Positions 1-64,000 of a DNA stretch of 64,000 bases are shown here, one piece after another. How positions within the stretch are numbered: position 1 is the stretch's first letter; each line of letters begins with the position of its first letter. The position numbers and the translations under genes are program-made. The stretch lies in the NCBI RefSeq assembly GCF_016728505.1, contig NZ_CP068159.1, positions 372,001 through 436,000 of the forward strand. The letters run 5' to 3'. The DNA is from Corynebacterium riegelii (GTDB lineage Bacteria > Actinomycetota > Actinomycetes > Mycobacteriales > Mycobacteriaceae). The notes below the pieces were generated by a model. That model did no database searches. It was not told the DNA's origin and worked only from the letters and a program-made list of their open reading frames with translations.

Positions 1-1878
1 CGAAACCGGAACATGTGCCGCGTCGACCTCACCGTTGAGGTCCGCAACGCTGACGTCCACGTTGCCATTGATAATGCCCTCGGTGGGTTCAGCAACCGTA
101 AACGTCACCGGCAGGGTTGCCGTTTCACCGGCGACCACCTCAAGGGCGTTGTCTTCGGAGTCATACTGCGAAGCCACATTCACTGCATCCACACCATCCG
201 GCAGAGCGTTTGCGCGGATCTGCGTACCCGGCTCAATCCACACCTTGCCCGGGCCCTTGACAGTTATCTCACCCTGGCCGGTCACCGTGTCAGAGGCGAA
301 CTGCACCGGACCCGCCACCTGCGGCAGGTTCTGCGGGGAGACCGTCACCGCCTGCTGGTTAATGAACGGGCTGAACGTGGTCTTCGGCTCGCCGGAGGTG
401 GACACCACGGTGCGTGCTTCCAGACGGCCAGAGACCGGTGCGCCCTCAATCTTGGACGCCGGGATCTCAATCGACCCGCCCGCAATGTCGGCGTTTTCTA
501 CCAACACGACCGGCTCGCGGCCATCGGCCTCAAACACGATGGTGGTCTTGGCTTCGCCAGCCAACGGATGGACGTCGCCGGAGCCGTTGATGAGTTCGGC
601 GTGGATCGTTTGATCGTCGAAAAGCGAAAGGGGCCCCTCGGACACCTCATCGGAGCGGAAACGAACCTGCAGGTCAGGCTGGATCTCCACCTGAGAAATC
701 ACGCGACCTTCGGCCTGTTCCGGATCAAAATCAACAAAGCCGAGCTTCCAGGTGCCAGACCAATCAGCACCCGGGCTCAGGCGCATGCGGCCGCTGACGC
801 GCTGCGTCGGCTCGGTAGCCGTGGTCCACTCAACCGCAGCACCGGCAGCCTCACCGCGGCCGGACTGCGCCAAATCAACCGTGGAACCATCCGGCGCAGT
901 CAGCACCAAGTGCGCGCCCTGCCCAAGATTCTCCTCCGCGATCGCGTTGAACCGCACAGCGTCAATCGACTGATCCAGCGTGAACTCAAACGTCTGCGCC
1001 GCCGGACCCTCATGCACCGCATCACGGCCGGAAGACAGCGCGCGCTGGAAGGCCGCGAACAGGCCACCTACGTTGGAAGCCTCAAAGAATGCGCCGTTGA
1101 ATGGCGGCTGGCCACACGGTTCGCCTCCGGAACCATCAGTGATGCCGCGCATCAAACCGAAATCAGCCGGCTTATCCGGCGAGGACAAACCGATACCAAC
1201 GTTGGTAATGCCGCCCGCACGCAGACGGTCCGCAATGCCACCCGCGCGACAAATACGCTCACGTGCAGCGTCCTCACCCTCCTGGGCAGTCAACTCACCA
1301 TCCGTGAACGTGACCAGCAGGCGGCACGGGTTCTCCGAACCGGAACGCGCGAAATCGTTGTACGCACCCTCAAGCGCGTTGGCGTAGTTGGTGTACACCT
1401 CTTCCCAACGATCCTGGAACTGCGCAATCTCGCCCTTGACCTTGTCAGCGCTCGACTCGTTGAGCTCCTGCCACGGACCGTAATTCGCTGAGTCAGTTGC
1501 ACCCGAGTGGTACTCCTGACCGAAACCAGCCACACGCACGCGCACATCCGCGCCCGTGTCTGCTTGGCGAGCCACCAGCTCATCCACAAAACTCTGCGCC
1601 GCCGGAATGCGGTTGTGATCATCGTCCGTACCCGGCACCGACGTATCAATAGAACCGGTAGCCTCATTGAATTCACCGACCAACGAGCCGGTCTCATCCA
1701 TCAAGATGACCACATCAAGCGCACCACGCTCAGCCATACAAGCGCCAAGCTGCGGCAACGCCTCATTCGGCGCTGCAGGTTGGCTTAGGCCAACGCCCAT
1801 GCCGGTGAGCGCCGCAAGCGATGCGGCCGCCGCCGCGGCCAAACCACGACGTGCAATGCGGGAAACGTTTACCCCCAT
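1..1878 (-). CDS. Secreted von Willebrand factor A domain protein (3' end beyond window)
   Basis: The reading frame is open from an ATG at 1878 to the window edge, so the C-terminus is missing. The N-terminus is a signal peptide: MGVNVSRIARRGL, then an alanine-rich hydrophobic stretch. A vWA domain follows with a MIDAS-like DETGS (variant of DxSxS) around residue 60 and a TFTDGEL strand about 120 residues later, so metal-dependent ligand binding at the cell surface is likely. The later part is beta-rich and contains phrases such as APDGSTVDLAQSGRG, reminiscent of the extracellular ligand-binding region of chloride-channel-regulator-like vWA proteins. It starts 3 bp after the stop of the membrane-protein gene at 1882-2493, which suggests an operon. 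Ligand and function are unknown. Confidence 0.85.
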   Translation of the reverse strand, partial: MGVNVSRIARRGLAAAAAASLAALTGMGVGLSQPAAPNEALPQLGACMAERGALDVVILMDETGSLVGEFNEATGSIDTSVPGTDDDHNRIPAAQSFVDELVARQADTGADVRVRVAGFGQEYHSGATDSANYGPWQELNESSADKVKGEIAQFQDRWEEVYTNYANALEGAYNDFARSGSENPCRLLVTFTDGELTAQEGEDAARERICRAGGIADRLRAGGITNVGIGLSSPDKPADFGLMRGITDGSGGEPCGQPPFNGAFFEASNVGGLFAAFQRALSSGRDAVHEGPAAQTFEFTLDQSIDAVRFNAIAEENLGQGAHLVLTAPDGSTVDLAQSGRGEAAGAAVEWTTATEPTQRVSGRMRLSPGADWSGTWKLGFVDFDPEQAEGRVISQVEIQPDLQVRFRSDEVSEGPLSLFDDQTIHAELINGSGDVHPLAGEAKTTIVFEADGREPVVLVENADIAGGSIEIPASKIEGAPVSGRLEARTVVSTSGEPKTTFSPFINQQAVTVSPQNLPQVAGPVQFASDTVTGQGEITVKGPGKVWIEPGTQIRANALPDGVDAVNVASQYDSEDNALEVVAGETATLPVTFTVAEPTEGIINGNVDVSVADLNGEVDAAHVPVS

Positions 1879-1881
1879 GAA

Positions 1882-2493
1882 CTACTGCCTCCCGAACCAA
1901 AGCGCGAACATGATGCTAGACAGCACCACAGCGATAACCAACGCAGCCACCGTTGCGTACAACAGCGCCTGCTTCCAACCAACGATTTCGTACAAGCCTT
2001 CAGCGCGCGCCTGCGTGTTCTTGGAAAAGTACAGGCCCAACGCGGAGACACCGACGATGCCGGACAGCGCCCAGGCAACGCCGCTGAGCACGCCCCACTG
2101 GGCATCGATGCTGCGCAACGGACCGAAGCCCGCAATCGCCAACATCACCAGCGAGATAACCGCCAGCGCCAAACTTGGCACCAGCATCAGGTGCGGTGCG
2201 GATGTGGTGGTGAACTCATCCGACTGGTCGCCGTACTCCGGCTCTGCGCTGCCGCCGAAAGAGTTACCGAAGGACGAATCGCGCCCCAGCGACTGGGTCG
2301 TGTCCTGACCCCACGAGGGCTGCTGCGGCTGGGACGGCTGCGCCTGTTGTGGTGACGGGCTCCCCCAGCCGCCACCAGACGGGGCCGAGCCCCACCCGCC
2401 ACCTGGGGCTGCAGGCTGCGACGAAGGGCCGGACCCCGGCTGAGGCGCACCCCAACCTCCTCCGGATCCCCAGCCATTATTCGGCGTTGACAT
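1882..2493 (-). CDS. Proline/glycine-rich membrane protein, function unknown
   Basis: This encodes 203 residues. The first ~100 are low complexity, with repeated GGGWGS-type blocks rich in Gly, Pro, Gln, Ser and Trp. Three predicted membrane segments follow (around 106-128, 134-157 and 175-199). The ATG at 2493 is chosen over the longer frame because a GGAG lies about 13 bases upstream and the Gly/Pro-rich tail is typical of actinobacterial membrane proteins of this shape. It is immediately upstream of the vWA protein gene and probably co-transcribed with it. No catalytic motif was seen and I do not recognise a named family. Confidence 0.75.
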   Translation of the reverse strand: MSTPNNGWGSGGGWGAPQPGSGPSSQPAAPGGGWGSAPSGGGWGSPSPQQAQPSQPQQPSWGQDTTQSLGRDSSFGNSFGGSAEPEYGDQSDEFTTTSAPHLMLVPSLALAVISLVMLAIAGFGPLRSIDAQWGVLSGVAWALSGIVGVSALGLYFSKNTQARAEGLYEIVGWKQALLYATVAALVIAVVLSSIMFALWFGRQ

Positions 2494-2813
2494 GGGTTTG
2501 ACTCCAATCGGTTGGAAACAAGCTGGCAACCCCCTGCGACCATGCGTAATTATGCACTTCCGGAAGTTGCCGTGACGAAGAAAAATGTTAGCAAAGGCCA
2601 CCCACACTGTCTCGGGGTCCTGCACGTTTGTACGAATTCGGCGTGCGTGCCGATGCGGGAAGTGTGCCCAAGCCAAATGCAGCTACCTACATGCAGCTAC
2701 CTGCCGTTTTTTCGCTTGGTAGCCGGGTGTAGGTAGCTGCAAACGCGTCGGGAGGGGGCGCAACCGACCCCGCCGCGCAACCGACCCCGCCGCGCCGCCA
2801 CGCCGCGCACCAC
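2494..2813. other. Intergenic region with hairpin and GC-rich direct repeats
   Basis: No convincing gene lies between the membrane-protein start and the end of cysZ. A perfect 13-bp inverted repeat (GCAGCTACCTACA at 2679-2691, TGTAGGTAGCTGC at 2728-2740) surrounds a second copy of TGCAGCTACC. A short direct repeat, roughly CGCAACCGACCCCGCCG, occurs twice at about 2758-2796, just after cysZ in its transcription direction. The hairpin may end cysZ transcription, although no clear T tract follows it on the minus strand. Confidence 0.5.
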
Positions 2814-3758
2814 CTACTCCACCACGGCCACGCGCTGCGGCGGGTCCACCACCAGCGGCGTCGCGCCCTCGGCAACTGAGGCCGCTTTCGAGTTCGCCCG
2901 CGCTTTGACGGCGCCTCGCCAACACAGCACCGCGCCAAGGCACAGCAGCAGAACACGCACGACCCACAGGTGCTGGTCAAGTCCCACAGCGGCAAGGACT
3001 ACCGGCAGGTTCAGCACTGTAATGAGCGTGCCTACAAACCCGCCGAGGATGATCGGGTTGATGCGCGTGACCAGCCACGCGGCGATCGGTGCGGCAATCA
3101 CGCCGCCGACCAGCAGCGCCACCACCGCCGCCAGGTTGGCCACCAGTTGGTTCCACATGCCCACCACAAAGCCTGCGGTGGCAGCCGCGGTGACCAGGAA
3201 TTCGGCGGTGTTGACGGTGCCCACGATGCGTCGCGGTTCACTGCGTCCCGCAGATAGCAAGGTGGAGGTGGTGACGGGTCCCCAGCCGCCGCCACCGGTG
3301 GCGTCGATAAACCCGCCGGCCAAGCCCAGCGCGCCGAGGAATCCCTTGGAGTGCGGTTTCGGTGACAGCTTGCGCCGCGTCAGCCCGCGGGCGAAACGCA
3401 GCATCAGGTTGACACCGATTGCCGCCAGGACCAGCGACATCACCGGCCGCGCGTGCTCCATAGATAAAGAGGACAGCAGCAACGCGCCCGTAAAGGAACC
3501 GACCGCGCCGGGGATGCCGATTGCGGCCACCGTGCGCCAATCCACGTTGCCGAAGCGCCAGTGCGCCACACCCGAAACCAGGGTCGTGCCCAGCTCCGCG
3601 GTGTGCACCACCGCCGACGCCGCTGCCGGTGTCAGCCCGGCGAGCATGATCAAAATCGTGGTGGAGGTGGCGCCGAAGCCCATGCCCAAGCCGCCGTCTA
3701 CAAGCTGCGCTGTAAATCCGGCCACTGCGATAAACAGCAGGGTTGTTGTACTACGCAT
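2814..3758 (-). CDS. cysZ: TauE/SafE-type sulfate/sulfite permease, CysZ-like
   Basis: The 314-residue membrane protein has about eight hydrophobic segments and begins MRSTTTLLFIAVAGF. It carries the DGGLGMGFG glycine motif of the TauE/SafE (DUF81) family and a second DATGGGGWGP repeat in the other half. It is the last gene of the cys cluster, overlapping cysY by 8 bp, with GGAGGTG just ahead of the ATG. In C. glutamicum the gene at this position (fpr2-cysIXHDNYZ) encodes the sulfate uptake protein. That name is taken from the matching gene order; the substrate is inferred. Confidence 0.85.
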   Translation of the reverse strand: MRSTTTLLFIAVAGFTAQLVDGGLGMGFGATSTTILIMLAGLTPAAASAVVHTAELGTTLVSGVAHWRFGNVDWRTVAAIGIPGAVGSFTGALLLSSLSMEHARPVMSLVLAAIGVNLMLRFARGLTRRKLSPKPHSKGFLGALGLAGGFIDATGGGGWGPVTTSTLLSAGRSEPRRIVGTVNTAEFLVTAAATAGFVVGMWNQLVANLAAVVALLVGGVIAAPIAAWLVTRINPIILGGFVGTLITVLNLPVVLAAVGLDQHLWVVRVLLLCLGAVLCWRGAVKARANSKAASVAEGATPLVVDPPQRVAVVE

Positions 3759-4455
3759 GGGTCACCTCCAGTGAATTCAGTGCTTGGCTAAAACGCTTCG
3801 CCACAATCGCGGCCAGATCAGTGCCCAACGGCTCCGAGAAGCTCGCCCCGGGCAGCGCCGCACGCGCGCGGTCTAGCAGCAGCCCGTGCGTGACAAACAT
3901 CGGCAGCACATGCAGCGCACCGTGCGTCCGCTCCAGCGCCCGCAGTTCCTCTACTCCCCCGCGCGTTGCGGCCACCACACTGACCGCCCGAGCAGTTTGC
4001 TTTTCGACGCCCAACGCAACCTCCCCATACCGCCCCGCCGCCACCGGATCCGACGTGCCAACCGGATACAGGACCACGTGGGCGCCAACGGGCGCATCTT
4101 GCAGCACGCGCGCCGCTAGCACGTCCACCAAGTCCTGGTCGATGCCAAGGCCTTTGGCCAGCGTCAACGACGCCTGCGAGCCAGCAGATTCACGTGCCTG
4201 CGCCTCGCGTGCTTCGGCCACATGCTGCGGCACGTCATAGCGCGCGTGGAACGCATCGGTGAACAGCAGGGGCACGATGATGGTGGGTTCGGGGGTGTGG
4301 CGTGTGGCGTCGATAAGCAAAGGCTCATCGAACTCCAAGTAGGCGGCCTGCCCGCGCACCCCGAGGCGCCGAGCTGCGGCGCGGGTGAGTGCCTCAACGC
4401 CGGCGGCCGCGCGCGGGTGGCGCGAACCGTGAGCGAGGGTGATCAGGGCAGTCAT
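3751..4455 (-). CDS. cysY: Sirohydrochlorin ferrochelatase-like CbiX-family protein
   Basis: The 234-residue product begins MTALITLAHGSRHP, and AHGSRHP is the N-terminal metal-binding His motif of CbiX/SirB chelatases. A second half contains LPMFVTHGLLLDR, consistent with the two-lobed class. In assimilatory sulfate reduction this enzyme makes siroheme for the sulfite reductase encoded upstream in the same operon. The start at 4455 is preferred over a longer frame because the homology block begins there. The gene carries two copies of the interspersed GCTTNNCGACG word in opposite orientation (3999 and 4308). Confidence 0.87.
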   Translation of the reverse strand: MTALITLAHGSRHPRAAAGVEALTRAAARRLGVRGQAAYLEFDEPLLIDATRHTPEPTIIVPLLFTDAFHARYDVPQHVAEAREAQARESAGSQASLTLAKGLGIDQDLVDVLAARVLQDAPVGAHVVLYPVGTSDPVAAGRYGEVALGVEKQTARAVSVVAATRGGVEELRALERTHGALHVLPMFVTHGLLLDRARAALPGASFSEPLGTDLAAIVAKRFSQALNSLEVTHA

Positions 4456-4468
4456 GGCCGTATCCGTC

Positions 4469-5740
4469 CTAGCGCAGGCGACGGCCCACCAGGCCGGCCG
4501 CAAGCGTGTTCCCGCTTGCCTGATCTACCAGCAGGAAGTTGCCCACCGCGCCGCGGGCCGCGTACGGCTCCACGGGAAGTTCATCGGCGGTCTGGATGGT
4601 CACATGCGCGATGTCGTTGAGCTGCACGTGCTCCGGATCAAGCGTGTCCTTGTCCGCGCTGTCAATGTCCAGAATGCGCTCCACGCTGGCAATACGCGCA
4701 CGCACAAGTGCTGTGCCGTAGCGCAGCTTCACTGCCTGCCCGGCGCGCAGGTCCTTCTCCGTAAGCGCGACGATGGTGGCAGCGAACTCCCTCGTTTCTG
4801 CTGGCCGAGCTTGCGAGGTCAGCAGGTCGCCGCGGGTCAGATCGATCTCGTCGCTAAGCCGCAGTGCAATCGAGTCGCCGGTGTTGGCGGTGGCCACTTC
4901 GCCGTCGGCGGTGTCAATGCCTGCGACCGTGGTGGTGCGACCGTGCGGGGCGAGCACCTCGTCGCCCACGCTGATGGAACCTGCGGTGACGCGGCCGGCG
5001 TAGGCGCGGTAGTCGCTGGCGTGCTCGCGCAGCACGTACTGGATGGGGAAGCGGAAATCCAGGTCATCGGCGCGCCCGTGGGTCACCGGGATGGATTCCA
5101 GAAGCTCAAGCACGGTCGGGCCGGTGTACCACGGCGTTTCCACGGAACGCTGCGCAACGTTGTCGCCCTTGAGCGCACTAATCGGCACCACGTGTGGATC
5201 GGCGATGCCCAGCTCCGCCGTCTTTGCGTCGAAGGTGGCCTTGATCTGGTTGAACACGTCCTGGGAGTAGTCCACCAGGTCGATCTTGTTCACGGCCAGG
5301 ATCACCGTTTTGACACCAAGCAGGCTCGCCACGTTAAGGTGGCGCACGGTTTGTTCGACAACACCGTTGCGGGCGTCTACAAGCAGGACCACAACTTGAG
5401 ACGTGGACATACCCGTCACCGTATTGCGCGTGTACTGCACGTGCCCTGGGGTATCGGCCAGGATGAAGGTGCGTTTGTCGGTGGCGAAGTAGCGGTAGGC
5501 AACGTCGATAGTAATGCCCTGCTCGCGCTCAGCACGCAGGCCGTCAACCAGCAACGACAAGTCGAGGCCCTCGAAGCCGCGGTCGGCGGAGGTGCGCTCA
5601 ACGGAAGCAAGCTGGTCTGCAAGCACGGACTTCGTGTCGTGCAAGAGGCGGCCGACGAAGGTGGACTTGCCGTCATCAACAGAACCGGCGGTGCACAGGC
5701 GCAGTGTCGCACGGTTGGCTAAAGCAGTGGTGGCAGTCAT
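4469..5740 (-). CDS. cysN: Sulfate adenylyltransferase subunit 1 (GTPase)
   Basis: This 423-residue EF-Tu-like GTPase has P-loop GSVDDGKST near residue 19, switch I/II elements including DTPGH, and NKID, followed by two beta-barrel domains. Together with CysD it makes adenosine 5'-phosphosulfate from sulfate and ATP, using GTP hydrolysis to drive the reaction. The length matches a stand-alone CysN; there is no fused CysC kinase. The start overlaps the cysD stop as TGATG, a sign of translational coupling. Confidence 0.95.
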   Translation of the reverse strand: MTATTALANRATLRLCTAGSVDDGKSTFVGRLLHDTKSVLADQLASVERTSADRGFEGLDLSLLVDGLRAEREQGITIDVAYRYFATDKRTFILADTPGHVQYTRNTVTGMSTSQVVVLLVDARNGVVEQTVRHLNVASLLGVKTVILAVNKIDLVDYSQDVFNQIKATFDAKTAELGIADPHVVPISALKGDNVAQRSVETPWYTGPTVLELLESIPVTHGRADDLDFRFPIQYVLREHASDYRAYAGRVTAGSISVGDEVLAPHGRTTTVAGIDTADGEVATANTGDSIALRLSDEIDLTRGDLLTSQARPAETREFAATIVALTEKDLRAGQAVKLRYGTALVRARIASVERILDIDSADKDTLDPEHVQLNDIAHVTIQTADELPVEPYAARGAVGNFLLVDQASGNTLAAGLVGRRLR

Positions 5741-6648
5741 CAGAAGTAGCCCTCCTTCTTGCGGTCCTCCATTGCGGACTCGCTCAAGCGGTCATCCGCG
5801 CGGGTTGCGCCGCGCTCGGTCAGGGTGGAATTGGCAATCTCTACAAGCACCTGGTCAATGGTGGCCGCATCCGAATCAACGGCACCCGTGCAGCTCATAT
5901 CGCCCACGGTGCGGTAGCGCACGCGGCGGGTCTCAAGCTGCTCGCCCTCCTTCGGCCCACCCCAGTCGCCGGCAGTCAGCCACATGCCGTCACGGTTGAA
6001 CACCTCGCGGTCATGCGCGAAGTAGATGGATGGCAGCTCAATGCCGCGCGCACCGATGTACTCCCACACGTCCGCTTCCGTCCAGTTGGAAATAGGGAAC
6101 ACGCGGATGTTCTCGCCCGGCAGCTTGCCGCCGTTGTACAGATCCCACAACTCCGGACGCTGGCGGCGCGGATCCCAGCCTCCAAAGGAATCGCGCACAG
6201 AAAACACGCGCTCCTTGGCGCGGGCACGCTCCTCATCACGACGCGCACCACCCAACACCGCGTCATAACCAACCTTCGCGATGGTCTCCACCAGCGGCAC
6301 CGTCTGAAGCGGGTTGCGCGTGCCGTCTGGGCGCTCAGTCAGATCACCACGATCGATCCAGTCCTGCACGTGCGCCACGCGAAGGCGCGCGCCGGTCTCC
6401 TCCACCAGGCGGTCCCGAAACTCAATAACCTCCGGGAAGTTGTGGCCCGTATCCACATGCAAAAGCTCAATCGGCATCTTCGCCGGCGCGAACGCAAGCA
6501 TGCACAAGTGCAGCACCACGCAGGAATCCTTGCCACCGGAAAACAGCAGGCCAATCTTGTCAAACTGGCCAGCCACCTCACGGATGATGTGGATGGACTC
6601 ATTTTCCAAGTCCCGCAAGTGCGGTGAAAGCGGTGAACGTTCAGTCAT
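5740..6648 (-). CDS. cysD: Sulfate adenylyltransferase subunit 2
   Basis: The 302-residue product belongs to the PP-loop superfamily. LLFSGGKDS (about residues 33-41) is the pyrophosphate-binding loop, and the C-terminal MEDRKKEGYF is characteristic of CysD. It catalyses adenylation of sulfate in complex with CysN. AAGGAG lies 8 bases before the ATG at 6648. The gene sits between cysH and cysN in one minus-strand operon. Confidence 0.96.
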   Translation of the reverse strand: MTERSPLSPHLRDLENESIHIIREVAGQFDKIGLLFSGGKDSCVVLHLCMLAFAPAKMPIELLHVDTGHNFPEVIEFRDRLVEETGARLRVAHVQDWIDRGDLTERPDGTRNPLQTVPLVETIAKVGYDAVLGGARRDEERARAKERVFSVRDSFGGWDPRRQRPELWDLYNGGKLPGENIRVFPISNWTEADVWEYIGARGIELPSIYFAHDREVFNRDGMWLTAGDWGGPKEGEQLETRRVRYRTVGDMSCTGAVDSDAATIDQVLVEIANSTLTERGATRADDRLSESAMEDRKKEGYF

Positions 6649-6663
6649 CGTGTTGCTCCTTAC

Positions 6664-7443
6664 TTACTCGTGCAAACCGCACTCAGTCTTCGCGGCAAAC
6701 GCCCAGCGGCCAGCACGCGGATCCTCACCCTCAGCTACCGGCATCGTGCACGTGGCACAGCCAATCGACGGATACCCCTGGCGCGTCAGCGGGTGAATAA
6801 TCAGATCGTTGTCCTGCTCAAACGCCTCGGTTTCCTCCAGCGTCCACGTCACCAGCGGGGAAATCTTCAACCTGCCCGTGGCATCAAGGCTTAGGGCGGG
6901 GGCTTCGGCCCGCGTCGGGCCGTCCGCACGCCTCAAGCCCGTAATCCAACCCACGTACGGGCTCATGTGCACCGCAAGCGGCTCCACCTTGCGCATCCGG
7001 CAGCACGCGCCCGGGTTGCGCAGGTACAGGTTCGGGCCGTACACCTCGTCCTGCTCCGCGCGGGTCAGCTGCGCTTTCGCGCGCACCAGGCGGTGCTGCG
7101 GGTAGCGGTGCTCCACCGCATCGGCCACCTCAAGCGTTTCCGGGAAGTGGTACTCCGTGTCCAAGAACAGGAAGTCCGCGCCCGGCAGGTAGCGCTTCGC
7201 AAGCTCCGCAAGCACCGTGTTTTCCATCGACAGCGTCACCGCCAGCGGGCCCGGCGCGTGTTCGTGGGCCCAGGCGAGGATTTCTTGCGCGGAGGCGCTA
7301 AAAAGCAGCGTGCCAAAACGCTCAACCAGCTCGGCGTTGCGCTTAGCAATGTCCGGGTCCAGCGGCTCGGTTGTTTTCGGGCCTTCGGGGCTGACTTCCG
7401 GATCGCGGAAGCTGGCCGTATTCAGGTGCAGCATATTATTCAT
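6664..7443 (-). CDS. cysH: Adenosine 5'-phosphosulfate reductase
   Basis: The protein is a PP-loop reductase with about 259 residues. It has the cysteine pattern of [4Fe-4S] APS reductases: a CC pair in GACCRMRK, then CATC in SIGCATCTMP, and the catalytic ECGLH at the C-terminus. The reductase therefore probably uses APS directly, which fits the absence of a cysC kinase in the cluster. The ATG at 7443 overlaps the cysX stop (ATGAATAA) and has GGGGATGGA upstream; an alternative ATG lies at 7455. Electrons come from thioredoxin-type donors in this family. Confidence 0.92.
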   Translation of the reverse strand: MNNMLHLNTASFRDPEVSPEGPKTTEPLDPDIAKRNAELVERFGTLLFSASAQEILAWAHEHAPGPLAVTLSMENTVLAELAKRYLPGADFLFLDTEYHFPETLEVADAVEHRYPQHRLVRAKAQLTRAEQDEVYGPNLYLRNPGACCRMRKVEPLAVHMSPYVGWITGLRRADGPTRAEAPALSLDATGRLKISPLVTWTLEETEAFEQDNDLIIHPLTRQGYPSIGCATCTMPVAEGEDPRAGRWAFAAKTECGLHE

Positions 7444-7717
7444 CTCGTTTTCCATCCCCGTCAGTATTCCCGCTCCCGGCCAGCACCGCAGTGTGACCGC
7501 GCCTGGCCAGTGAATCCTGCAAGGCCTCGGGGGTAGAGCGCGCAGGTGCCGGCGGTGTATCGGGCGCGTCCTGGCCGTGGAACTTCACTTCAAACACGCG
7601 CAGGCACTCGTTACACTTCCAGGCGAAATCCGTCTCCTCGTTCGGCTCCAGCTCCTCGCCGCCGCAGTACGGGCAGTACGTGGGGAAGTTTCGGTTGGGG
7701 TTTGGCGCGCGGCGCAT
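7436..7717 (-). CDS. cysX: Small four-cysteine protein CysX
   Basis: The 93-residue protein contains CPYCGG near residue 15 and CNEC near residue 35, a rubredoxin or zinc-ribbon-like metal site, followed by a proline-rich, low-complexity tail. In C. glutamicum the gene between cysI and cysH is cysX, thought to help transfer electrons to sulfite reductase. Here it overlaps both neighbours: its ATG at 7717 overlaps the cysI TAA, and its stop overlaps the cysH start. The electron-carrier role is from family knowledge; the metal bound cannot be told from sequence. Confidence 0.85.
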   Translation of the reverse strand: MRRAPNPNRNFPTYCPYCGGEELEPNEETDFAWKCNECLRVFEVKFHGQDAPDTPPAPARSTPEALQDSLARRGHTAVLAGSGNTDGDGKRDE

Positions 7718-9393
7718 TACTTCAGATCCTCCTCATCAGCGCGCTGCACCCAGGTGCGGAACGTCTCAGCAGGCTCACGCTTGTCTAGGTAGTTGCCCAC
7801 AACGCGGGTGACGTAGTCCGTCAGCTCGCTGGAAAGCACCTTGTGTCCGCGCAGCTTGCGGCCAAAGTTCGCGCCCTCACCGATCGTGCCGCCCAGGTGT
7901 ACCTGGAAGCCCTCGACCTTTTCGCCGTGGCCGTTGTCCACCATCTGGCCTTTAAGACCAATGTCGGAGACCTGGTGGCGCGCGCACGCGTTCGGGCAGC
8001 CGTTGAGCGAAATGCTGATCGGAGAATCCAGGTCCCCGAAGCGCTCCTCCAGCTCATCGGCCAGCTCAATCGCCCGGGACTTCGTGGTCACGTGCGCCAG
8101 CTTGCAAAACTCCAGGCCAGTACATGAAATCAGACCCCTACGGAACTCGCTCGGCTCACTGGATAACCCCAAGGTTTCAAGTTCGAGCTTTAGCTTATCG
8201 ACGTCCCCACGCCCCACCCCCAACAGCAACAGCTCCTTAAACGGGGTAAACCGCAACTGGGTCACGCCGTATTTTTCAGCCGTGTCGGCCACGGCAATGA
8301 GTTGTTCACCGGACATGTGGCCAAGCGTTGGCTTTACGCCGATGTAGACGTTGCCGTCCTTTTGTTCGTGGACGCCGATGTGGTCACGGTCAACGAGGTT
8401 GTTGGGCGCGTGTGGGCCGTCCGCAAGCGTATAGCCCAAGTAATCCTCTTCGAGGACCTGGCGGAACTTCTCCACGCCCCACTTCTGCACTAAGAACTTC
8501 AGGCGCGCGCGGTTGCGCAGGCGGCGGTAGCCGTAATCACGGAAGATGCGCACCACGTTCGCCCAGACCTCCGGCACCTGCTCAAGGGTGATAAACGCGC
8601 CAAGGGACTGCGCCAGCATCGGATTGGTGGACAAGCCACCGCCGACGTAGCACTCGAAGCCGGGGCCGAGTTCCGGGTGCTCGACGCCGATAAACGCGAG
8701 ATCGTTGATCTCGTGCACCACGTCCTGGCGCGCGTTGCCGGAGATCGCGGACTTGAACTTGCGCGGCAGGTTCTGAAACTCCGGGTCTGTATAGATCTGC
8801 TGGATCTTCTGGATGGCCGGGGTGGCATCAATAATCTCGTCCTTGGCAATGCCGGCTACTGGCGAGCCCAACACCACACGCGGTACATCCCCGCAGGCAT
8901 CCCACGTGTTCAGGCCGTTGGCTTCGAGCTTCTCCCAGATCGCCGGGACATCCTCAATCCGCACCCAGTGGAACTGGATGTTCTGCCGATCCGTCAGGTC
9001 CACCGTGGAGCGGGCGTAATCGCGCGAGAGCTCCCCTACCGCGCGGGCTTGCGCGGTGGAGCAGATGCCGCCGTCGAAGCGAATGCGCATCATGAAAAAC
9101 TTGTCTTCCAGCACCTGGTTGTCCTCGCCGGTGAACTCGCCGCCCAGGTTCTGCTTGCGCTGCGTGTACAAGCCCAGCCACTTGAAGCGCGGGTAGAGAT
9201 CCTCACGGTCAATGGAGTCGAATCCGCCCTTGGCGTAGGTGTCAATCACGCGCTGCTTAACGTCCCAGATTTCAGACGCCTGCTTGATGGCTTCGTCGGT
9301 GTTGAGGGGCGTGTGGCCGTCGATAAGCCACTGGCCCTCCGGTTTTGGGGTGCGGGCTTTCGTAGCTGGCTTGGTGACTGCTGGTGCGCTCAT
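7717..9393 (-). CDS. cysI: Ferredoxin-dependent sulfite reductase
   Basis: The product has about 558 residues with two ferredoxin-like halves and the siroheme/[4Fe-4S] ligands. One cysteine pair lies in CTGLEFCKLA and the other in LNGCPNACAR, which reads as the standard motif. It reduces sulfite to sulfide with six electrons, probably delivered through the ferredoxin reductase encoded divergently. The ATG at 9393 is preferred to a GTG at 9399 because AGGAAG sits 5 bases upstream of the ATG. It is the first gene of the minus-strand cys operon, with an McbR-like box just upstream. Confidence 0.93.
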   Translation of the reverse strand: MSAPAVTKPATKARTPKPEGQWLIDGHTPLNTDEAIKQASEIWDVKQRVIDTYAKGGFDSIDREDLYPRFKWLGLYTQRKQNLGGEFTGEDNQVLEDKFFMMRIRFDGGICSTAQARAVGELSRDYARSTVDLTDRQNIQFHWVRIEDVPAIWEKLEANGLNTWDACGDVPRVVLGSPVAGIAKDEIIDATPAIQKIQQIYTDPEFQNLPRKFKSAISGNARQDVVHEINDLAFIGVEHPELGPGFECYVGGGLSTNPMLAQSLGAFITLEQVPEVWANVVRIFRDYGYRRLRNRARLKFLVQKWGVEKFRQVLEEDYLGYTLADGPHAPNNLVDRDHIGVHEQKDGNVYIGVKPTLGHMSGEQLIAVADTAEKYGVTQLRFTPFKELLLLGVGRGDVDKLKLELETLGLSSEPSEFRRGLISCTGLEFCKLAHVTTKSRAIELADELEERFGDLDSPISISLNGCPNACARHQVSDIGLKGQMVDNGHGEKVEGFQVHLGGTIGEGANFGRKLRGHKVLSSELTDYVTRVVGNYLDKREPAETFRTWVQRADEEDLK

Positions 9394-9407
9394 GGCCACT
9401 TCCTAAC

Positions 9408-9423
9408 TAGACCGATCGGTTTA
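9408..9423. promoter_or_regulatory. McbR-type operator upstream of cysI
   Basis: TAGACCGATCGGTTTA matches the C. glutamicum McbR consensus TAGAC-N6-GTCTA at 9 of 10 fixed positions, around a perfectly palindromic CGATCG spacer. It lies 15 bp upstream of the cysI ATG, where a bound TetR-family repressor would block the operon. A lone GTCTA half-site sits at 9472-9476. Confidence 0.75.
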
Positions 9424-9592
9424 CTAAATGCGGTTTATTTGCGTTGTTTCGATAGCTAACCGTACCGGTATGTCTATTGCAATATCGTTGCTGAGAAAGT
9501 GGGTTTAAGTGGGGCTTTAATAGTGAATGTTATTCTTTGATAGCGCCGTGCGAGATGGTTGAGTGGTGGAGTGTCAAAATTGCGCCGATTAG

Positions 9593-9608
9593 CAGACCGA
9601 TTTGTCTA
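9593..9608. promoter_or_regulatory. McbR-type operator upstream of fpr2
   Basis: CAGACCGATTTGTCTA matches TAGAC-N6-GTCTA at 9 of 10 fixed positions. It precedes a TATATT -10-like element (about 9613-9618) and the fpr2 ribosome site GAAAGGA. Together with the box at 9408 it gives each arm of the divergent promoter its own operator, so both transcripts are likely repressed when sulfur amino acids are plentiful. Confidence 0.75.
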
Positions 9609-9652
9609 TCGGCTATATTGGCAAGGATACATGTAACGAAAGGACACAACTC

Positions 9653-11017
9653 ATGACCCTGCGCGTGGCCGTAGTCGGCGCCGGACCAGCCGGCATCTAC
9701 GCATCCGACCTGTTGATCAACAACAAAGAGCTGGACATTCACGTCGACCTCTTCGAGCAGATGCCAGCGCCATTCGGCCTCATCCGCTACGGCGTGGCAC
9801 CCGACCACCCGCGCATCAAAGGCATTGTGAAGTCCCTGCACAACGTGCTGGACAAAGACAACCTGCGCCTCATCGCCAACGTCACCGTGGGCCGCGACAT
9901 CACCGTCGAAGAACTGACCGACTACTACCACGCAGTGGTGTTCTCCACCGGCGCAGTACGCGACCGCGAGCTGCTCATCCCAGGCGGTGACAAGTCCATC
10001 GGCGCTGGCGAATTCGTCGGCTTCTACGACGGCAACCCGCGCTTCGAGCGCTCCTGGGACCTCACCGCTGAGGAAGTTGCCGTTATCGGCGTTGGCAACG
10101 TGGCGCTGGACATCTCCCGCGTGCTGGCCAAGACCGCCGATGAACTGGCAGTTACGGAGATTCCGGACAACGTCTACGAGTCCCTGAAGCAGAACAAGGC
10201 AACAACGGTCCACATGTTCGGCCGCCGCGGCCCCGCCCAGGCAAAGTTCACGCCGAAGGAGCTGCGCGAGCTGGATGAGTCCCCGACCATCCAGGTGCTG
10301 GTGGACCCGGAGGATATTGACTACGACCAGCTCTCTGAGGAAGTCCGCCGCGCCGACAAGTCCGTCGACCTGGTCTGCTCCGTCCTGGAGTCCTACGCCA
10401 TGCGCGAGCCTGACGACAGCCCGCACAAGATCCACATCCACTTCTTCGAGGAGCCGGTTGAGGTTCTTCTTGACGACGCCGGCGCGATCACCGGCATCCG
10501 CACCGAACGCCAGGAACTCGACGGCCAGGGCGGCATCACCGGCACCGGCAAGTTCACCGACTGGCCAGTGCAGCAGGTCTACCACGCCGTTGGCTACCGC
10601 TCCGAGCCAGTTGAGGGTGTCCCGTTCGACCTTGAGCGCCACGTCATTCCTAACGACGGCGGCCACGTCCTCACCGAAGCCGACGGCGAGATCGTGCCGA
10701 AGCTCTACACCACCGGCTGGATCAAGCGCGGGCCTGTCGGCCTGATTGGCAACACCAAGTCCGACGCCAAGGAAACCACCGACATGCTGGTCGCCGACGG
10801 TGTAGCTGGCAACCTTGCCACCCCGACCAACGATAGCGCCGACGCCATCCTCGACCTCCTGCGTTCCCGCGGCGTGGACTACGCCACCTGGGAAGGCTGG
10901 TACAAGCTTGACGAGGCCGAGCGTGCCCTCGGTGCCGCCGACACCGCCTTCCCGCGCGAGCGTAAGAAGATCGTGGAGTGGGAAGAGATGCTCGGCCACT
11001 CCCGCGCCGGCAAATAA
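9653..11017 (+). CDS. fpr2: Ferredoxin/flavodoxin-NADP+ reductase
   Basis: The 454-residue FAD enzyme has an N-terminal dinucleotide fold (VVGAGPAGIYASD) and a second NADP-binding GVGNVALDISR near residue 153. This is the adrenodoxin-reductase/FprA type. It is divergent from cysI and by gene order is the fpr2 of the corynebacterial sulfate-assimilation cluster, supplying electrons for sulfite reduction. The ATG at 9653 has GAAAGGA upstream. An in-frame extension to 9602 lacks a ribosome site and is rejected. Confidence 0.93.
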   Translation: MTLRVAVVGAGPAGIYASDLLINNKELDIHVDLFEQMPAPFGLIRYGVAPDHPRIKGIVKSLHNVLDKDNLRLIANVTVGRDITVEELTDYYHAVVFSTGAVRDRELLIPGGDKSIGAGEFVGFYDGNPRFERSWDLTAEEVAVIGVGNVALDISRVLAKTADELAVTEIPDNVYESLKQNKATTVHMFGRRGPAQAKFTPKELRELDESPTIQVLVDPEDIDYDQLSEEVRRADKSVDLVCSVLESYAMREPDDSPHKIHIHFFEEPVEVLLDDAGAITGIRTERQELDGQGGITGTGKFTDWPVQQVYHAVGYRSEPVEGVPFDLERHVIPNDGGHVLTEADGEIVPKLYTTGWIKRGPVGLIGNTKSDAKETTDMLVADGVAGNLATPTNDSADAILDLLRSRGVDYATWEGWYKLDEAERALGAADTAFPRERKKIVEWEEMLGHSRAGK

Positions 11018-11062
11018 CCGGCACCCGGGGTCTCGGGTTGGTCTGAGGTTGGCCTTTAGGGG

Positions 11063-12145
11063 CTAGCGCCGGGTCAAGATCGCCACTGCGCGACGATGCA
11101 AGAAGATCTTGGTCCGGCCCGCGTCCAACTCCTCTAGTACCCCAACCTGGGCGAGTTTGCTCAACCATGTCGATGCTGTCTGGCGATGGGCCAACCCAGC
11201 ATCAACCACGTCCGCAATCCGAATGTAGGGCTTTTGAAACAGCAACTCGCTCAGTTCGTGTGCGGGTGACAAGCCGGCGTCGCGAATCGCCTGCTCCGTT
11301 CGCTGCTGTTCCTCCCGCAAATCATTAATCAACGCCCTGGCAGCGGCCGCCGAATGCTCCACCGCCGTAACCATGAAGACGATCCAATCTTCCCAGGCGT
11401 CATTCTCGGTAACAGCCGCAAGCAGCTCGTAGTAGCGCTCCTTGTTATCCACGATGTAGCCGGACATGTAGAGCACCGGAAGCGTCAACACGCCCGTCTG
11501 CAGCAAAAGCAGAATATTGAGGATCCTGCCGGTCCTGCCGTTGCCGTCATAGAACGGGTGGATCGCCTCAAACTGGTAATGGGTCAACGCCATCAGCACC
11601 AACGGATCCAATCCGTGTGGCGAGTAAATGTAGCGCTCCCATGCGCTCAAATGGCGCTCAATAGCGTCTTTGCCCTCCGGCGGTGTATAGCGTCGGCGCT
11701 GTGTGAACGGGTCACCAATGTACGTACCCGGCGTTGAGCGAATAGCCGCTGGTTGGCCTTGCAGTTGCGAGCAAATCTCCATCGCCAGCTTCTCCGAAAC
11801 CGGCTGATCATCAATCCGACTTGCACCATGTCGTAGCGCAACCGTGTAACGCAGCGCCTCCTTCGTCGCTGGACTTGGCGTTGGATCCACGCCCCACTCT
11901 GCACGGAAGAGTTCATCGTTCGTCGTGACAATGTTCTCGATTTCCGTCGAAGCCTGCGCTTCCCGCAACGGGATCGTCGCCGTAATAGTGTCCGGGTTTG
12001 GAATCAGCTCACACGCAGTGTTAAGCGCCGCCAGTTCCCTGGAGGCAGCAATAACCGCTTTGAGCACCCGTGCAGTCTCCACCTCACCCGCTGGAGGGGG
12101 CGGCGGCAACTGGTTGTAGGGCACGTTCGGGTCAAAGGACGCCAT
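11063..12145 (-). CDS. Fic-domain AMP-transferase with N-terminal inhibitory helix and winged-helix tail
   Basis: The 360-residue product carries the complete Fic motif HPFYDGNGRTGR around residue 200, the loop that transfers AMP (or another nucleotide) to hydroxyl side chains. Upstream, STEIEN fits the (S/T)xxxE(G/N) self-inhibitory motif, so this is a class II enzyme regulated in cis. The C-terminal ~90 residues look like a winged helix (IADVVDAGLAHRQTASTWLSKL), suggesting DNA binding. The ATG at 12145 is chosen because the upstream in-frame extension crosses the TCGACA operator-like array. The enzyme target is unknown. Confidence 0.9.
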   Translation of the reverse strand: MASFDPNVPYNQLPPPPPAGEVETARVLKAVIAASRELAALNTACELIPNPDTITATIPLREAQASTEIENIVTTNDELFRAEWGVDPTPSPATKEALRYTVALRHGASRIDDQPVSEKLAMEICSQLQGQPAAIRSTPGTYIGDPFTQRRRYTPPEGKDAIERHLSAWERYIYSPHGLDPLVLMALTHYQFEAIHPFYDGNGRTGRILNILLLLQTGVLTLPVLYMSGYIVDNKERYYELLAAVTENDAWEDWIVFMVTAVEHSAAAARALINDLREEQQRTEQAIRDAGLSPAHELSELLFQKPYIRIADVVDAGLAHRQTASTWLSKLAQVGVLEELDAGRTKIFLHRRAVAILTRR

Positions 12146-12195
12146 GACAGCAGCGTATGCGGATTCCTCATGACGTATCGAATTTTCGCCCCTTT

Positions 12196-12278
12196 TTCGA
12201 CATAACGCCTCCGACATGTCGAACCGTTCGACATATCGACGGGAACGTGTCGAAATTGCGGCCCGTTTTCGACATAAC
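12196..12278. promoter_or_regulatory. Array of TTCGACAT/TGTCGAA boxes upstream of fic
   Basis: Five copies of the same half-palindrome lie within 83 bp: TTCGACATAAC (12196), CCGACATGTCGAA (12211), TTCGACATATCGA (12227), TGTCGAA (12248) and TTCGACATAAC (12268). Two are near-perfect dyads. The array ends about 50 bp upstream of the fic ATG, where an operator would be expected. The Fic protein's own winged helix is an attractive but unproved ligand. Confidence 0.6.
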
Positions 12279-12360
12279 CGTATTGTTTTGAAGGTTGTCC
12301 AGCGTTCCTGTGAACCGGGGTGCGGATACCCCTTTAGGGCAGCCTCGGCATTTTTGTGAG

Positions 12361-12417
12361 TAGATGCTCGGTCAGAGCGTTGACTTTCCAAAACCCGAGC
12401 CTCTGACCGAGCATCTA
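12361..12417. repeat. 17-bp perfect inverted repeat with 23-nt loop
   Basis: TAGATGCTCGGTCAGAG (12361-12377) is exactly inverted at 12401-12417. The symmetry extends outward a few more bases with mismatches (gtgag against ttcac). There is no T tract, so a simple terminator is unlikely. It lies in the 660-bp gene-free interval between fic and the ABC exporter, next to the tandem repeat at 12484. Confidence 0.7.
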
Positions 12418-12483
12418 TTCACTAAAAGACAGAGCCTCCGCGATAGCAGGGTGTCGGGGCGCGCGCACTTAGTGGCTTTCTGC

Positions 12484-12657
12484 GCTGACAAATCCGACGA
12501 GGCAAAATCGGCGACCTGCACGTTCGCCGAAGCACTAAGGCCCCCGCTGCACGATTTGTCAGCGGGCGACCGCCGATCCTGACAAATCCGACGGTGCGAA
12601 ATCAGCGACCTGCGGCTTTGCCCTGGCACTAAGGGCGCGCTGCACGATTTGTCAGGG
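12484..12657. repeat. Two ~80-bp direct repeats with inverted ends
   Basis: Copy 1 (12484-12564) and copy 2 (12578-12657) share most bases at a period of 94 bp. Each begins CTGACAAATCCGACG (copy 1 GCTGACAAATC) and ends CACGATTTGTCAG, so each copy is also a hairpin with 10-bp inverted termini. Both contain GCACTAAGG in the middle. A partial inverted third copy (GCGCGCACTTAGTGG, about 12460-12474) precedes them. No gene is visible in 12418-12804. Confidence 0.75.
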
Positions 12658-12804
12658 AGTCGCCAAGGCCGACCGCTGAGGCCGGAACCGGGCCCGCGCC
12701 AGAGGGGCAAATCACCGACCGTTTCGGCGTCCCAGCAAAAACCGGTAGGTTCAAAAGGCTGAAACCCTAGAAAACCAACAACCACCAACAGAATCGAGGC
12801 CGCG

Positions 12805-14472
12805 GTGGATTTGATACGCCTGACCAGTAGGTTTGGTAAGCGCTACGCATGGGCGATCACCCTGGTGATAGCGCTGCAGCTGCTGACAACGTTGGCAACA
12901 CTGTCGCTGCCAGACCTCAACGCCAACATCATTGACCGCGGCGTGGCCACCGGCGACGTGCCGTACATCTGGCGCACCGGCCGAACGATGCTGCTGGTGG
13001 CGTTCGCGCAAGTTCTGACAGCGATTGGGGCGGTGTGGTTTGCGTCGAAAGTAGCCATGCAGACGGGCCGCGACATCCGCAGCGCTGTGTTTTCCAAGGT
13101 CAGCGGCTTCAACGCGGAGGACATGTCGCACTTTGGCACCCCGACGCTGGTCACGCGCGCAACCAATGACGTGCAGCAGGTGCAGATGACGTTCCTGCTG
13201 TTTATGAACTTCATGGTGGCGGCGCCGATTATGGCGGTTGGCGGCATCTTCATGGCGCTGCGCCAAGACGCCGGCATGTCCTGGCTCGTGGTCACGGCGG
13301 TGCTTACGCTGACCGTGGTGGTTGCCATCATCGCGGCGGTGCTCATGCCCATGTTCAAAAAGATGCAGGAGAAGCTGGACAACATCAACGGCCTGCTCCG
13401 CGAGCAGATCGCGGGCATCCGGGTAGTCCGCGCGTTCGGCCGCGAAGAGCACGAGACGAAGCGTTTTACTGAGGCGAACCAGGACATCACCAAGCTGAGC
13501 CTGAACATTGGCCGCGTTTTTGTCACCATGTTCCCGGTGATCATGCTGATCCTGAACCTGGCTACTGCGGCCGTACTCTGGTTCGGTGGTCACCGGGTGG
13601 ACAGCGGTCTGGTTGAGGTCGGTGCGTTGACTGCATTCATGCAGTATTTGATGCAGATTCTCATGGCGGTGATGATGGGCGTGTTCATGCTCATGATGTT
13701 GCCGCGCGCCCTCGTCTGTGCGACGCGTGTACGTGAGGTTCTCAGCTATGAGGTGAGGGAGGGGGTAACGCAGGCGTCGGCAAGCAAGAAGGGCTCTGTC
13801 GAATTCCGAGATGTGTCGTATACCTACCCGGGTGCGGAGCTGCCGGTGCTGGAGGGCATAACTTTTACGGCGACCCCCGGCACGACTACCGCGATCATCG
13901 GCTCGACGGGTGCGGGTAAATCCACGCTTGTTGGGTTGATTCCGGGGTTGTACTCGCCTACTTCGGGGCTTTTGCTTATCGACGCCACCGTGGCCGCCAC
14001 CCCGCAAAAACCCTGGTTGTTCTCGGGGACTGTGGCAACGAACCTGCGCATGGCTAACCCGGATGCGACTGATGCAGAGCTGTGGGAGGCGCTTCGCGTG
14101 GCGCAGGCGACGTTTGTGGAGGATCTGGATATGCCGATCTCCCAGGGCGGCACCAACGTTTCCGGTGGTCAACGGCAGCGTTTGTGCATTGCGCGGATGT
14201 TGGTGGCGGATGCGGACGTGCTGATTTTTGATGACTCTTTTAGCGCCCTCGACGCCAAGACGGAGGCGAACCTCAACGCGGCGCTGACCGACATTGTTGC
14301 TGATAAGACGGTGATTGTTGTGGCGCAGAAGGTGGCCAGCATCAAGCACGCCGATCAGATTTTGGTGATGGAGGCCGGGCGCATTGTTGCGCGCGGTACG
14401 CATGAGGAGCTCTTGGCATCGAGCGAGACGTATCGCGAGATTGAGCGCAGCCAGGCGGAGGTCAACGCATGA
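12805..14472 (+). CDS. ABC exporter half-transporter, degenerate ATP-site subunit
   Basis: This is a type IV ABC half-exporter: six membrane helices over about residues 15-290, then one nucleotide-binding domain. Walker A is GSTGAGKST, the signature NVSGGQRQR is canonical, and Walker B reads VLIFDDSFSALD, so the catalytic Glu is Asp. Compared with the downstream partner, about 13 residues are missing between the LLID strand and the Q-loop (TPQKPWLFSG). The deletion point coincides with a copy of the interspersed GCTTATCGACG word. The start is GTG at 12805 with GAGG upstream. It pairs with the gene at 14469, which it overlaps as ATGA. Substrate unknown, plausibly a drug or lipid. Confidence 0.9.
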   Translation: MDLIRLTSRFGKRYAWAITLVIALQLLTTLATLSLPDLNANIIDRGVATGDVPYIWRTGRTMLLVAFAQVLTAIGAVWFASKVAMQTGRDIRSAVFSKVSGFNAEDMSHFGTPTLVTRATNDVQQVQMTFLLFMNFMVAAPIMAVGGIFMALRQDAGMSWLVVTAVLTLTVVVAIIAAVLMPMFKKMQEKLDNINGLLREQIAGIRVVRAFGREEHETKRFTEANQDITKLSLNIGRVFVTMFPVIMLILNLATAAVLWFGGHRVDSGLVEVGALTAFMQYLMQILMAVMMGVFMLMMLPRALVCATRVREVLSYEVREGVTQASASKKGSVEFRDVSYTYPGAELPVLEGITFTATPGTTTAIIGSTGAGKSTLVGLIPGLYSPTSGLLLIDATVAATPQKPWLFSGTVATNLRMANPDATDAELWEALRVAQATFVEDLDMPISQGGTNVSGGQRQRLCIARMLVADADVLIFDDSFSALDAKTEANLNAALTDIVADKTVIVVAQKVASIKHADQILVMEAGRIVARGTHEELLASSETYREIERSQAEVNA

Positions 14473-16301
14473 GTGATCAAACCACTGAACACATGACGGA
14501 CGACCAGCTCGCCGAGTACGAAGAGAAGATGGCCGGCGATGACTTCTCCAACAAGGCGCCGCGCAAGGCGAAGCATTTCTGGCCCTCGGCGAAGCGTCTC
14601 TTAGGCCTGCTTGCGCCGTTCAAGGCGGCCCTTATTGCGGTGTTTGTGATGAACGCTGCGTCAGTGTTGTTGGGGGTGTACGCCCCGCGGGTGATGGGCC
14701 AGGCCGTGGATGTGATTTTCACGGGTGCGATGTCGCACGGGGTTGACTTCGAGCGCCTGCGCACGCTGATTTTGATCGTGCTGGGGTTGTACGTGGGGGC
14801 GTCCATACTCATGTGGGCCCAGGGTGCGATCCTGAACCGGCTGACCATGCGGGCGGTGTTTGACCTGCGTGAGCGGGTGGAGGCGAAGATCAACCGCCTG
14901 CCGTTGCGCTACTTTGACACGCGCCAGCGTGGCGACGTGATGTCGCGCACCACCAATGACGTGGACAACGTGCAGCAGGCGCTGCAACAGTCCTTGTCTT
15001 CCCTGTTCAACGCGCTTTTGACGGTGGTGGGCATCCTGGTGATGATGTTCGCGATTTCCTGGCAGCTCGCGCTCGTGGCACTGCTGTCGCTGCCGCTGAC
15101 GGGCCTGATCATGGCGGTTGTGGGTACGCGCTCGCAGAAGCAGTTCACCACCCAGTGGAAGGCCACGGGTGATGTGAACGGGCACGTGGAGGAGTCTTTC
15201 TCCGGGCACGATGTGGCGTTGATTTTCGGCCGCACGGACCAGGTGCGCGAGGAGTTTGCCAAGCGCAACGAGGAGCTCGCAGGCGCCGCACAGAAGGCGC
15301 AGTTTTTGGCGAACTCGATGCACCCGATCATGCAGTTCGTCTCCTACCTGTCGTACGTGGCCATTGCGGTGTTGGGCGGGGTGAAGGTTGCTTCCGGGCG
15401 CATTTCGCTTGGCGACGCCACCGCGTTCATCCAATACTCCCGCCAATTCAACCAACCTTTGGGCGAGCTTGCGGGCATGATGCAGATGCTGCAGTCCGGT
15501 GTTGCTTCCGCGGAGCGCGTCTTTGAGCTGTTGGATGCTGAAGAAGAGCCTGATGACGCAGCCACCGAGCACCTGGACAGCCCGACCGGGCTGGTGGAGT
15601 TTAGAAACGTCTCCTTCTCCTATGACTCAGAGCCGTTGATCCAGGACTTGAACCTGCGCGTTGAGCCCGGCCAGACCGCTGCGATTGTCGGCCCGACCGG
15701 TGCAGGCAAGACCACGCTGGTGAATCTGATCATGCGTTTCTACGACGTGGACCAGGGCGCGATTTTGCTTGACGGCGTCAACGTCAACGATCTCTCCCGC
15801 GAAGAGTTGCGCGGCCACATCGGCATGGTGTTGCAGGACGCAGTGCTGTTTAAGGGCACGATCATGGAAAACATCCGTTACGGCCGCCTGGATGCCACTG
15901 ATGAGGAGGTCATCGCGGCGGCGAAGGCAACGTACGTGGACCGTTTCGTGCACTCCCTGCCGGATGGGTATGACACGGTGGTGGACCAGGACGGCGGCTC
16001 GATCTCTGCGGGTGAGCGCCAGCTGATCACCATTGCGCGTGCGTTCTTGTCCCAGCCGACGCTGTTGATTCTGGACGAGGCGACCTCTTCCGTAGACACC
16101 CGCACCGAGGTTTTGGTGCAGCACGCGATGAACGCGTTGCGCTCTAACCGCACCAGTTTTGTCATCGCGCACCGCCTGTCCACGATTAGGGATGCGGATG
16201 TGATCATTGTCATGCGCGATGGAAAGATTGTGGAGCAGGGCTCGCACGCCGATCTCCTGCGCAAACGCGGTGCGTACTACGAGATGAACAAGGCGATGTA
16301 A
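14469..16301 (+). CDS. ABC exporter half-transporter, catalytic Walker-B subunit
   Basis: The 610-residue half-exporter has a charged N-terminal extension, six membrane helices and a nucleotide-binding domain with GPTGAGKTT, Q-loop VLQDAVLFKG, Walker B LLILDEATSSVD (true catalytic Glu) and H-loop IAHRLST. Its signature is degenerate (SISAGERQL in place of LSGGQ). Paired with the upstream Walker-B-Asp subunit, this gives one degenerate and one catalytic ATP site, the arrangement of TM287/288 and BmrCD-type heterodimers. The ATG overlaps the previous stop. Confidence 0.93.
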   Translation: MSDQTTEHMTDDQLAEYEEKMAGDDFSNKAPRKAKHFWPSAKRLLGLLAPFKAALIAVFVMNAASVLLGVYAPRVMGQAVDVIFTGAMSHGVDFERLRTLILIVLGLYVGASILMWAQGAILNRLTMRAVFDLRERVEAKINRLPLRYFDTRQRGDVMSRTTNDVDNVQQALQQSLSSLFNALLTVVGILVMMFAISWQLALVALLSLPLTGLIMAVVGTRSQKQFTTQWKATGDVNGHVEESFSGHDVALIFGRTDQVREEFAKRNEELAGAAQKAQFLANSMHPIMQFVSYLSYVAIAVLGGVKVASGRISLGDATAFIQYSRQFNQPLGELAGMMQMLQSGVASAERVFELLDAEEEPDDAATEHLDSPTGLVEFRNVSFSYDSEPLIQDLNLRVEPGQTAAIVGPTGAGKTTLVNLIMRFYDVDQGAILLDGVNVNDLSREELRGHIGMVLQDAVLFKGTIMENIRYGRLDATDEEVIAAAKATYVDRFVHSLPDGYDTVVDQDGGSISAGERQLITIARAFLSQPTLLILDEATSSVDTRTEVLVQHAMNALRSNRTSFVIAHRLSTIRDADVIIVMRDGKIVEQGSHADLLRKRGAYYEMNKAM

Positions 16302-16338
16302 CCCGGTTCCGGCTCGGCTTTACATTGTTTGCCTAAAG

Positions 16339-16365
16339 TTCACTTTGATCTCACCTGCCGTTCGC
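16339..16365 (+). promoter_or_regulatory. Candidate PhoR-type direct-repeat site
   Basis: TTCAC (16339), CTCAC (16350) and TTCGC (16361) recur at exactly 11-bp spacing, 120 bp upstream of a phosphate-type transporter gene. OmpR-family regulators such as PhoR bind 11-bp tandem half-sites. The match to the known corynebacterial half-site is only partial, so this rests mainly on periodicity and context. Confidence 0.4.
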
Positions 16366-16484
16366 TCGCACCATGTACCGTGTCCAGCGGAATTATGCGG
16401 TAGATGGTTTGAACCCGTTTGAACCCGTTTCAACACGGTCGAGAGCAGCGAGAAGCAGTAGGCATGAGCATCAAGGAAGCGAAC

Positions 16485-17711
16485 ATGAGGCGCCAATCCC
16501 CCTCCCCGGACAACGTCCGCGCAGTTGAGGATGACGCCGAGCACAAGGATCCCCTCGGTTTCCTCCCGTTTACGGGCACGGCAAAGCAGGTAGCTAACTG
16601 GGTTGCCGTGCTGTTGGGTGTGTGGATTCTGCTCAACGGCGTGGGCATGATTGGCGATGGCTTTAAGGGCATCGCCGGTGACCGCGCCCAGGAACTGTTC
16701 TCCTTTGCGGAGAACCCGTTCGTTGGCCTTGCCATTGGCATTGTTGCCACGGCGATTATTCAGTCTTCATCCACCACCACTTCCATTGTGGTGGGCATGA
16801 TCGCGGGTGGCCTGCCGCTGAATATTGCGATCCCAATGCTGTTCGGTGCCAACGTGGGTACCTCGGTGACCTCCACCCTGGTAGCGCTTGGCCTGGCTGG
16901 CAACAAGAAGCAGTTCCAGCGTGGTTTCTCCATGGCCACGGTGCATGACTTCTTTAACCTGATCGCTATTTTGATCTTCTTCCCGCTGGAGATCTTCACC
17001 GGCTTCCTGGGCAAGACGGCAACCGCGATCTCGCCGTCGCTATCTGGCCAGGGTGATGGTGTTGTCTCCGGCATCTTTGAGGCGATCGGTGATTTCATTG
17101 ACCTGATCACGGAACCCCTCGTTGGCCTGGCCGGCACGTTGGCCGCCCCGCTTGGAGACGTGTGGGGAGGCGTCGCCCTTGCCGTCGTAGGTATTGTGCT
17201 GATCTTGTTCTCCATCCAGTTCATCGGCAACATTTTGACTGCACTGCTGGTGGGCAAGGCGCAGGAGATCCTGTACGCCGCACTGGGCAAGAACGCGTTC
17301 GTCGGTGTGCTTTCCGGCGCAACGATCACCACCTTGGTGCAGTCCTCCTCCACCACCACGGCGCTGACGGTGCCGCTGGCAGCGTCCGGCAAGTTTGAGG
17401 TTCGTACGCTGTTCCCGTTTGTGGTGGGCGCCAACATCGGCACCACGGTGACAGGCTTGATCGCGGCGTTCTCCGCGTCTGGTGCTGAGGCGGAAGCCGC
17501 GATGGCCGGCGCCTTGGTCCACACCTTGTTCAACACCTTTGCGGCGATCCTGATCTTGGGCATCCCGTTCATGCGTAAACTGCCGCCGCTGTGTTCTGAC
17601 TGGTTGGCGGAGCTGGCAACCAAGAACAAGCTCTACGTCGTGGCTTGGATTGGCGGTATTTTCTTCATCCTTCCGATTCTTGCTGTTGTGATCTCTAACG
17701 CGCTGACTTAA
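16485..17711 (+). CDS. Na+/phosphate cotransporter family membrane protein (NptA-like)
   Basis: The product has about 408 residues and two inverted halves, each with the family hallmark QSSSTTT (IIQSSSTTTSIVV near residue 95, LVQSSSTTTALTV near residue 290) inside hydrophobic helices. This is the PF02690 family, which couples sodium influx to phosphate uptake or efflux. ATG 16485 is preferred because AAGGAAG lies 7 bases upstream; an ATG at 16464 is possible. The downstream PstS-like lipoprotein supports a phosphate role. Confidence 0.88.
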   Translation: MRRQSPSPDNVRAVEDDAEHKDPLGFLPFTGTAKQVANWVAVLLGVWILLNGVGMIGDGFKGIAGDRAQELFSFAENPFVGLAIGIVATAIIQSSSTTTSIVVGMIAGGLPLNIAIPMLFGANVGTSVTSTLVALGLAGNKKQFQRGFSMATVHDFFNLIAILIFFPLEIFTGFLGKTATAISPSLSGQGDGVVSGIFEAIGDFIDLITEPLVGLAGTLAAPLGDVWGGVALAVVGIVLILFSIQFIGNILTALLVGKAQEILYAALGKNAFVGVLSGATITTLVQSSSTTTALTVPLAASGKFEVRTLFPFVVGANIGTTVTGLIAAFSASGAEAEAAMAGALVHTLFNTFAAILILGIPFMRKLPPLCSDWLAELATKNKLYVVAWIGGIFFILPILAVVISNALT

Positions 17712-17745
17712 AGACTTCACCTAAAGACTTCAAAGGACCTAACTC

Positions 17746-18060
17746 ATGAACATCAGCAACCCAGAGGACAACGAAACCCCAGACCTGTCGCCGTTGGCGG
17801 ATAACCTGATCCGCAACGCGGCGCCGGATGAGGCCCTGCACGCCCTGCTGCAGGAGCTTGAAGAAACCGCTGAGGAGCTTCGCTCCGAGCTTGAGGAGCG
17901 TCACGGTCGCAAGATCAACCCGAACGTTACCCCGGAACAGGAAGAGGAGCTCGAACACTTCCCGGAGTACTGGGCTAACTCGAAGGGCTCGTGGAGCAAC
18001 CTGTTCAAGCTGTTGCGTGAGTTCCGTGATGAGATGGGGAAGGGCAAGAAGGATGCGTAA
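17746..18060 (+). CDS. Small acidic protein, function unknown
   Basis: This encodes 104 residues, rich in Glu and Leu, with a probable coiled-coil helix (about residues 30-55, ALLQELEETAEELRSELEER) and a basic end. It has no membrane segment or cysteine. It lies 34 bp after the cotransporter gene, and its last 8 bases overlap the start of the PstS-like gene, so the three genes probably form an operon. An AAAGGA precedes the ATG. I do not recognise the family. Confidence 0.7.
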   Translation: MNISNPEDNETPDLSPLADNLIRNAAPDEALHALLQELEETAEELRSELEERHGRKINPNVTPEQEEELEHFPEYWANSKGSWSNLFKLLREFRDEMGKGKKDA

Positions 18061-18979
18061 AACACTCGTGCTTACCGCACTGGCTGCCGTTGCCGCACTG
18101 ACCGTGGGCTGTGCTTCCGGCGGGACAGACGCCGCAGGCGGTGAGCCAATCCGCATCACTGGTTCCTCTACCGTTGCACCGATCAGTGCGTACATGGCCA
18201 ACCGTTACGGCTTTGATGTGGCGATTGACGCGGTTGGTTCCACCGACGGTTTCGCCACGTTCTGCGCTGGCGATGCTGACATCAATGACTCCTCCGTGCC
18301 TGTCCCGGCGGACATGCAGCAGCTGTGCGCTGACAACGGTGTGAACTTTGTTGAGCTGCCGATTGCGCTGGACGCCATCACGCTGGTCAAACACCGCGAC
18401 AACGATTGGGCGCAGGACCTTACCCTTGAGCAGCTGCATGACATCTGGGCGAAGGATTCGGATGTAACCAAGTGGTCTGACATTGAGCCGTCCTGGCCGG
18501 ATGAGGAAATCGCGTTGTATGGGCGTCCGGAAGGATCCGGCACCTTGGGCATTTTCCAGCAGCTGGTGCTTGGCAACGATGAGATTCGTGATGATTACCA
18601 GGCCACCGATGACATCCAGGAGCTCTCGGGTTGGGTTGCTGAAGACGTCAATGCGTTGAGCTTCATGGGCATTGGCAATTACTTGGCAACGGAGGATCCC
18701 ACGCGCACCCACATCGATAATGTGCTGGTGGACGGCGTTGCGCCGTCGTTAGACGAAGCGCGTAGCGGCAACTACCCGCTGGCACGTCCGCTGTTCATCT
18801 ACGTCAGCGAGGACGCCGCTCAGCGCGATGAGGTCGACGCGTTTGTGACCACGTACCTAGACAAGGTCGAGGCTGTGTTGCCGCGCGTGTACTTTTACCA
18901 GCTGCCGGAAGAGGAGTATGCCGCGTCCCAGCAGCGTTACGCGGACCGCGTCACTGGTGCTGACCAGCGCTGGCAGTAA
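18053..18979 (+). CDS. PstS-like phosphate-binding lipoprotein
   Basis: The 308-residue product begins with a lipoprotein signal (MRKTLVLTALAAVAALTVGCAS, lipidated Cys at residue 20). The mature part opens IRITGSSTVAPISAYMA, the phosphate-contacting GSST loop of PstS-type periplasmic binding proteins, and contains GRPEGSGTLGIF, a second ligand loop. No PstC, PstA or PstB gene is nearby, so it may work with the preceding cotransporter, act as a sensor, or use a distant permease. A candidate PhoR site is upstream of the operon. Confidence 0.85.
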   Translation: MRKTLVLTALAAVAALTVGCASGGTDAAGGEPIRITGSSTVAPISAYMANRYGFDVAIDAVGSTDGFATFCAGDADINDSSVPVPADMQQLCADNGVNFVELPIALDAITLVKHRDNDWAQDLTLEQLHDIWAKDSDVTKWSDIEPSWPDEEIALYGRPEGSGTLGIFQQLVLGNDEIRDDYQATDDIQELSGWVAEDVNALSFMGIGNYLATEDPTRTHIDNVLVDGVAPSLDEARSGNYPLARPLFIYVSEDAAQRDEVDAFVTTYLDKVEAVLPRVYFYQLPEEEYAASQQRYADRVTGADQRWQ

Positions 18980-19011
18980 GGCTCTCTCGGGGCCGCTAGG
19001 ATGGGGAAGTT

Positions 19012-19665
19012 GTGAGCACTCCCTACGGCAATATGAGGATCGGCGACGCTGAGCGTATGCACGCCATGGACACCCTTGGCCGCGCGCTTGGCGAGGGCCG
19101 GTTGACCATGGACGAGTTCGACCAGCGCTGCAACCAGGTTGCCAGCGCGCAGACGAATAATGACCTGCGCCCGATCTTGGCGGACCTGCCGTCGGCGCCG
19201 CCGAGCACGCAGCCCGCAAACACCTTGCAACCTGTGGAGTTTGGTGGCCAGGGTGCGGACAAGCTGTACTCGGCGCGCGAGATTGTGCTTGCGCGTAGGC
19301 AAGGTCAAAGGACCCGCGCGGGAGTGTTCTGGCTGGGCACGTTGGGCACGGTCGGTGCCAGTTTTGCCGCGAGCGCCTTAGCCGGGCCCATGTTGTCTAG
19401 CCTGTTGCTCTTGGTCATTCCAACGCTGTTTGTGTTGCTGTACGTGATGAAGGTTGGTCCAGATAATTGGTACCAGCCCTCCATCCGTGAGCTGGAGAAG
19501 CAGCGCCGCCAGATGGTCCGCGCGCGCCAGTTGGAGCTTGAGCAGTCCCAGGCTTATGAGTTGGCGCAGCGCAAATTGGAGCGTAAGGCGCAGATTGACC
19601 GGTTGACGGGGGATGCGTTGAATATGGCGCAGCAAACGATGAATCGTTTCAAGCCGCGGGACTAG
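19012..19665 (+). CDS. DUF1707 membrane protein
   Basis: The 217-residue product opens with a DUF1707 domain (MRIGDAERMHAMDTLGRALGEGRLTMDEFDQR, given here as two halves: MRIGDAERMHAMDTLGRAL and GEGRLTMDEFDQR). Two membrane helices follow (about 108-150) and then a long charged C-terminal helix rich in Arg, Gln and Glu. The start is GTG at 19012 preceded by GGGGAAG. DUF1707 modules are common at the N-terminus of actinobacterial membrane proteins; no function is known. Confidence 0.8.
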   Translation: MSTPYGNMRIGDAERMHAMDTLGRALGEGRLTMDEFDQRCNQVASAQTNNDLRPILADLPSAPPSTQPANTLQPVEFGGQGADKLYSAREIVLARRQGQRTRAGVFWLGTLGTVGASFAASALAGPMLSSLLLLVIPTLFVLLYVMKVGPDNWYQPSIRELEKQRRQMVRARQLELEQSQAYELAQRKLERKAQIDRLTGDALNMAQQTMNRFKPRD

Positions 19666-19674
19666 TATTGCCAC

Positions 19675-20958
19675 ATGGCGAAAAACGGCAGCGGTGAGAA
19701 GAGCGGTAAAAAGAAGGTGAAGAAGCAGTTGAAAAAGCACCGCCATTTTGATCAGGCGGAGAAGCTCAAGAACGTGTTCTATGACATCCGCGGCCCGGTG
19801 ACGGCGACTGCGGAGCAGATGGAGCGTGACGGCCACACCATCTTGAAGCTGAATACCGGCAACCCGGCGATCTTCGGTTTTGAGGCGCCGGACGTGATCA
19901 TGCGTGACATGATTGCCAATCTGCCAACGTCGCAGGGCTACACCACGTCTAAAGGCATCATCAGCGCTCGTCGCGCGGTGGTGACCCGTTACGAGACGAT
20001 TGAGGACTTCCCGGATTTTGACGTTGATGATGTCTACCTGGGCAATGGTGTCAGTGAGCTGATCAGCATGGTCACTCAGGCACTTCTTAACGACGGTGAC
20101 GAGATCCTCATCCCCGCCCCCGACTACCCGCTTTGGACTGCGGCGTCGACGCTGGCAGGCGGCAAGGTGGTCCACTACCTGTGCGATGAGGAGGACAACT
20201 GGAACCCGTCGCTGGAGGACATCCGTTCCAAGATCACCCCGCGCACCAAGGCGATTGTGGTGATCAACCCGAATAACCCGACGGGTGCGGTGTACTCGCG
20301 TGAGATTCTTGAGGGCATTGCCAACATTGCGCGTGAGCATGAGCTGATGGTGCTTGCGGATGAGATTTATGACCGCGTGCTTTATGACGGTGCGAAGCAC
20401 ATCTCCATGGCCGAAGTCGCCCCCGACCTGGTGTGCGTGACCTTCAATGGCCTATCCAAGGCGTACCGCGTGTGTGGCTACCGCTCTGGCTGGATGATTA
20501 TTACGGGTCCGCGTCGACGCGCGGCAGGCTTCATCGAGGGCCTTGACCTGCTTTCCGGCACCCGTCTGTGTGCGAACGTGCCAGGCCAGCACGCGATCCA
20601 GGTGGCGCTTGGTGGCCGCCAGTCCATCTATGAGCTGACTGCAGATGGTGGGCGTTTGCACGAGCAGCGCGACGTTGCGGTGAAGAAGCTACGCGAAATC
20701 CCCGGTATCTCCGTTGTGGAGCCGAAAGGTGCGCTGTACTGCTTCCCCAAGATCGACGCGGAGATGTACAACATCCACGACGATGAACGTTTCATGCTGG
20801 ATCTGCTCAAGTCCGAGAAGATCCTCATGGTCCAGGGCACCGGGTTTAACTACCCCACCCCGGACCACTTCCGCGTGGTCACCCTGCCGTGGGCATCCCA
20901 GCTGGAAAACGCCATCGAGCGCCTGGGCAACTTCTTGGCGGACTACCACCAGCACTAA
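19675..20958 (+). CDS. alaT: Alanine/pyruvate aminotransferase
   Basis: The 427-residue fold-type I PLP enzyme has NPNNPTGAVYS around residue 203 and the PLP-lysine region GLSKAYRVCGYR near residue 260. A lysine-rich tail of about 25 residues precedes the conserved FYDIRGPV start block. In C. glutamicum the alanine transaminase AlaT (2-oxoglutarate or pyruvate linked) occupies the same chromosomal neighbourhood as dcd and a UDP-glucose dehydrogenase, which supports the name. The ATG at 19675 has no clear Shine-Dalgarno site. Confidence 0.88.
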   Translation: MAKNGSGEKSGKKKVKKQLKKHRHFDQAEKLKNVFYDIRGPVTATAEQMERDGHTILKLNTGNPAIFGFEAPDVIMRDMIANLPTSQGYTTSKGIISARRAVVTRYETIEDFPDFDVDDVYLGNGVSELISMVTQALLNDGDEILIPAPDYPLWTAASTLAGGKVVHYLCDEEDNWNPSLEDIRSKITPRTKAIVVINPNNPTGAVYSREILEGIANIAREHELMVLADEIYDRVLYDGAKHISMAEVAPDLVCVTFNGLSKAYRVCGYRSGWMIITGPRRRAAGFIEGLDLLSGTRLCANVPGQHAIQVALGGRQSIYELTADGGRLHEQRDVAVKKLREIPGISVVEPKGALYCFPKIDAEMYNIHDDERFMLDLLKSEKILMVQGTGFNYPTPDHFRVVTLPWASQLENAIERLGNFLADYHQH

Positions 20959-20960
20959 CG

Positions 20961-21050
20961 GCTCCCCCTACACCGGGCGGAACGTGTCCGGCGAGGCGGC
21001 CTTCCAGTCGGGGGTCCAGCCTGATTGGGGTCTTCAAGCATCTGGCCGGG
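20961..21050 (-). pseudogene. Decayed copy of the 3' end of the glutamate-synthase-like gene
   Basis: About 90 bp here repeat, in the same orientation, the segment at 21920-22010 that encodes the last residues and stop of the glutamate-synthase-like protein. The best-preserved stretch covers GGAACGTGTCCGG and GAGGCGGCCTTCCAGTCGGG. One single-base deletion and scattered substitutions break the frame. The copy lies outside the PIN toxin module and the intact copy lies on its other side, so the module sits between direct repeats. It may be a target duplication or a remnant of an older gene end. Confidence 0.7.
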
Positions 21051-21096
21051 CTGGTTTGGCCTTCCCGCTTCCGCCCTGCCGGTGTATGCTGCACTC

Positions 21097-21324
21097 ATGA
21101 TTTCGGTGCCAGTACCCAGAGAGACGTTCCGTAGAAACGCGAACGCTCTTCGCCGCGCAATGAACGAGGCAGCAATGGCATCATCGTCATCAGTCATACT
21201 TTCCCAAGATCAGGCCGCGACCATCCTGAATGTCTTGGAAAGTGCCGATCGAGAGTTTGATCGTCGAGATTCTGCCGCCCGAAAATTGGCTAACTTTTCT
21301 AATGAAATCGGCTTCACCGAGTAG
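21097..21324 (+). CDS. Putative antitoxin of a PIN-domain module
   Basis: The 75-residue product begins MISVPVPRETFRRNA and contains an amphipathic helical block, SQDQAATILNVLESADREFD. The ATG at 21097 is chosen because the upstream frame extends into the glutamate-synthase repeat. Its stop overlaps the start of the PIN gene by 23 bases, the usual antitoxin-toxin arrangement. Codon use is less GC-biased than in neighbouring genes. Family assignment is by partner and size, not by motif. Confidence 0.65.
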   Translation: MISVPVPRETFRRNANALRRAMNEAAMASSSSVILSQDQAATILNVLESADREFDRRDSAARKLANFSNEIGFTE

Positions 21325-21904
21325 GAGAGATTGGCCCTCTTTTGCGATCGTTTTCGCCGATGCAAACGTTCTATTTTCACGGGTTCTTAGGGATTACGTG
21401 CTATATAGCGCCCACTTCGGAGCGATTCAAGTTCACTGGAGCCAAATGGTTTTGGATGAAATGTCGCGCAATCTACGTAAGCGTATTAATGCGACTACTC
21501 AAGATACACGTCGGCTTGAAGCACTGATGAATGACTTCCTCCCTGAAGCTCTTGTTCAAGACGCGCGGTTTGATATCAAGCTTCCTGAAACAGTCTCGGT
21601 ACATCCAAAAGATCGTCATGTTTTGCAAGCTGCGCTGTGTGTTAACGCCAACATAATTGTCACTGACAACCTAAAGGACTTCCCTGCGGATTGGATGCGA
21701 AAGCAAGGAATCCTGCTTGTAGACAGTGCCGCGCTCATCTCTATGCTCGTTATGCAATTTCCAACTCAATTCAAACAGGCTCACGAACTCTGCGTGGAAC
21801 TAAGCGGCTCTCAGAGCGAAGCGAAAGTCCTCCAACAGCTGGAACGCGCGACCAACGCCAATGTTGTTAAACAAGTCCGAGACCTACTTCGCTCTGTCAG
21901 CTGA
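21302..21904 (+). CDS. PIN-domain toxin (putative ribonuclease)
   Basis: The product has about 200 residues. It shows the PIN acidic sites in order: VFADANVLFSR (first Asp), VLDEMSRN, then KDRHVLQAALCV and VTDNLKDFP, as in the PIN_3/COG1569 group of VapC-like RNases. The fold cleaves RNA with bound magnesium. ATG 21302 overlaps the antitoxin gene; no better start exists before the catalytic Asp. Base composition is visibly more AT-rich than in flanking genes and the module lies between repeats, consistent with horizontal gain. Confidence 0.78.
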   Translation: MKSASPSRRDWPSFAIVFADANVLFSRVLRDYVLYSAHFGAIQVHWSQMVLDEMSRNLRKRINATTQDTRRLEALMNDFLPEALVQDARFDIKLPETVSVHPKDRHVLQAALCVNANIIVTDNLKDFPADWMRKQGILLVDSAALISMLVMQFPTQFKQAHELCVELSGSQSEAKVLQQLERATNANVVKQVRDLLRSVS

Positions 21905-21926
21905 CTCAGAATTACAACAGGCTCCC

Positions 21927-23474
21927 CTACACCGGACGGAACGTGTCCGGTGAGGCGGCCTTCCAGTCGGGTGCCCAGGATGACGGGGGATCTTCTAGCA
22001 GCTGGCCGGGGCGTAGCCACTCGTAGATGTTGGCGTAGGAGCGCGAATCCGTTGGCGACACGTTACGGCGCAACATCTCAGGCGTCAGATCCGCCGGATC
22101 CGTCACACCCATGGACGCCATGAGACGCACCGCAGTATTCACGGTGGTGTGGTGGTAGTTGTACACCGCCTGGGCCTTGTCCTTAACCACAACGGCGCGG
22201 TTGCGGCGCGGGTCCTGGGTAGCAACGCCGGCCGGGCATTCGCCGGTGTGGCAGCGCTGCGCCTGGATGCAGCCAACCGCCATCATCATGGCGCGGGCGG
22301 AGTTGGTGTAGTCAGCGCCCTGGATCATGCGCATGACAATGTCGGAACCACCCGCCACCTTGCCGGAAGCGCCGATCTTGATTTGGTCACGAAGTCCGGT
22401 GCCAACAAGGGCGTTATGCACCGTCATCAATCCGTGGGTCAGCGGCATACCCATGTGGTCTTCAAAGTCGATGGGTGCTGCACCGGTGCCTCCCTCGGAG
22501 CCGTCCACAACAATGAAGTCGGGCGCGGTGCCAACCTCACGGATGGCCTTGCAGATGGCCAGTACTTCCCTGCGGCTGGACACGCACAGCTTAAACCCTG
22601 CCGGCTTGCCGCCGGAGAGCTCACGCATCTTTGCAATGAACTCGATCAACTCCACCGGCGTACTAAACACGCGATGACCTGCGGGGCTGATGCAGTCCTG
22701 GCCCATGGGCACTCCACGGATTTCGGAGACCTCTTTGGTGATCTTGTCCGCCGGCAGCACGCCACCAATACCCGGCTTCGCGCCCTGGCTGACTTTGAGT
22801 TCAACCATCTTGATCTGGTCATCGGCAGCGCGGTCGCGGAACTTCACCGGATCAAAGTCACCGTCTGGCGTGCGCGCACCGAAGTAGCCGGTGCCCATCT
22901 GCCACACCAGGTCACCGCCGAATTCCTTGTGGTACGGCGAGACACCACCCTCACCCGTGTTGTGTGCAAACCCGCCCATGGCCGCGCCCTTGTTCAAGGA
23001 GCGCACGGCGTTTTTGGACAGAGAGCCGAAACTCATCGAGGACACGTTCAGCATGGAAATGGAGTACGGCTTGGCGCAGTCCTTGCCGCCGACAAGGATG
23101 CGCGGCGGCTCATCCGGCATCTCAACAGGAGCCAACGTGTGCACCAGGTGCTCATGATTGGTGGCGTAGACGTCCTGCACCGTGCCAAACGAGGTTTCGC
23201 TTTGCTTGCCCTTCGCACGCTCATAGATAGCGTTGCGCTGGTCACGGTTGAACGGGCGGCCGTCCCAGTCACGCTCGATGAAGTATTGGCGCAGTTCAGG
23301 GCCAATATCGGTGAGCATGTTGCGCATGTGCCCAAGGACGGGATAGTTGCGCAGGATCGGGTTTTTCGTCTGCGTCATGTCGTGGATGGCCACGCCACCC
23401 AACGCCGCCGCAACTGTGCCGAGGGCGACCTTGCCAAAGTTTCCGGACTTCTCTTTAGCCATGCGCCCCATCAT
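21927..23474 (-). CDS. FMN-binding glutamate-synthase-family protein
   Basis: The 515-residue product consists of a single membrane-anchor-like N-terminus (about residues 17-35) and a glutamate-synthase central/FMN domain. It includes HNTGEGGVSPYH, the flavin-phosphate region VDGSEGGTGAAP, and a cysteine cluster CIQAQRCHTGECPAGVATQ resembling the GOGAT Fe-S ligands. It lacks the amidotransferase domain, so it is not a complete GltB. The reaction of these stand-alone proteins is not established. Start at ATG 23474; ATG 23462 is equally plausible. Confidence 0.85.
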   Translation of the reverse strand: MMGRMAKEKSGNFGKVALGTVAAALGGVAIHDMTQTKNPILRNYPVLGHMRNMLTDIGPELRQYFIERDWDGRPFNRDQRNAIYERAKGKQSETSFGTVQDVYATNHEHLVHTLAPVEMPDEPPRILVGGKDCAKPYSISMLNVSSMSFGSLSKNAVRSLNKGAAMGGFAHNTGEGGVSPYHKEFGGDLVWQMGTGYFGARTPDGDFDPVKFRDRAADDQIKMVELKVSQGAKPGIGGVLPADKITKEVSEIRGVPMGQDCISPAGHRVFSTPVELIEFIAKMRELSGGKPAGFKLCVSSRREVLAICKAIREVGTAPDFIVVDGSEGGTGAAPIDFEDHMGMPLTHGLMTVHNALVGTGLRDQIKIGASGKVAGGSDIVMRMIQGADYTNSARAMMMAVGCIQAQRCHTGECPAGVATQDPRRNRAVVVKDKAQAVYNYHHTTVNTAVRLMASMGVTDPADLTPEMLRRNVSPTDSRSYANIYEWLRPGQLLEDPPSSWAPDWKAASPDTFRPV

Positions 23475-23570
23475 GCCCTAACGGTGCCCACATAGTGGGA
23501 CAAATCGCAGACCTATTTTTGGCCGCCGCGCCCAAGCGCTTGGAAGTCCCTTCTGAGGTTCAGCCCAGAT

Positions 23571-24179
23571 TCACCTGGGCACTGCGCGGTCAAAAATTGC
23601 AATCAATGGCTCTAGGTCTTGCTGTTCGTTTGCAATACGGCATGCGTCATCGTTCTCAGTCTTGGAAATGCGAAACCATTCAATTTCTCTCCCAGTAGCC
23701 CGAGCAATTCGCCCCCAAAACACCCGCTGTGTTCTACCGTTTCCCTCCCGGAAGGGATGCAGATAATTCAGGGCGTCATAGTGATATGCAAGACGGTGTA
23801 CAAACTGTGTTCTTGACATCCCGTAGAGACAGGAGTCGTCTTGTAAAGCTTCGAAGCAATTCTGAGCAACTATAGGGAGCATTCGGTGCGGCGCGAAAGG
23901 TAATGCCATGCCAGTTGGCCTGCGAAGATCAACAGTACGAAGTTTTCCCGCCCATTCGTAAACGTCCCGAAAAAGATGCTGATGAATCAACTGAACTTCG
24001 CGCAGATCTCGGCTTTCTGGAATATCCTTGTCGGATAGTTGAAGTGCGCGAGCAAAGACAAGGTCTGCTTCCGCTTTATCTAATTCAGCCTGTTTGTCGG
24101 CCCCCACTAAGTTCTTCAGTATCCCAGTTGAGGGGTCAATGTACGGATCCAGATTGCCGCGGAACTCAGTGGAGCCCAT
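23571..24179 (-). CDS. Fic/Doc-type AMP-transferase toxin
   Basis: This 202-residue compact Fic protein has the intact motif HPFREGNGRTQR near residue 140 and the upstream block VYEWAGKLRTVDLRR typical of VbhT/Fic toxins. It lacks its own inhibitory helix, so it is a class I Fic controlled by a separate antitoxin. Its ATG (24179) overlaps the end of the antitoxin gene by 14 bases. Class I Fic toxins AMPylate targets such as DNA gyrase; the target here is unknown. Confidence 0.88.
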   Translation of the reverse strand: MGSTEFRGNLDPYIDPSTGILKNLVGADKQAELDKAEADLVFARALQLSDKDIPESRDLREVQLIHQHLFRDVYEWAGKLRTVDLRRPTGMALPFAPHRMLPIVAQNCFEALQDDSCLYGMSRTQFVHRLAYHYDALNYLHPFREGNGRTQRVFWGRIARATGREIEWFRISKTENDDACRIANEQQDLEPLIAIFDRAVPR

Positions 24180-24363
24180 ATCTAGCTCGGGTCAGTTTCA
24201 CAAGCTCATCTGCAGAGATCAAACCATCGACCCAGCGTTGCCCATCTGCACGAGTAGGAGCGCTCACAGTCAGGCCCTCCAACCGATTATTCACTACGGC
24301 TTCTTCAAACAGCTTTTGCCGACTCACAGTGTCCTTATCTTGAAAGAAGAACGGCGTTGCCAT
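24166..24363 (-). CDS. VbhA-like antitoxin for the Fic toxin
   Basis: The 65-residue product begins MATPFFFQDKDTVSR and carries VVNNRLEGLTVS, matching the VbhA inhibitory helix around the conserved Glu-Gly. The position normally Ser/Thr in (S/T)xxxE(G/N) is Asn here. AGGAAGG precedes the ATG at 24363. Gene order and overlap with the Fic gene match other VbhA/VbhT-like pairs. Confidence 0.82.
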   Translation of the reverse strand: MATPFFFQDKDTVSRQKLFEEAVVNNRLEGLTVSAPTRADGQRWVDGLISADELVKLTRARYGLH

Positions 24364-24400
24364 CTTGCCACCTTCCTGGGGTTCGCACGAGTTACTCCCA

Positions 24401-25732
24401 CTATAGGCTGCGCCCCAGGGCTTGGATTTCCCATCCGGCTGCATGCCAGGCTTCCGCTGGCAGCACATTGCGGCCGTCGATGAGCTTTTGCTTATCGACG
24501 ACCCCCGCAACCCACCCCGGCTCCATCTCCTTAAACTCCTGCCATTCTGTTGCAAGGATGACAAGTTCGGCGTTACGCAAGGCGTCTTCAAGCGAAGAAG
24601 CGTAATCAAGCGTTGGGAAGACCTTGCGTGCGTTGTCCATGGCCTGCGGGTCATAAACGCGCACACTTGCACCCGCGAGCGAGAGCTGACCTGCAACGGC
24701 GAGTGCCGGCGAGTCACGCACGTCATCCGAGTTCGGCTTAAACGCCGCCCCAAGCACCGTGATGCGGGTACCAATCAGGGAACCGAGCATCTCACGGGCG
24801 AGGTCCACCACGCGTTGGCGGCGGCGCATGTTGATCGCGTCAACCTCACGGAGGAACGTCAGCGCCTGGTCCGCACCCAACTCACCGGCGCGCGCCATGA
24901 ACGCACGAATGTCCTTGGGTAGGCACCCGCCGCCGAAGCCGAGGCCGGCGCCGAGGAATTTACGGCCGATGCGGTCGTCATAACCAATGGCATCCGCCAG
25001 CTGCGTGACGTCCGCGCCGACGATCTCACAGACCTCACTTACCGCGTTGATGAAGGAGATCTTGGTGGCCAAAAACGCATTGGCCGAGACCTTCACCAGC
25101 TCCGCCGTCTGCAGGTCCGTGACAATAAACGGCGTGTTGTGTGCAAGCGGGGTGGCATAGACCTCGCGGGCAACCTGCACCGCTGAAGATTCCGCCTGGG
25201 AATTAGTAGCGTTGACGCCAAGCACAATGCGGTCCGGCTCAATGGTGTCTTTCACCGCGTAGCCTTCGCGCAAGAACTCCGGGTTCCAGGCGATCTCTAC
25301 ACTCGCACCATCTTGAACCAGCCTGTTCGCGCGCTCCTGCAGTGCCGCCGCGGTACCAACCGGCACGGTGGACTTACCAAAGATGATGTGGTGGCCCTGC
25401 AGTTTCGGCACCAGATCATCAATAACCGCCTCCACGTAGCGAGTATCCGCCGCGTACGAACCCCGCTGCTGCGGAGTACCCACACCGATGAAGTGGATGT
25501 TGGCGAAGGAGGCGGCGGTGGCGTAGTCCGTCGAAAAGCTAAGGCGACCTGCGTCAATATTTCGCTCAAGCACCTCCGGCAAACCGGGCTCATAAAAAGG
25601 CACCGTGGAGTTTTGCAGTGCCTCAATCTTGTGTTGATCCACGTCCACGCCGAGCACCTCATGGCCAAGTTCCGCCATGCACGCCGCGTGCGTCGCCCCG
25701 AGATAGCCAGTACCGATCACCGTCATCCGCAT
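24401..25732 (-). CDS. UDP-glucose 6-dehydrogenase
   Basis: The 443-residue product begins with the NAD-binding motif VIGTGYLGATHAACMAELGH and contains GFGGGCLPKD, the region of the catalytic Cys (about residue 260). The C-terminal domain has LGAAFKPNSDDVRDSP, a hallmark of the UDP-glucose/GDP-mannose dehydrogenase family. It oxidises UDP-glucose to UDP-glucuronate for envelope polysaccharides. ATG 25732 is preferred over a TTG at 25741; no clear ribosome site is seen. A C. glutamicum gene of this type (udgA2) lies near dcd. Confidence 0.92.
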   Translation of the reverse strand: MRMTVIGTGYLGATHAACMAELGHEVLGVDVDQHKIEALQNSTVPFYEPGLPEVLERNIDAGRLSFSTDYATAASFANIHFIGVGTPQQRGSYAADTRYVEAVIDDLVPKLQGHHIIFGKSTVPVGTAAALQERANRLVQDGASVEIAWNPEFLREGYAVKDTIEPDRIVLGVNATNSQAESSAVQVAREVYATPLAHNTPFIVTDLQTAELVKVSANAFLATKISFINAVSEVCEIVGADVTQLADAIGYDDRIGRKFLGAGLGFGGGCLPKDIRAFMARAGELGADQALTFLREVDAINMRRRQRVVDLAREMLGSLIGTRITVLGAAFKPNSDDVRDSPALAVAGQLSLAGASVRVYDPQAMDNARKVFPTLDYASSLEDALRNAELVILATEWQEFKEMEPGWVAGVVDKQKLIDGRNVLPAEAWHAAGWEIQALGRSL

Positions 25733-25775
25733 AACTGGCAATTATGCCGTGCGGTGGCCAGATCGGCAGCGCGAG

Positions 25776-26501
25776 TTAATCCTCGCCATCCAAGTAACCG
25801 GTGAACTCCACCTGGAAATCCGGGTGGTCATCCGCCCACGTATTGCTAGTTTCGTCTTCCCAATCCTCCATGGCGTACTTAATGCTCAAGCGTGCATCAT
25901 CCGGGTCCGTGATCTTGATCGGGTGCGACGGCTGCGGCCCCCGCTCACTCAACAGCCTTGCGCGCTCATCAAACGCCCCCTCCTCAGAGGACGCCTGGAC
26001 GGTAAACATGCCTTCATCATCAATGATGAAGTAGAAGCCGCGGCCGAGATCGTAGACCACTACATCGGGGCCCGACATGTAGCTGGCCTCCGGGAAGACC
26101 TCGGACGGGTGCTGCAAGAACGCATCCAACGCCTGCGTGATGTATAGGGACGCAAGCAGCGCAAACAGCTCACACACCGCCGGGGAAAACGCCGGCTGGT
26201 TACCGTTTTTCGCAAGCGCGTTATCCACGTCCTCCTCATAGAGCGAGGTGGCCAACGCAAGGTTGCGCAGCGCCATGGACAGATCCACCGCACGCTGCTC
26301 GTTGGTCAGCTGCGGGTCCTTAACGACGGCAGCGACCTCAGCCGCGTACTGCAAAATGCGCGCCTGGCGCTTTGCAAACTGGTCGTAGATGACATGGTCA
26401 GCGTCGATACGCTCGGCAAGCTCAATGATCTCCTGCTGCGTAATCGCAGGATCCTCGCCCTGCACTGGCAGCGGGGTGAAATACAGTGTGTAATCTTCCA
26501 T
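25776..26501 (-). CDS. Hypothetical acidic protein, function unknown
   Basis: This encodes 241 residues: helical in the first 150, then a beta-rich part with YDLGRGFYFIIDDEGMF and an acidic C-terminus ending GYLDGED. There is no signal peptide or membrane helix, so it is cytoplasmic. AAAGGA lies 9 bases before the ATG at 26501. It sits 34 bp downstream of dcd in the same direction. I do not recognise a family. Confidence 0.78.
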   Translation of the reverse strand: MEDYTLYFTPLPVQGEDPAITQQEIIELAERIDADHVIYDQFAKRQARILQYAAEVAAVVKDPQLTNEQRAVDLSMALRNLALATSLYEEDVDNALAKNGNQPAFSPAVCELFALLASLYITQALDAFLQHPSEVFPEASYMSGPDVVVYDLGRGFYFIIDDEGMFTVQASSEEGAFDERARLLSERGPQPSHPIKITDPDDARLSIKYAMEDWEDETSNTWADDHPDFQVEFTGYLDGED

Positions 26502-26535
26502 CGGTTTCGTCCTTTTGGTTTGTTCTTCTGGTTGG

Positions 26536-27099
26536 TTAACGGAAGTTCAGGTAGGCCTTCGACGCCGTCGGCCCCCGCTGCCCCTGGTACTTCGAGCCCA
26601 ACTTGGACGAGCCGTACGGCGTCTCCGCGGCCGAGGTCATAGCGAACAACGCAAGCTGGCCTACCTTCATGCCCGGCCACAACGTGATCGGCAAATTCGC
26701 CACATTGGACAACTCAAGCGTGATGTGGCCTGAGAAACCCGGGTCAATGAAGCCTGCGGTGGAGTGCGTCAGCAGTCCTAGGCGGCCCAGGGAGCTTTTT
26801 CCTTCAAGACGCCCCGCCAAATCCGCCGGCAACGCAAAACTCTCAAGCGTTGCCGCCAACACGAACTCGCCCGGGTGCAGCACAAACGCATCCCCCTCCG
26901 GGACCTCAACCAGTGTGGTCAGGTCCGGCATCTCCTCTTTCGGATCAATGTGCGTGTACTTCGAGTTGTTGAACACCCGAAACAGGCTGTCAATACGCAC
27001 ATCAATCGAACTCGGTTGAATCATCTCCGGATCAAACGGGTCAATGCCGAGACGGCCGGATTCAATAGCGTCGCGAATATCATGATCAGAAAGCAGCAC
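26536..27099 (-). CDS. dcd: dCTP deaminase
   Basis: The 187-residue product begins [11 protein letters not shown], contains [11 protein letters not shown], the catalytic-site segment [21 protein letters not shown] and C-terminal [12 protein letters not shown]. This is the standard dCTP deaminase trimer fold, which supplies dUTP for dTMP synthesis. Some actinobacterial members are bifunctional and yield dUMP; sequence alone does not settle this. The start is GTG at 27099. Confidence 0.96.
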
Positions 27100-27106
27100 G
27101 TATGCG

Positions 27107-27112
27107 AGTGTA
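27107..27112 (-). promoter_or_regulatory. -10 element for a probably leaderless dcd transcript
   Basis: On the minus strand TACACT ends 7 bases before the dcd GTG, and no Shine-Dalgarno site is present. This spacing puts the transcription start at the first codon, a common leaderless arrangement in corynebacteria. Confidence 0.45.
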
Positions 27113-27161
27113 CTTCCCTATTTTTGGGCTTGGATTGCACGGTGCTAAAGTCAAGGACGCT

Positions 27162-27235
27162 GCCGGCGTAGTTTAGTGGTAGAACATCAGCTTCCCAAGC
27201 TGAGAGTGCGAGTTCGATTCTCGTCGCCGGCTCCA
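27162..27235 (+). tRNA. tRNA-Gly (anticodon CCC)
   Basis: A full cloverleaf is visible. The acceptor stem GCCGGCG pairs with CGCCGGC before TCCA, the D arm contains TAGTTTAGTGGTAGAAC, and the anticodon stem TCAGC/GCTGA closes loop TTCCCAA. The T arm contains GAGTTCGATTCTC. CCA is encoded. The accessory region starts directly after it. Confidence 0.93.
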
Positions 27236-27328
27236 ATTGTCAACCATCAGGAAGGTTCTCCCAGTCACGCTGTGTCAACTATGTCGTGACTTCGGACACC
27301 GTCGCCGGCTCCAATGTCGCCGGCTCCA
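27222..27328 (+). repeat. Three copies of the tRNA-Gly 3' end
   Basis: CGTCGCCGGCTCCA at the tRNA end (27222-27235) recurs at 27300-27313, and its 13-base version GTCGCCGGCTCCA at 27316-27328. Copies of a tRNA 3' terminus beside accessory DNA usually mark integration sites. A matching copy at the other end of the island was not found. Confidence 0.7.
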
Positions 27329-27477
27329 CTATGACGTCGAAAATGATAAGTACCCTTTTGCGTTAGCGAGTACGCCCCAAGGGGGTCAAGAAAATCGCTT
27401 GCGTTAGCGAGTGTATAGCGCGTTTGCCCTGACCTGCGGAAATGCTTTCCTCTCTTTCGACCGAGCGAGCGTTTGCG

Positions 27478-28869
27478 TTAGCAGGCGTTGATTTGGTCGA
27501 GGTGGATAGCGTGGTCGGCGACCTCGGTAACGAGTTCAGCGTCGTGGGTGATGACGATGACGACGGCACCAGTGTCAGCGAGTTTACGCATTACTCGGGA
27601 AATCGCGACAAGGTGCTTGTAGCCAACACCTGATGTCGGCTCGTCGAAGATGTAGACCTTCTTGTTCGCGGCAAGCGCTGTAGCAATAACCAGACGTTGA
27701 CGTTGCCCACCAGAGAGTGCTTGGGGATGATCAGCCTCATGGTCGGTGAGGTCGAGTTCTTTAAGGATCGCCTGGGCGTCGATGTGTTGTTTTTCGGCTC
27801 TCGTTATCCCGAGCGTGACTTCGTCAATAGCGGTGTCTGAGAATAGCTGCCGGGTGGGGTCTTGCATTACGAGGTATGCGTCCCGGTTGGTGAATTTTTG
27901 CCTATTGAGTGTGATGGATGCACCTTTGGCTTTTTCGAGTCCGCAGATGATGCGTGCCAGTGTTGATTTGCCTGACCCGCACGGGCCGAGGAGCGCTGTG
28001 ATTTTCCCTGCCGGAAAGAGCAGATGGCCGATGTTGAGAACCGTGTTTCCGTGGCGGTAGGCGAAGGTGAGGTTGTCAATCTCAAGCCCATCTCCTGCCG
28101 GTTGCGGAAGTTGTGGCATAGGCACAGTCACTAGGGATCGCAGCCCAAGCTGTTTGCGCTCCTCATCCGAGGTAGCGTAGAACTCTTCGCCGGTTGCGGT
28201 GAGGGCGATGTTACCTTTATCGAAGCAGTAGACACGGTCAGCGATCCCGGAAAGGAAACTTAGCCGGTGTTCAGCAATGATGATGGTGTGTCCATCAGCT
28301 TTGAGCCTGGCGATGAGTGTGGCGAGTTGGTCGATAACGTCAGCTGAGAGGTTCGCGGTCGGCTCGTCAAAGACAATCAGCGACGTGTTGTTGCACATGG
28401 CGACGGCGCAGGCCACGCGTTGCATCTGTCCGCCTGATAGTTGTGTGACGCGGGATTCCAACAGGTCGGCGATACCTAACTCGGCTGCAACCTCGTCAAT
28501 GCGGGCACAGATCTCCTGCGGGTCGCGGCCGAGATTTTCTGGGCCGAAGGCGAGTTCTTGACGCACGTGAGTGGTGTAGAACTGGGTGCGCGGGTTTTGA
28601 AACACTGTCGAACAGTGGTGGGCAAGCTCTGATAAATCTACTCGTGCCACGTCAATGTCGTCGACTGTGACGCTTCCGGTAAGGTCGCCGTCGTGGAAGT
28701 GCGGGATGAGCCCGTTAAACAGCCGCAACGCGGTGGTTTTCCCCGACCCTGACGCACCACACAGCAAGGTGACGGTTCCAGGTGTGATGGTGATGGTTAC
28801 GTCATTGATTGAGGGGTGGTCTGCTCCCCGATAGGTGAAGGTGACCCCAGTTGCTTGGGCTGTTGTCAT
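27478..28869 (-). CDS. ECF-type ATPase with two fused nucleotide-binding domains
   Basis: The 463-residue product has two complete ABC ATPase domains. The first has GASGSGKTT, LSGGQMQRV and VFDEPTANL; the second has GPCGSGKST, LSGGQRQRL and IFDEPTSG. This is a fused EcfA-A' as found in ECF vitamin and metal transporters. ATG 28869 overlaps the T-component stop (ATGA), and GGAGAA lies about 7 bases upstream. It is last in the island operon. Confidence 0.9.
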   Translation of the reverse strand: MTTAQATGVTFTYRGADHPSINDVTITITPGTVTLLCGASGSGKTTALRLFNGLIPHFHDGDLTGSVTVDDIDVARVDLSELAHHCSTVFQNPRTQFYTTHVRQELAFGPENLGRDPQEICARIDEVAAELGIADLLESRVTQLSGGQMQRVACAVAMCNNTSLIVFDEPTANLSADVIDQLATLIARLKADGHTIIIAEHRLSFLSGIADRVYCFDKGNIALTATGEEFYATSDEERKQLGLRSLVTVPMPQLPQPAGDGLEIDNLTFAYRHGNTVLNIGHLLFPAGKITALLGPCGSGKSTLARIICGLEKAKGASITLNRQKFTNRDAYLVMQDPTRQLFSDTAIDEVTLGITRAEKQHIDAQAILKELDLTDHEADHPQALSGGQRQRLVIATALAANKKVYIFDEPTSGVGYKHLVAISRVMRKLADTGAVVIVITHDAELVTEVADHAIHLDQINAC

Positions 28870-29567
28870 AGGACGATTCTCCATATCGCGAAGCTGATAA
28901 CGATGAGCAGAATGACCGCGTCGATCACACGGAATTTCACGACCGTGACTGAGGTGGGCTTTGCGGTTCCGCCCAGTCCGCGTACAAGGGCAGCAGATGC
29001 CAGTTCGTCTCCGCTGCGTACCACGGTCGATAGCAGCGGGATTGTGAAGTACTGGGCCGCACGCAGGGAAAGCGCGGACATGCCGCGTAGTTTCATGGCA
29101 TCTGAGATCGCTTTAACCTCGTGGCCGATCACGGGCAGCACACGTAACGCGACTGAGATCGGGATCGTGAAACAGGTCGGGATTCGTGAGCTGGCGAGTG
29201 CTTTTTGCAAGGTGGCAGGTCGGATCACACCGATCGCGTAGGCTCCCATTCCTGCGCTGACACTGAATCGCCACATCCACTGCAAAAACAGCACGAGGAA
29301 CGCGCTGGCCGTTGACTTCCACACCAGTGGTATCACGAAGACGAGTGTGCCGAGAGCCGCAAACGTGGCCAGGTAGACGGCAACCCAGCTCGGGCGCACG
29401 AGCGTGTTGGGATTGATCGCAGCGCTCGCCAGCATCACGGCGGCGAATCCGCCCAGAGCACACACGAACCACGGCGAGTAGGCACTGTAGATCGTGGTGG
29501 AGACGATGACGAGCGCTACGATAATCGTGCGCGGGTCGGGAAGTTTAGACAAGACCGGCCCGTTCAA
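28866..29567 (-). CDS. ECF transporter transmembrane T component (EcfT)
   Basis: The product has about 233 residues and five or six membrane helices. The cytoplasmic loops carry the two ARG-like coupling motifs, DAMKLRGMSA and SAALVRGLGG, that dock EcfT to the ATPases. It starts inside the end of the S-component gene. A TTG at 29567 is the likeliest start, but other TTG codons (29606 or one nearer the S stop) cannot be excluded. PDPRT near the N-terminus matches the family. Confidence 0.82.
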   Translation of the reverse strand: MNGPVLSKLPDPRTIIVALVIVSTTIYSAYSPWFVCALGGFAAVMLASAAINPNTLVRPSWVAVYLATFAALGTLVFVIPLVWKSTASAFLVLFLQWMWRFSVSAGMGAYAIGVIRPATLQKALASSRIPTCFTIPISVALRVLPVIGHEVKAISDAMKLRGMSALSLRAAQYFTIPLLSTVVRSGDELASAALVRGLGGTAKPTSVTVVKFRVIDAVILLIVISFAIWRIVL

Positions 29568-30141
29568 AGTGCTTACGCGCCACCCTGGTTCCCAACAGAC
29601 CAGCAAGCCAGCCCACGATGAGCATCACAACGAAGAAGCCCAACAGAATCGGAATCGTGACAACCTGCGCCATCTTCGCGGCATACTCGGCGCCCATTTG
29701 TTCGGCGATCTGCGACATATATGCGTCTTGGTTCATAAATAGCGGAATCCACGGGGAAACATAGATCGGCAGGATAAACAGTGCATATGCCAGCGGGACA
29801 CGAACTTTCACGCTCTTCGGCCCCTTGGTGATCACCAAGTCAGCGAGCAGGCCGAACACAGCGGCGATCGCAATTCCTCCCACCCAGTGACCCGTTACGA
29901 AGAAGAGGACTTCGATGAGGATCAGCATGATTGTCAATGCCCCCATCTTCGGAGTGCGGGCAGTAAACAGCGCGAACACGGTGCCGTTGACGAGAATGGA
30001 GAGTAAGAAGCCGGCATACATGGCAGCCGGAATGAACCCGAGCATTCCGAATGCAAACACGATGACGAACATCAAGGCGGTGAAGACGCCGATATTGATG
30101 AAGTCGCGCGTGTTTAGGCGCGAGGACGTGGGTGTGGACAT
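29545..30141 (-). CDS. MptD-family ECF substrate-binding S component
   Basis: The 198-residue membrane protein has six hydrophobic segments and opens LNTRDFINIGVFTALMFV, typical of S components. Internal sequence such as VTGHWVGGIAIAAVFGLLADL places it with the MptD-type putative S proteins found next to metallophore-type ABC pairs. AAAGGA precedes the ATG at 30141. It provides substrate specificity for the T and A subunits encoded after it. The substrate is inferred to be a metal chelate or related precursor. Confidence 0.82.
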   Translation of the reverse strand: MSTPTSSRLNTRDFINIGVFTALMFVIVFAFGMLGFIPAAMYAGFLLSILVNGTVFALFTARTPKMGALTIMLILIEVLFFVTGHWVGGIAIAAVFGLLADLVITKGPKSVKVRVPLAYALFILPIYVSPWIPLFMNQDAYMSQIAEQMGAEYAAKMAQVVTIPILLGFFVVMLIVGWLAGLLGTRVARKHFERAGLV

Positions 30142-30175
30142 AGTTTTTCCTTTCATGTGCGTATACGTGCTGTGT

Positions 30176-31924
30176 TTAGACGAGTTGCCATCCGGCAGCA
30201 TTGATGCGTTCTTGCCAGAAATCGCGGTATTGACCTGGCTGGTTGACCAGCTCGTCGTGGCACCCGCGCTGGGCGATACGCCCATCGTGGGAGAGCACAA
30301 TGATTTGGTCAGCTTGGCGAATGGTTTCAAGTTTGTGGGCGATCACGATTAGCGTGGAGTGCTTGCGTAGCTCGTTCATCGCCGCAACAATGTTGGCTTC
30401 ATTTTCCGCGTCCAACGCGCTGGTGGCCTCATCGAACAGCACGATCGGGGCTTTCTTCACCAAGGCGCGAGCGATGGACACTCGTTGGCGTTCCCCACCT
30501 GACAGTGCACGCCCGCCAGCACCCGCCAATGAATTCCAGCCGTCTGGGAGGCGGTTGACAATTTCCGTCACGCCCGACAGCTCAGCGGCCCACCTGATTT
30601 CTTCATCAGTAGCTTCGGGATTGCCAAGGCGAATGTTGGCTTCGAGAGTGTCATTGAATAAATAGACGTCTTGGAAAACGAGAGACACCTGGCGCATCAA
30701 ATCTTCGGTGGTCTGCTCGCGCACATCAACCCCGCCAACGCGTACGCTGCCGGACTGCACATCCCAGAAACGTGCAACCAACCTCGCGATTGTGGTTTTT
30801 CCGCAGCCGGAAGGGCCAACCAGGGCACACATGCCGCCTTGCGGGACATGGAAGGACATATCACGGAGAACCGGGGTGTCCGGATCGTAGCCGAAGGTGA
30901 CGTCCTCGAAACGAACATCACCAGGTGCCCTCACTGGTGTACAGGCATCGGGTTCGGACAGTTCGGGGGCATCCATGACCTTGTCGACGTGGTTCATCTG
31001 CTGGCGGCGTTCTTCCAGCCCGGTCATGCAGCCACCGATGTCTTGGAGCATGGTGGTGAACCGCAGGCACATGCCGATTGTGACCACGGCGTTCAGCGCA
31101 TTCATTTGCCCGCCGAGGGCGAGTTGGGCGGTCAGCCAGATCATTATCACGACAAGGGCTTGGACGAACATTCCATTAATCAGGTTCGCTAATGTTTCGA
31201 TCCACAATGCTTTGCGGCTTTTGCGGTCAGCCTGTTTGAATGCCCGATCAAGGGCCGGGTAGTCGTCGGCGACATGGCAGGAGCGCAGCGCGCCTTGGCA
31301 GGTGGCGAATTCGACCATGCGAGCCGCCAATTCTGACTCAGCTGGTTCGGAAACCTGCTTACCTTTATCAAGAAGCACGCGGGAGATATGGAGGAAGGCG
31401 AGCATGATCGGGAACGCGATCGTCAAGGTCAGTCCCAGCCGCCAATCCCAGAACCAGGTTCCCACAGTGATCACCAGCACGGCTGAGAGTTTTTGGACGA
31501 GGGAGAAAATGAAGTGCGCCGCCGACTCGCCCAAGTTCATCATTTCCTGGGTGACCATGCGCGACAGTCGGCCAGAGCTACCCGAATCGAACACTCCCAA
31601 CGGTAGGCGGGCTACTTTGTTACCTATTGCGTGGTGGACGTCGTGAATGAACCCGAGCGCGCCAATATAGCCGGTGCGCATACCATAAAACTCGGTGCCT
31701 ACACCCGCTACCGAGATCACCGCCAAGGCGATGAGCCAGCCCCAAAACGATAACCCCCACACCGGCATTCCGGTCGCTAGGGCACTTGCTGCGGGAAGCA
31801 GAATCAGCAGGGCAAAGCCGTGACACAGTCCTGAGACCGCACCCCACGCTTGACCGACCGAGAGGTCACGCCACGAGGCGGGTTCCATCAAACGCTTAAA
31901 GCGTGGCAGCAATAGTTGATTCAT
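30176..31924 (-). CDS. ABC half-transporter, YbtQ/IrtB-like
   Basis: The 582-residue half-transporter is a fused membrane and ATPase protein. It has GPSGCGKTT, Q-loop VFQDVYLFND, signature ALSGGERQRV, Walker B IVLFDEATSALD and H-loop IAHKLET. Exporter-fold pairs of this type beside siderophore systems (YbtPQ, IrtAB) work as importers. Its ATG overlaps the stop of the first ABC gene (ATGA), so the two are likely made in equal amounts as a heterodimer. Direction of transport is inferred from context. Confidence 0.85.
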   Translation of the reverse strand: MNQLLLPRFKRLMEPASWRDLSVGQAWGAVSGLCHGFALLILLPAASALATGMPVWGLSFWGWLIALAVISVAGVGTEFYGMRTGYIGALGFIHDVHHAIGNKVARLPLGVFDSGSSGRLSRMVTQEMMNLGESAAHFIFSLVQKLSAVLVITVGTWFWDWRLGLTLTIAFPIMLAFLHISRVLLDKGKQVSEPAESELAARMVEFATCQGALRSCHVADDYPALDRAFKQADRKSRKALWIETLANLINGMFVQALVVIMIWLTAQLALGGQMNALNAVVTIGMCLRFTTMLQDIGGCMTGLEERRQQMNHVDKVMDAPELSEPDACTPVRAPGDVRFEDVTFGYDPDTPVLRDMSFHVPQGGMCALVGPSGCGKTTIARLVARFWDVQSGSVRVGGVDVREQTTEDLMRQVSLVFQDVYLFNDTLEANIRLGNPEATDEEIRWAAELSGVTEIVNRLPDGWNSLAGAGGRALSGGERQRVSIARALVKKAPIVLFDEATSALDAENEANIVAAMNELRKHSTLIVIAHKLETIRQADQIIVLSHDGRIAQRGCHDELVNQPGQYRDFWQERINAAGWQLV

Positions 31925-33708
31925 CGTGTCATCTCCTCACATGCACCTTGGGCAAGAAGTGCCTGATAGTGCGCATTACCCAACAGCTCGTCGTGTTTAC
32001 CGACCACAGCAATGCGCCCGCGTTCCATGACGACAATCTGATCCGCGCCCCTGATCGAGGCCAACCGGTGGGCGATCACAATCACGGTTCTGCCTTTGGC
32101 AAGAGTCGAGAGAGCTTGTTGAATTTTCGATTCCGATTCCGGGTCCGCCATCGCCGTCGCCTCGTCCAGCACCAACACTGGGGCATCAACCATGAGCGCC
32201 CGGGCGATCGCGATACGGGCTGCCTGCCCGCCCGAAACGTGGGTGTCCTCCCCCAACACGGTGTCGTAACCATCTGGCAGGCTCATGATGAACTCGTCGA
32301 TCTGCGCGGCTCTCGCCGCCTGTCGCACCTGATCCAAGGTTGCGTCTGGCGCGCCCAGGGCAATGTTGTTGTGGATGGTGTCGCGAATAAGCTGTGCATC
32401 TTGCAAGACGAACGCGACCGTCGAATACAACACATCCTGGGAAATGCTCTTTAGATCAACCCCGCCGATAGTGATCGTGCCAGCGTCCGGGTCATCGAAG
32501 CGGGCAATTAAACTCGCCAACGTCGACTTCCCCGCACCCGACGGGCCAACCAGCGCGGTCACCGTGCCTGCCGGAATGCTCAGGCTCACCTCGTCTAATG
32601 CCTGGGTGTCGTCATAGGCATACGACACACCCCGAATCTCGATATCATGACCGTGTGGTGTCTGTGGCGCATCGGGCTGACTCAACGCTGGTAGCTCCAT
32701 GACGTTCACCAGCCTCACTGCCGCAGACCCTGCGAGCTGGTACGACCAGGCGATGGTTGCGACTGCCATCAACGCTCCCGGCAGCACCAAGGCGATCAAC
32801 GTCGTCGTTATCACCTCGTAGATGCTCACCCAACCGGCGTTCATCATCAACGCGCCACCGCCAAGGTTCACGATCAACAACACCGGGATCGACACCCACG
32901 AAAATGAGGCGACCGACATCGACACCAGCGGCATACACCACGCCCGGTAGAACTTAGAAAACTCGTTAGCTGCATCTAAATAGGCTTTATGTGCTTGGCC
33001 GACCTTGCCGAATGCTTTCACCACTGAGATACCGGCAACGAACTCGGCCATCGTTGCCGAAACCTGAGCGAGCTTGGTGTCCATTTGTGCGGTCTTCTCA
33101 TTCATCCCACGCATCGACATGCCATACATGCCCACATAAATCGGAATCGTCGCAATCGACAGCAGAGCGAGCCGCCAATCCACCACAAACGCATATATCA
33201 ACAAGGCGAGCGGGGATACGATCGCGTTCAGTTTCTCGATCGGCCCGTGCGCGATCACTGTATGCACCGTGGCCGTATCATCCTGAATGGTCTTGCGGAT
33301 CTTCCCCTCACCCTCGCGGGTAAACCACGACAGCGGAGCAGTCGACATTCGGGCGGCAATTTGCCGACGCATCTGATTACGCAACGACAGGTCAATAAAA
33401 TGCGTCACGCCCAATGCAACAAAATATAAGGTCAACCGGGTCATGTATGCGCTGACGAGAAGCATGACAATCCAGTTCACCCGCGCCGGGTCCATCTGGT
33501 CTTGCATAAGTTCTCTGCCAAGCTCCACCAGAGCCACATACGGGGCAATAGCCAACACACCAGAGAGAAAAGCCAAAACCTGCGCGACGAACAGCTTGCC
33601 TTTCACCGGCTGCGATAGCTGACGGATTGCGTTCTGGCCAGCGACAGATTTTTCCTTCGCGGACCCATACTCACCGTCAACAACCTGATCCATTGCACTA
33701 TCGTCCAT
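31921..33708 (-). CDS. ABC half-transporter, YbtP/IrtA-like
   Basis: The product has about 595 residues. Six membrane helices (about 45-330) precede an ATPase domain with GPSGAGKST, VLQDAQLIRD, signature HVSGGQAARI and Walker B VLVLDEATAMAD. No siderophore-interacting FAD domain is attached, unlike mycobacterial IrtA. ATG 33708 is chosen over an in-frame TTG at 33732 because AAGAAGGATG lies upstream of it. It is the first gene of the island operon and sits directly behind two DtxR-like boxes. Confidence 0.85.
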   Translation of the reverse strand: MDDSAMDQVVDGEYGSAKEKSVAGQNAIRQLSQPVKGKLFVAQVLAFLSGVLAIAPYVALVELGRELMQDQMDPARVNWIVMLLVSAYMTRLTLYFVALGVTHFIDLSLRNQMRRQIAARMSTAPLSWFTREGEGKIRKTIQDDTATVHTVIAHGPIEKLNAIVSPLALLIYAFVVDWRLALLSIATIPIYVGMYGMSMRGMNEKTAQMDTKLAQVSATMAEFVAGISVVKAFGKVGQAHKAYLDAANEFSKFYRAWCMPLVSMSVASFSWVSIPVLLIVNLGGGALMMNAGWVSIYEVITTTLIALVLPGALMAVATIAWSYQLAGSAAVRLVNVMELPALSQPDAPQTPHGHDIEIRGVSYAYDDTQALDEVSLSIPAGTVTALVGPSGAGKSTLASLIARFDDPDAGTITIGGVDLKSISQDVLYSTVAFVLQDAQLIRDTIHNNIALGAPDATLDQVRQAARAAQIDEFIMSLPDGYDTVLGEDTHVSGGQAARIAIARALMVDAPVLVLDEATAMADPESESKIQQALSTLAKGRTVIVIAHRLASIRGADQIVVMERGRIAVVGKHDELLGNAHYQALLAQGACEEMTR

Positions 33709-33724
33709 GCAAACACCATCCTTC

Positions 33725-33743
33725 TTAGGCAAGGCTAACCTTA
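33725..33743. promoter_or_regulatory. DtxR-type iron box
   Basis: TTAGGCAAGGCTAACCTTA matches the 19-bp DtxR consensus TWAGGTTAGSCTAACCTWA at 17 positions. It begins 17 bp upstream of the first ABC gene of the island, so the operon should be repressed when iron is plentiful. Confidence 0.8.
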
Positions 33744-33756
33744 TCTAAATTCTGGG

Positions 33757-33770
33757 AGGTGTACCTAACC
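33757..33770. promoter_or_regulatory. Second, weaker DtxR-like box
   Basis: AGGTGTACCTAACC agrees with the inner 14 bases of the DtxR consensus at 11 positions. It lies 13 bp beyond the strong box, a spacing that would allow two dimers on the same promoter. Confidence 0.45.
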
Positions 33771-33792
33771 GTGCACGTCAACCGCTACAACA

Positions 33793-34545
33793 TCATCCTT
33801 GCAGGGCCATGCTCACCTGTTCACCGTTACGGAATACGAACCGGATCCCGTCCTCGTCTACGATGGCGTGATCGATGAGTGCGCTCCACTGCGCGGGGCG
33901 AAAATCGCTCACAGGTTCGCCCGCCAGATCGCCTAGGGCTGTGGTGACGGCGGCATGCTTGGCAGTGTTCGCTGCAATATCTGCCTCTAGGCTCGCTTTG
34001 TATGCGAGCGTCTTACGGTAGATAGTATCGAATTCGGTGTAGCGGGCTTGGTAGGCGTCCTGGTCGAGCGCGCGTTGCTGGTTTTCCGCAATCAGCGCTT
34101 CGATCTGCTCGGTGAGTTCCACAAGTTTCGCCTGGCACGCGGCAGCTTGTTCTTCCAAACGGCTCGTACCGAACATGTCGCCAAGCACCTGCGGTAGCTG
34201 GCTTTGCTGCGGACGGCGGGCGATCAGTTGATTGAGCGCTTGCACGAAAGAATCCTTGATCTGCTCGTCTTTCACCGTCGCGCTGCTGCAGGGATGTTCG
34301 TCTGTGTATTTGTGGTTGCATTGCCAGACTGTGTACTTGTATTTCGTGTTCGACGCCCACGTCTTACGCCCATACCACACCCCACACCGAGCACATTTGA
34401 GCCGGGTGGAGAACAAGCCGACTTTCGCTGACGATATGTTGCCATGCCTGGTGGCGAGCTCGTATTGCACTTGATCCCAGATGCGTGGAGCAATAATCGG
34501 CTCGTGGTTGCCTGTTACGTAGTATTGGGGTACTTCGTTGGACTG
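33793..34545 (-). pseudogene. Large serine recombinase fragment lacking the catalytic domain
   Basis: The frame encodes the C-terminal part of a large serine recombinase. EVPQYYVTGNHEPIIAPRIWD is the usual entry to the recombinase domain end (quoted from two adjoining parts, EVPQYYVTG and NHEPIIAPRIWD). A zinc ribbon follows (CARCGVWYG, then CNHKYTDEHPC), then a coiled coil and C-terminal domain ending at 33793. Similarity stops at about 34545; upstream in-frame residues are unrelated and no resolvase Ser or Arg motif is present. The enzyme cannot catalyse strand exchange, so the island looks fixed. Confidence 0.82.
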
Positions 34546-34573
34546 GATCCGTGAAAGGCGTGAGGTGCACCTA

Positions 34574-34747
34574 ATGACCATCAGCATCAAAGCGATCATC
34601 CCCTTCTTTATGGGGGCGTTCTTCTCACTCATGCTAACCGAGAGATACGACTCTTTGATTCTTGGAGTTGGTTTCCTCACTGTAGTGACCATCGCTTGCT
34701 ACGTGTCGAATCGCGTAATCACAAAGTCGGACTCGACCAAATCTTAA
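34574..34747 (+). CDS. Small two-helix membrane protein
   Basis: The 57-residue product begins MTISIKAIIPFFMGAFF, with two hydrophobic helices (about 6-20 and 29-46) and a polar tail ending DSTKS. GAGG lies 9 bases before the ATG, and a strong terminator follows 30 bp after the stop, which supports a real gene. It lies at the junction behind the recombinase fragment. No family recognised. Confidence 0.55.
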   Translation: MTISIKAIIPFFMGAFFSLMLTERYDSLILGVGFLTVVTIACYVSNRVITKSDSTKS

Positions 34748-34776
34748 GCGCCACCGAACAGGCAACCCTCATACCC

Positions 34777-34820
34777 ACGCAGAGCCCTTCTATTTGAAAG
34801 GGCTCTGCGTTTGTTTTGTA
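34777..34820 (+). terminator. Rho-independent terminator
   Basis: ACGCAGAGCCCTTC and GAAAGGGCTCTGCGT form a long stem, with TTTGTTTTG following on the plus strand. It ends the small membrane-protein transcript and, being nearly symmetric, may also serve the convergent gene at 34844. Confidence 0.85.
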
Positions 34821-34843
34821 CCACCCCAACAACCGGCCTCAAA

Positions 34844-35407
34844 CTACTCCGCGACCGTGCAGGGGGTCGGCGGTTCCATCGACACTAAGATCGCCTTGTA
34901 GGAGCTGCCGCCACCGGTGGTGTAGCGCAGGACTTTCCAATCCGGGTTGTACTCCGTTGCACGCGCAAGCTCTTCAGGGTTGTGGTTGTAGGCGCAGACC
35001 GTTTCGGTCCCGTTCGGGCTAGTAAACGCGAAGGTGATCTTGGTGCCGTCGTGCTCAAGCACCTCGATGGGGAACCACATGTACTTCTGGTTCATGGCGC
35101 GTAGCACCGGAATGTAGTGCTGGTTATGGCCGACAGCCACAAGGTCACACTCCTTATACATGCAGGCGCGACGGGCTTTTGGTTGCTTGGGCAGGGGAAC
35201 CACGGCGCCACCAACACGCACGGCACCGGAGATTCGTGAGTACTCGAACTTCATACCGGTATTAGCAATGAACATCATCGCCTCGGCAGGGTTGTTGAAT
35301 TCTGCAACGATGGCCTCATCAGTCTCGTCCAACGTGAAGGTGAACGAAGCTCCGGCCAGGTTGGATACGGTTGCGGGGGTCCAGTCTGTAGGAAAGCCAG
35401 TAGGCAT
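34844..35407 (-). CDS. Hypothetical protein, function unknown
   Basis: This encodes 187 residues beginning MPTGFPTDWTPATVSN. It looks like a soluble beta-rich protein with four scattered cysteines (CMYKEC in the middle, CAYNHN, CTVAE at the end) and no signal or membrane segment. AGGAG lies about 11 bases upstream of the ATG at 35407. Translation of the central part (VAVGHNQHYIPVLRAMNQKY) gives no family I recognise. Confidence 0.72.
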   Translation of the reverse strand: MPTGFPTDWTPATVSNLAGASFTFTLDETDEAIVAEFNNPAEAMMFIANTGMKFEYSRISGAVRVGGAVVPLPKQPKARRACMYKECDLVAVGHNQHYIPVLRAMNQKYMWFPIEVLEHDGTKITFAFTSPNGTETVCAYNHNPEELARATEYNPDWKVLRYTTGGGSSYKAILVSMEPPTPCTVAE

Positions 35408-35564
35408 GAGAAAACACTCCTGAAGAATCGCACTTCCGGCGCGGCGATTGCTCGTGCCGGCGGATCTTCTCCCGGGGGCACCGTGCGCGATGTGCGCGGT
35501 TGCCAGCCGACGAGCCGGGAGGCTTTGAAATACGTCGGACTTCGTGATCCACGTGAAACCCTAC

Positions 35565-35580
35565 TAGACAGAGCTGTCTG
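35565..35580. promoter_or_regulatory. McbR-like palindrome upstream of the lipase gene
   Basis: TAGACAGAGCTGTCTG matches TAGAC-N6-GTCTA at 9 of 10 fixed positions and is palindromic through AGACAGAGCTGTCT. It sits 38 bp upstream of the likely lipase start. Why a lipase should be under sulfur-amino-acid control is unclear, so another TetR-type regulator is possible. Confidence 0.4.
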
Positions 35581-35617
35581 GTGCAAGTGGGCGTCGAAAA
35601 GCAATAAGCTCTTGGGG

Positions 35618-36433
35618 GTGAAATGGTTTGTAACACTGGCACTTGGGTACGGCGCGGCGCTGGGGTTGCAGGAGCGACCCAGGCTGCCGTTTAACAACCC
35701 GGATTTCGTGCCAACGCACCCGACGCCGGTGCTGTATATCCATGGGATTAACTCGCGGACGGCCTCCTTCAAGGAGAACGCGAATTACCTGGCTGCCCAA
35801 GGTTTTTGGGTGTGGGGATACGACTATGGCGACATGATCGCCCCCGGGTTTTTCGGCGTGGGCGACCTGGATGCGATTGTGGAGGACGTCGCGCAAAACG
35901 TGGACCGTGTGCTGCGCGAAACCGGCGCTACACAGGTGGATATTGTGGCGCACTCCCAAGGCGCGCTGATGACCAAGCTGTTCATCGCTCGCGGTGGGGC
36001 GCCCAAAGTGCGGCGCGTGGTGGCCATGGGCGGCAACTTCCACGGCACGGACATGCGGGGCTGGGCTGGCCGCCTAGGGAAGGTGGCCGCTCGCTATCCG
36101 CGCCTGACGGCACTGCTTGCTTCCGGCGCGTCGCAGCAACTCGTGGGCTCGGCGTGGCTGAAGCGCTTCGCGGACGTGCCGGATACGGACCCGTCGATCG
36201 TGTACACCTCGATCTACTCCCCCAGGGATCATGTGGTGACGCCGAATTCGGCGTCGCAACTGAACGCGGTCGGTGGCGCCGACGTGGTCAACATTGACTC
36301 CGGTGCGATTTACGACGGCTACGCGCCCCTCCACTCACTCATGCCACGAAACCCACTCTACGCTGCACTAACCGCGTGGGGGCTCACCCGTAAAGTGGGC
36401 GAGCACACGCCGCCGGCGCTGGAGATCCACTGA
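35618..36433 (+). CDS. Secreted triacylglycerol lipase/esterase
   Basis: The product has about 271 residues. The N-terminal hydrophobic KWFVTLALGYGAALGL is a likely signal or anchor. PVLYIHGINSRTASF supplies the oxyanion HG motif, VAHSQGALM the nucleophile Ser, SPRDHVV the Asp and APLHSLM the His: a complete alpha/beta-hydrolase triad in LipA/EstA order. GTG 35618 is preferred because the hydrophobic start begins there; the frame extends to 35483. It probably hydrolyses lipid esters outside the cell. Confidence 0.83.
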   Translation: MKWFVTLALGYGAALGLQERPRLPFNNPDFVPTHPTPVLYIHGINSRTASFKENANYLAAQGFWVWGYDYGDMIAPGFFGVGDLDAIVEDVAQNVDRVLRETGATQVDIVAHSQGALMTKLFIARGGAPKVRRVVAMGGNFHGTDMRGWAGRLGKVAARYPRLTALLASGASQQLVGSAWLKRFADVPDTDPSIVYTSIYSPRDHVVTPNSASQLNAVGGADVVNIDSGAIYDGYAPLHSLMPRNPLYAALTAWGLTRKVGEHTPPALEIH

Positions 36434-36447
36434 GCAACTGAGAAGAA

Positions 36448-38142
36448 CTAGCCACACTTCACAATCGGCACCGGGGTGTACACCGTGGTCTGGGTTTCGC
36501 GGGAAAGCTCGTTGCCCGCAAGGTCATAGATCACTCGCGTGTCAGAAGTGGTGAAGCCCGGCGCGCCCGAGGACGGGATACAGCTGCCGCCGGTAACGCG
36601 CTGCTCCTGCGGCTGCGTTGTCGCCCAACGTCCACCGTTGAAGGATTCCACGGTGGTGGTTTTCACGCCCATGAGACTGACGGTGACGCTGCCACCGCCA
36701 ACGTTGGTGACAATCTTGACCGGGTGCGGGGAGTCGTTGCGGAACTGCAGGTCAATGGCACCTTCGTACACGGTTGCCTCGCGCCCGGCCGGGTAGCGGG
36801 AGATGTAGTAGGAGTGCGGGGTGTGCGCCACATCCGTCATCGCCGCGAAGTATGCGGCGTTGTACAAGGTGGTGGCGAACTGGGAGATACCGCCGCCCAC
36901 CGCGGTATCCGCGCGGCCGTTCAAAATGATGCCCGATTCCACGTACCCCTGCGCCGTGCCGCGTGGGCCGGTGTAGCCGTTCAAGGAGAACGTCTCACCC
37001 GGGTTGACCACAGCACCGGAGACGGTCTGCGCCACCAGGGCGATGTTTTGGCCGGATGCGGCGGAGTATCCGCTGGTGGTGAAGCTGCCAACCACTTGGT
37101 CGAACGTAGCGTTGGCGGCGTCCTCAGTAGTAAATGTCGCCGGTTCTGGTTTGTAGGTTGCGTCCCATTCACGTGGGGCGCTATCAAGCAACCTGCCCTC
37201 AAAACCGTCTAAGGTTTGCTCCCAATCCACCACCAGTCCGTCGATGGATTCCTGCACGCCGCCGCCGGTGAGTACGCGCGCGTTTTGCGCCTCAACCTCC
37301 GTCGGCGCGAGCTGCTCACCCAAAATCCCCTGCGCGGCCTCCACGTTGACCTGCGGCTGGATCTTGCCGTCCACCACCGGGAACTGGATGATCTCACCCA
37401 GTCGCTCCTGCGGCACCGTCGCCGCCACCTCCGGATCATTACTGCGCACCGTCAGCGGCCCGTTCAACGCCGCGCGCACCGGCCCTTGCTCCGCTGCACG
37501 CACCGCCGCCTCATTCACGACAGGCTCCACGGTCACCGGCTCAACCTCCACCCCTTCCGGTTGCAGCCACTGGGCCTTGACCGCTTCGCTCAGCTTGTTT
37601 GCGGCGACGTCCTGCCCCAACACCGGCTCATCCACATTGGCACGCCCACCTTCAATATGGATCGCACCATCAACGGGATCCCGGTGCAGCTCAGCGCTTA
37701 AGGTTTCCATGGCGGGGTTGAACTTCGCGTCATCCACCTTCGCCACTGCATCAACCTCACGCTGCGTAAACAAGCCGCGCAGCCTGCTGATCGGGTTGGC
37801 GGACTCAACGCCAACGGCGTCAATGGTTGCGTCCCAATCCATCACCAGACCGGCCTCCGCCGGAACGAACTGCGCGGTGGCCTGGTCAGCGCGTACGGAA
37901 ACGGGGTTCGTTTCAATGTTGCCCAGCTCGTCTTGGAGCTTCCCTTTGGCGCTCTCAGGCTTCATACCCCCAATTGCCACTCCACCAACGGTGGTGCCGC
38001 GCGGGACGTTGCCGCGGTTCATCGCCAGGTCCGCCAGATAGATCGCCAGCAAGACAGCCAGCACGCCGACGAAAATGCCAACGGCAATCTTGCCGCCACG
38101 GCCTTTGCCACGCGACTCGGATTGTGCTTGCACAGTACTCAC
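36448..38142 (-). CDS. VanW-family cell-wall protein with peptidoglycan-binding-like repeats
   Basis: The 564-residue product is a single-pass type II membrane protein (helix about 19-41 after a short basic cytoplasmic tail). It has two PG_binding_4-like segments containing GGVAIGGM and a later ALNGPLTV block. The C-terminal VanW domain begins at LNGYTGPRGTAQGYVES, with VGGGISQFATTLYNA and TPHSYYISRYPAGREAT. A pair of Cys near the C-terminus (GGSCIPSS and IVKCG) may form a disulfide. VanW proteins are linked to peptidoglycan, but the reaction is unknown. Confidence 0.9.
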   Translation of the reverse strand: MSTVQAQSESRGKGRGGKIAVGIFVGVLAVLLAIYLADLAMNRGNVPRGTTVGGVAIGGMKPESAKGKLQDELGNIETNPVSVRADQATAQFVPAEAGLVMDWDATIDAVGVESANPISRLRGLFTQREVDAVAKVDDAKFNPAMETLSAELHRDPVDGAIHIEGGRANVDEPVLGQDVAANKLSEAVKAQWLQPEGVEVEPVTVEPVVNEAAVRAAEQGPVRAALNGPLTVRSNDPEVAATVPQERLGEIIQFPVVDGKIQPQVNVEAAQGILGEQLAPTEVEAQNARVLTGGGVQESIDGLVVDWEQTLDGFEGRLLDSAPREWDATYKPEPATFTTEDAANATFDQVVGSFTTSGYSAASGQNIALVAQTVSGAVVNPGETFSLNGYTGPRGTAQGYVESGIILNGRADTAVGGGISQFATTLYNAAYFAAMTDVAHTPHSYYISRYPAGREATVYEGAIDLQFRNDSPHPVKIVTNVGGGSVTVSLMGVKTTTVESFNGGRWATTQPQEQRVTGGSCIPSSGAPGFTTSDTRVIYDLAGNELSRETQTTVYTPVPIVKCG

Positions 38143-38179
38143 CCCGTTAAGCGTAGCCAGATACTCGCCGGCTGGAAAA

Positions 38180-38238
38180 AGTTGACATAACGCTTATCTG
38201 CTAGAGGCGGCTTCGCGTTACTAGCACACAACGCAAAA
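38180..38238 (-). repeat. Intergenic repeat, family A (inverted copy of 45728-45787)
   Basis: Read on the minus strand, this 59-bp unit contains GCGTTGTGTGCTAGTAAC, CTCTAGCAGA and CGTTATGTCAA. It matches the plus-strand copy at 45728 at roughly 85% of positions. It lies in the 208-bp gap between the VanW gene and the glycoside hydrolase. Confidence 0.8.
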
Positions 38239-38288
38239 AGAGCCGAAAGTCTGAACATTCCACCTGGGGTTTTAGAAGGGCATTTTCA

Positions 38289-38327
38289 TTGTCTGCTAGG
38301 AGCACGCCGCGCGCCGCTAGCAGACAA
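38289..38327. repeat. TTGTCTGCTAG hairpin, same repeat family
   Basis: TTGTCTGCTAG and CTAGCAGACAA form an 11-bp perfect stem around a GC-rich loop, 51 bp from the repeat at 38180. The same stem core recurs at 45641. It follows the stop of the glycoside hydrolase gene and may act as a transcript end. Confidence 0.7.
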
Positions 38328-38350
38328 ATACAAAACCCAGTTACAACCCC

Positions 38351-39442
38351 CTAATGCAAACGCTCCACGCGCGCGGCTGCCTCGTCCACACGCGCCAGGG
38401 GCACTTCGCCGCTTTCCACGGCAGCGACAACCAGATCAATCGTCGCCGGCAGGTCAGCGCCCGTAGACCATAACGCCTGGTCAGCACCCGCGGCAATGGC
38501 CATCTTCACGGCCTGCGGGGTCGGTGCGAAGTCTAAAAGCCCACGCATGCCGGAGAGGTCATCAGTAACAATCACGCCGTCAAAGGGCACACCACCCGGG
38601 TAGTCGCCTTCGCGCAGGATGCGATACGCCTCCGGGTTCAGCGAACTTGGCACACCTACCGGCCCCATGCCGGGGACGATCATGTGTCCCATCATCACGC
38701 TGGCATCAGGAAAACGTGCAAGCAGCGGCCCATACGGAAGCATGTCGAGGGCCTTCAACTCCTCCACGGGTGGGGTCACGGCCAGCTGGTGGTGGGTATC
38801 CCCAGAGGCCCGGCCGTGGCCCGGGAAGTGCTTAAACGTCGGCGTCACGCCCGCGTCCACCAACCCCTGGGAGAACAACCCGCCAACGCGCACTACCTCC
38901 TCCGGCACGGAGTTGAAGGAGCGGTCCCCCACAATGTCCAGGTCAATCACATCAAGGTCCAAAAGCGGGGCGTAATCCACATTGATGCCGTGGTTGCGCA
39001 GGGAAACGCCAATGTCATAGCCGGTTCCCTGGATCACCTCCGGCGGGTTGCCGGCCAGCGCGCGCGGCGGCATGAAGCTACCCAGCACCTGCGTGTGGCG
39101 CTGGACGCGGCCGCCTTCAAAATCAATCGCTACGGAAAAGGCCCGCGGGTACTGCTCCCGCAGCGCGTTAATGTTACGGCCCGGCTCCGTCAGCAGCGCC
39201 GGATCCGCCCAGCTCGGGATGATCAACCCGCCCACGCCCTGGTCCAGTGCCCACCGCGCCTGGTCGTAATTAGTCACCCCCACCACCATCAAGGAGGCCA
39301 CCTTCGCCCGCAGGTCTTGCTCGGGCTCTTGCTTATCGACGGGGGCGGGTGCTGGGGTGGGCGTTTGGGCGTCGTCAAGCGAAGGCCCCGAACATGCAGC
39401 AAGGCAGCACGCAGTGAGCACAGACGTAAGCCGTGCGCGCAT
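38351..39442 (-). CDS. Glycoside hydrolase 3 lipoprotein, beta-N-acetylhexosaminidase-like
   Basis: The 363-residue product begins with a lipoprotein signal MRARLTSVLTACCLAACSG and then a Pro/Ala-rich linker. The catalytic domain has the NagZ-type signature KHFPGHGRASGDTHH and VTDDLSGM with the nucleophile Asp. It likely removes N-acetylglucosamine from cell-wall fragments outside the membrane. AGGGAGG precedes ATG 39442; the longer frame is rejected. The linker carries two opposed copies of the GCTTNNCGACG word. Confidence 0.9.
   Translation of the reverse strand: MRARLTSVLTACCLAACSGPSLDDAQTPTPAPAPVDKQEPEQDLRAKVASLMVVGVTNYDQARWALDQGVGGLIIPSWADPALLTEPGRNINALREQYPRAFSVAIDFEGGRVQRHTQVLGSFMPPRALAGNPPEVIQGTGYDIGVSLRNHGINVDYAPLLDLDVIDLDIVGDRSFNSVPEEVVRVGGLFSQGLVDAGVTPTFKHFPGHGRASGDTHHQLAVTPPVEELKALDMLPYGPLLARFPDASVMMGHMIVPGMGPVGVPSSLNPEAYRILREGDYPGGVPFDGVIVTDDLSGMRGLLDFAPTPQAVKMAIAAGADQALWSTGADLPATIDLVVAAVESGEVPLARVDEAAARVERLH
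39331..39380. repeat. Closest inverted pair of the interspersed GCTTNNCGACG word
   Basis: GCTTATCGACG (39331-39341) and CGTCGTCAAGC (39370-39380) face each other 28 bp apart inside the linker-coding part of the glycoside hydrolase gene. Each has the GGGC/GGCC flank typical of the family listed in the findings. Confidence 0.6.
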
Positions 39443-39509
39443 GAAACACCTCCCTGGGAACGAAACGTCATTCACTCTACGCAGCCCGCACACTGGTAGG
39501 GTTCAACGC

Positions 39510-39695
39510 ATGCCGCAACCTGCTGAAAACCGCACCATGTCATCCATCTTGGCCAGTGCTGTCATCGGCGTTGTCCTCGGTCTTGTGGGGGTGCTGGGGC
39601 TGGCGGGGTTTTCTGGGCAGACGGTGCCAACCGGCCAGGCCGTGCCGGCGGATGACGCGGTGCTCGGCGGCCCGGAGTACGGCTCCCGACAGTAG
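39510..39695 (+). CDS. DUF2613 small membrane protein
   Basis: The 61-residue product has one hydrophobic helix (about residues 11-35, SSILASAVIGVVLGLVGVLG) and a short Pro/Gly-rich outer tail. In corynebacteria a DUF2613 protein precedes the AftD gene, as here. Its TAG overlaps the aftD GTG (TAGTG), so the two are translationally coupled. An internal ATG at 39537 is an alternative start. Confidence 0.78.
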   Translation: MPQPAENRTMSSILASAVIGVVLGLVGVLGLAGFSGQTVPTGQAVPADDAVLGGPEYGSRQ

Positions 39696-42600
39696 TGCGC
39701 GCCCATATCCTCGGCTGGATCGGGGCGTTTAGCCTCGCATTTTTACAGCCGCCCGGGCAGGTTGCCGCGGACACCAAGCTGGATTTGGTGGTTAACCCGG
39801 CGCGTTTCTTGGCGCGCGCCACGCATATATATACAGACGAGTTCCCGCTGGGCCAGCTGCAGAACCAGGCGTACGGGTACCTGTTTCCGCAGGGTGCGTT
39901 CTTTCTGCTGGCGGATTTGGCGCAAGTGCCCGCGTGGGTGACGCAGCGTTTGTGGTGGGCGCTGATTATGGGGTTGGCGTTTTCGGGGACGTTGGTGCTG
40001 GCGCGCCGAATAGGCTTGCCCGCTGGTCTGCCTTCGGTGTTGGCGGCGGTGTTGTACGCGTTATCCCCGCGCATCCTGACCACGCTGACAGCGATCTCTT
40101 CGGAGGCTTGGCCGGTGGCACTCGTGCCGTGGACACTGGTGCCGTTGGTGCAGCGGCGGCCGAACGTGGCGGCGTCTGTAGTCGTGGTGGCGTGCATGGG
40201 CGCGGTCAACGCCACCGCCACCATCGCCGCGTGCCTGCCTGCGTTTATTTATCTTCTGTGGCGGGGGCATGTCCGGCGGGCCGCCGGGTTCACGCTCGGG
40301 GCGGTGGCGGTGTCTGCATGGTGGCTGGGACCGCTGCTCATCCTGGGGCGCTACGCACCGCCGTTTACAGATTTCATTGAATCGGCCACCGTCACCACCG
40401 CGTGGCTCAACCCGGTGGAGATCCTGCGCGGCACCACCTCCTGGGCGCCGTTTGTGGATGCGGAGCGTACCGCCGGCCACCTGCTGGTCACTGAACCAAC
40501 GTTTGTGCTGGCTACCTGCGCCATCGCCGCCGTCGGGCTGGTGGGGCTGCGCCGACTTCCGCGTGAGTTTGTCGCCATGTTCGCCATCGGTTTCGCGTTG
40601 CTTGCCGGTGCGCATTGGGGCATTTCGCTTCTCGACGCCCAACTCGCCCCCTTCCGCAACCTCCACAAATTCGACCCCCTGATCCGTTTGCCGATGGCGC
40701 TCGCGGTGGGTGCTGCACTCACAAACAGGCGCACAAGAGTCAACCGCGCGCAGGTGGCGTGCGTGGCGTTGGCGGCGGTGGTGGCCACCTCACCGGCGTG
40801 GTCCCTGCGCCTGTTGCCGGTTGGCACGTGGGCCTCTGGTCCTGCGGCCGGGGTGTCGCAGGATTGGGTGGAGGCCTGCGAGTACATCGATAAGCACGCC
40901 GCGGGGACGCGGACGTTGGTGGTGCCAGCGGCGTCGTTCGCCCGCCAGGAGTGGGGGTGGACGCGCGATGAACCGATCCAGGCGCTGTGCAACTCCCCGT
41001 TCGTCTTCCGCGACGCAATCCCGCTGGTAGAACCGGAAGCCATTCGCGGCCTGGACGGCCAGACTGCGGTGGTGGATGAAGTGGCGCTGCGCGCGATCGG
41101 CGTGGGCGCAGTCGTGGTGCGTCGCGACCTTGAGCACCAAACCCCCACCCCGTCTTTGGGCGTGCCCACTGCGAACTTTGGTGATGTGGACGTGTTCCTG
41201 CTTGACCCTGCGCGCGACATGATGATCACCGCCGATGCGCCTTTGCCTATTAGCGCCGGCGGGGAAGCCCTCCCCCTTATCTGGCGCGAGCTCGGCTACT
41301 TCCCCACCGTGCTGACCCAGGGCGATGTTGATCATCGCCCCGAAATCTCCACGGACACCCCCGCGCTCGCCGTGCGTAACTACGGCAGCTTGGACGGCCA
41401 GTCGGCACATCTGACCAGTCTGGATGAGGATGGCTCTGTGTACAACCGCGTGAAGGATTATCCCAGCGCGGGCACGCCAGTCGGTGTGACTATGCAGGGC
41501 GGCAGGGTGGAGGCGTCTTCAAGCGCCAGCGCGGCGCGCTCCGTGACCTCGGCGTTTGACGGGCTGGACGATACCGCCTGGTGGCCGGCCCCGGGCGATC
41601 CGACCCCACATTTGCGCATTCGCAGCGACGCCACCACCGCGACTATTACTGCCACCGCCAACACCCAGGTGCTTGTAGACGGCCGAACGGTCTCCCTTGT
41701 TGGCGGTGAACCCCGCGAGGTAACCAAACACGACACGGTCATGGAGCTCGAACTGACCGAACCGGTGGGCATTACGCAGGTAGACGCCGGTATCACGCGC
41801 ATTGTGGAGCTCGATGCAACCAAAGCCCGTGCGCTTGTCTTCCAACGCCACTTCCCCGCCGCCAACGTGATCCAGCGCCGCTTCACCACCACCGTGGATG
41901 CCACGTGGCAGCTCACCGCGCGCGCCACCATCGACGGCGCCGAGCACGCCCCCGGCCCAGTCCACCTGCCCGCCGGCACACACGAGCTGACCAGCCGCGC
42001 GAAGGTGGTCATGCTCACCCAACCCTTGACGCTGCCCACCTGGTCGCCCTTCGACGGCACGATTGATGCGGCCGATACCGAACGCATCATTATCACGACT
42101 CGCGGGTTTAACCCGGGCTTGCGCGCAACCGCAGGCAACCATGAGCTCGAGCCCTTGCTTATCGACGCCTCCACGCAAGCCTTTATCGTCCCACCCGGCG
42201 CATCCGGCGATTTCCGCATGTGGCACGCGGGGGATGCGGCCTACCGTGCAAGTTTGGGCATCGGCGGAGCGTTGTCCCTGCTGACGGTGGCCGCGTGCCT
42301 GTGGGTGCCGTGGCGCCGCTCGGGGCCAGCGCCGCGTGCGCTGGCGCGCCCAATTGCCGGCGCGGCGGTGCTGGCTGCGAACCCGCTAGTCGGTGCGGCG
42401 GCGTTGGCAACCGCCTGGGTGGTTGAGCGCTTCACCTTGATCCGCGGCAGCTGGCTAGCGTTTGGCGCGATGTTGGTCGCCGGACTGTGGCTGGCGCGCG
42501 CACCGTGGCCTGCGGACAACTACGCGGGCGACAGCCTCTTGCTCACCTTCGCCGGGTGCTTGGCCATCGCGGCCGCCGCGGGACGCTCCACCAGCTCGTA

Positions 42601-42703
42601 CGAGGCGTACGACACCACCAGCGACGCCACGGTAGTAAACACCCACACCGGTACGAAGTGGCCGCTGAACCAGGGCACGCCGAGCGTCGGAAAGGCGAAG
42701 TAA
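39695..42703 (+). CDS. aftD: Alpha-(1->3)-arabinofuranosyltransferase, AftD-type
   Basis: The product has 1002 residues with the architecture of the DUF3367 family: about ten membrane helices in the first ~400 residues (GT-C fold with an acidic early loop, KLDLVVNPARFL), a long extracellular beta-rich part that includes a discoidin-like carbohydrate-binding region around 610-700, and C-terminal helices. AftD adds alpha-1,3 arabinofuranose branches to arabinogalactan using decaprenyl-phosphoarabinose. GTG 39695 is set by coupling to the upstream gene. The last 184 bp overlap the convergent acyltransferase gene. Confidence 0.87.
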   Translation: MRAHILGWIGAFSLAFLQPPGQVAADTKLDLVVNPARFLARATHIYTDEFPLGQLQNQAYGYLFPQGAFFLLADLAQVPAWVTQRLWWALIMGLAFSGTLVLARRIGLPAGLPSVLAAVLYALSPRILTTLTAISSEAWPVALVPWTLVPLVQRRPNVAASVVVVACMGAVNATATIAACLPAFIYLLWRGHVRRAAGFTLGAVAVSAWWLGPLLILGRYAPPFTDFIESATVTTAWLNPVEILRGTTSWAPFVDAERTAGHLLVTEPTFVLATCAIAAVGLVGLRRLPREFVAMFAIGFALLAGAHWGISLLDAQLAPFRNLHKFDPLIRLPMALAVGAALTNRRTRVNRAQVACVALAAVVATSPAWSLRLLPVGTWASGPAAGVSQDWVEACEYIDKHAAGTRTLVVPAASFARQEWGWTRDEPIQALCNSPFVFRDAIPLVEPEAIRGLDGQTAVVDEVALRAIGVGAVVVRRDLEHQTPTPSLGVPTANFGDVDVFLLDPARDMMITADAPLPISAGGEALPLIWRELGYFPTVLTQGDVDHRPEISTDTPALAVRNYGSLDGQSAHLTSLDEDGSVYNRVKDYPSAGTPVGVTMQGGRVEASSSASAARSVTSAFDGLDDTAWWPAPGDPTPHLRIRSDATTATITATANTQVLVDGRTVSLVGGEPREVTKHDTVMELELTEPVGITQVDAGITRIVELDATKARALVFQRHFPAANVIQRRFTTTVDATWQLTARATIDGAEHAPGPVHLPAGTHELTSRAKVVMLTQPLTLPTWSPFDGTIDAADTERIIITTRGFNPGLRATAGNHELEPLLIDASTQAFIVPPGASGDFRMWHAGDAAYRASLGIGGALSLLTVAACLWVPWRRSGPAPRALARPIAGAAVLAANPLVGAAALATAWVVERFTLIRGSWLAFGAMLVAGLWLARAPWPADNYAGDSLLLTFAGCLAIAAAAGRSTSSYEAYDTTSDATVVNTHTGTKWPLNQGTPSVGKAK

Positions 42704-43578
42704 AGCACCGCCACGTGCCACAAAAACAACGAGTACGACCAGCGTCCAAGCGTGCGCATGGGGCGGCTGGCGAGCACACTGTTCGCCCCTTTTTCAGCGC
42801 CGGTTAGCGCGTACGGGCCGACGACGAACGCCGCGAAGAAAGTCCCCAAGATCACGCGGACGTTGAACTCCGCAGGGGTCGGGTGCGTCAGTCCCGCAGG
42901 ACCCGCAAGGCCCGCCAGGTACGCAATGGCCGCAGCAGCCAGCAACCAGGGCCAGCGCGGCCCGCGCCAGCGCACGCCGAGGCGCTCCAGCTCCGCCAAG
43001 ATAAGGCCCACGGCAAACCACGGGGCGTACGAGGGTGGCCACGTCTGCTGGTCCACCAGCCACGGCCACGCCAACCCGAACGGCACGGCGATCAGCAGCG
43101 CGAGCTGCCGGCCGCGATCCCCCAGCGCCATGTACGCGGGCAGCACCAGGTAGAACGCCACCTCCACGCACAGGGACCACAGTTGCGTCAGCCCCTCGAT
43201 AAGCCCGTCGGGCACGTAGACCTGCAGCAAAAAAACATTGGCCAGCACCTGTTGGAGGCTCACGTGGGTCAGCGGCGGCAGGGCGACAAGGACCACGGCC
43301 ACGCAGGTGAGGTAGGCCGGGGCGAGACGGACGAGCCGTCGATAGTAATAGCCCTTTGCCACCCACTGACCGCGAGAGAGCAGGAAAGCCGAAAGTGCGA
43401 AAAACACCGCGACGAAGTAATCAAAGCGCTCCACAAACGTGGACGTCAGCCCGGTCTGGAAGGCCACATGCGTGGTCAAAATGCCAAGGGCAGCGAGGCC
43501 GCGCAGGCCATCAAGCTGGGGCAGCACTGGAGATACGTTAGGGTTTGCGATGTGGCCATTGTAGGAAACGCCCGCCAC
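42520..43578 (-). CDS. tmaT: Acyltransferase-3 family protein, probable trehalose monomycolate acetyltransferase
   Basis: The 352-residue integral membrane protein has about ten helices and the acyltransferase-3 start LPQLDGLRGLAALGILTTHVAF, whose His is the proposed catalytic residue (quoted as LPQLDGLRG then LTTHVAF). As I recall it, the C. glutamicum gene between aftD and pck is NCgl2759, TmaT, which O-acetylates trehalose monomycolate before MmpL export. The gene count to pck here agrees. GTG 43578 overlaps the divergent gene by 27 bp; a later GTG near 43526 is possible. The symbol rests on synteny. Confidence 0.75.
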   Translation of the reverse strand: MAGVSYNGHIANPNVSPVLPQLDGLRGLAALGILTTHVAFQTGLTSTFVERFDYFVAVFFALSAFLLSRGQWVAKGYYYRRLVRLAPAYLTCVAVVLVALPPLTHVSLQQVLANVFLLQVYVPDGLIEGLTQLWSLCVEVAFYLVLPAYMALGDRGRQLALLIAVPFGLAWPWLVDQQTWPPSYAPWFAVGLILAELERLGVRWRGPRWPWLLAAAAIAYLAGLAGPAGLTHPTPAEFNVRVILGTFFAAFVVGPYALTGAEKGANSVLASRPMRTLGRWSYSLFLWHVAVLYFAFPTLGVPWFSGHFVPVWVFTTVASLVVSYASYELVERPAAAAMAKHPAKVSKRLSPA

Positions 43579-45012
43579 TTCAACCCCGTAGTGGCCTACG
43601 GTGCCGCCCTTGTTGTTGCGGTGACGTGGCCGTTTCTCATGCCCGGCCAGGCGTTTGCGCTGCGCGACATGCTGGTCTTCGACGGTATGTATCTCACTCG
43701 CGCCTCCCTCGGCTACGGCGATCTGCCGGCGCGCAACGTGCCGCAGGATGCGCTACTAGCCATCGTGCCGTATCCGGTGTTGGCGCTGCGCGTGATCATG
43801 GTTGCCGCGGCCTGTTGTGCTGCGGTGAGTGCGTACCGGCTGGGCCGTAGTCCGTTTGGCAAGGCCGCGGCGATGACGGTGCTGCTGTGGAACCCGTTTG
43901 TGGTGGAGCGCCTCTTGCAGGGCCAGTGGTCCTTGGTTGTCGCGGCGTGGCTGTTGCCGGCGGTGTTTTGCGCGCCGGTGCCGCTGCGGGTGCTTGCGCA
44001 TTGGTTGGCGTCGTTAACGCCTACGGGTGCGCTTGCGGCGGCAGCGTTTTCGCGCGGGTGGCGCGGTGTGTTGGTTTCTGTGGTGACATGCGCGCCGTGG
44101 GTTGTGGCCAGCGTTGCGGCAGGTAGCGGTGGCACATCTTCGGCTGCGGCGGTGCAGGCCTTCGCCCCGCGTGCAGAGGCGTTTGTGGGCACGCTGGGCT
44201 CTGTGGCCGGCCTTGGCGGGATCTGGAACTCTGCGGCGGTGCCGTGGTCGCGCGAGGTTGGCTTTGCGCTGTTTGGCCTGTTGCTTTTGCCGCTGTTGGC
44301 GCTCGGCTGGCGTGGCGTGCCGCGCCGCTGGCTATGGCTTGGCGCCCTTGGCCTAGCTATCCCCCTGGCTGCCTGGGCCGGTCTCACCGCACCGCTTGTC
44401 CAGCACCTGCCCGGGGGCGGGTTGCTTCGCGACGCCACCAAGTTCCTCCTCCTCACCCTCCCCGCCTGCACCGCCGCCGCAGGCCACCTCACCAGCCGGT
44501 GCGCAGCCGCCGCTGTTGGCGTTGCGTTCTTGCAGGTCCCAGACGCCTCGCTCGCCTTGTCCGCACTGACCCCCACCACGGTCGCCGTACCCACGGTGGA
44601 GCACCGGGGCCGCGATGTTTTCTTCGAAAACGCCCCAACGCTTCTGCTTCACGACGCCCACACGCCCACCCTCAACCCCACCCCCAAAGCCATGAACGTG
44701 GTCGAGTCTGGGGCACTTTCGGTTGACGGCGTGGAAGTGGACCCGCCGTCCGAACGTTGGTTGGCTGCCTCCGGTGCTGTTGGTGCTGGTGCTGTTGGTG
44801 CTGGTGCTGCTGGTGCTGGTGCTGGTGCTGCTGGTGCTGTTGGTGCTGTGGATGTGGATTTGCTTCGGAACCTCGGCGTTGGCCTCGTGGTCTTTCAGGA
44901 TGGATCCGTGCTGGACACGGGGGCTCCTGCGCGTGGTCTCCCACCGTTTGGCACAGCACTTTTCGCGTTGTGGTGTGCCGCTCCATTGCTCGGAATCACA
45001 AAACGTGACTAG
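43552..45012 (+). CDS. Polytopic membrane protein of the arabinan/mycolate region, function unknown
   Basis: The product has about 486 residues with eight or more hydrophobic helices in the first 350, then a short outer domain. An early loop FALRDMLVFDG with two Asp resembles the acidic loop of GT-C glycosyltransferases, but no family can be named with confidence. The outer domain holds an Ala/Gly/Val repeat (GAVGAGAVGAGAAGAGAG) encoded by a hexanucleotide tract. GTG 43552 is the best start after the antisense acyltransferase start; the upstream extension is a shadow. Confidence 0.72.
   Translation: MAIVGNARHFNPVVAYGAALVVAVTWPFLMPGQAFALRDMLVFDGMYLTRASLGYGDLPARNVPQDALLAIVPYPVLALRVIMVAAACCAAVSAYRLGRSPFGKAAAMTVLLWNPFVVERLLQGQWSLVVAAWLLPAVFCAPVPLRVLAHWLASLTPTGALAAAAFSRGWRGVLVSVVTCAPWVVASVAAGSGGTSSAAAVQAFAPRAEAFVGTLGSVAGLGGIWNSAAVPWSREVGFALFGLLLLPLLALGWRGVPRRWLWLGALGLAIPLAAWAGLTAPLVQHLPGGGLLRDATKFLLLTLPACTAAAGHLTSRCAAAAVGVAFLQVPDASLALSALTPTTVAVPTVEHRGRDVFFENAPTLLLHDAHTPTLNPTPKAMNVVESGALSVDGVEVDPPSERWLAASGAVGAGAVGAGAAGAGAGAAGAVGAVDVDLLRNLGVGLVVFQDGSVLDTGAPARGLPPFGTALFALWCAAPLLGITKRD
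44773..44849 (+). repeat. GGTGCT hexanucleotide tract
   Basis: About thirteen tandem units of GGTGCT and close variants (TGTTGG, TGCTGG) lie in frame and encode alternating Gly-Ala-Val. Length changes by 6 bp would keep the frame, so the tract can vary without breaking the gene. Confidence 0.85.
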
Positions 45013-45177
45013 AATCACATTTCTTGACAGAACCGCCCGTGACCTGTCATTTTGCCAACATTAGTTGAGCTTTACCCATTAATGGCGACCGCCAATCGTG
45101 GACATCCTTGCATGACTTGCGCCACACGTTTAATGTGAACGCCAGGTAAACAAATGGTTACGAGAGGAGGCCCCGGG

Positions 45178-45276
45178 ATGCCACATAGGCACCACGCAAC
45201 ATCTGCAATCACAACAGACAACTTTTCCAACTTTTCGGCCTCACAAACACGAGCCCCACACATACGAGCCGCGTAA
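45178..45276 (+). CDS. Possible 32-residue peptide gene
   Basis: The near-ideal ribosome site GAGAGGAGG lies 8 bases before an ATG that opens a 32-codon frame (MPHRHHATSAITTDNF start, TRAPHIRAA end). The frame stops 31 bp before the next gene. His-rich and with no membrane helix, it may be a leader peptide of the gene at 45308 or a chance frame. Confidence 0.35.
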   Translation: MPHRHHATSAITTDNFSNFSASQTRAPHIRAA

Positions 45277-45307
45277 CCACGCAACTCATTTGAAAGGAAC
45301 CAGAACA

Positions 45308-45559
45308 ATGCGTAGCCCCAAGGACATCAACAACATCGACTTCTCCATCGTTCGCGAGCGCGCCCTGCGCAACATCCGCGAAGACCTGATCGCTGAGTGG
45401 TCCGACCGTTTCGACGCCATCGAGATCGGCGACGCCTTCGATGCAGTACTTCGCAGCCGCCGCGCAGGCGCCAAGGTTGAAGACTTCCTGCCGATCCTGG
45501 TGGAGAAGGAAATGAAGAACCGCCTGTACGCAGGCGAGCTCTTCCCGGCTTCCGCGTAA
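45308..45559 (+). CDS. Small three-helix-bundle protein
   Basis: The 83-residue product begins MRSPKDINNIDFSIVRERAL. It is helical with alternating charged and hydrophobic residues and has no signal peptide. It resembles the small actinobacterial proteins annotated with a three-helix-bundle dimerisation domain. AAAGGA lies 9 bases before the ATG, and a strong terminator follows at 45641. Function unknown. Confidence 0.78.
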   Translation: MRSPKDINNIDFSIVRERALRNIREDLIAEWSDRFDAIEIGDAFDAVLRSRRAGAKVEDFLPILVEKEMKNRLYAGELFPASA

Positions 45560-45560
45560 G

Positions 45561-45610
45561 ACTGTGCAAGATTGCGCATTACTGTGCAAGATTGCGCATT
45601 ACTGTGCAAG
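45561..45610 (+). repeat. 20-bp tandem repeat, 2.5 copies
   Basis: ACTGTGCAAGATTGCGCATT occurs at 45561-45580 and 45581-45600 exactly, and its first half again at 45601-45610. It lies between the stop of the small gene and its terminator. No gene is visible in 45560-46190; the interval holds this repeat, the terminator at 45641 and the family A repeat at 45728. Confidence 0.9.
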
Positions 45611-45640
45611 ACTTCATAGCTTGAAATCCATAACTGCATT

Positions 45641-45683
45641 TGTCTGCTAGTGAGACGCCGCGTCTCACTAGCAGACATTTTTT
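45641..45683 (+). terminator. Rho-independent terminator built from the TGTCTGCTAG repeat
   Basis: TGTCTGCTAGTGAGACG (45641-45657) and CGTCTCACTAGCAGACA (45661-45677) form a perfect 17-bp stem with a 3-nt loop, followed by six T. The stem core is the same TGTCTGCTAG as the hairpin at 38289, so an intergenic repeat appears to serve as the terminator. Confidence 0.88.
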
Positions 45684-45727
45684 ATCGCCCCCTATTTCTG
45701 CAGGTCGGTTGTTGAGACAAATCGTCG

Positions 45728-45787
45728 AAAATGCGTTGTGTGCTAGTAACCCGCAAGCTCCTCTAGCAGACAAACGTTATGTCAAGT
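45728..45787 (+). repeat. Intergenic repeat, family A
   Basis: This plus-strand copy is the counterpart of the unit at 38180-38238: GCGTTGTGTGCTAGTAAC, CTCTAGCAGA and CGTTATGTCAA are shared. In both places a TGTCTGCTAG hairpin lies within about 50 bp. Confidence 0.8.
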
Positions 45788-46190
45788 AAAGGCCAAAAAC
45801 GGGCGCATAGCCGGGTCTGATAACGGGCGCACAGTCGGCAACGAACCAGGGCGGAGCCAGGGCCGGCTCCGCGCAGACCACAATCTGCTAGGCTTTGGAC
45901 CATGTCGGTAGCCTGCACGGGCTGCCTGCAAAAAACTCAGCGAACGCCAAGAACCCCTCCACTGCCTGGGTTATGGCAGCTCTGTGGCGCCCTGTGGCTA
46001 CACATTAGGGCCGGGCAGTTCGACTCTGCCCACAGCACAGTTTTGTAGCCTGCATAACGCACACGGGCATTGACCCACACCAGGGTTAGCATTGATTACC
46101 AGTTATTACCGCGGCGTTGGGAGTTTGAAGCAGCAGTTACGTGCAGGTGAGGGTTGGGAACGGGGACATAAACACAGAAGGAGAACCAGC

Positions 46191-46643
46191 ATGTTGCTTG
46201 CAGAAGCACTCGCCCGCCGCGCTGAGGCACAGGACCGTCTCAACGCTCTGACGCAGCGTCTGACGGAAGGCGCGCTGATCCAGGAAGGCGACACGCCTGC
46301 TGAGGACCCGACTGCCTTGCTCAACGAGGCCGCGGAGCTTCTGCAAGAGATTGAGACGCTGGTGCGTCGCATTAACCACACCAACTCGCAGACCTCGTTT
46401 GAGGGGGCGACGCTGACGGATGCGATTGCGCGTCGAGATGCACTGCTGCGCGCCCGCCGCCTGTACACGCATGTTGCGGACGCCGGCTCTGCACGCCAGA
46501 ACCGCTACTCCCGTTCAGAGGTGCGCTTCATCCCTACCGTGGATGTGGCCCAGCTGCGCACCATGGCCGATACCGCATCGGCTGAGTACCGCCAGCTAGA
46601 CACCAAGATTCAGCAGCTGAACTGGTCCACCCAGCTCATCTAG
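46191..46643 (+). CDS. DIP1984-family protein
   Basis: The 150-residue, almost wholly helical protein begins MLLAEALARRAEAQDRLNAL, with coiled-coil heptads and INHTNSQTSFEGATLTDAIA in the middle. This is the DIP1984/septicolysin-like family known from C. diphtheriae and many other bacteria. The biochemical role is unknown. AAGGAGAA precedes the ATG. The longer upstream frame is not supported. Confidence 0.87.
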   Translation: MLLAEALARRAEAQDRLNALTQRLTEGALIQEGDTPAEDPTALLNEAAELLQEIETLVRRINHTNSQTSFEGATLTDAIARRDALLRARRLYTHVADAGSARQNRYSRSEVRFIPTVDVAQLRTMADTASAEYRQLDTKIQQLNWSTQLI

Positions 46644-46661
46644 CCAGCTCATCTAGCCAGC

Positions 46662-47744
46662 TCATCTAGCCGGTCCCTCGGCATCACAGCCCTCGACAAC
46701 TTCTTCAAGTATTTGCTCGAACCGGCGCCCCGTCTCCTCCCAGGAGAACTGCGCGGCCCATGCGCGAGCAGCCTGGTCATAATCGCCGCGCATGGTTTCA
46801 ATGACGGCGTCGGTAAAGGACTCGCCGTCAGCAACAAGGCGGCCGGTCACGCCGTCCACGATGGAGTCGCGCACGCCGCCGGCGGAGGAAAACGCAACCG
46901 TTGGCACGCCGTGTTGCGCAGCCTCAATCACCGCAATCCCCCACCCCTCCTTGCGCGAAGGTAGCAGGTGCACCGCGGCACGCTGCAGAAGCGCGTGCTT
47001 GTGTTCCTCGGAGACGTGCCCGTGGAACACCACTTTGTCCGGCCCCAGACCACGGTTGTGCGCGTATTCGCGCAGCTTGTCGTCCCACCAGCCGGAGCCG
47101 ACCACATCCAGCACCGCCCCCTCAATCGCGGCGACGGCATCAATCGCAAGCTCAATACGCTTGTGCGGGACGAGGCGGGAGACGGTGATGAGGTGGACGT
47201 GGGCGTCGTCAAGCAAAGAGATGCCCCTCGCCACCGGGTCTACCCCGTTTTCCACAATGTCGATCGGCTCAGTCACACCGAGGGAGAGCAGTTCGCTTTT
47301 CGACGCCTCCGACACCGTCACATACCTCGCCCCGCGATATATCCGTGGCGCGATCTTGGACTCCAAAAACCAGCCGAAGCGGCCAATGATCGGACCCGCC
47401 ACCGGCCATTGTTCACGGTGGCAATGGTGCGTGAGCAGCACTGTTGGACGGAAAAACAGGCGGGCGAAAAACGGGATGCCGTTTTGCGTATCCACCACCA
47501 CGTCCGGCCGGTTACGCAGAATCGACAGCGGTGCCAGCACGTAGACGCCGTATTTGCCGCCGGCGCGCTCATAACGCACCCCATTTTTAGTGCTGCGCCG
47601 CGGCGCATCCGTATGCTTTGCGGTGCGGTAAATCACCTCATGGCCCTGCGCCGCCAGGTACTCGCCGACACGCTCAAGGTAGCGCTCCGAGCCACCGCCT
47701 TGCGGGTGGGTTGAATCGCGCCAGCACATCAGCAGTATCTTCAT
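46662..47744 (-). CDS. Glycosyltransferase, GT4-type (GT-B fold)
   Basis: The 360-residue product has the N-terminal GGGSERYLERVGEYLAAQGHEV loop of GT-B enzymes (quoted as GGGSERYLERVG) and the C-terminal donor site KEGWGIAVIEAAQHGVPTVAF with the E-x7-E motif (central part EGWGIAVIEA). It transfers a sugar from a nucleotide donor, probably to a lipid or wall glycan. The ATG at 47744 lies only 4 bp from the divergent methyltransferase ATG, so it is likely leaderless or starts within its neighbour. Confidence 0.88.
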   Translation of the reverse strand: MKILLMCWRDSTHPQGGGSERYLERVGEYLAAQGHEVIYRTAKHTDAPRRSTKNGVRYERAGGKYGVYVLAPLSILRNRPDVVVDTQNGIPFFARLFFRPTVLLTHHCHREQWPVAGPIIGRFGWFLESKIAPRIYRGARYVTVSEASKSELLSLGVTEPIDIVENGVDPVARGISLLDDAHVHLITVSRLVPHKRIELAIDAVAAIEGAVLDVVGSGWWDDKLREYAHNRGLGPDKVVFHGHVSEEHKHALLQRAAVHLLPSRKEGWGIAVIEAAQHGVPTVAFSSAGGVRDSIVDGVTGRLVADGESFTDAVIETMRGDYDQAARAWAAQFSWEETGRRFEQILEEVVEGCDAEGPAR

Positions 47745-47748
47745 CGGT

Positions 47749-48492
47749 ATGTACCGTACCCGCAGACTAGCCACGCTTCGACGTTCGCTGCGCCTGCTGC
47801 GCTCCTTCACTTACGAACAATTCCGCCCGCGGATCTTCTACGAAGGGTTGGCGCGCGATACGCATATGCTTATTAGCGCCCTCACGCACGACCTGACCAA
47901 CCGCAGTTTGGCCGGCCAACGCGTGCTGGATGTAGGTGGCGGACCGGGGTATTTCGCCGACGTATTTTCGGATACCCAGTACGTAAGCCTTGAGCCGGAC
48001 GTATCTGAAATGAGCGCCGCTGGCATCAGCGGCTACGGCGCCGTGCGTGGCGACGCGCTTGCACTGCCCTTTGCGGACAACACCTTCGACATCACGTTTT
48101 CCTCCAACGTGGCCGAACACATCCCCGACTGGCAGGCCATGGCGCGTGAGATGCAGCGCGTGACCCGCCCCGGCGGCCTTGTCGTTGTGAGCTACACGGT
48201 GTGGCTCGGGCCGTTCGGCGGCCACGAGACCGGCGTGTGGCCGCATTACGTGGGCGGGGAGTTTGCGCGGCGCAGGTACACGAGGGTGCATGGGCACGAG
48301 CCGAAGAATCGCTTTGGCGAAACCCTCTTCGCCGTCTCCGCCGCTGAGGGCCTGCGCTGGGCCGAGTCCACCGGCCAGCTTGCCTTCGCGTTTCCCCGCT
48401 ACCACCCGTGGTGGGCGTGGTGGCTCACTCGCGTGCCGCTGCTTCGCGAGTTCGCCGTTTCCAACCTCGTCCTTGTGTTGCAGAAGGGTTAA
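47749..48492 (+). CDS. Class I SAM-dependent methyltransferase
   Basis: The 247-residue product has the SAM-binding motif VLDVGGGPGYF near residue 65, an acidic strand YVSLEPD, DNTFDITFSSNVAEHIPD and RVTRPGGLVVVSY. This is the ubiE/COQ5-like fold with a preceding helical region. The substrate is unknown; position beside a glycosyltransferase and mycolate genes suggests an envelope glycolipid. The start is ATG 47749, and ATG codons a little downstream cannot be excluded. Confidence 0.87.
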   Translation: MYRTRRLATLRRSLRLLRSFTYEQFRPRIFYEGLARDTHMLISALTHDLTNRSLAGQRVLDVGGGPGYFADVFSDTQYVSLEPDVSEMSAAGISGYGAVRGDALALPFADNTFDITFSSNVAEHIPDWQAMAREMQRVTRPGGLVVVSYTVWLGPFGGHETGVWPHYVGGEFARRRYTRVHGHEPKNRFGETLFAVSAAEGLRWAESTGQLAFAFPRYHPWWAWWLTRVPLLREFAVSNLVLVLQKG

Positions 48493-48504
48493 AGAGACTG
48501 ACCG

Positions 48505-48535
48505 AAATATAAAAACCCTCGGATGTTTCCGAGGG
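48505..48535 (-). terminator. Orphan minus-strand terminator
   Basis: CCCTCGG and CCGAGGG (48516-48535) close a 6-nt loop, followed on the minus strand by TTTTTATATTT. No minus-strand gene ends here, because pck already has its own terminator at 48962. It may also partly serve the plus-strand methyltransferase transcript. Confidence 0.65.
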
Positions 48536-48762
48536 ATTGTCGACTCAAGGGGCCCCGCGACTAGCGAAAAAACATCAACCAGAGGCGAGTAAAAACTCAA
48601 GGTCAGAGCAATTTCATCCATAAGCCATTCCGCCTTTCCTCGTACAACGATCCATAAACAAATACTTAATAAAATCGTGATCGAGACCGAGACAGGGATC
48701 AGGTCTATGAAAGTAGCCGCCTGTTTGGACCCACAAGGCACAAGGCCACTTCAACCGACAAT
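48505..48762 (-). ncRNA. Candidate small RNA
   Basis: A promoter-like pair on the minus strand (TTGCAC at 48793-48798, 17 bp, TAATGT at 48770-48775) and an orphan intrinsic terminator at 48505-48535 bracket about 250 bp. No good reading frame stops before the hairpin. This is an inference from flanking signals only. Confidence 0.3.
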
Positions 48763-48961
48763 GTACATTACATTACATCACAGTAAGATGTTGTGCAACT
48801 TTCTGCGTTGTGCGAACTAAACCTAGTCCAAACAAAAGGGTCATGCCCTGAAACATTCCTCACACTTCACAGATAATGACGCTAGACCGGTGCCAGCGCG
48901 GTCGTATCAATTAGTCGATCGCCCCACCTTTAGTCCCCGAATAAGACCATAAGGCTAGAAA

Positions 48962-48992
48962 ATAACAAAATGCCCGCCTCACGGCGGGCATC
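48962..48992 (-). terminator. pck terminator
   Basis: TGCCCGCC and GGCGGGCA (48971-48990) pair around TCAC. On the minus strand they are followed by TTTTGTTATTTT. It lies about 105 bp past the pck stop. Confidence 0.85.
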
Positions 48993-49096
48993 CTGCAAAA
49001 TTAACAACAGATCTTGTCTGAAGTTTTCCGCTACTAAAGCTACATGACTAAATCTGCTCTAGTCAAGCATTTTCAGCAGCTCCTGACACGAAACCA

Positions 49097-50956
49097 CTAC
49101 GCCTGGCCGGTGGACTCCAGCCACTCGCGGGTCGCCTTGTTGGCGGCCTTCACGCGGTCGCCCAGGCGGCCGAGCTCGTCGAAGATCTCCTTCGGCACGC
49201 GGGCGCCGAGCTCCTCGAAGTACTCGTGAGCCTCCTCGACGTCGTTCTTCCACAGGTCAGGACCTGCGTAGAGGGCCTCCTGCACATCCTCGAACGGGAT
49301 GTCCAGGCCGGTGAGGTCGATGTCCTCTGCACGAGCGGTCAGGCCAGCGACGGTCTCGTTGCCACCAACGCGGCCCTCGATGCGGTCCACGATCCACTTG
49401 AGCACGCGGGAGTTGTCGCCGAAGCCCGGCCAGAGGAAGCGGCCGTCATCACCACGGCGGAACCAGTTGACCAGGAAGACGGCCGGCATGCGGTCGCCGC
49501 CCTTGGCACCCATGTCAATCCAGTGCTGCAGGTAGTCGCCCACGTTGTAGCCAATGAACGGCAGCATTGCCATCGGGTCGTGGCGCAGGGAGCCAACCTT
49601 GGCCTCAGCAGATGCTGCGGTCTGGCCGGAGGAGAGCATCGCACCGATCAGGGTGCCGTGGTTCCAGTTGTGTGCCTGGGTAACCAGCGGGACGGTGTCT
49701 GGGCGGCGGCCGCCGAAGAGGATCGCGTCAATCTTCACACCAGCCGGGTCGTTGTACTCCGGTGCAGCGGTCGGGCACTGCTCAATTGCCACGCAGTAGC
49801 GGGAGTTCGGGTGCGCGGCCTTGCGCTCATCGTCCGGCGTCCAGTCGTTGCCGCGCCAGTCAATGAGGTGCTCCGGTACGTCGCCGTCCATGCCTTCCCA
49901 CCACACGTCACCGTCATCAGTCAGGGCGACGTTGGTGAACAGGGTGTTGCCCGGCTCCATGGTGCGCATGGCGATCGGGTTGGAAGCGTAGTTGGTGCCC
50001 GGCGCAACGCCGAAGAAGCCGTTCTCCGGGTTGACGGCGTACAGGCCGTCCTCGCGCAGGTGCAGCCACGCAATATCGTCGCCCACAACCTCGGACTTCC
50101 AGCCTTCCAGGGTCGGGGTGATCATGGCCAGGTTGGTCTTGCCACATGCGGACGGGAATGCGCCGGTGACGTGGTAAACCTTGCCCTCTGGGGAGGTCAG
50201 CTTCAGGATGAGCATGTGCTCCGCCATCCAGCCTTCTTCCTTGCCCATGACGGATGCGATACGCAGCGCGTAGCACTTCTTGGCCAGGATGGCGTTGCCG
50301 CCGTAGCCGGAGCCGTAGGACCAGATTTCCTTGGTCTCCGGGAACTGGGAGATGTACTTCGTCTCGTTGCACGGCCATGCAACGTCTTCCTCGCCCGGCT
50401 CCAGCGGTGCGCCCACGGAGTGCAGGCAGGGCACGAAGTTGTCGCCCTGGATCTTGTCCAGTGCCTCGGTGCCCATGCGGGTCATGATGCGCATAGACAT
50501 CACCACGTAGGCAGAGTCAGTCAGCTGCACGCCCAGCTTCGGGTCCGGGTCCGTGATCGGACCCATGCAGAACGGCACGACGTACATCGTGCGGCCCTTC
50601 ATGGAGCCCTTGAAGTGCTCAAGCATCTCTTCCTTGAGCGCTTCCGGCTTCATCCAGTTGTTGGTTGGGCCCGCGCCTTCCTGCTTCTCGGTGGAGATGA
50701 AGGTGCGGGATTCCACACGTGCCACATCCGACGGGTTGGAGCGAGCGAGGAAGGAATTCGGTCGCTTTTCCTCGTTCAGTTTGATCAGCGTGCCTTTTTC
50801 AACCAGCTCGGCGGCGAGGCGGTCCCATTCTTCCTGGGAGCCATCCGCGAACACCACGCGGTCTGGGTTGAACAGTTCTACTGCGTCGTTGATCCAGGCG
50901 ATCAGTGCCTGGTTGTCCGTAGGTTGCGTGCCTTCCAATCGCTGCACTGCAGTCAT
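49097..50956 (-). CDS. pck: Phosphoenolpyruvate carboxykinase (GTP)
   Basis: The 619-residue product matches the GTP-dependent class in length and motifs: P-loop [11 protein letters not shown], metal-binding [10 protein letters not shown] and the [12 protein letters not shown] active-site Cys region. It converts oxaloacetate and GTP to phosphoenolpyruvate and CO2, the first gluconeogenic step. AAGGAG lies 5-6 bases before the ATG at 50956. Monocistronic, with a terminator at 48962. Confidence 0.97.
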
Positions 50957-51087
50957 GGTTACTCCTTGGCCTTAGTAAGTACAGTCCCTACCTCCCAACA
51001 CTACAGAGCTTTTGCTTATAGACGCAGACTTTTTCTCTCCCGGCGCGCTTACTTGCACCGATGCACGTCATGTGGACAATTGAGGCA

Positions 51088-51870
51088 ATGAATAAAGAGG
51101 CACAAAACATTTCCGAGCTGCCCTCCGGCAGGCCGATGCAAACCCAGTTTGATACCGGGTTGGATTACCCCCGTTTGGGTTCCGTGACGTTTCGCCGCGG
51201 CACGCTGACGGATAACCAAGAGGCGTTGTTTGAACAGCACTGGCCGCGGCTGGGCCGCATTTTGGCTGATGAGCTGATTGATGTAGACGCCTGGTTTGGC
51301 CGCTCTGGCCACCCCACGGTTGTGGAGATCGGCTCCGGCACCGGCACGTCTACCGCGGCGATGGCACCGCTGGAGGCGGACACCAACGTTATTGCGGTTG
51401 AGCTGTACAAGCCGGGTTTGGCCAAGCTCTTGGGCTCGGTTGTGCGTGGTGAGATTGACAACATTCGCATGGTGCGTGGCGACGGCGTTGAGGTCCTTGC
51501 CCGCATGATCGCCCCGGAGTCTTTGGACGGCGTGCGTATTTTCTTCCCGGACCCGTGGCCGAAGGCGCGTCACCACAAGCGTCGGATCATCCAGTCGGGG
51601 ACGTTGAATTTGATAGCTAGCCGTCTTAAAGCAGGAGGCGTGCTGCACGTAGCTACTGACCACGCGGATTACGCGGAGTGGATCGATGAGCTGGTGAACG
51701 TGGAGCCGAGCCTGGAGTACAAGGGCTGGCCGTGGGAGGATGCCCCGCTGTTGACGGATCGCCAGGTGATCACCAAATTTGAGGGCAAGGGCCTGGATAA
51801 GGATCACGTGATCCGCGAGTACCTCTGGCAAAAGCGCGATGAGCGCGAAGAGAAGACTGGGGAGAAGTAA
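51088..51870 (+). CDS. trmB: tRNA (guanine-N7-)-methyltransferase
   Basis: The product has about 260 residues with [15 protein letters not shown] for SAM binding and [17 protein letters not shown], the TrmB signature for tRNA contact and catalysis. It methylates G46 in the tRNA variable loop. ATG 51088 has GAGG just upstream; an in-frame ATG at 51061 is possible. It lies 6 bp ahead of the NYN gene, with which it forms an operon running into the mycolate exporter gene. Confidence 0.95.
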
Positions 51871-51876
51871 CCCTAC

Positions 51877-52545
51877 ATGGACCTGCACGACAAAATCCAC
51901 CCGTACACCCCAGGCGCAGCACCGGGGCCTGCAAGCTACCTGCTGGTTTGGGACGCGCCGAACCTAGACATGGGCTTGGGCGCAATCCTGGGTGGCCGCC
52001 CAACAGCGTCGCACCGCCCGCGTTTTGACGCTGTTGGTCGTTGGCTGGTTGGTGAGGCCACGCGTTACGGCGCAGAGCCAGAGGCGACCTTGTTTACCAA
52101 CGTCTCCCCGGCAAGTGCGGATTCGGTCCGCCCCTGGGTTGAGGCGCTGCGCAACGTGGGTTTTGCCGTGTTTGCCAAGCCGAAGGACGGCGAGGATTCT
52201 GATGTGGACCAGGACATGCTGGATCACATTCAACGCCGTGTAGACGAGGGCGTGCTGCGTGGCCTGGTGGTGGCGTCCGCAGACGGCCAGAACTTCCAAG
52301 AAGAGATCGAGCGGCTTGCGCAGACCATCCCGGTGACCGTGATCGGGTTCCACGAACACGCCGCGTGGGCGGTGAACTCCGAGCACCTGAAGTTTGTGGA
52401 CTTGGAGGACATCCCGGGCGTGTTCCGTGAGCCGCTGCCGCGCGTGAACCTGGACAACCTGCCGGTTGGTGGCGCGTGGCTGCAGCCGTTCAGACCTCTG
52501 GCGGCACTGCTTACCGGCCATGGTGCTTCGGGGGCCGGGCAGTGA
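51877..52545 (+). CDS. NYN-domain protein (putative RNA-processing nuclease)
   Basis: The 222-residue product has the NYN/PIN-like order of acidic residues: LVWDAPNLDMG near residue 25, DVDQDMLDHIQ near 107 and VVASADGQNFQEEI near 128. NYN proteins are metal-dependent RNases. It lies between trmB and the MmpL-type exporter, an order also seen in C. glutamicum. The TGA overlaps a GTG that could start the exporter gene. Confidence 0.85.
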   Translation: MDLHDKIHPYTPGAAPGPASYLLVWDAPNLDMGLGAILGGRPTASHRPRFDAVGRWLVGEATRYGAEPEATLFTNVSPASADSVRPWVEALRNVGFAVFAKPKDGEDSDVDQDMLDHIQRRVDEGVLRGLVVASADGQNFQEEIERLAQTIPVTVIGFHEHAAWAVNSEHLKFVDLEDIPGVFREPLPRVNLDNLPVGGAWLQPFRPLAALLTGHGASGAGQ

Positions 52546-52553
52546 ATGAGGGC

Positions 52554-54782
52554 ATGAGTAACGGTGCATTCGCCCAGTGGGGGCGCGTTGCGTACCGCGG
52601 TCGGCGCATCATCCCGGTGATTCTGATCGCGCTGATCGCGTTGGGGCATCTGCTGTTCGGTGTCCATTTGGGCGACCGCCTTTCCCAGGAGGGTTGGGAA
52701 GATCCGCGGGCGGATTCCACTACTGCTGCGGTGATTGAGCAGGAGACGTTTGGCCGCGACAATTCCGGCGACGTGATTGTGCTTGTCAGCGCTGCTGATG
52801 TGAATGAGCCTGCGGTATTTACTTCAGCAAACGAGCAGATCAGCGCACTGAAGGATCGTCCTGAGGTTGCTGGTATCCGCAGCTACTTTGCCACCCCGAA
52901 TGCGGCGTTGATGACGCCGGATGGGACGAAAGCGTTTGCCTCAATTGGCTTGAGTGGTGACGGTGAGCAGACGCTGAAGGATTTCCGCTCCCTTTTGCCT
53001 GCGCTTGAGGCCATCGAGATCCCAGGCGCAAAGGTGCAGATCGCCGGTGCAACCGCGGTGGCTGACGCCTTGGATAAAGGCATGGCCAACGACATCGCGC
53101 GTGCAGAAAAAGTCGGCCTGATTTTTGTGGCGATCATTTTGCTGTTCGTCTTCGGCGGCGTGATCGCGGCGGCGATGCCTTTGATTGTGGGCATTTTGTC
53201 CATCATCGGATCCCTGTCCCTGTTGGCCGTGCTTGCACAGTTCCAGCAGGTCAACATCTTCTCCCAGTCCATTATCACGCTGCTGGGCCTGGGCCTGGCC
53301 ATTGATTACGGCCTGTTTATGGTCTCCCGCTTCCGCGAGGAGCTGGATAAGGGACGCACCACCGAAGAAGCCGTGATTGAAACCACCGCCACGGCTGGCA
53401 AGACGGTGTTCTTCTCCGCGCTGATGGTGGGTGTGGCGCTGTCGGGTCTGTTCATGTTCCCGCAGGCCTTTTTGAAGTCGGTGGCATACGGTGCGATCAG
53501 CGCGGTGCTGCTCGCCGCGATCATTTCCGTGACGGTGCTTCCGGCCATGTTCGGCATGCTGGGGCCAAAGATTGATAAGTGGGCGGTGCGCCGCAGCAAC
53601 ACCAAGCCGCATCGTTTGTGGACGTCTATGCCGTCCTGGGCCATGCGCCACGCCAAATCCACCACCACCGGTGTCACGGCGTTGCTGCTGCTGGTCACGG
53701 TGCCGATTGTCACCATCACGTTCGGTGGCATCAATGAGTCGTATTTGCCGCCGCAGCAGGAGACCCGCCAAGCACAGGACGCGTTCAACGAGGTGTTCCC
53801 GGCGTACCGCACCGACCCGGTCAAGCTGGTGATCTCCGGTGCTGACAACCAGCAGCTGGGCGCGATCATGCAGCAGGCTCGCCAGGTTGAGGGCTTTGCC
53901 ACCCCGCTGGCACCTTCGCGCCCGACGACGGACGGCGTGAACGTACTTTCCGCTCCCCTGGCAGACCGCAACGGCGGCCAAGAGGTCATCGACCAGCTGC
54001 GCGCCATTGACACCCCGGAGGGCGTAGACGTCTACATTGCGGGTACCCCGGCCATGGAGGTCGAATCCATCGAGGCGCTGCTGGAACGCCTGCCATGGAT
54101 GGCGCTCTACATGATCCTGGCCACGTTCCTGTTGATGGCTATCGTGTTCCGTTCAATGATCCTGCCGGCGAAGGCCGTGATCATGAACGTGCTCGGCATC
54201 GGCGCAACGCTTGGCTTCCTCACCCTGGTCTTTGTCCAAGGCGTGGGCTCCGGCCTGCTCAACTTCACACCCGGCCCGCTGATGAGCCCGGTGCTGGTGC
54301 TGATCATCTCCATCCTGTACGGCCTATCCACGGACTATGAGGTGTTCTTGGTCTCCCGCATGGTGGAGGCACGCCACAAGGGAGCGGATACGGACACGGC
54401 GATTAAGGACGGCACCGCCCATACCGGCGGCATCATCACCGCAGCAGCCGCCATCATGATCGTGGTTGCCGCGGCGTTTGCGGCCAGCGACATCGTGATG
54501 ATGAAGTACATCGCCTACGGCATGATCTTCTCGCTGGCGCTCGACGCCACAATCATCCGACTGTTACTTGTGCCTGCTGTGATGCATTTGCTTGGAGAGG
54601 ACAATTGGTGGATGTTCGGTAGGGCGTCGGCAAGCAATAGCTCCCGCCCGGAGGGCGAAATCCCGATTGAAGACACGGTGGTGGACACGCAGCCCTACCG
54701 CAGCGGGGTGAGCGTGGATGAAGATTCCCAGCTCGTGCCGTTTTCGCAGCTGATGCGTGATCTTAAAGAGCGTGAACGCTAA
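52554..54782 (+). CDS. cmpL4: MMPL-family trehalose monomycolate exporter (CmpL4/MmpL3-like)
   Basis: The RND/MMPL protein has about 742 residues and two halves of helix plus outer domain: one helix, a porter domain, then five or six helices, repeated. The proton-relay region GLGLAIDYGLFMVSRFREE in the first half and ILYGLSTDYEVFLVSRMVEA in the second carry the Asp-Tyr pairs typical of MmpL3. Its place just before pks13-accD3 matches C. glutamicum CmpL4 (NCgl2769), which flips trehalose monocorynomycolate outward. ATG 52554; GTG 52542 is an alternative. Confidence 0.9.
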   Translation: MSNGAFAQWGRVAYRGRRIIPVILIALIALGHLLFGVHLGDRLSQEGWEDPRADSTTAAVIEQETFGRDNSGDVIVLVSAADVNEPAVFTSANEQISALKDRPEVAGIRSYFATPNAALMTPDGTKAFASIGLSGDGEQTLKDFRSLLPALEAIEIPGAKVQIAGATAVADALDKGMANDIARAEKVGLIFVAIILLFVFGGVIAAAMPLIVGILSIIGSLSLLAVLAQFQQVNIFSQSIITLLGLGLAIDYGLFMVSRFREELDKGRTTEEAVIETTATAGKTVFFSALMVGVALSGLFMFPQAFLKSVAYGAISAVLLAAIISVTVLPAMFGMLGPKIDKWAVRRSNTKPHRLWTSMPSWAMRHAKSTTTGVTALLLLVTVPIVTITFGGINESYLPPQQETRQAQDAFNEVFPAYRTDPVKLVISGADNQQLGAIMQQARQVEGFATPLAPSRPTTDGVNVLSAPLADRNGGQEVIDQLRAIDTPEGVDVYIAGTPAMEVESIEALLERLPWMALYMILATFLLMAIVFRSMILPAKAVIMNVLGIGATLGFLTLVFVQGVGSGLLNFTPGPLMSPVLVLIISILYGLSTDYEVFLVSRMVEARHKGADTDTAIKDGTAHTGGIITAAAAIMIVVAAAFAASDIVMMKYIAYGMIFSLALDATIIRLLLVPAVMHLLGEDNWWMFGRASASNSSRPEGEIPIEDTVVDTQPYRSGVSVDEDSQLVPFSQLMRDLKERER

Positions 54783-55716
54783 AGCCTGGCTGCGCTGGCT
54801 CGCACCACTTGCGGTGTTGGTGCTGGTCCTGGTGGTGTTCCGGGACCGGATGCCGTTTCTGGGCCAGGCGTGGGAGCTGGCCCGGCACGCGGACACCGGG
54901 TTTTTGTTTGGCGCGGCGCTGACCGCGAACCTGGCCATGTTTGCCATGTCAGCGGTCATGCAGATTTTGGTGAACGCGGACCGGCGCGTGACCAACCCGG
55001 TAAACACCAACGCGATTGTGTACGCCTCAAACGCCTGGTCCACGTCGGTGCCGGGAGGCCCGGCAATCTCAGCGTGGCTGACGTATCGGGTGCATCGCTC
55101 CTGGGGTGCATCCACGGGCGTGTGCGGCTGGTTTTTCGTGGTCTCGGGTGCGCTGAGCACCGTGTGGATGGCGCTGATCGGCGTAGCCGCGGTGGTGTTT
55201 CTGGGCGCTGAGCTCTCCCCCGTCACGCTCGCTGTGAGCCTCGGCGGTGCGGTGGCGATCATGGCGGCGGTGTTCTGGGCGATCATGCATCCTGCGGCGT
55301 TGAAACGCTGGACGCCGACGCGTGTGCATTCACTGATCGACCAGGTTGCGGCGATTCGCATCTCCCCCGGCTCTTTCGCACTCGCTGCGCTGTTTTCTCT
55401 GCTCAATCGGCTTTTGGACGTACTGACGCTCCTCCTGTGCGCCGCCGCCGTCACCGATTCACGCCTCAGCGTCTCCGCGATCTGCCTGGCGTTCATCATG
55501 ACCAAACTCGCCGGCGCCGCCCAGATCACTCCAGGTGGTGTAGGCACGGTTGAGCCGGTTGCGGTTGCCATGCTGGTTGCCGGGGGCTTTTCGCTTAGCG
55601 ACGCCACCGCCACCACCCTCATCTACCGCCTCATCTCATTCGCACTGATCACAGCCTTCGGCTGGGTGGTATATGCCACGACCTACGCGCGGATGGGGCT
55701 AGGCTTACGGTCATGA
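54772..55716 (+). CDS. LPG-synthase/YbhN-like integral membrane protein
   Basis: The 314-residue product has about eight membrane helices and SVPGGPAISAW plus ITPGGVGTVEPVAVAML, the paired Pro-Gly-Gly motifs of the lysylphosphatidylglycerol-synthase transmembrane family. It overlaps the exporter stop by 11 bp (GTG 54772), so both are likely made together. Family members are proposed lipid transporters or flippases. A role in mycolate or phospholipid traffic is inferred. Confidence 0.82.
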   Translation: MNAKAWLRWLAPLAVLVLVLVVFRDRMPFLGQAWELARHADTGFLFGAALTANLAMFAMSAVMQILVNADRRVTNPVNTNAIVYASNAWSTSVPGGPAISAWLTYRVHRSWGASTGVCGWFFVVSGALSTVWMALIGVAAVVFLGAELSPVTLAVSLGGAVAIMAAVFWAIMHPAALKRWTPTRVHSLIDQVAAIRISPGSFALAALFSLLNRLLDVLTLLLCAAAVTDSRLSVSAICLAFIMTKLAGAAQITPGGVGTVEPVAVAMLVAGGFSLSDATATTLIYRLISFALITAFGWVVYATTYARMGLGLRS

Positions 55717-56060
55717 AGAACGCCTCCGTCAAGACCCCCACCGCTATTGCTGCTGACTACGTTGCGATTGCCGTTTTCGCGCTCGCCGCGCGTGCCGCGC
55801 ACCAGTCCGAAACCATGCCGTTTACCTTCACCGGCTGGCTGTCCACCCTCTGGCCCTTCGCGCTTGGCGTGACGCTGGGCTGGCTGATCGTGCGCGACAA
55901 CAAGGGTGGCGCCATCTGGGGCATCACCGTGATCACCGGCCTGGTCATCTGGGGGATTCGAAACCAGGCGATTCCGCACTGGTCCTTCGTCATTGTGGCC
56001 ACCATCATGTCAGCGCTGTTGATGCTGGGGTGGCGCTTTGTGGCGTCGAAAGTAAAGTAG
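55713..56060 (+). CDS. DUF3054 membrane protein
   Basis: The 115-residue product has four hydrophobic helices and the DUF3054 features ADYVAIAVFALAARAAH, FTGWLSTLWPFALG and GITVITGLVIWGIRN. Its ATG overlaps the previous stop (ATGA). It is convergent with the small peptide gene at 56072, 11 bp away. Function unknown. Confidence 0.87.
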   Translation: MKNASVKTPTAIAADYVAIAVFALAARAAHQSETMPFTFTGWLSTLWPFALGVTLGWLIVRDNKGGAIWGITVITGLVIWGIRNQAIPHWSFVIVATIMSALLMLGWRFVASKVK

Positions 56061-56071
56061 GGCTCCCGGGC

Positions 56072-56182
56072 TTAGAACGAAGAACCCCAGTTGTACAGCG
56101 GGTTGCCGGATGCCAAGCCGTTGAAGAACCAAACGAGGCCGTTGATCAGGTCACCGAGGATATCTACAGCGCTGGAGAGCAT
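56072..56182 (-). CDS. 36-residue amphipathic, porin-like or modulin-like peptide
   Basis: The frame opens with MLSSAVDILGDLINGLVWFF and ends NPLYNWGSSF. The helical part is amphipathic, with Asp on one face and Leu, Ile, Val, Trp and Phe on the other, and lacks a signal peptide. Corynebacterial PorA/PorH and ProtX peptides have the same size and pattern and are mycoloylated on Ser. Ser3, Ser4 and the terminal Ser pair are candidate sites. AAGAAAGG lies 8 bases before the ATG, 34 bp past the accD3 stop, so it is probably the last gene of the mycolate operon. Confidence 0.65.
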   Translation of the reverse strand: MLSSAVDILGDLINGLVWFFNGLASGNPLYNWGSSF

Positions 56183-56216
56183 AGGAAAAACCTTTCTTAC
56201 TGGGGTTTCTAGAGTT

Positions 56217-57758
56217 TTACAGTGGCGAAATTGTGTGCTTCTTAGGCAGGTCGAACTCCTGCTTGGTTGCCAGTTGGCGCAGGGCACGCCGCAAAGCAAG
56301 GCGAGTCTCAGACGGCTCGATCATTGAATCGATGAAACCACGCTCAGCGGCAACATACGGAGAGGTCATGTTCTCGTCGTAGAAGTCCATGAACATCTTC
56401 TTCATTGCCTCGCGCTGCTCCGGGTCCTCAATCGCATTGAGTTGCTTGCCCTGCAATGTAATCGCTGCAGCGGCCGCGCCCATTACAGCGATCTGCGCCG
56501 TCGGCCACGCCAGGTTCAAATCGCCCGACAGGTTCTTCGAGCCCATCACCGCATACGCGCCGCCGTAGGCCTTGCGCACAATCAGCGTCACCTTCGGCAC
56601 GGTTGCCTCCACACCGGCGAACGCGAACTTCGCGCCGCGGTGAATCAGGCCTTGACGCTCCTGCTCCACGCCCGGCATGTAGCCAGGCGTATCAACGACG
56701 TAAACGATGGGGATGTTGTAGGCGTCGCACGTACGGATAAAACGCGCGCCCTTATCGGCGGCATCCGCGTCGATACACCCCGCGAGGTACATCGGGTTGT
56801 TGGCTACGAAGCCGACGGGTTTGCCGTCAATACGGCCGAAGGCACAAATGAGGTTCTCTGCGTAGTTGGATTGGATTTCAACGAGCTCTTCATCATCACC
56901 AAGCTGGACCAGAAGGTCCATCATGTCGTAACCAGCGTTGGTGTCATCCGGCAAAAACTCGTTCAGGTGGGCATCATCCAGCTCATCGTCCGCGGGCGCC
57001 GGGAAGGTTGGCACCGCATCAAACGCGGAAGTAGGCAGGTGATCTAGCAGGTCACGCACGAAATCGAAGGCCTCTTCCTCCGAATCCACAACGGCAGAAA
57101 TGTTGCCGGCCTGCTCCTGCTGGCGCGCGCCACCCAGCTCAGCGGACGTGATGTCCTCGCCCGTGACCTCACGGATCACGTTCGGGCCGGTGACGTACAT
57201 TTCCGTCTGCCCATCCACCGCAATGACAAAGTCCGTGGTCACCGGCGCATACACCGCGCCACCGGCGGACTTGCCCAGCATGATGGAAATCTGCGGGCAC
57301 CGGCCAGACAACGGCAGCTGACGGCGCGCAATCTCCGAATACATGGCCAGAGACGTCACCGCGTCCTGAATACGCGCGCCACCAGAATCCTGGATGCCAA
57401 TCACCGGGCAGCCGATCTTGATGGCAAACTCCATCACTTCGACCACCTTGCGGCCAAAGGTCACGCCAACGGAACCGCCATAGACGGTCTTGTCGTGGGC
57501 GTAGATGGCAACGGGGCGGCCGTCGATACGCCCGTAGCCCGTCACAACACCGTCGGAATACACCGCGTTTTCATCGCCTGGGGTGCGGGCCAGGGCGCCG
57601 ATCTCGACGAAGGAGCCTTCGTCCAAAAGCGCCGCAATGCGTTGGCGCGGCGTGGTAATGCCTGCGTCATCGCGCTTTTTGCGGGAGCGCTCAGAGCCCG
57701 GGTCCTGCGCCTTGTCTAGGCGCTCGCGCAAATCGGCGAGTTTTTCAGCGGTTGTCAT
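56217..57758 (-). CDS. accD3: Acyl-CoA carboxylase beta subunit of mycolate synthesis
   Basis: The 513-residue carboxyltransferase has two crotonase-like halves. GGARIQDAVTSL marks the acyl-CoA pocket of the N-half and YGGAYAVMGSK the carboxybiotin pocket of the C-half. In C. glutamicum AccD3 with AccD2, AccBC and AccE forms the long-chain acyl-CoA carboxylase that feeds Pks13. Its ATG (57758) overlaps the pks13 stop as ATGA. Symbol by gene order and family. Confidence 0.9.
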   Translation of the reverse strand: MTTAEKLADLRERLDKAQDPGSERSRKKRDDAGITTPRQRIAALLDEGSFVEIGALARTPGDENAVYSDGVVTGYGRIDGRPVAIYAHDKTVYGGSVGVTFGRKVVEVMEFAIKIGCPVIGIQDSGGARIQDAVTSLAMYSEIARRQLPLSGRCPQISIMLGKSAGGAVYAPVTTDFVIAVDGQTEMYVTGPNVIREVTGEDITSAELGGARQQEQAGNISAVVDSEEEAFDFVRDLLDHLPTSAFDAVPTFPAPADDELDDAHLNEFLPDDTNAGYDMMDLLVQLGDDEELVEIQSNYAENLICAFGRIDGKPVGFVANNPMYLAGCIDADAADKGARFIRTCDAYNIPIVYVVDTPGYMPGVEQERQGLIHRGAKFAFAGVEATVPKVTLIVRKAYGGAYAVMGSKNLSGDLNLAWPTAQIAVMGAAAAAITLQGKQLNAIEDPEQREAMKKMFMDFYDENMTSPYVAAERGFIDSMIEPSETRLALRRALRQLATKQEFDLPKKHTISPL

Positions 57759-60700
57759 CGCTTGCCTTCGATCCAATCGTTCATGTGCTTGCCAACGATG
57801 CCTACCGCCGGCTCATCCACTACCGCTAGATGGTCACCCGGCAAGTGCACAATGGTCAAATCCTGGACGATTTTGCCCCAGCCGCCGTCCTCATCAATGT
57901 GGGCGTAATTGGGCTCCAACCGGATCGCACCGTCATGCATCCGCTGCGCACGGAACAACAGCACCGGCACTGTCACATCCGCCCAGCGGGTGAAGTCGAG
58001 GTGGTTCAGGATCTGGTTATCCACAAATGACGCCCGCTGGTGTTCCAACACACCGGAGGCCAGACCGTGCTCGGAAGCGTCCGTGTTGGTGAGGAACTCC
58101 CGCAGCATCTCCATCAGCGCCTCTTCGCCTGCGGTTTCCAGCAGCTCATACGGCACCTCGAAGTCCAGGCCGTAGGTCTCCTTTGCAAACTCGGCGTAGC
58201 GGCCCCAACGTGCCTTGGTTTCCTCCATCGTGCGCGGGATCGGCACCGACGGTTGCGTGGTGTCCAGCAGCGCAATGAAATCAATACGCTCGTTGCCCAG
58301 CTGGTGTGCAACCTCGTACGCCAACGCGCCGCCGAAGGACCAGCCGGCCAGGATCACCTTCCGCTCACCCGCGATGCGCTCGATGTCACGCACGTACTCT
58401 GCCGCGCGCTCTTCGAGCGATCCTTCTCTGCGCTCAACGCCATACACCGGCACGTCATCGCCCAAGCGTCGCGCAAGCGGCGCATACACGGAGCTCGAAC
58501 CACCGGCCGGGTGGAACACAAACACCGGATTCTTATCCGGTGCACCGTCGCGGAACACGCGGATGTTGCCATCCACCGGGGTCTCAAGGCCCTCACGCAC
58601 CTTGTTGGCCAACGGCTCCAAGGTTTCCGCAGCCAGCACTTCCTCGGCACTGACCTCAATGCCGGAACGCTCCGTCAGATGCGCGGCAATCTCTTCCGCC
58701 TGCTCGTTGGTGATCTGCGGCAGCTGGCTGGTCACGCCAGCTGCCGCCGCGCCCGCGTACTTCGCCCAGGTGCCAAACACCATGCGTTCCGACGCATCAC
58801 GCGGCGCCACACCAACACCAGCAGCGCCAGCACCGCCAGCAGCTGGTTTCTCTGCAGCCGGTTTCTCTGCGGCAGGCTCAGCTGGCGCAGGCTCAGCATC
58901 AGCCTCAGGTGCCTCCGCCCTACCAGCAACGGCGTCCTCGACCATGGCAATGACGTCGGCCACGGAAGCGTCGCGAAGCGCCTGCACCTGCAGCGGAGGA
59001 ATCTGGAAGTCATTCTCAATGCGGTTCTTAATGCGCATGCCCATGAGCGAATCCAGGCCAAGGTCAATCAGCGGCAACTCATCCGGCAGATCCTCTGCCT
59101 CAAAGCCCATGGAGTCAGACACGATGGCGCGCAGGCGCTCCTCCACCGTCTCCTCTGCCGGGTTCCAGCGGAACGCCTCGATGCCGTCGGCGTCATCGGA
59201 GCCAGCGACGGAGGCGGAAAGGGCGTCTGCGTCAGAAGCCGCGACCTCGGTCACACCGGCCAGCGGTGCCGCGCCCGTGCCCAGGGTGGTGGCAAAACCT
59301 TCCGCGATCAGGGTGTCACCGTCGTACACGCGGATGCTCGCACCGCCAAGGGTGGTGGTGACCATGGTGGTCACGTCTCCGTCCGCGGGCAGGTACCCAT
59401 GCTCCTCGGTGGCAACCACGCGCGAGCCCGGAAGCACCTCCGCCGCAGCGGACTCGATGAGCTGGTACGGGCTGAACACCGAATCCGCAGGTGCGGAGAA
59501 CGCCGTCACGCCATTCGGCAGCTTCACGGAAGCCGCGCCCGACTGCGGACGCGACGTAGTCCACAGGTGGTTGCGCTGGAAGGTGGTCCGCGGGGCGTCG
59601 ATACGCTTGCCCTCACCGTAAAAACCGGTGAAGTCGACCTTCTGGCCCTGCACGTACAGCTTGGCGGCGAGATCCAGGAGGGTCTCGGCCTCATCCAGCT
59701 TGCGCTTGGTGGTAAACAGCAGCTGCGCATCCGGCTTGCCCGCAGCAAACGCGGTGTTCATCATGCCCATCAACGCAACCGGGTTCGGGGTGATCTCCAC
59801 CAGCGTGGAATGCCCTGCATCAAACGCCGCCTGGGTGGCGTCCTGGAAGTACACCGGCTGGCGCGTCATGCGCAAGAAGTACTCATCCGTGTGCACCACA
59901 GATCCAACCGGGTAGGTCACGCCCTGGTCCACGGAGGAAAACAGCGGCACCGTGATCGGGCGGGCGTGAATGCCAGCAATCTGGCCGGCGAGATCACCCA
60001 TGATGGAATCCAACATGGAGGTGTGTCCCGCGCCGCGCACGTTGAGCTTGCGGGCGAACTTCTCCTCAGCGGTGAGTTTCTCCACCAGGGCGTCGACGGC
60101 CTTGCTCGGGCCACCAACCGTGGTCATGCCCGGGCCCGCGTACACGGCGGGCTCTACGCCCTCGATGTCGACGAGCTGGTCCGCGGCCAGCTCCACCACA
60201 GCCATCGCGCCTTCCTGATCAGTGCCGGCGATCAGGGCTTCGCCCTCGCCCATCAGGCGGGCACGCTGGCAGGCAATCATCATCGCATCCGTATCAGTGA
60301 TGCCACCTGCGGCATAGGCAGCGGCGATCTCGCCCATGGACATGCCCATCACGCCAGCGGGTCGGATCCCCATGCTTGCCAGCAGGTCCGTCTGGGCGAT
60401 CTGGATGGCGGTGATGGTCACCTGGCCGGTTTGGGTGTCGTACGTCTGTGCGTCGTCCTCAACCAGCTCGACCATGGACCAGCCGGATTCGAACTTCACC
60501 ACCTCATCCAGCTCACGCATGCGGGTGGCAAACAGCTCGCTGGCCTCCATCAAACGCTTTGCCATCTTGCGGTGCTGCGAGCCAAAACCGGAGTACACAA
60601 ACACCGGCCCCAGTGCTTCCGGGGAATCCGCAACGGCGATACCTGCGCCCTTGCCCTCAGCAATCAGGCGCAATCGGCTGACCGCCTCATCCACCGTGCT

Positions 60701-62500
60701 AGCGGTAACCACTGCGGAGGAACGGCCGTGGTTTCGCTTGGCCAACGAGCGCGCGACCGGAATCAGATCACTATCCGGGCGGCCTTCCAAGAAATCAGCC
60801 AGCGTTGCTGCTGCAGCCTTCCTGCGGCTCGGCAGCATGCCGGACACCGGCAACGCGGCCACGTCTAGGCCAGCAAAGCCGGTGCTTGCAGTACCGGAAG
60901 CACCGGAAGCACCAGAAACAGCCGGATCGTCTTCGTAGTCCGCCGGATCAAAGTCCGTGACCACCACGTGTGCGTTGGTGCCGCCGAAGCCGAAGCCGGA
61001 CACGCCAGCAATCCTGCGGCCGGAGTAGCAAGGCCACTCGCGCGGATCAGCCACCACCTCAATGTGCTCAGCGTCAAAGTCCACGTAGCGGTTCGGGCCG
61101 TTGAAGTTGGCGGTTGCCGGAATCGTGTCGTGCTTGAACGCCTCCAGCACCTTGATCAGCGCCACCACACCCGCGGCGGATTCGGAGTGGCCGATGTTGG
61201 ACTTCGCAGACCCCAACAGCACCGGGTTAGCAGCCGTGCGGTCGCGTCCCAAAACACGGCCCAAAGCCGTCGCCTCAATCGGGTCACCCAGGATGGTGCC
61301 GGTGCCGTGGGCCTCAACCAGGTCCACGTCAGCCGGGTCAATGTCCGCGTCCAGGTAGGCGCGCTCCAGCACGTCCACCTGCGCATCCGGGTTCGGCGCG
61401 GTCAGGCCGTTGGAGTGGCCGTCCGAGTTGGTGGCGGAGCCCTTGATCACGGCGATGATATTGTCACCGTCCGCAATCGCGTCCGCCACGCGCTTGAGCA
61501 CCACAAAACCTGCGGCCTCGGAGCGCACGATACCGTCTGCGTCATCAGAAAACGCCTTGATCGAACCGGTCGGCGAAATCACGCCGAGCTCAGAGAACAT
61601 CAACGACGCAAACGGGTTGGCCAGCACGTTCACGCCACCAGCCAGCGCCACATCGCACTCGTGCTCACGCAGCGCGCGCACCGCGTGGTGGGTAGACACC
61701 AGCGAAGACGAGCACGCGGTGTCCACGTTCATGCTGGGCCCACGGAAGTCGAAAGCATAAGAAATGCGGTTCGGGATAATCGCACTGGACGCACCGGTCA
61801 GCGCATAGGGGTGTGCCTGCGCCGGGTCCGCACCCATCAACATCCCGTAATCATTCGCGCTGGAACCCACGAACACACCGACAGGCGTGCCGCGCAGGCT
61901 GTCGGCCGGAATGTGCGCATCCTCCAGCGCCTCCCATGCCGTTTCCAGCATGATGCGCTGCTGCGGGTCCATGTGCTGTGCCTCCAGCGGCGACAGCCCG
62001 AAGAACTCGTTGTCAAAGCTGGCGATGTCGTCCAAGTACCCGCCGTCGGTGGATTCCTCCGCCATCTTGGTTTTCAGGTACGCATCGCCTGAGTACTCGC
62101 TCCAGCGCCCGGGGGGCAGTGGGGAGGTGCTCACGCGACCGTCGATAAGCAACTGCCAAAACTCGCTCGTGTTGGCAGCGCCCGGGAAGCGGCCGGCCGC
62201 ACCCACAATCGCAATGTCGCGCTCCGCGGGGGAGCTTATGTTTGCTTGCTTGCGGCCACGTGACGCCCTTTCCGGCACCACCGTCAACGCACGCGCAAGC
62301 TCCGCGATCGTGGGGTATTGGTACGCAATCGTCGGGTCCAGGCGGCGGCCTAGGAGGGTCTCCAGCTCACCGGACAAGATGACAGCGTCCCGAGACGAAA
62401 GTCCGTAGGACTCAAGCGGCTTGACGGGGTCAACGGTATCCTCCCCCGTTGTTTTCTTTACCCACTGCTCGAGCCATTGGATCAATTCGTGTTCAGTCAT
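57755..62500 (-). CDS. pks13: Mycolic acid condensing polyketide synthase
   Basis: The 1581-residue product has the Pks13 domain order. An N-terminal carrier domain (GLSS, Ser35 or Ser36) is followed by a ketosynthase with DTACSSS (Cys263), EAHGTGT (His398) and NIGHSE (His438). An acyltransferase with GMSMGE, a C-terminal carrier domain with LGLDSLM and a thioesterase with GWSFGGA (Ser about 1388) and PGDH (His about 1557) complete it. It condenses two acyl chains into the beta-keto mycolate precursor and passes the product to trehalose. ATG 62500 is chosen over a GTG 6 bases upstream. Confidence 0.96.
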   Translation of the reverse strand: MTEHELIQWLEQWVKKTTGEDTVDPVKPLESYGLSSRDAVILSGELETLLGRRLDPTIAYQYPTIAELARALTVVPERASRGRKQANISSPAERDIAIVGAAGRFPGAANTSEFWQLLIDGRVSTSPLPPGRWSEYSGDAYLKTKMAEESTDGGYLDDIASFDNEFFGLSPLEAQHMDPQQRIMLETAWEALEDAHIPADSLRGTPVGVFVGSSANDYGMLMGADPAQAHPYALTGASSAIIPNRISYAFDFRGPSMNVDTACSSSLVSTHHAVRALREHECDVALAGGVNVLANPFASLMFSELGVISPTGSIKAFSDDADGIVRSEAAGFVVLKRVADAIADGDNIIAVIKGSATNSDGHSNGLTAPNPDAQVDVLERAYLDADIDPADVDLVEAHGTGTILGDPIEATALGRVLGRDRTAANPVLLGSAKSNIGHSESAAGVVALIKVLEAFKHDTIPATANFNGPNRYVDFDAEHIEVVADPREWPCYSGRRIAGVSGFGFGGTNAHVVVTDFDPADYEDDPAVSGASGASGTASTGFAGLDVAALPVSGMLPSRRKAAAATLADFLEGRPDSDLIPVARSLAKRNHGRSSAVVTASTVDEAVSRLRLIAEGKGAGIAVADSPEALGPVFVYSGFGSQHRKMAKRLMEASELFATRMRELDEVVKFESGWSMVELVEDDAQTYDTQTGQVTITAIQIAQTDLLASMGIRPAGVMGMSMGEIAAAYAAGGITDTDAMMIACQRARLMGEGEALIAGTDQEGAMAVVELAADQLVDIEGVEPAVYAGPGMTTVGGPSKAVDALVEKLTAEEKFARKLNVRGAGHTSMLDSIMGDLAGQIAGIHARPITVPLFSSVDQGVTYPVGSVVHTDEYFLRMTRQPVYFQDATQAAFDAGHSTLVEITPNPVALMGMMNTAFAAGKPDAQLLFTTKRKLDEAETLLDLAAKLYVQGQKVDFTGFYGEGKRIDAPRTTFQRNHLWTTSRPQSGAASVKLPNGVTAFSAPADSVFSPYQLIESAAAEVLPGSRVVATEEHGYLPADGDVTTMVTTTLGGASIRVYDGDTLIAEGFATTLGTGAAPLAGVTEVAASDADALSASVAGSDDADGIEAFRWNPAEETVEERLRAIVSDSMGFEAEDLPDELPLIDLGLDSLMGMRIKNRIENDFQIPPLQVQALRDASVADVIAMVEDAVAGRAEAPEADAEPAPAEPAAEKPAAEKPAAGGAGAAGVGVAPRDASERMVFGTWAKYAGAAAAGVTSQLPQITNEQAEEIAAHLTERSGIEVSAEEVLAAETLEPLANKVREGLETPVDGNIRVFRDGAPDKNPVFVFHPAGGSSSVYAPLARRLGDDVPVYGVERREGSLEERAAEYVRDIERIAGERKVILAGWSFGGALAYEVAHQLGNERIDFIALLDTTQPSVPIPRTMEETKARWGRYAEFAKETYGLDFEVPYELLETAGEEALMEMLREFLTNTDASEHGLASGVLEHQRASFVDNQILNHLDFTRWADVTVPVLLFRAQRMHDGAIRLEPNYAHIDEDGGWGKIVQDLTIVHLPGDHLAVVDEPAVGIVGKHMNDWIEGKR

Positions 62501-62514
62501 ACACACAGACCTTA

Positions 62515-64000
62515 TTACCGCTCCATGAATTTCTTAGCGTTTACGCGGCGAGCGATCTTGCCAGAAGAGGAACGCGCAATGCCATTCGGGGGATAGAACT
62601 CAATAACAGACGGCGCAATACCGTGCTTAGTGGTCACCGCGAGACGGATCGCATCCTCTGCGGCAGCGTCGCCATCCTCGGAAGCCGTGTCAGCGCGCTC
62701 CACCAAAAGGACCAGACGCTCCACGTCCTCACCCGGCACGGCGAACGCCGCGACGGAATCCGGACGCACGTGCTCGCTGGCCTCCTGCACGGTGGCCTCA
62801 ATGTCCTGCGGGTAGTGGTTACGGCCAGCCACAACCACCAGGTCCTTCACGCGGCCAGTGATGTAGAGGTGTCCGTTCAGGAGCACGCCCAGGTCACCGG
62901 TGTTGAGCCAGCCGTCCTTCGGCAGGTTCTCCTGCAGCGTCTCACCGATGGTGTTGCCGAAGGTCTCCGCAGTCTCCTCATCACGGTCCTGGTAGCCCTT
63001 GGCCACGTTCGCGCCGTGGATCCAGATCTCGCCCACGTTGCCTTCCGTCAGCTCATTGCGGCTCTCCGTGTCCACAATGGCGAACTTCATCAGCGGCACC
63101 GGCTGGCCGTTGGACGCGAACGGCACGCCGTCTGCGGACTCCTCCGCACGGCCCTGCGCAAGCGCCTCACGATCGAAGTAGGCGAACTTCGGACGCTCAT
63201 CCGTCTGCGGGGTAGACACAATCAAGGTGGCCTCCGCCAGACCGTAGGAAGGACGCAGCGCCTTGCGTTCCAGGCCCTTCGGGGTGAAGGTGTCCAAGAA
63301 GGCATCAACGCTGGTCTTGGTCACCGGCTCAGAGCCACAGATCACAGCCTCAACCTGGGAGAGGTCATAATCCTTCTCACCCGCGTAGCGGGCCGCAAGT
63401 TCAAGGGCGAAGTTCGGTGCCACCGTGTAGATGTGCATGTCTTCCGGATCCTCGGCACGGCGGTCCAGGCGGTCCATCCAACGCTCCGGGCGCTGGATGA
63501 AATCGCGCGGGCTGAAGATCTCAAACTCATCACCCAACACCATGGCCAGCGTTGCCAGGATAATGCCCATGTCATGGTGCATTGGCAGCCAGGACACAAT
63601 GCGCATCGGCTCCTTGATCTGCGCCGCGGTGTAGATCTGGATGACGTTGGTGACAATGGACTCATTGGTCAGCATCACGCCCGCCGGGTTCCTGGTGGAG
63701 CCAGAGGTGTACTGCAGAAACGCCGTGTTGTGTGCGGTGTCCATTGCGGTAGCCGGGTCTACTGCCGGCGGTTGGAAGGACTCAGCGAGCGTATCCGGCA
63801 ACGCATCCACAGTGATCACGCGTGGGCGCTCAGCGGCCGGCAGCACGGAGAAGTACTCACGCACCGCAGGCGCTCCCTGCTTGTTGGTCAGCACCGTCTG
63901 CGCGTGCGAGTCATGCAGCACAGCCTTCAGGTGCTGCTCATGGCCCGGCTCATTCGGGTCATACAGCGGGATCGGCACCTGGCCGGCGTAGAGCACGCCC
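62515..64000 (-). CDS. fadD32: Long-chain fatty-acid AMP ligase (5' end beyond window)
   Basis: The frame is open to the window edge, so the N-terminus is missing. Visible motifs are the P-loop-like YTSGSTRNPAGVMLTNES, RPSYGLAEATLIV, the hinge YITGRVKDLVVVAGRNHYPQD and C-terminal NGIARSSSGKIARR with the catalytic Lys. FadD32 activates meromycolate as acyl-AMP and loads it onto Pks13. The stop lies 14 bp before the pks13 start, so it heads the operon. Confidence 0.95.
   Translation of the reverse strand, partial: GVLYAGQVPIPLYDPNEPGHEQHLKAVLHDSHAQTVLTNKQGAPAVREYFSVLPAAERPRVITVDALPDTLAESFQPPAVDPATAMDTAHNTAFLQYTSGSTRNPAGVMLTNESIVTNVIQIYTAAQIKEPMRIVSWLPMHHDMGIILATLAMVLGDEFEIFSPRDFIQRPERWMDRLDRRAEDPEDMHIYTVAPNFALELAARYAGEKDYDLSQVEAVICGSEPVTKTSVDAFLDTFTPKGLERKALRPSYGLAEATLIVSTPQTDERPKFAYFDREALAQGRAEESADGVPFASNGQPVPLMKFAIVDTESRNELTEGNVGEIWIHGANVAKGYQDRDEETAETFGNTIGETLQENLPKDGWLNTGDLGVLLNGHLYITGRVKDLVVVAGRNHYPQDIEATVQEASEHVRPDSVAAFAVPGEDVERLVLLVERADTASEDGDAAAEDAIRLAVTTKHGIAPSVIEFYPPNGIARSSSGKIARRVNAKKFMER

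Follow-up and report, generated by a model that had tools for sequence, protein, structure and literature searches.

A short peptide gene conserved behind accD3 in Corynebacterium, a candidate for a mycomembrane helix

Directly behind accD3 of Corynebacterium riegelii lies a 36-codon frame that is, with near certainty, a real gene. It belongs to a peptide family present in about half of the genus, and its product is under purifying selection at the amino-acid level. In our best reading, held with about even confidence, the product is a small helical mycomembrane peptide; by analogy with known small envelope proteins, it may be O-mycoloylated on a terminal serine. How small helical proteins are selected and routed to the mycomembrane is treated as an open question in the available parts of the literature cited below. 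A synteny-found family of this breadth, with a counterpart in C. glutamicum, is a new and directly testable candidate, and it raises the possibility that lipid synthesis and protein acylation are genetically linked.

The gene occupies positions 56072–56182 (stop included) on the minus strand of the window, by which we mean the whole 64,000-nt stretch of DNA that was analysed. The frame of the 36-aa product (MLSSAVDILGDLINGLVWFFNGLASGNPLYNWGSSF) runs from an ATG at 56182 to a TAA at 56074–56072, and 34 nt separate the accD3 stop from its ATG. The stretch upstream of this ATG (56183–56204, minus strand; AAGAAAGG) resembles a ribosome site and contains aagaaagg, and GAAAGG- or AAGGAG-like stretches, read off the sequences, precede the peptide start in most relatives. 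An earlier sequence-only reading had proposed a 36-residue peptide gene here with a good ribosome site, a 34-bp spacing from accD3 and a clean stop. The frame and these three features are borne out, the spacing exactly, and the strand, which had not been given, is now assigned. On the plus strand, the same interval is stop-free but contains no ATG, GTG or TTG codon. A longer reading of 75 aa from the TTG at 56299, which overlaps accD3, was rejected, as in the relatives the ATG is the start. Short frames are abundant in this part of the window (198 of 25 aa or more overlap positions 44000–60000) and are uninformative by themselves; the frame is regarded as a gene because it is conserved.

A single-sequence search of 242 Corynebacterium genomes matched 113 of them at E up to 1, with many of the weak matches falling inside long frames, and a 23-row profile matched 108 of the 242 at E up to 0.1. 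The 42-row family profile, named A2 here, matched 126 of the 242 at E up to 0.01, with the strongest match in a genome reaching 1.4e-16. Among 200 genomes drawn evenly from the order, the sole A2 match was the window's own genome (0 of the 199 others). When the locus of the own-genome search was combined with the 30 best genus matches, an ATG-start frame was found 12–78 nt after accD3 in 30 of the 31 loci; in the remaining locus (L002), the match is weak (E 0.34) and falls within a frame of 544 aa. In addition, a scan for accD3 in named species gave 78 loci, of which two from Mycolicibacterium and nine others from outside Corynebacterium were dropped, leaving 67 that include one titled Actinomycetales. 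A frame fitting the family pattern was present within 300 nt in 47 of these 67 loci, or in 48 when L056, with its run-on end, is counted. No frame of this pattern was found in the loci of C. jeikeium, C. urealyticum, C. xerosis, C. halotolerans, C. ulceribovis, C. oculi, C. lowii and C. mastitidis, among others; as the pattern was derived from the family itself, such absences are upper bounds. The sequence-only reading had suggested looking for a conserved short frame after accD3 in other corynebacteria. The family profile finds it in 126 of the 242 genomes, and in 111 of the 121 for which both places are known it stands shortly behind accD3; this conservation together with purifying selection excludes that the frame is not conserved among close relatives.

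The neighbouring genes place the peptide within a mycolate locus. accD3 (56217–57776, minus strand) encodes an acyl-CoA carboxylase carboxyltransferase subunit (Pfam PF01039, Carboxyl_trans, E 2.5e-148) and is named from its position and homology, with no equivalog model reaching its cut-off; as listed, its frame begins at a TTG, but the actual start codon may be a few codons further in. Upstream of it, on the same strand, are a pks13-type mycolate condensase with KS, AT, two PP-binding and thioesterase domains (57755–62506) and a ligase of the fadD32/fadD2 type (62515–63999, running off the window). The ligase was assigned from its position and sequence, its name following the gene order in PMC7775120, with no family search behind it. 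In the available part of that paper, the C. glutamicum order is cg3174 (mycolate transporter), cg3175, cg3176, cg3177 (accD3), cg3178 (pks) and cg3179 (fadD2), which the gene order of the window resembles. On the other side, a DUF3054 gene (55713–56060, plus strand; PF11255, E 2.4e-21), an LPG-synthase-TM gene and an MMPL transporter gene are convergent to the peptide gene. The DUF3054 gene, whose stop is 11 nt from that of the peptide, bounds the operon.

In 22 of the 47 named-species loci, a terminator-like hairpin follows the peptide at a distance of up to 120 nt, against an expectation of 1.15 by letter shuffling; two of the 47 have one between accD3 and the peptide. In most loci, the accD3–peptide stretch falls short of the 120 nt covered behind the peptide, and the expectation derives from shuffles of the post-peptide stretch alone. 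A simple scan of the window between 55900 and 57000 detected no terminator, and the evidence for the operon end thus comes from the relatives; a promoter scan of the same interval gave a single weak promoter-like site, located within accD3, where shuffles average 0.5. Judged from the terminators in relatives, the peptide gene is probably the final cistron of the mycolate operon (fadD32-pks13-accD3-peptide); we infer that it is co-transcribed with accD3. The proposal that the peptide gene ends this operon is thus upheld as probable by the relatives, while the window itself provides no terminator for it.

Family sequences that were read are 26–39 aa long and show a consistent design. Residues 2–25 of the window peptide have a hydrophobic moment of 0.41, which a fraction of 0.0004 of 5000 shuffles reach, and AlphaFold2 predicts a helix over the same residues (mean pLDDT 81, pTM 0.43), in agreement with the amphipathic helix proposed earlier. 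D7 is invariant in all 42 aligned rows, L2 and S3 are nearly so, and 41 of the 42 have S or T at position 4; a conserved polar stripe of positions 3/4, 7, 10/11, 14 and 21/22 runs along one face of the helix. Of 35 clustered members, 34 carry a negative net charge, and none of 45 unique sequences contains Cys. As judged by eye, the peptide has no obvious signal sequence. Twenty of the 42 aligned members terminate in F and 12 in K (32 together). The window peptide itself ends in GSSF, with Ser35 in the penultimate position. These four letters are also the first four of GSSFL, the O-octanoylation motif of ghrelin cited in the available part of PMC11066868, which is probably a coincidence. L070, L071, L068 and L075 have a TTG start codon for the peptide, whose sequence begins with (M)F.

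No family in Pfam or NCBIfam matched the peptide at E up to 1, which illustrates that a conserved gene of 26–39 codons at an operon end can be absent from the family libraries searched. Two designed armadillo-repeat proteins (E 0.021 and 0.023) were the sole matches in the PDB at E up to 10. A text search for peptide strings in the open-licence literature, supplements excluded, returned no paper, and no report of the gene was found in the open-licence literature on small proteins near accD3 or the mycomembrane, although a report elsewhere is possible. Nor is the gene reported in the covered parts of transcriptome papers on C. glutamicum and on C. diphtheriae.

The sequence-only reading had likened the peptide to the mycoloylated PorA, PorH and ProtX. 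This likeness stands for size, helix and terminal serine, but not for sequence, where no match was obtained. PorA and PorH are envelope proteins and, like the peptide, very small, and those of C. glutamicum are described, in the available parts of PMC12632848 and PMC11927696, as helical and devoid of a signal sequence; the 40-aa PorACj (jk0268) is counted within the same cell-wall channel group of Corynebacterium. However, PorA and PorH are encoded between groEL2 and ppk2 (for PorA, see the accessible parts of PMC3792995 and PMC5944148), while the window peptide is encoded after accD3. The groEL2-ppk2 interval of the own genome (L135) holds separate PorH-like (55 aa) and PorA-like (50 aa) frames, at 253925 and 253714 on the minus strand and named by position, and the window peptide therefore need not be the porin. 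Against the A2 profile, no match was reported for the PorH-like frame, and the PorA-like frame scored -1.4 bits, with 174 of 240 scored shuffles equal or better. In view of the separate pair and the lack of sequence similarity, identity with PorA/PorH was rejected.

ProtX of C. glutamicum (cg2875) is likewise short (38 aa) and, by its sequence, acidic and hydrophobic, and its N-terminus MTSVFDII loosely resembles the LSSAFDLI of some family members. This resemblance is no better than that of shuffles and was rejected as homology: ProtX scored 2.8 bits against A2, with 26 of 291 scored shuffles equal or better. A ProtX query matched five of the 242 genus genomes at E up to 1 (G065, G034, G038, G214 and G023, the last a weak match with E 0.018) and gave no match in the window's own genome. 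None of the five is among the 126 A2 genomes, and the two distributions are disjoint. Beside purC, which we take to be the place of the ProtX gene, no related-looking frame was seen in the own genome among ATG or GTG frames with a ribosome-like site. Identity with ProtX was rejected on the absence of both significant profile similarity and an own-genome ProtX match.

A further likeness concerns the anchor of the S-layer protein PS2. In the available part of PMC12021427, it is described as a helical mycomembrane anchor of about 25 residues with a terminal F and a penultimate P or K, and members of the peptide family ending in LPF, PPF or VPF occur. The comparison follows this description, and it has a limit in that the anchor is the tail of a large secreted protein, whereas the peptide, of about the length of that segment, is a whole product. 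The same part of the paper speculates that terminal F, P or K help to anchor proteins in the mycomembrane; it also states that PorA and PorB lack a terminal F and that this residue is no general means of targeting.

Mycoloylation sites are reported in the available part of PMC5310785 at Ser15 of PorA, Ser56 of the 57 residues of PorH and Ser37 of ProtX, which is called penultimate. Ser35 of the window peptide is penultimate like the PorH and ProtX sites and differs from the internal PorA site. The same source finds no consensus motif and notes that PorB ends in NFSS, as PorH does, and in PMC11066868, as far as available, O-mycoloylation sites lie in surroundings rich in Ser and small residues, with no strict motif. 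With its GSSF end, the window peptide offers a serine near the C-terminus or in a flexible setting of small residues, as looked for in small O-mycoloylated mycomembrane proteins. Its calculated M+Na, unmodified and lacking formyl, is about 3899, which is within about 2 Da of ProtX (3897). Among sequences read from loci, which represent a subset of the 126 genomes, Ser is the penultimate residue of 30 out of 75 unique sequences and of 13 out of 35 clustered ones, compared with an inner Ser frequency of about 5.5%. Ser occurs within the last three residues in 16 of the 35 clustered members and is missing from the last six in 12. Ser and Thr are both entirely absent from the L070 and L071 members, and mycoloylation on these residues therefore cannot be universal in the family. 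The peptide was not seen in the covered parts of the C. glutamicum O-mycoloylome (PMC11066868), whose authors call their method not ideal for small proteins, which it detects poorly.

In the mycomembrane reading, the peptide would be a short acidic amphipathic helix exported by the same route as PorA and PorH. A transferase of the MytC/Cmt1 type would then acylate it with mycolate on a terminal serine, either the penultimate Ser35 or Ser34, with the near-invariant Ser3/Ser4 as an alternative site. The peptide would sit in the mycomembrane as a single helix or a small oligomer, and both a pore-forming and a structural or anchoring role would be compatible with this location. Its slot behind accD3 would couple the supply of the peptide to that of the lipid used on it.

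The peptide sequence would be equally compatible with an inner-membrane helix. The leading alternative, which we consider rather unlikely, is a small helix, embedded in the inner membrane or peripheral to it, that would bind the AccD3/Pks13/FadD32 complex of mycolate synthesis on its cytoplasmic face and anchor or regulate it. A single hydrophobic helix with no export signal obvious by eye would suit such a role, as would the tight linkage to accD3: in 111 of 121 genomes, the two share a strand and the peptide follows accD3 by 12–222 nt, with a median of 70. These 121 are the A2 genomes for which both places are known, the other five having no listed accD3 place, and the gaps were measured from profile-match edges and not from start codons. 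Moreover, A2 has no match in any of the 16 genus genomes that lack accD3 at 1e-180, a result that counts for the mycomembrane reading as well. However, the peptide is found 0.66–18.8 kb from accD3 in 10 of the 121 genomes, so that it persists without close coupling, which appears dispensable. The frames of seven of these ten were listed, and in one (L141), six frames from the interval between accD3 and the peptide were searched and match cellulase-family, glycosyl transferase, O-antigen-ligase and polysaccharide-biosynthesis domains. Many accD3-bearing genomes (100 of 226) also lack an A2 match at E 0.01, which weighs against the mycomembrane reading too, and the enrichment of terminal Ser, F and K would be left unexplained by this alternative. 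Blocks of 13.6–18.8 kb separate accD3 and the peptide in five genomes (L141; also L136 and L137).

A secreted surfactant-like or leaderless antimicrobial peptide, directed at neighbouring cells and not at the producer's own envelope, would share the size, the amphipathic helix and the lack of a leader visible by eye. Most such peptides are not negatively charged, in contrast to 34 of the 35 clustered members. The fixed slot behind accD3 also speaks against this role, and so do the flanking window genes, which are of mycolate, MMPL and DUF3054 type, with no evident immunity gene among those examined. We regard it as very unlikely.

Still more improbable is a frame translated for the sake of its RNA or of translation (3′ end protection, coupling or attenuation) with a functionless product. 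The hairpins directly after the frame in 22 of the 47 loci would be in line with such a function. Selection, however, acts at the amino-acid level. The pooled pN/pS was 0.27 over 17 independent pairs, picked by peptide identity, which lowers pN, and in 17 pairs picked by accD3 identity the differences at the three codon positions numbered 62/36/90 (binomial p 2.6e-5). This selection, the invariant D7 and the conserved S3 argue for a functional product. A chance frame, for which the abundance of short frames in the window would speak, can practically be dismissed in view of profile matches down to 1.4e-16, synteny, ribosome-like sites and selection.

In C. glutamicum-type genomes, the slot after accD3 holds a second peptide type. 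G065, which matches the ProtX query at 79%, that is at all non-X positions, is by this sequence match presumably C. glutamicum or a very near relative. Behind its accD3 (L154) lies a frame of 27 aa (MATIFAVLSGIDFLSVSLSYLQGFLSY), which is preceded by AGAGGAGA and followed by a hairpin readable by eye. The calculated M+Na of this 27-aa peptide is about 2966 when unmodified, and acylation would add 478, 504 or 530, the mycolate increments listed in PMC5310785. A six-row profile of this type (A3) matched 12 of the 242 genus genomes at E up to 0.1, none of them among the 126 A2 genomes. Seven of the 12 matches are within 217 nt of accD3, those of G046 and G042 are about 0.7 and 3 kb away, those of G133 and G188 are weak and lie in frames of 90–92 aa, and G125 was left out of the comparison of places. 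The A3-type peptides are 25–27 aa long, with a penultimate Ser in six of the seven sequences read. They share with the window peptide the slot after accD3 and a ribosome-like site, but comparison of the A2 and A3 profiles gave a homology probability of 4%, and homology between the two types is unsupported. Post-accD3 stretches were taken from 26 genomes, 25 of them A2-negative; when ribosome-site frames were sought by eye in these 25, an A3-type peptide was found in G205 alone, and neither type was recognised in the other 24.

The mycomembrane reading can be extended to a more specific proposal, which we put forward tentatively and hold to be somewhat less probable than its opposite. According to this proposal, the mycolate operon would end in a dedicated peptide acceptor distinct from PorA/PorH, which the C. 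glutamicum lineage would have replaced by an unrelated or very diverged peptide. If so, the lipid and its protein acceptor would come from one transcript, and each round of mycolate synthesis would bring its own mycoloylated helix. A3-type peptides occupy the slot after accD3 in L154 (G065), L155–L158, L171 and L151, and in L157 a further short frame with a ribosome-like site follows the A3-type peptide.
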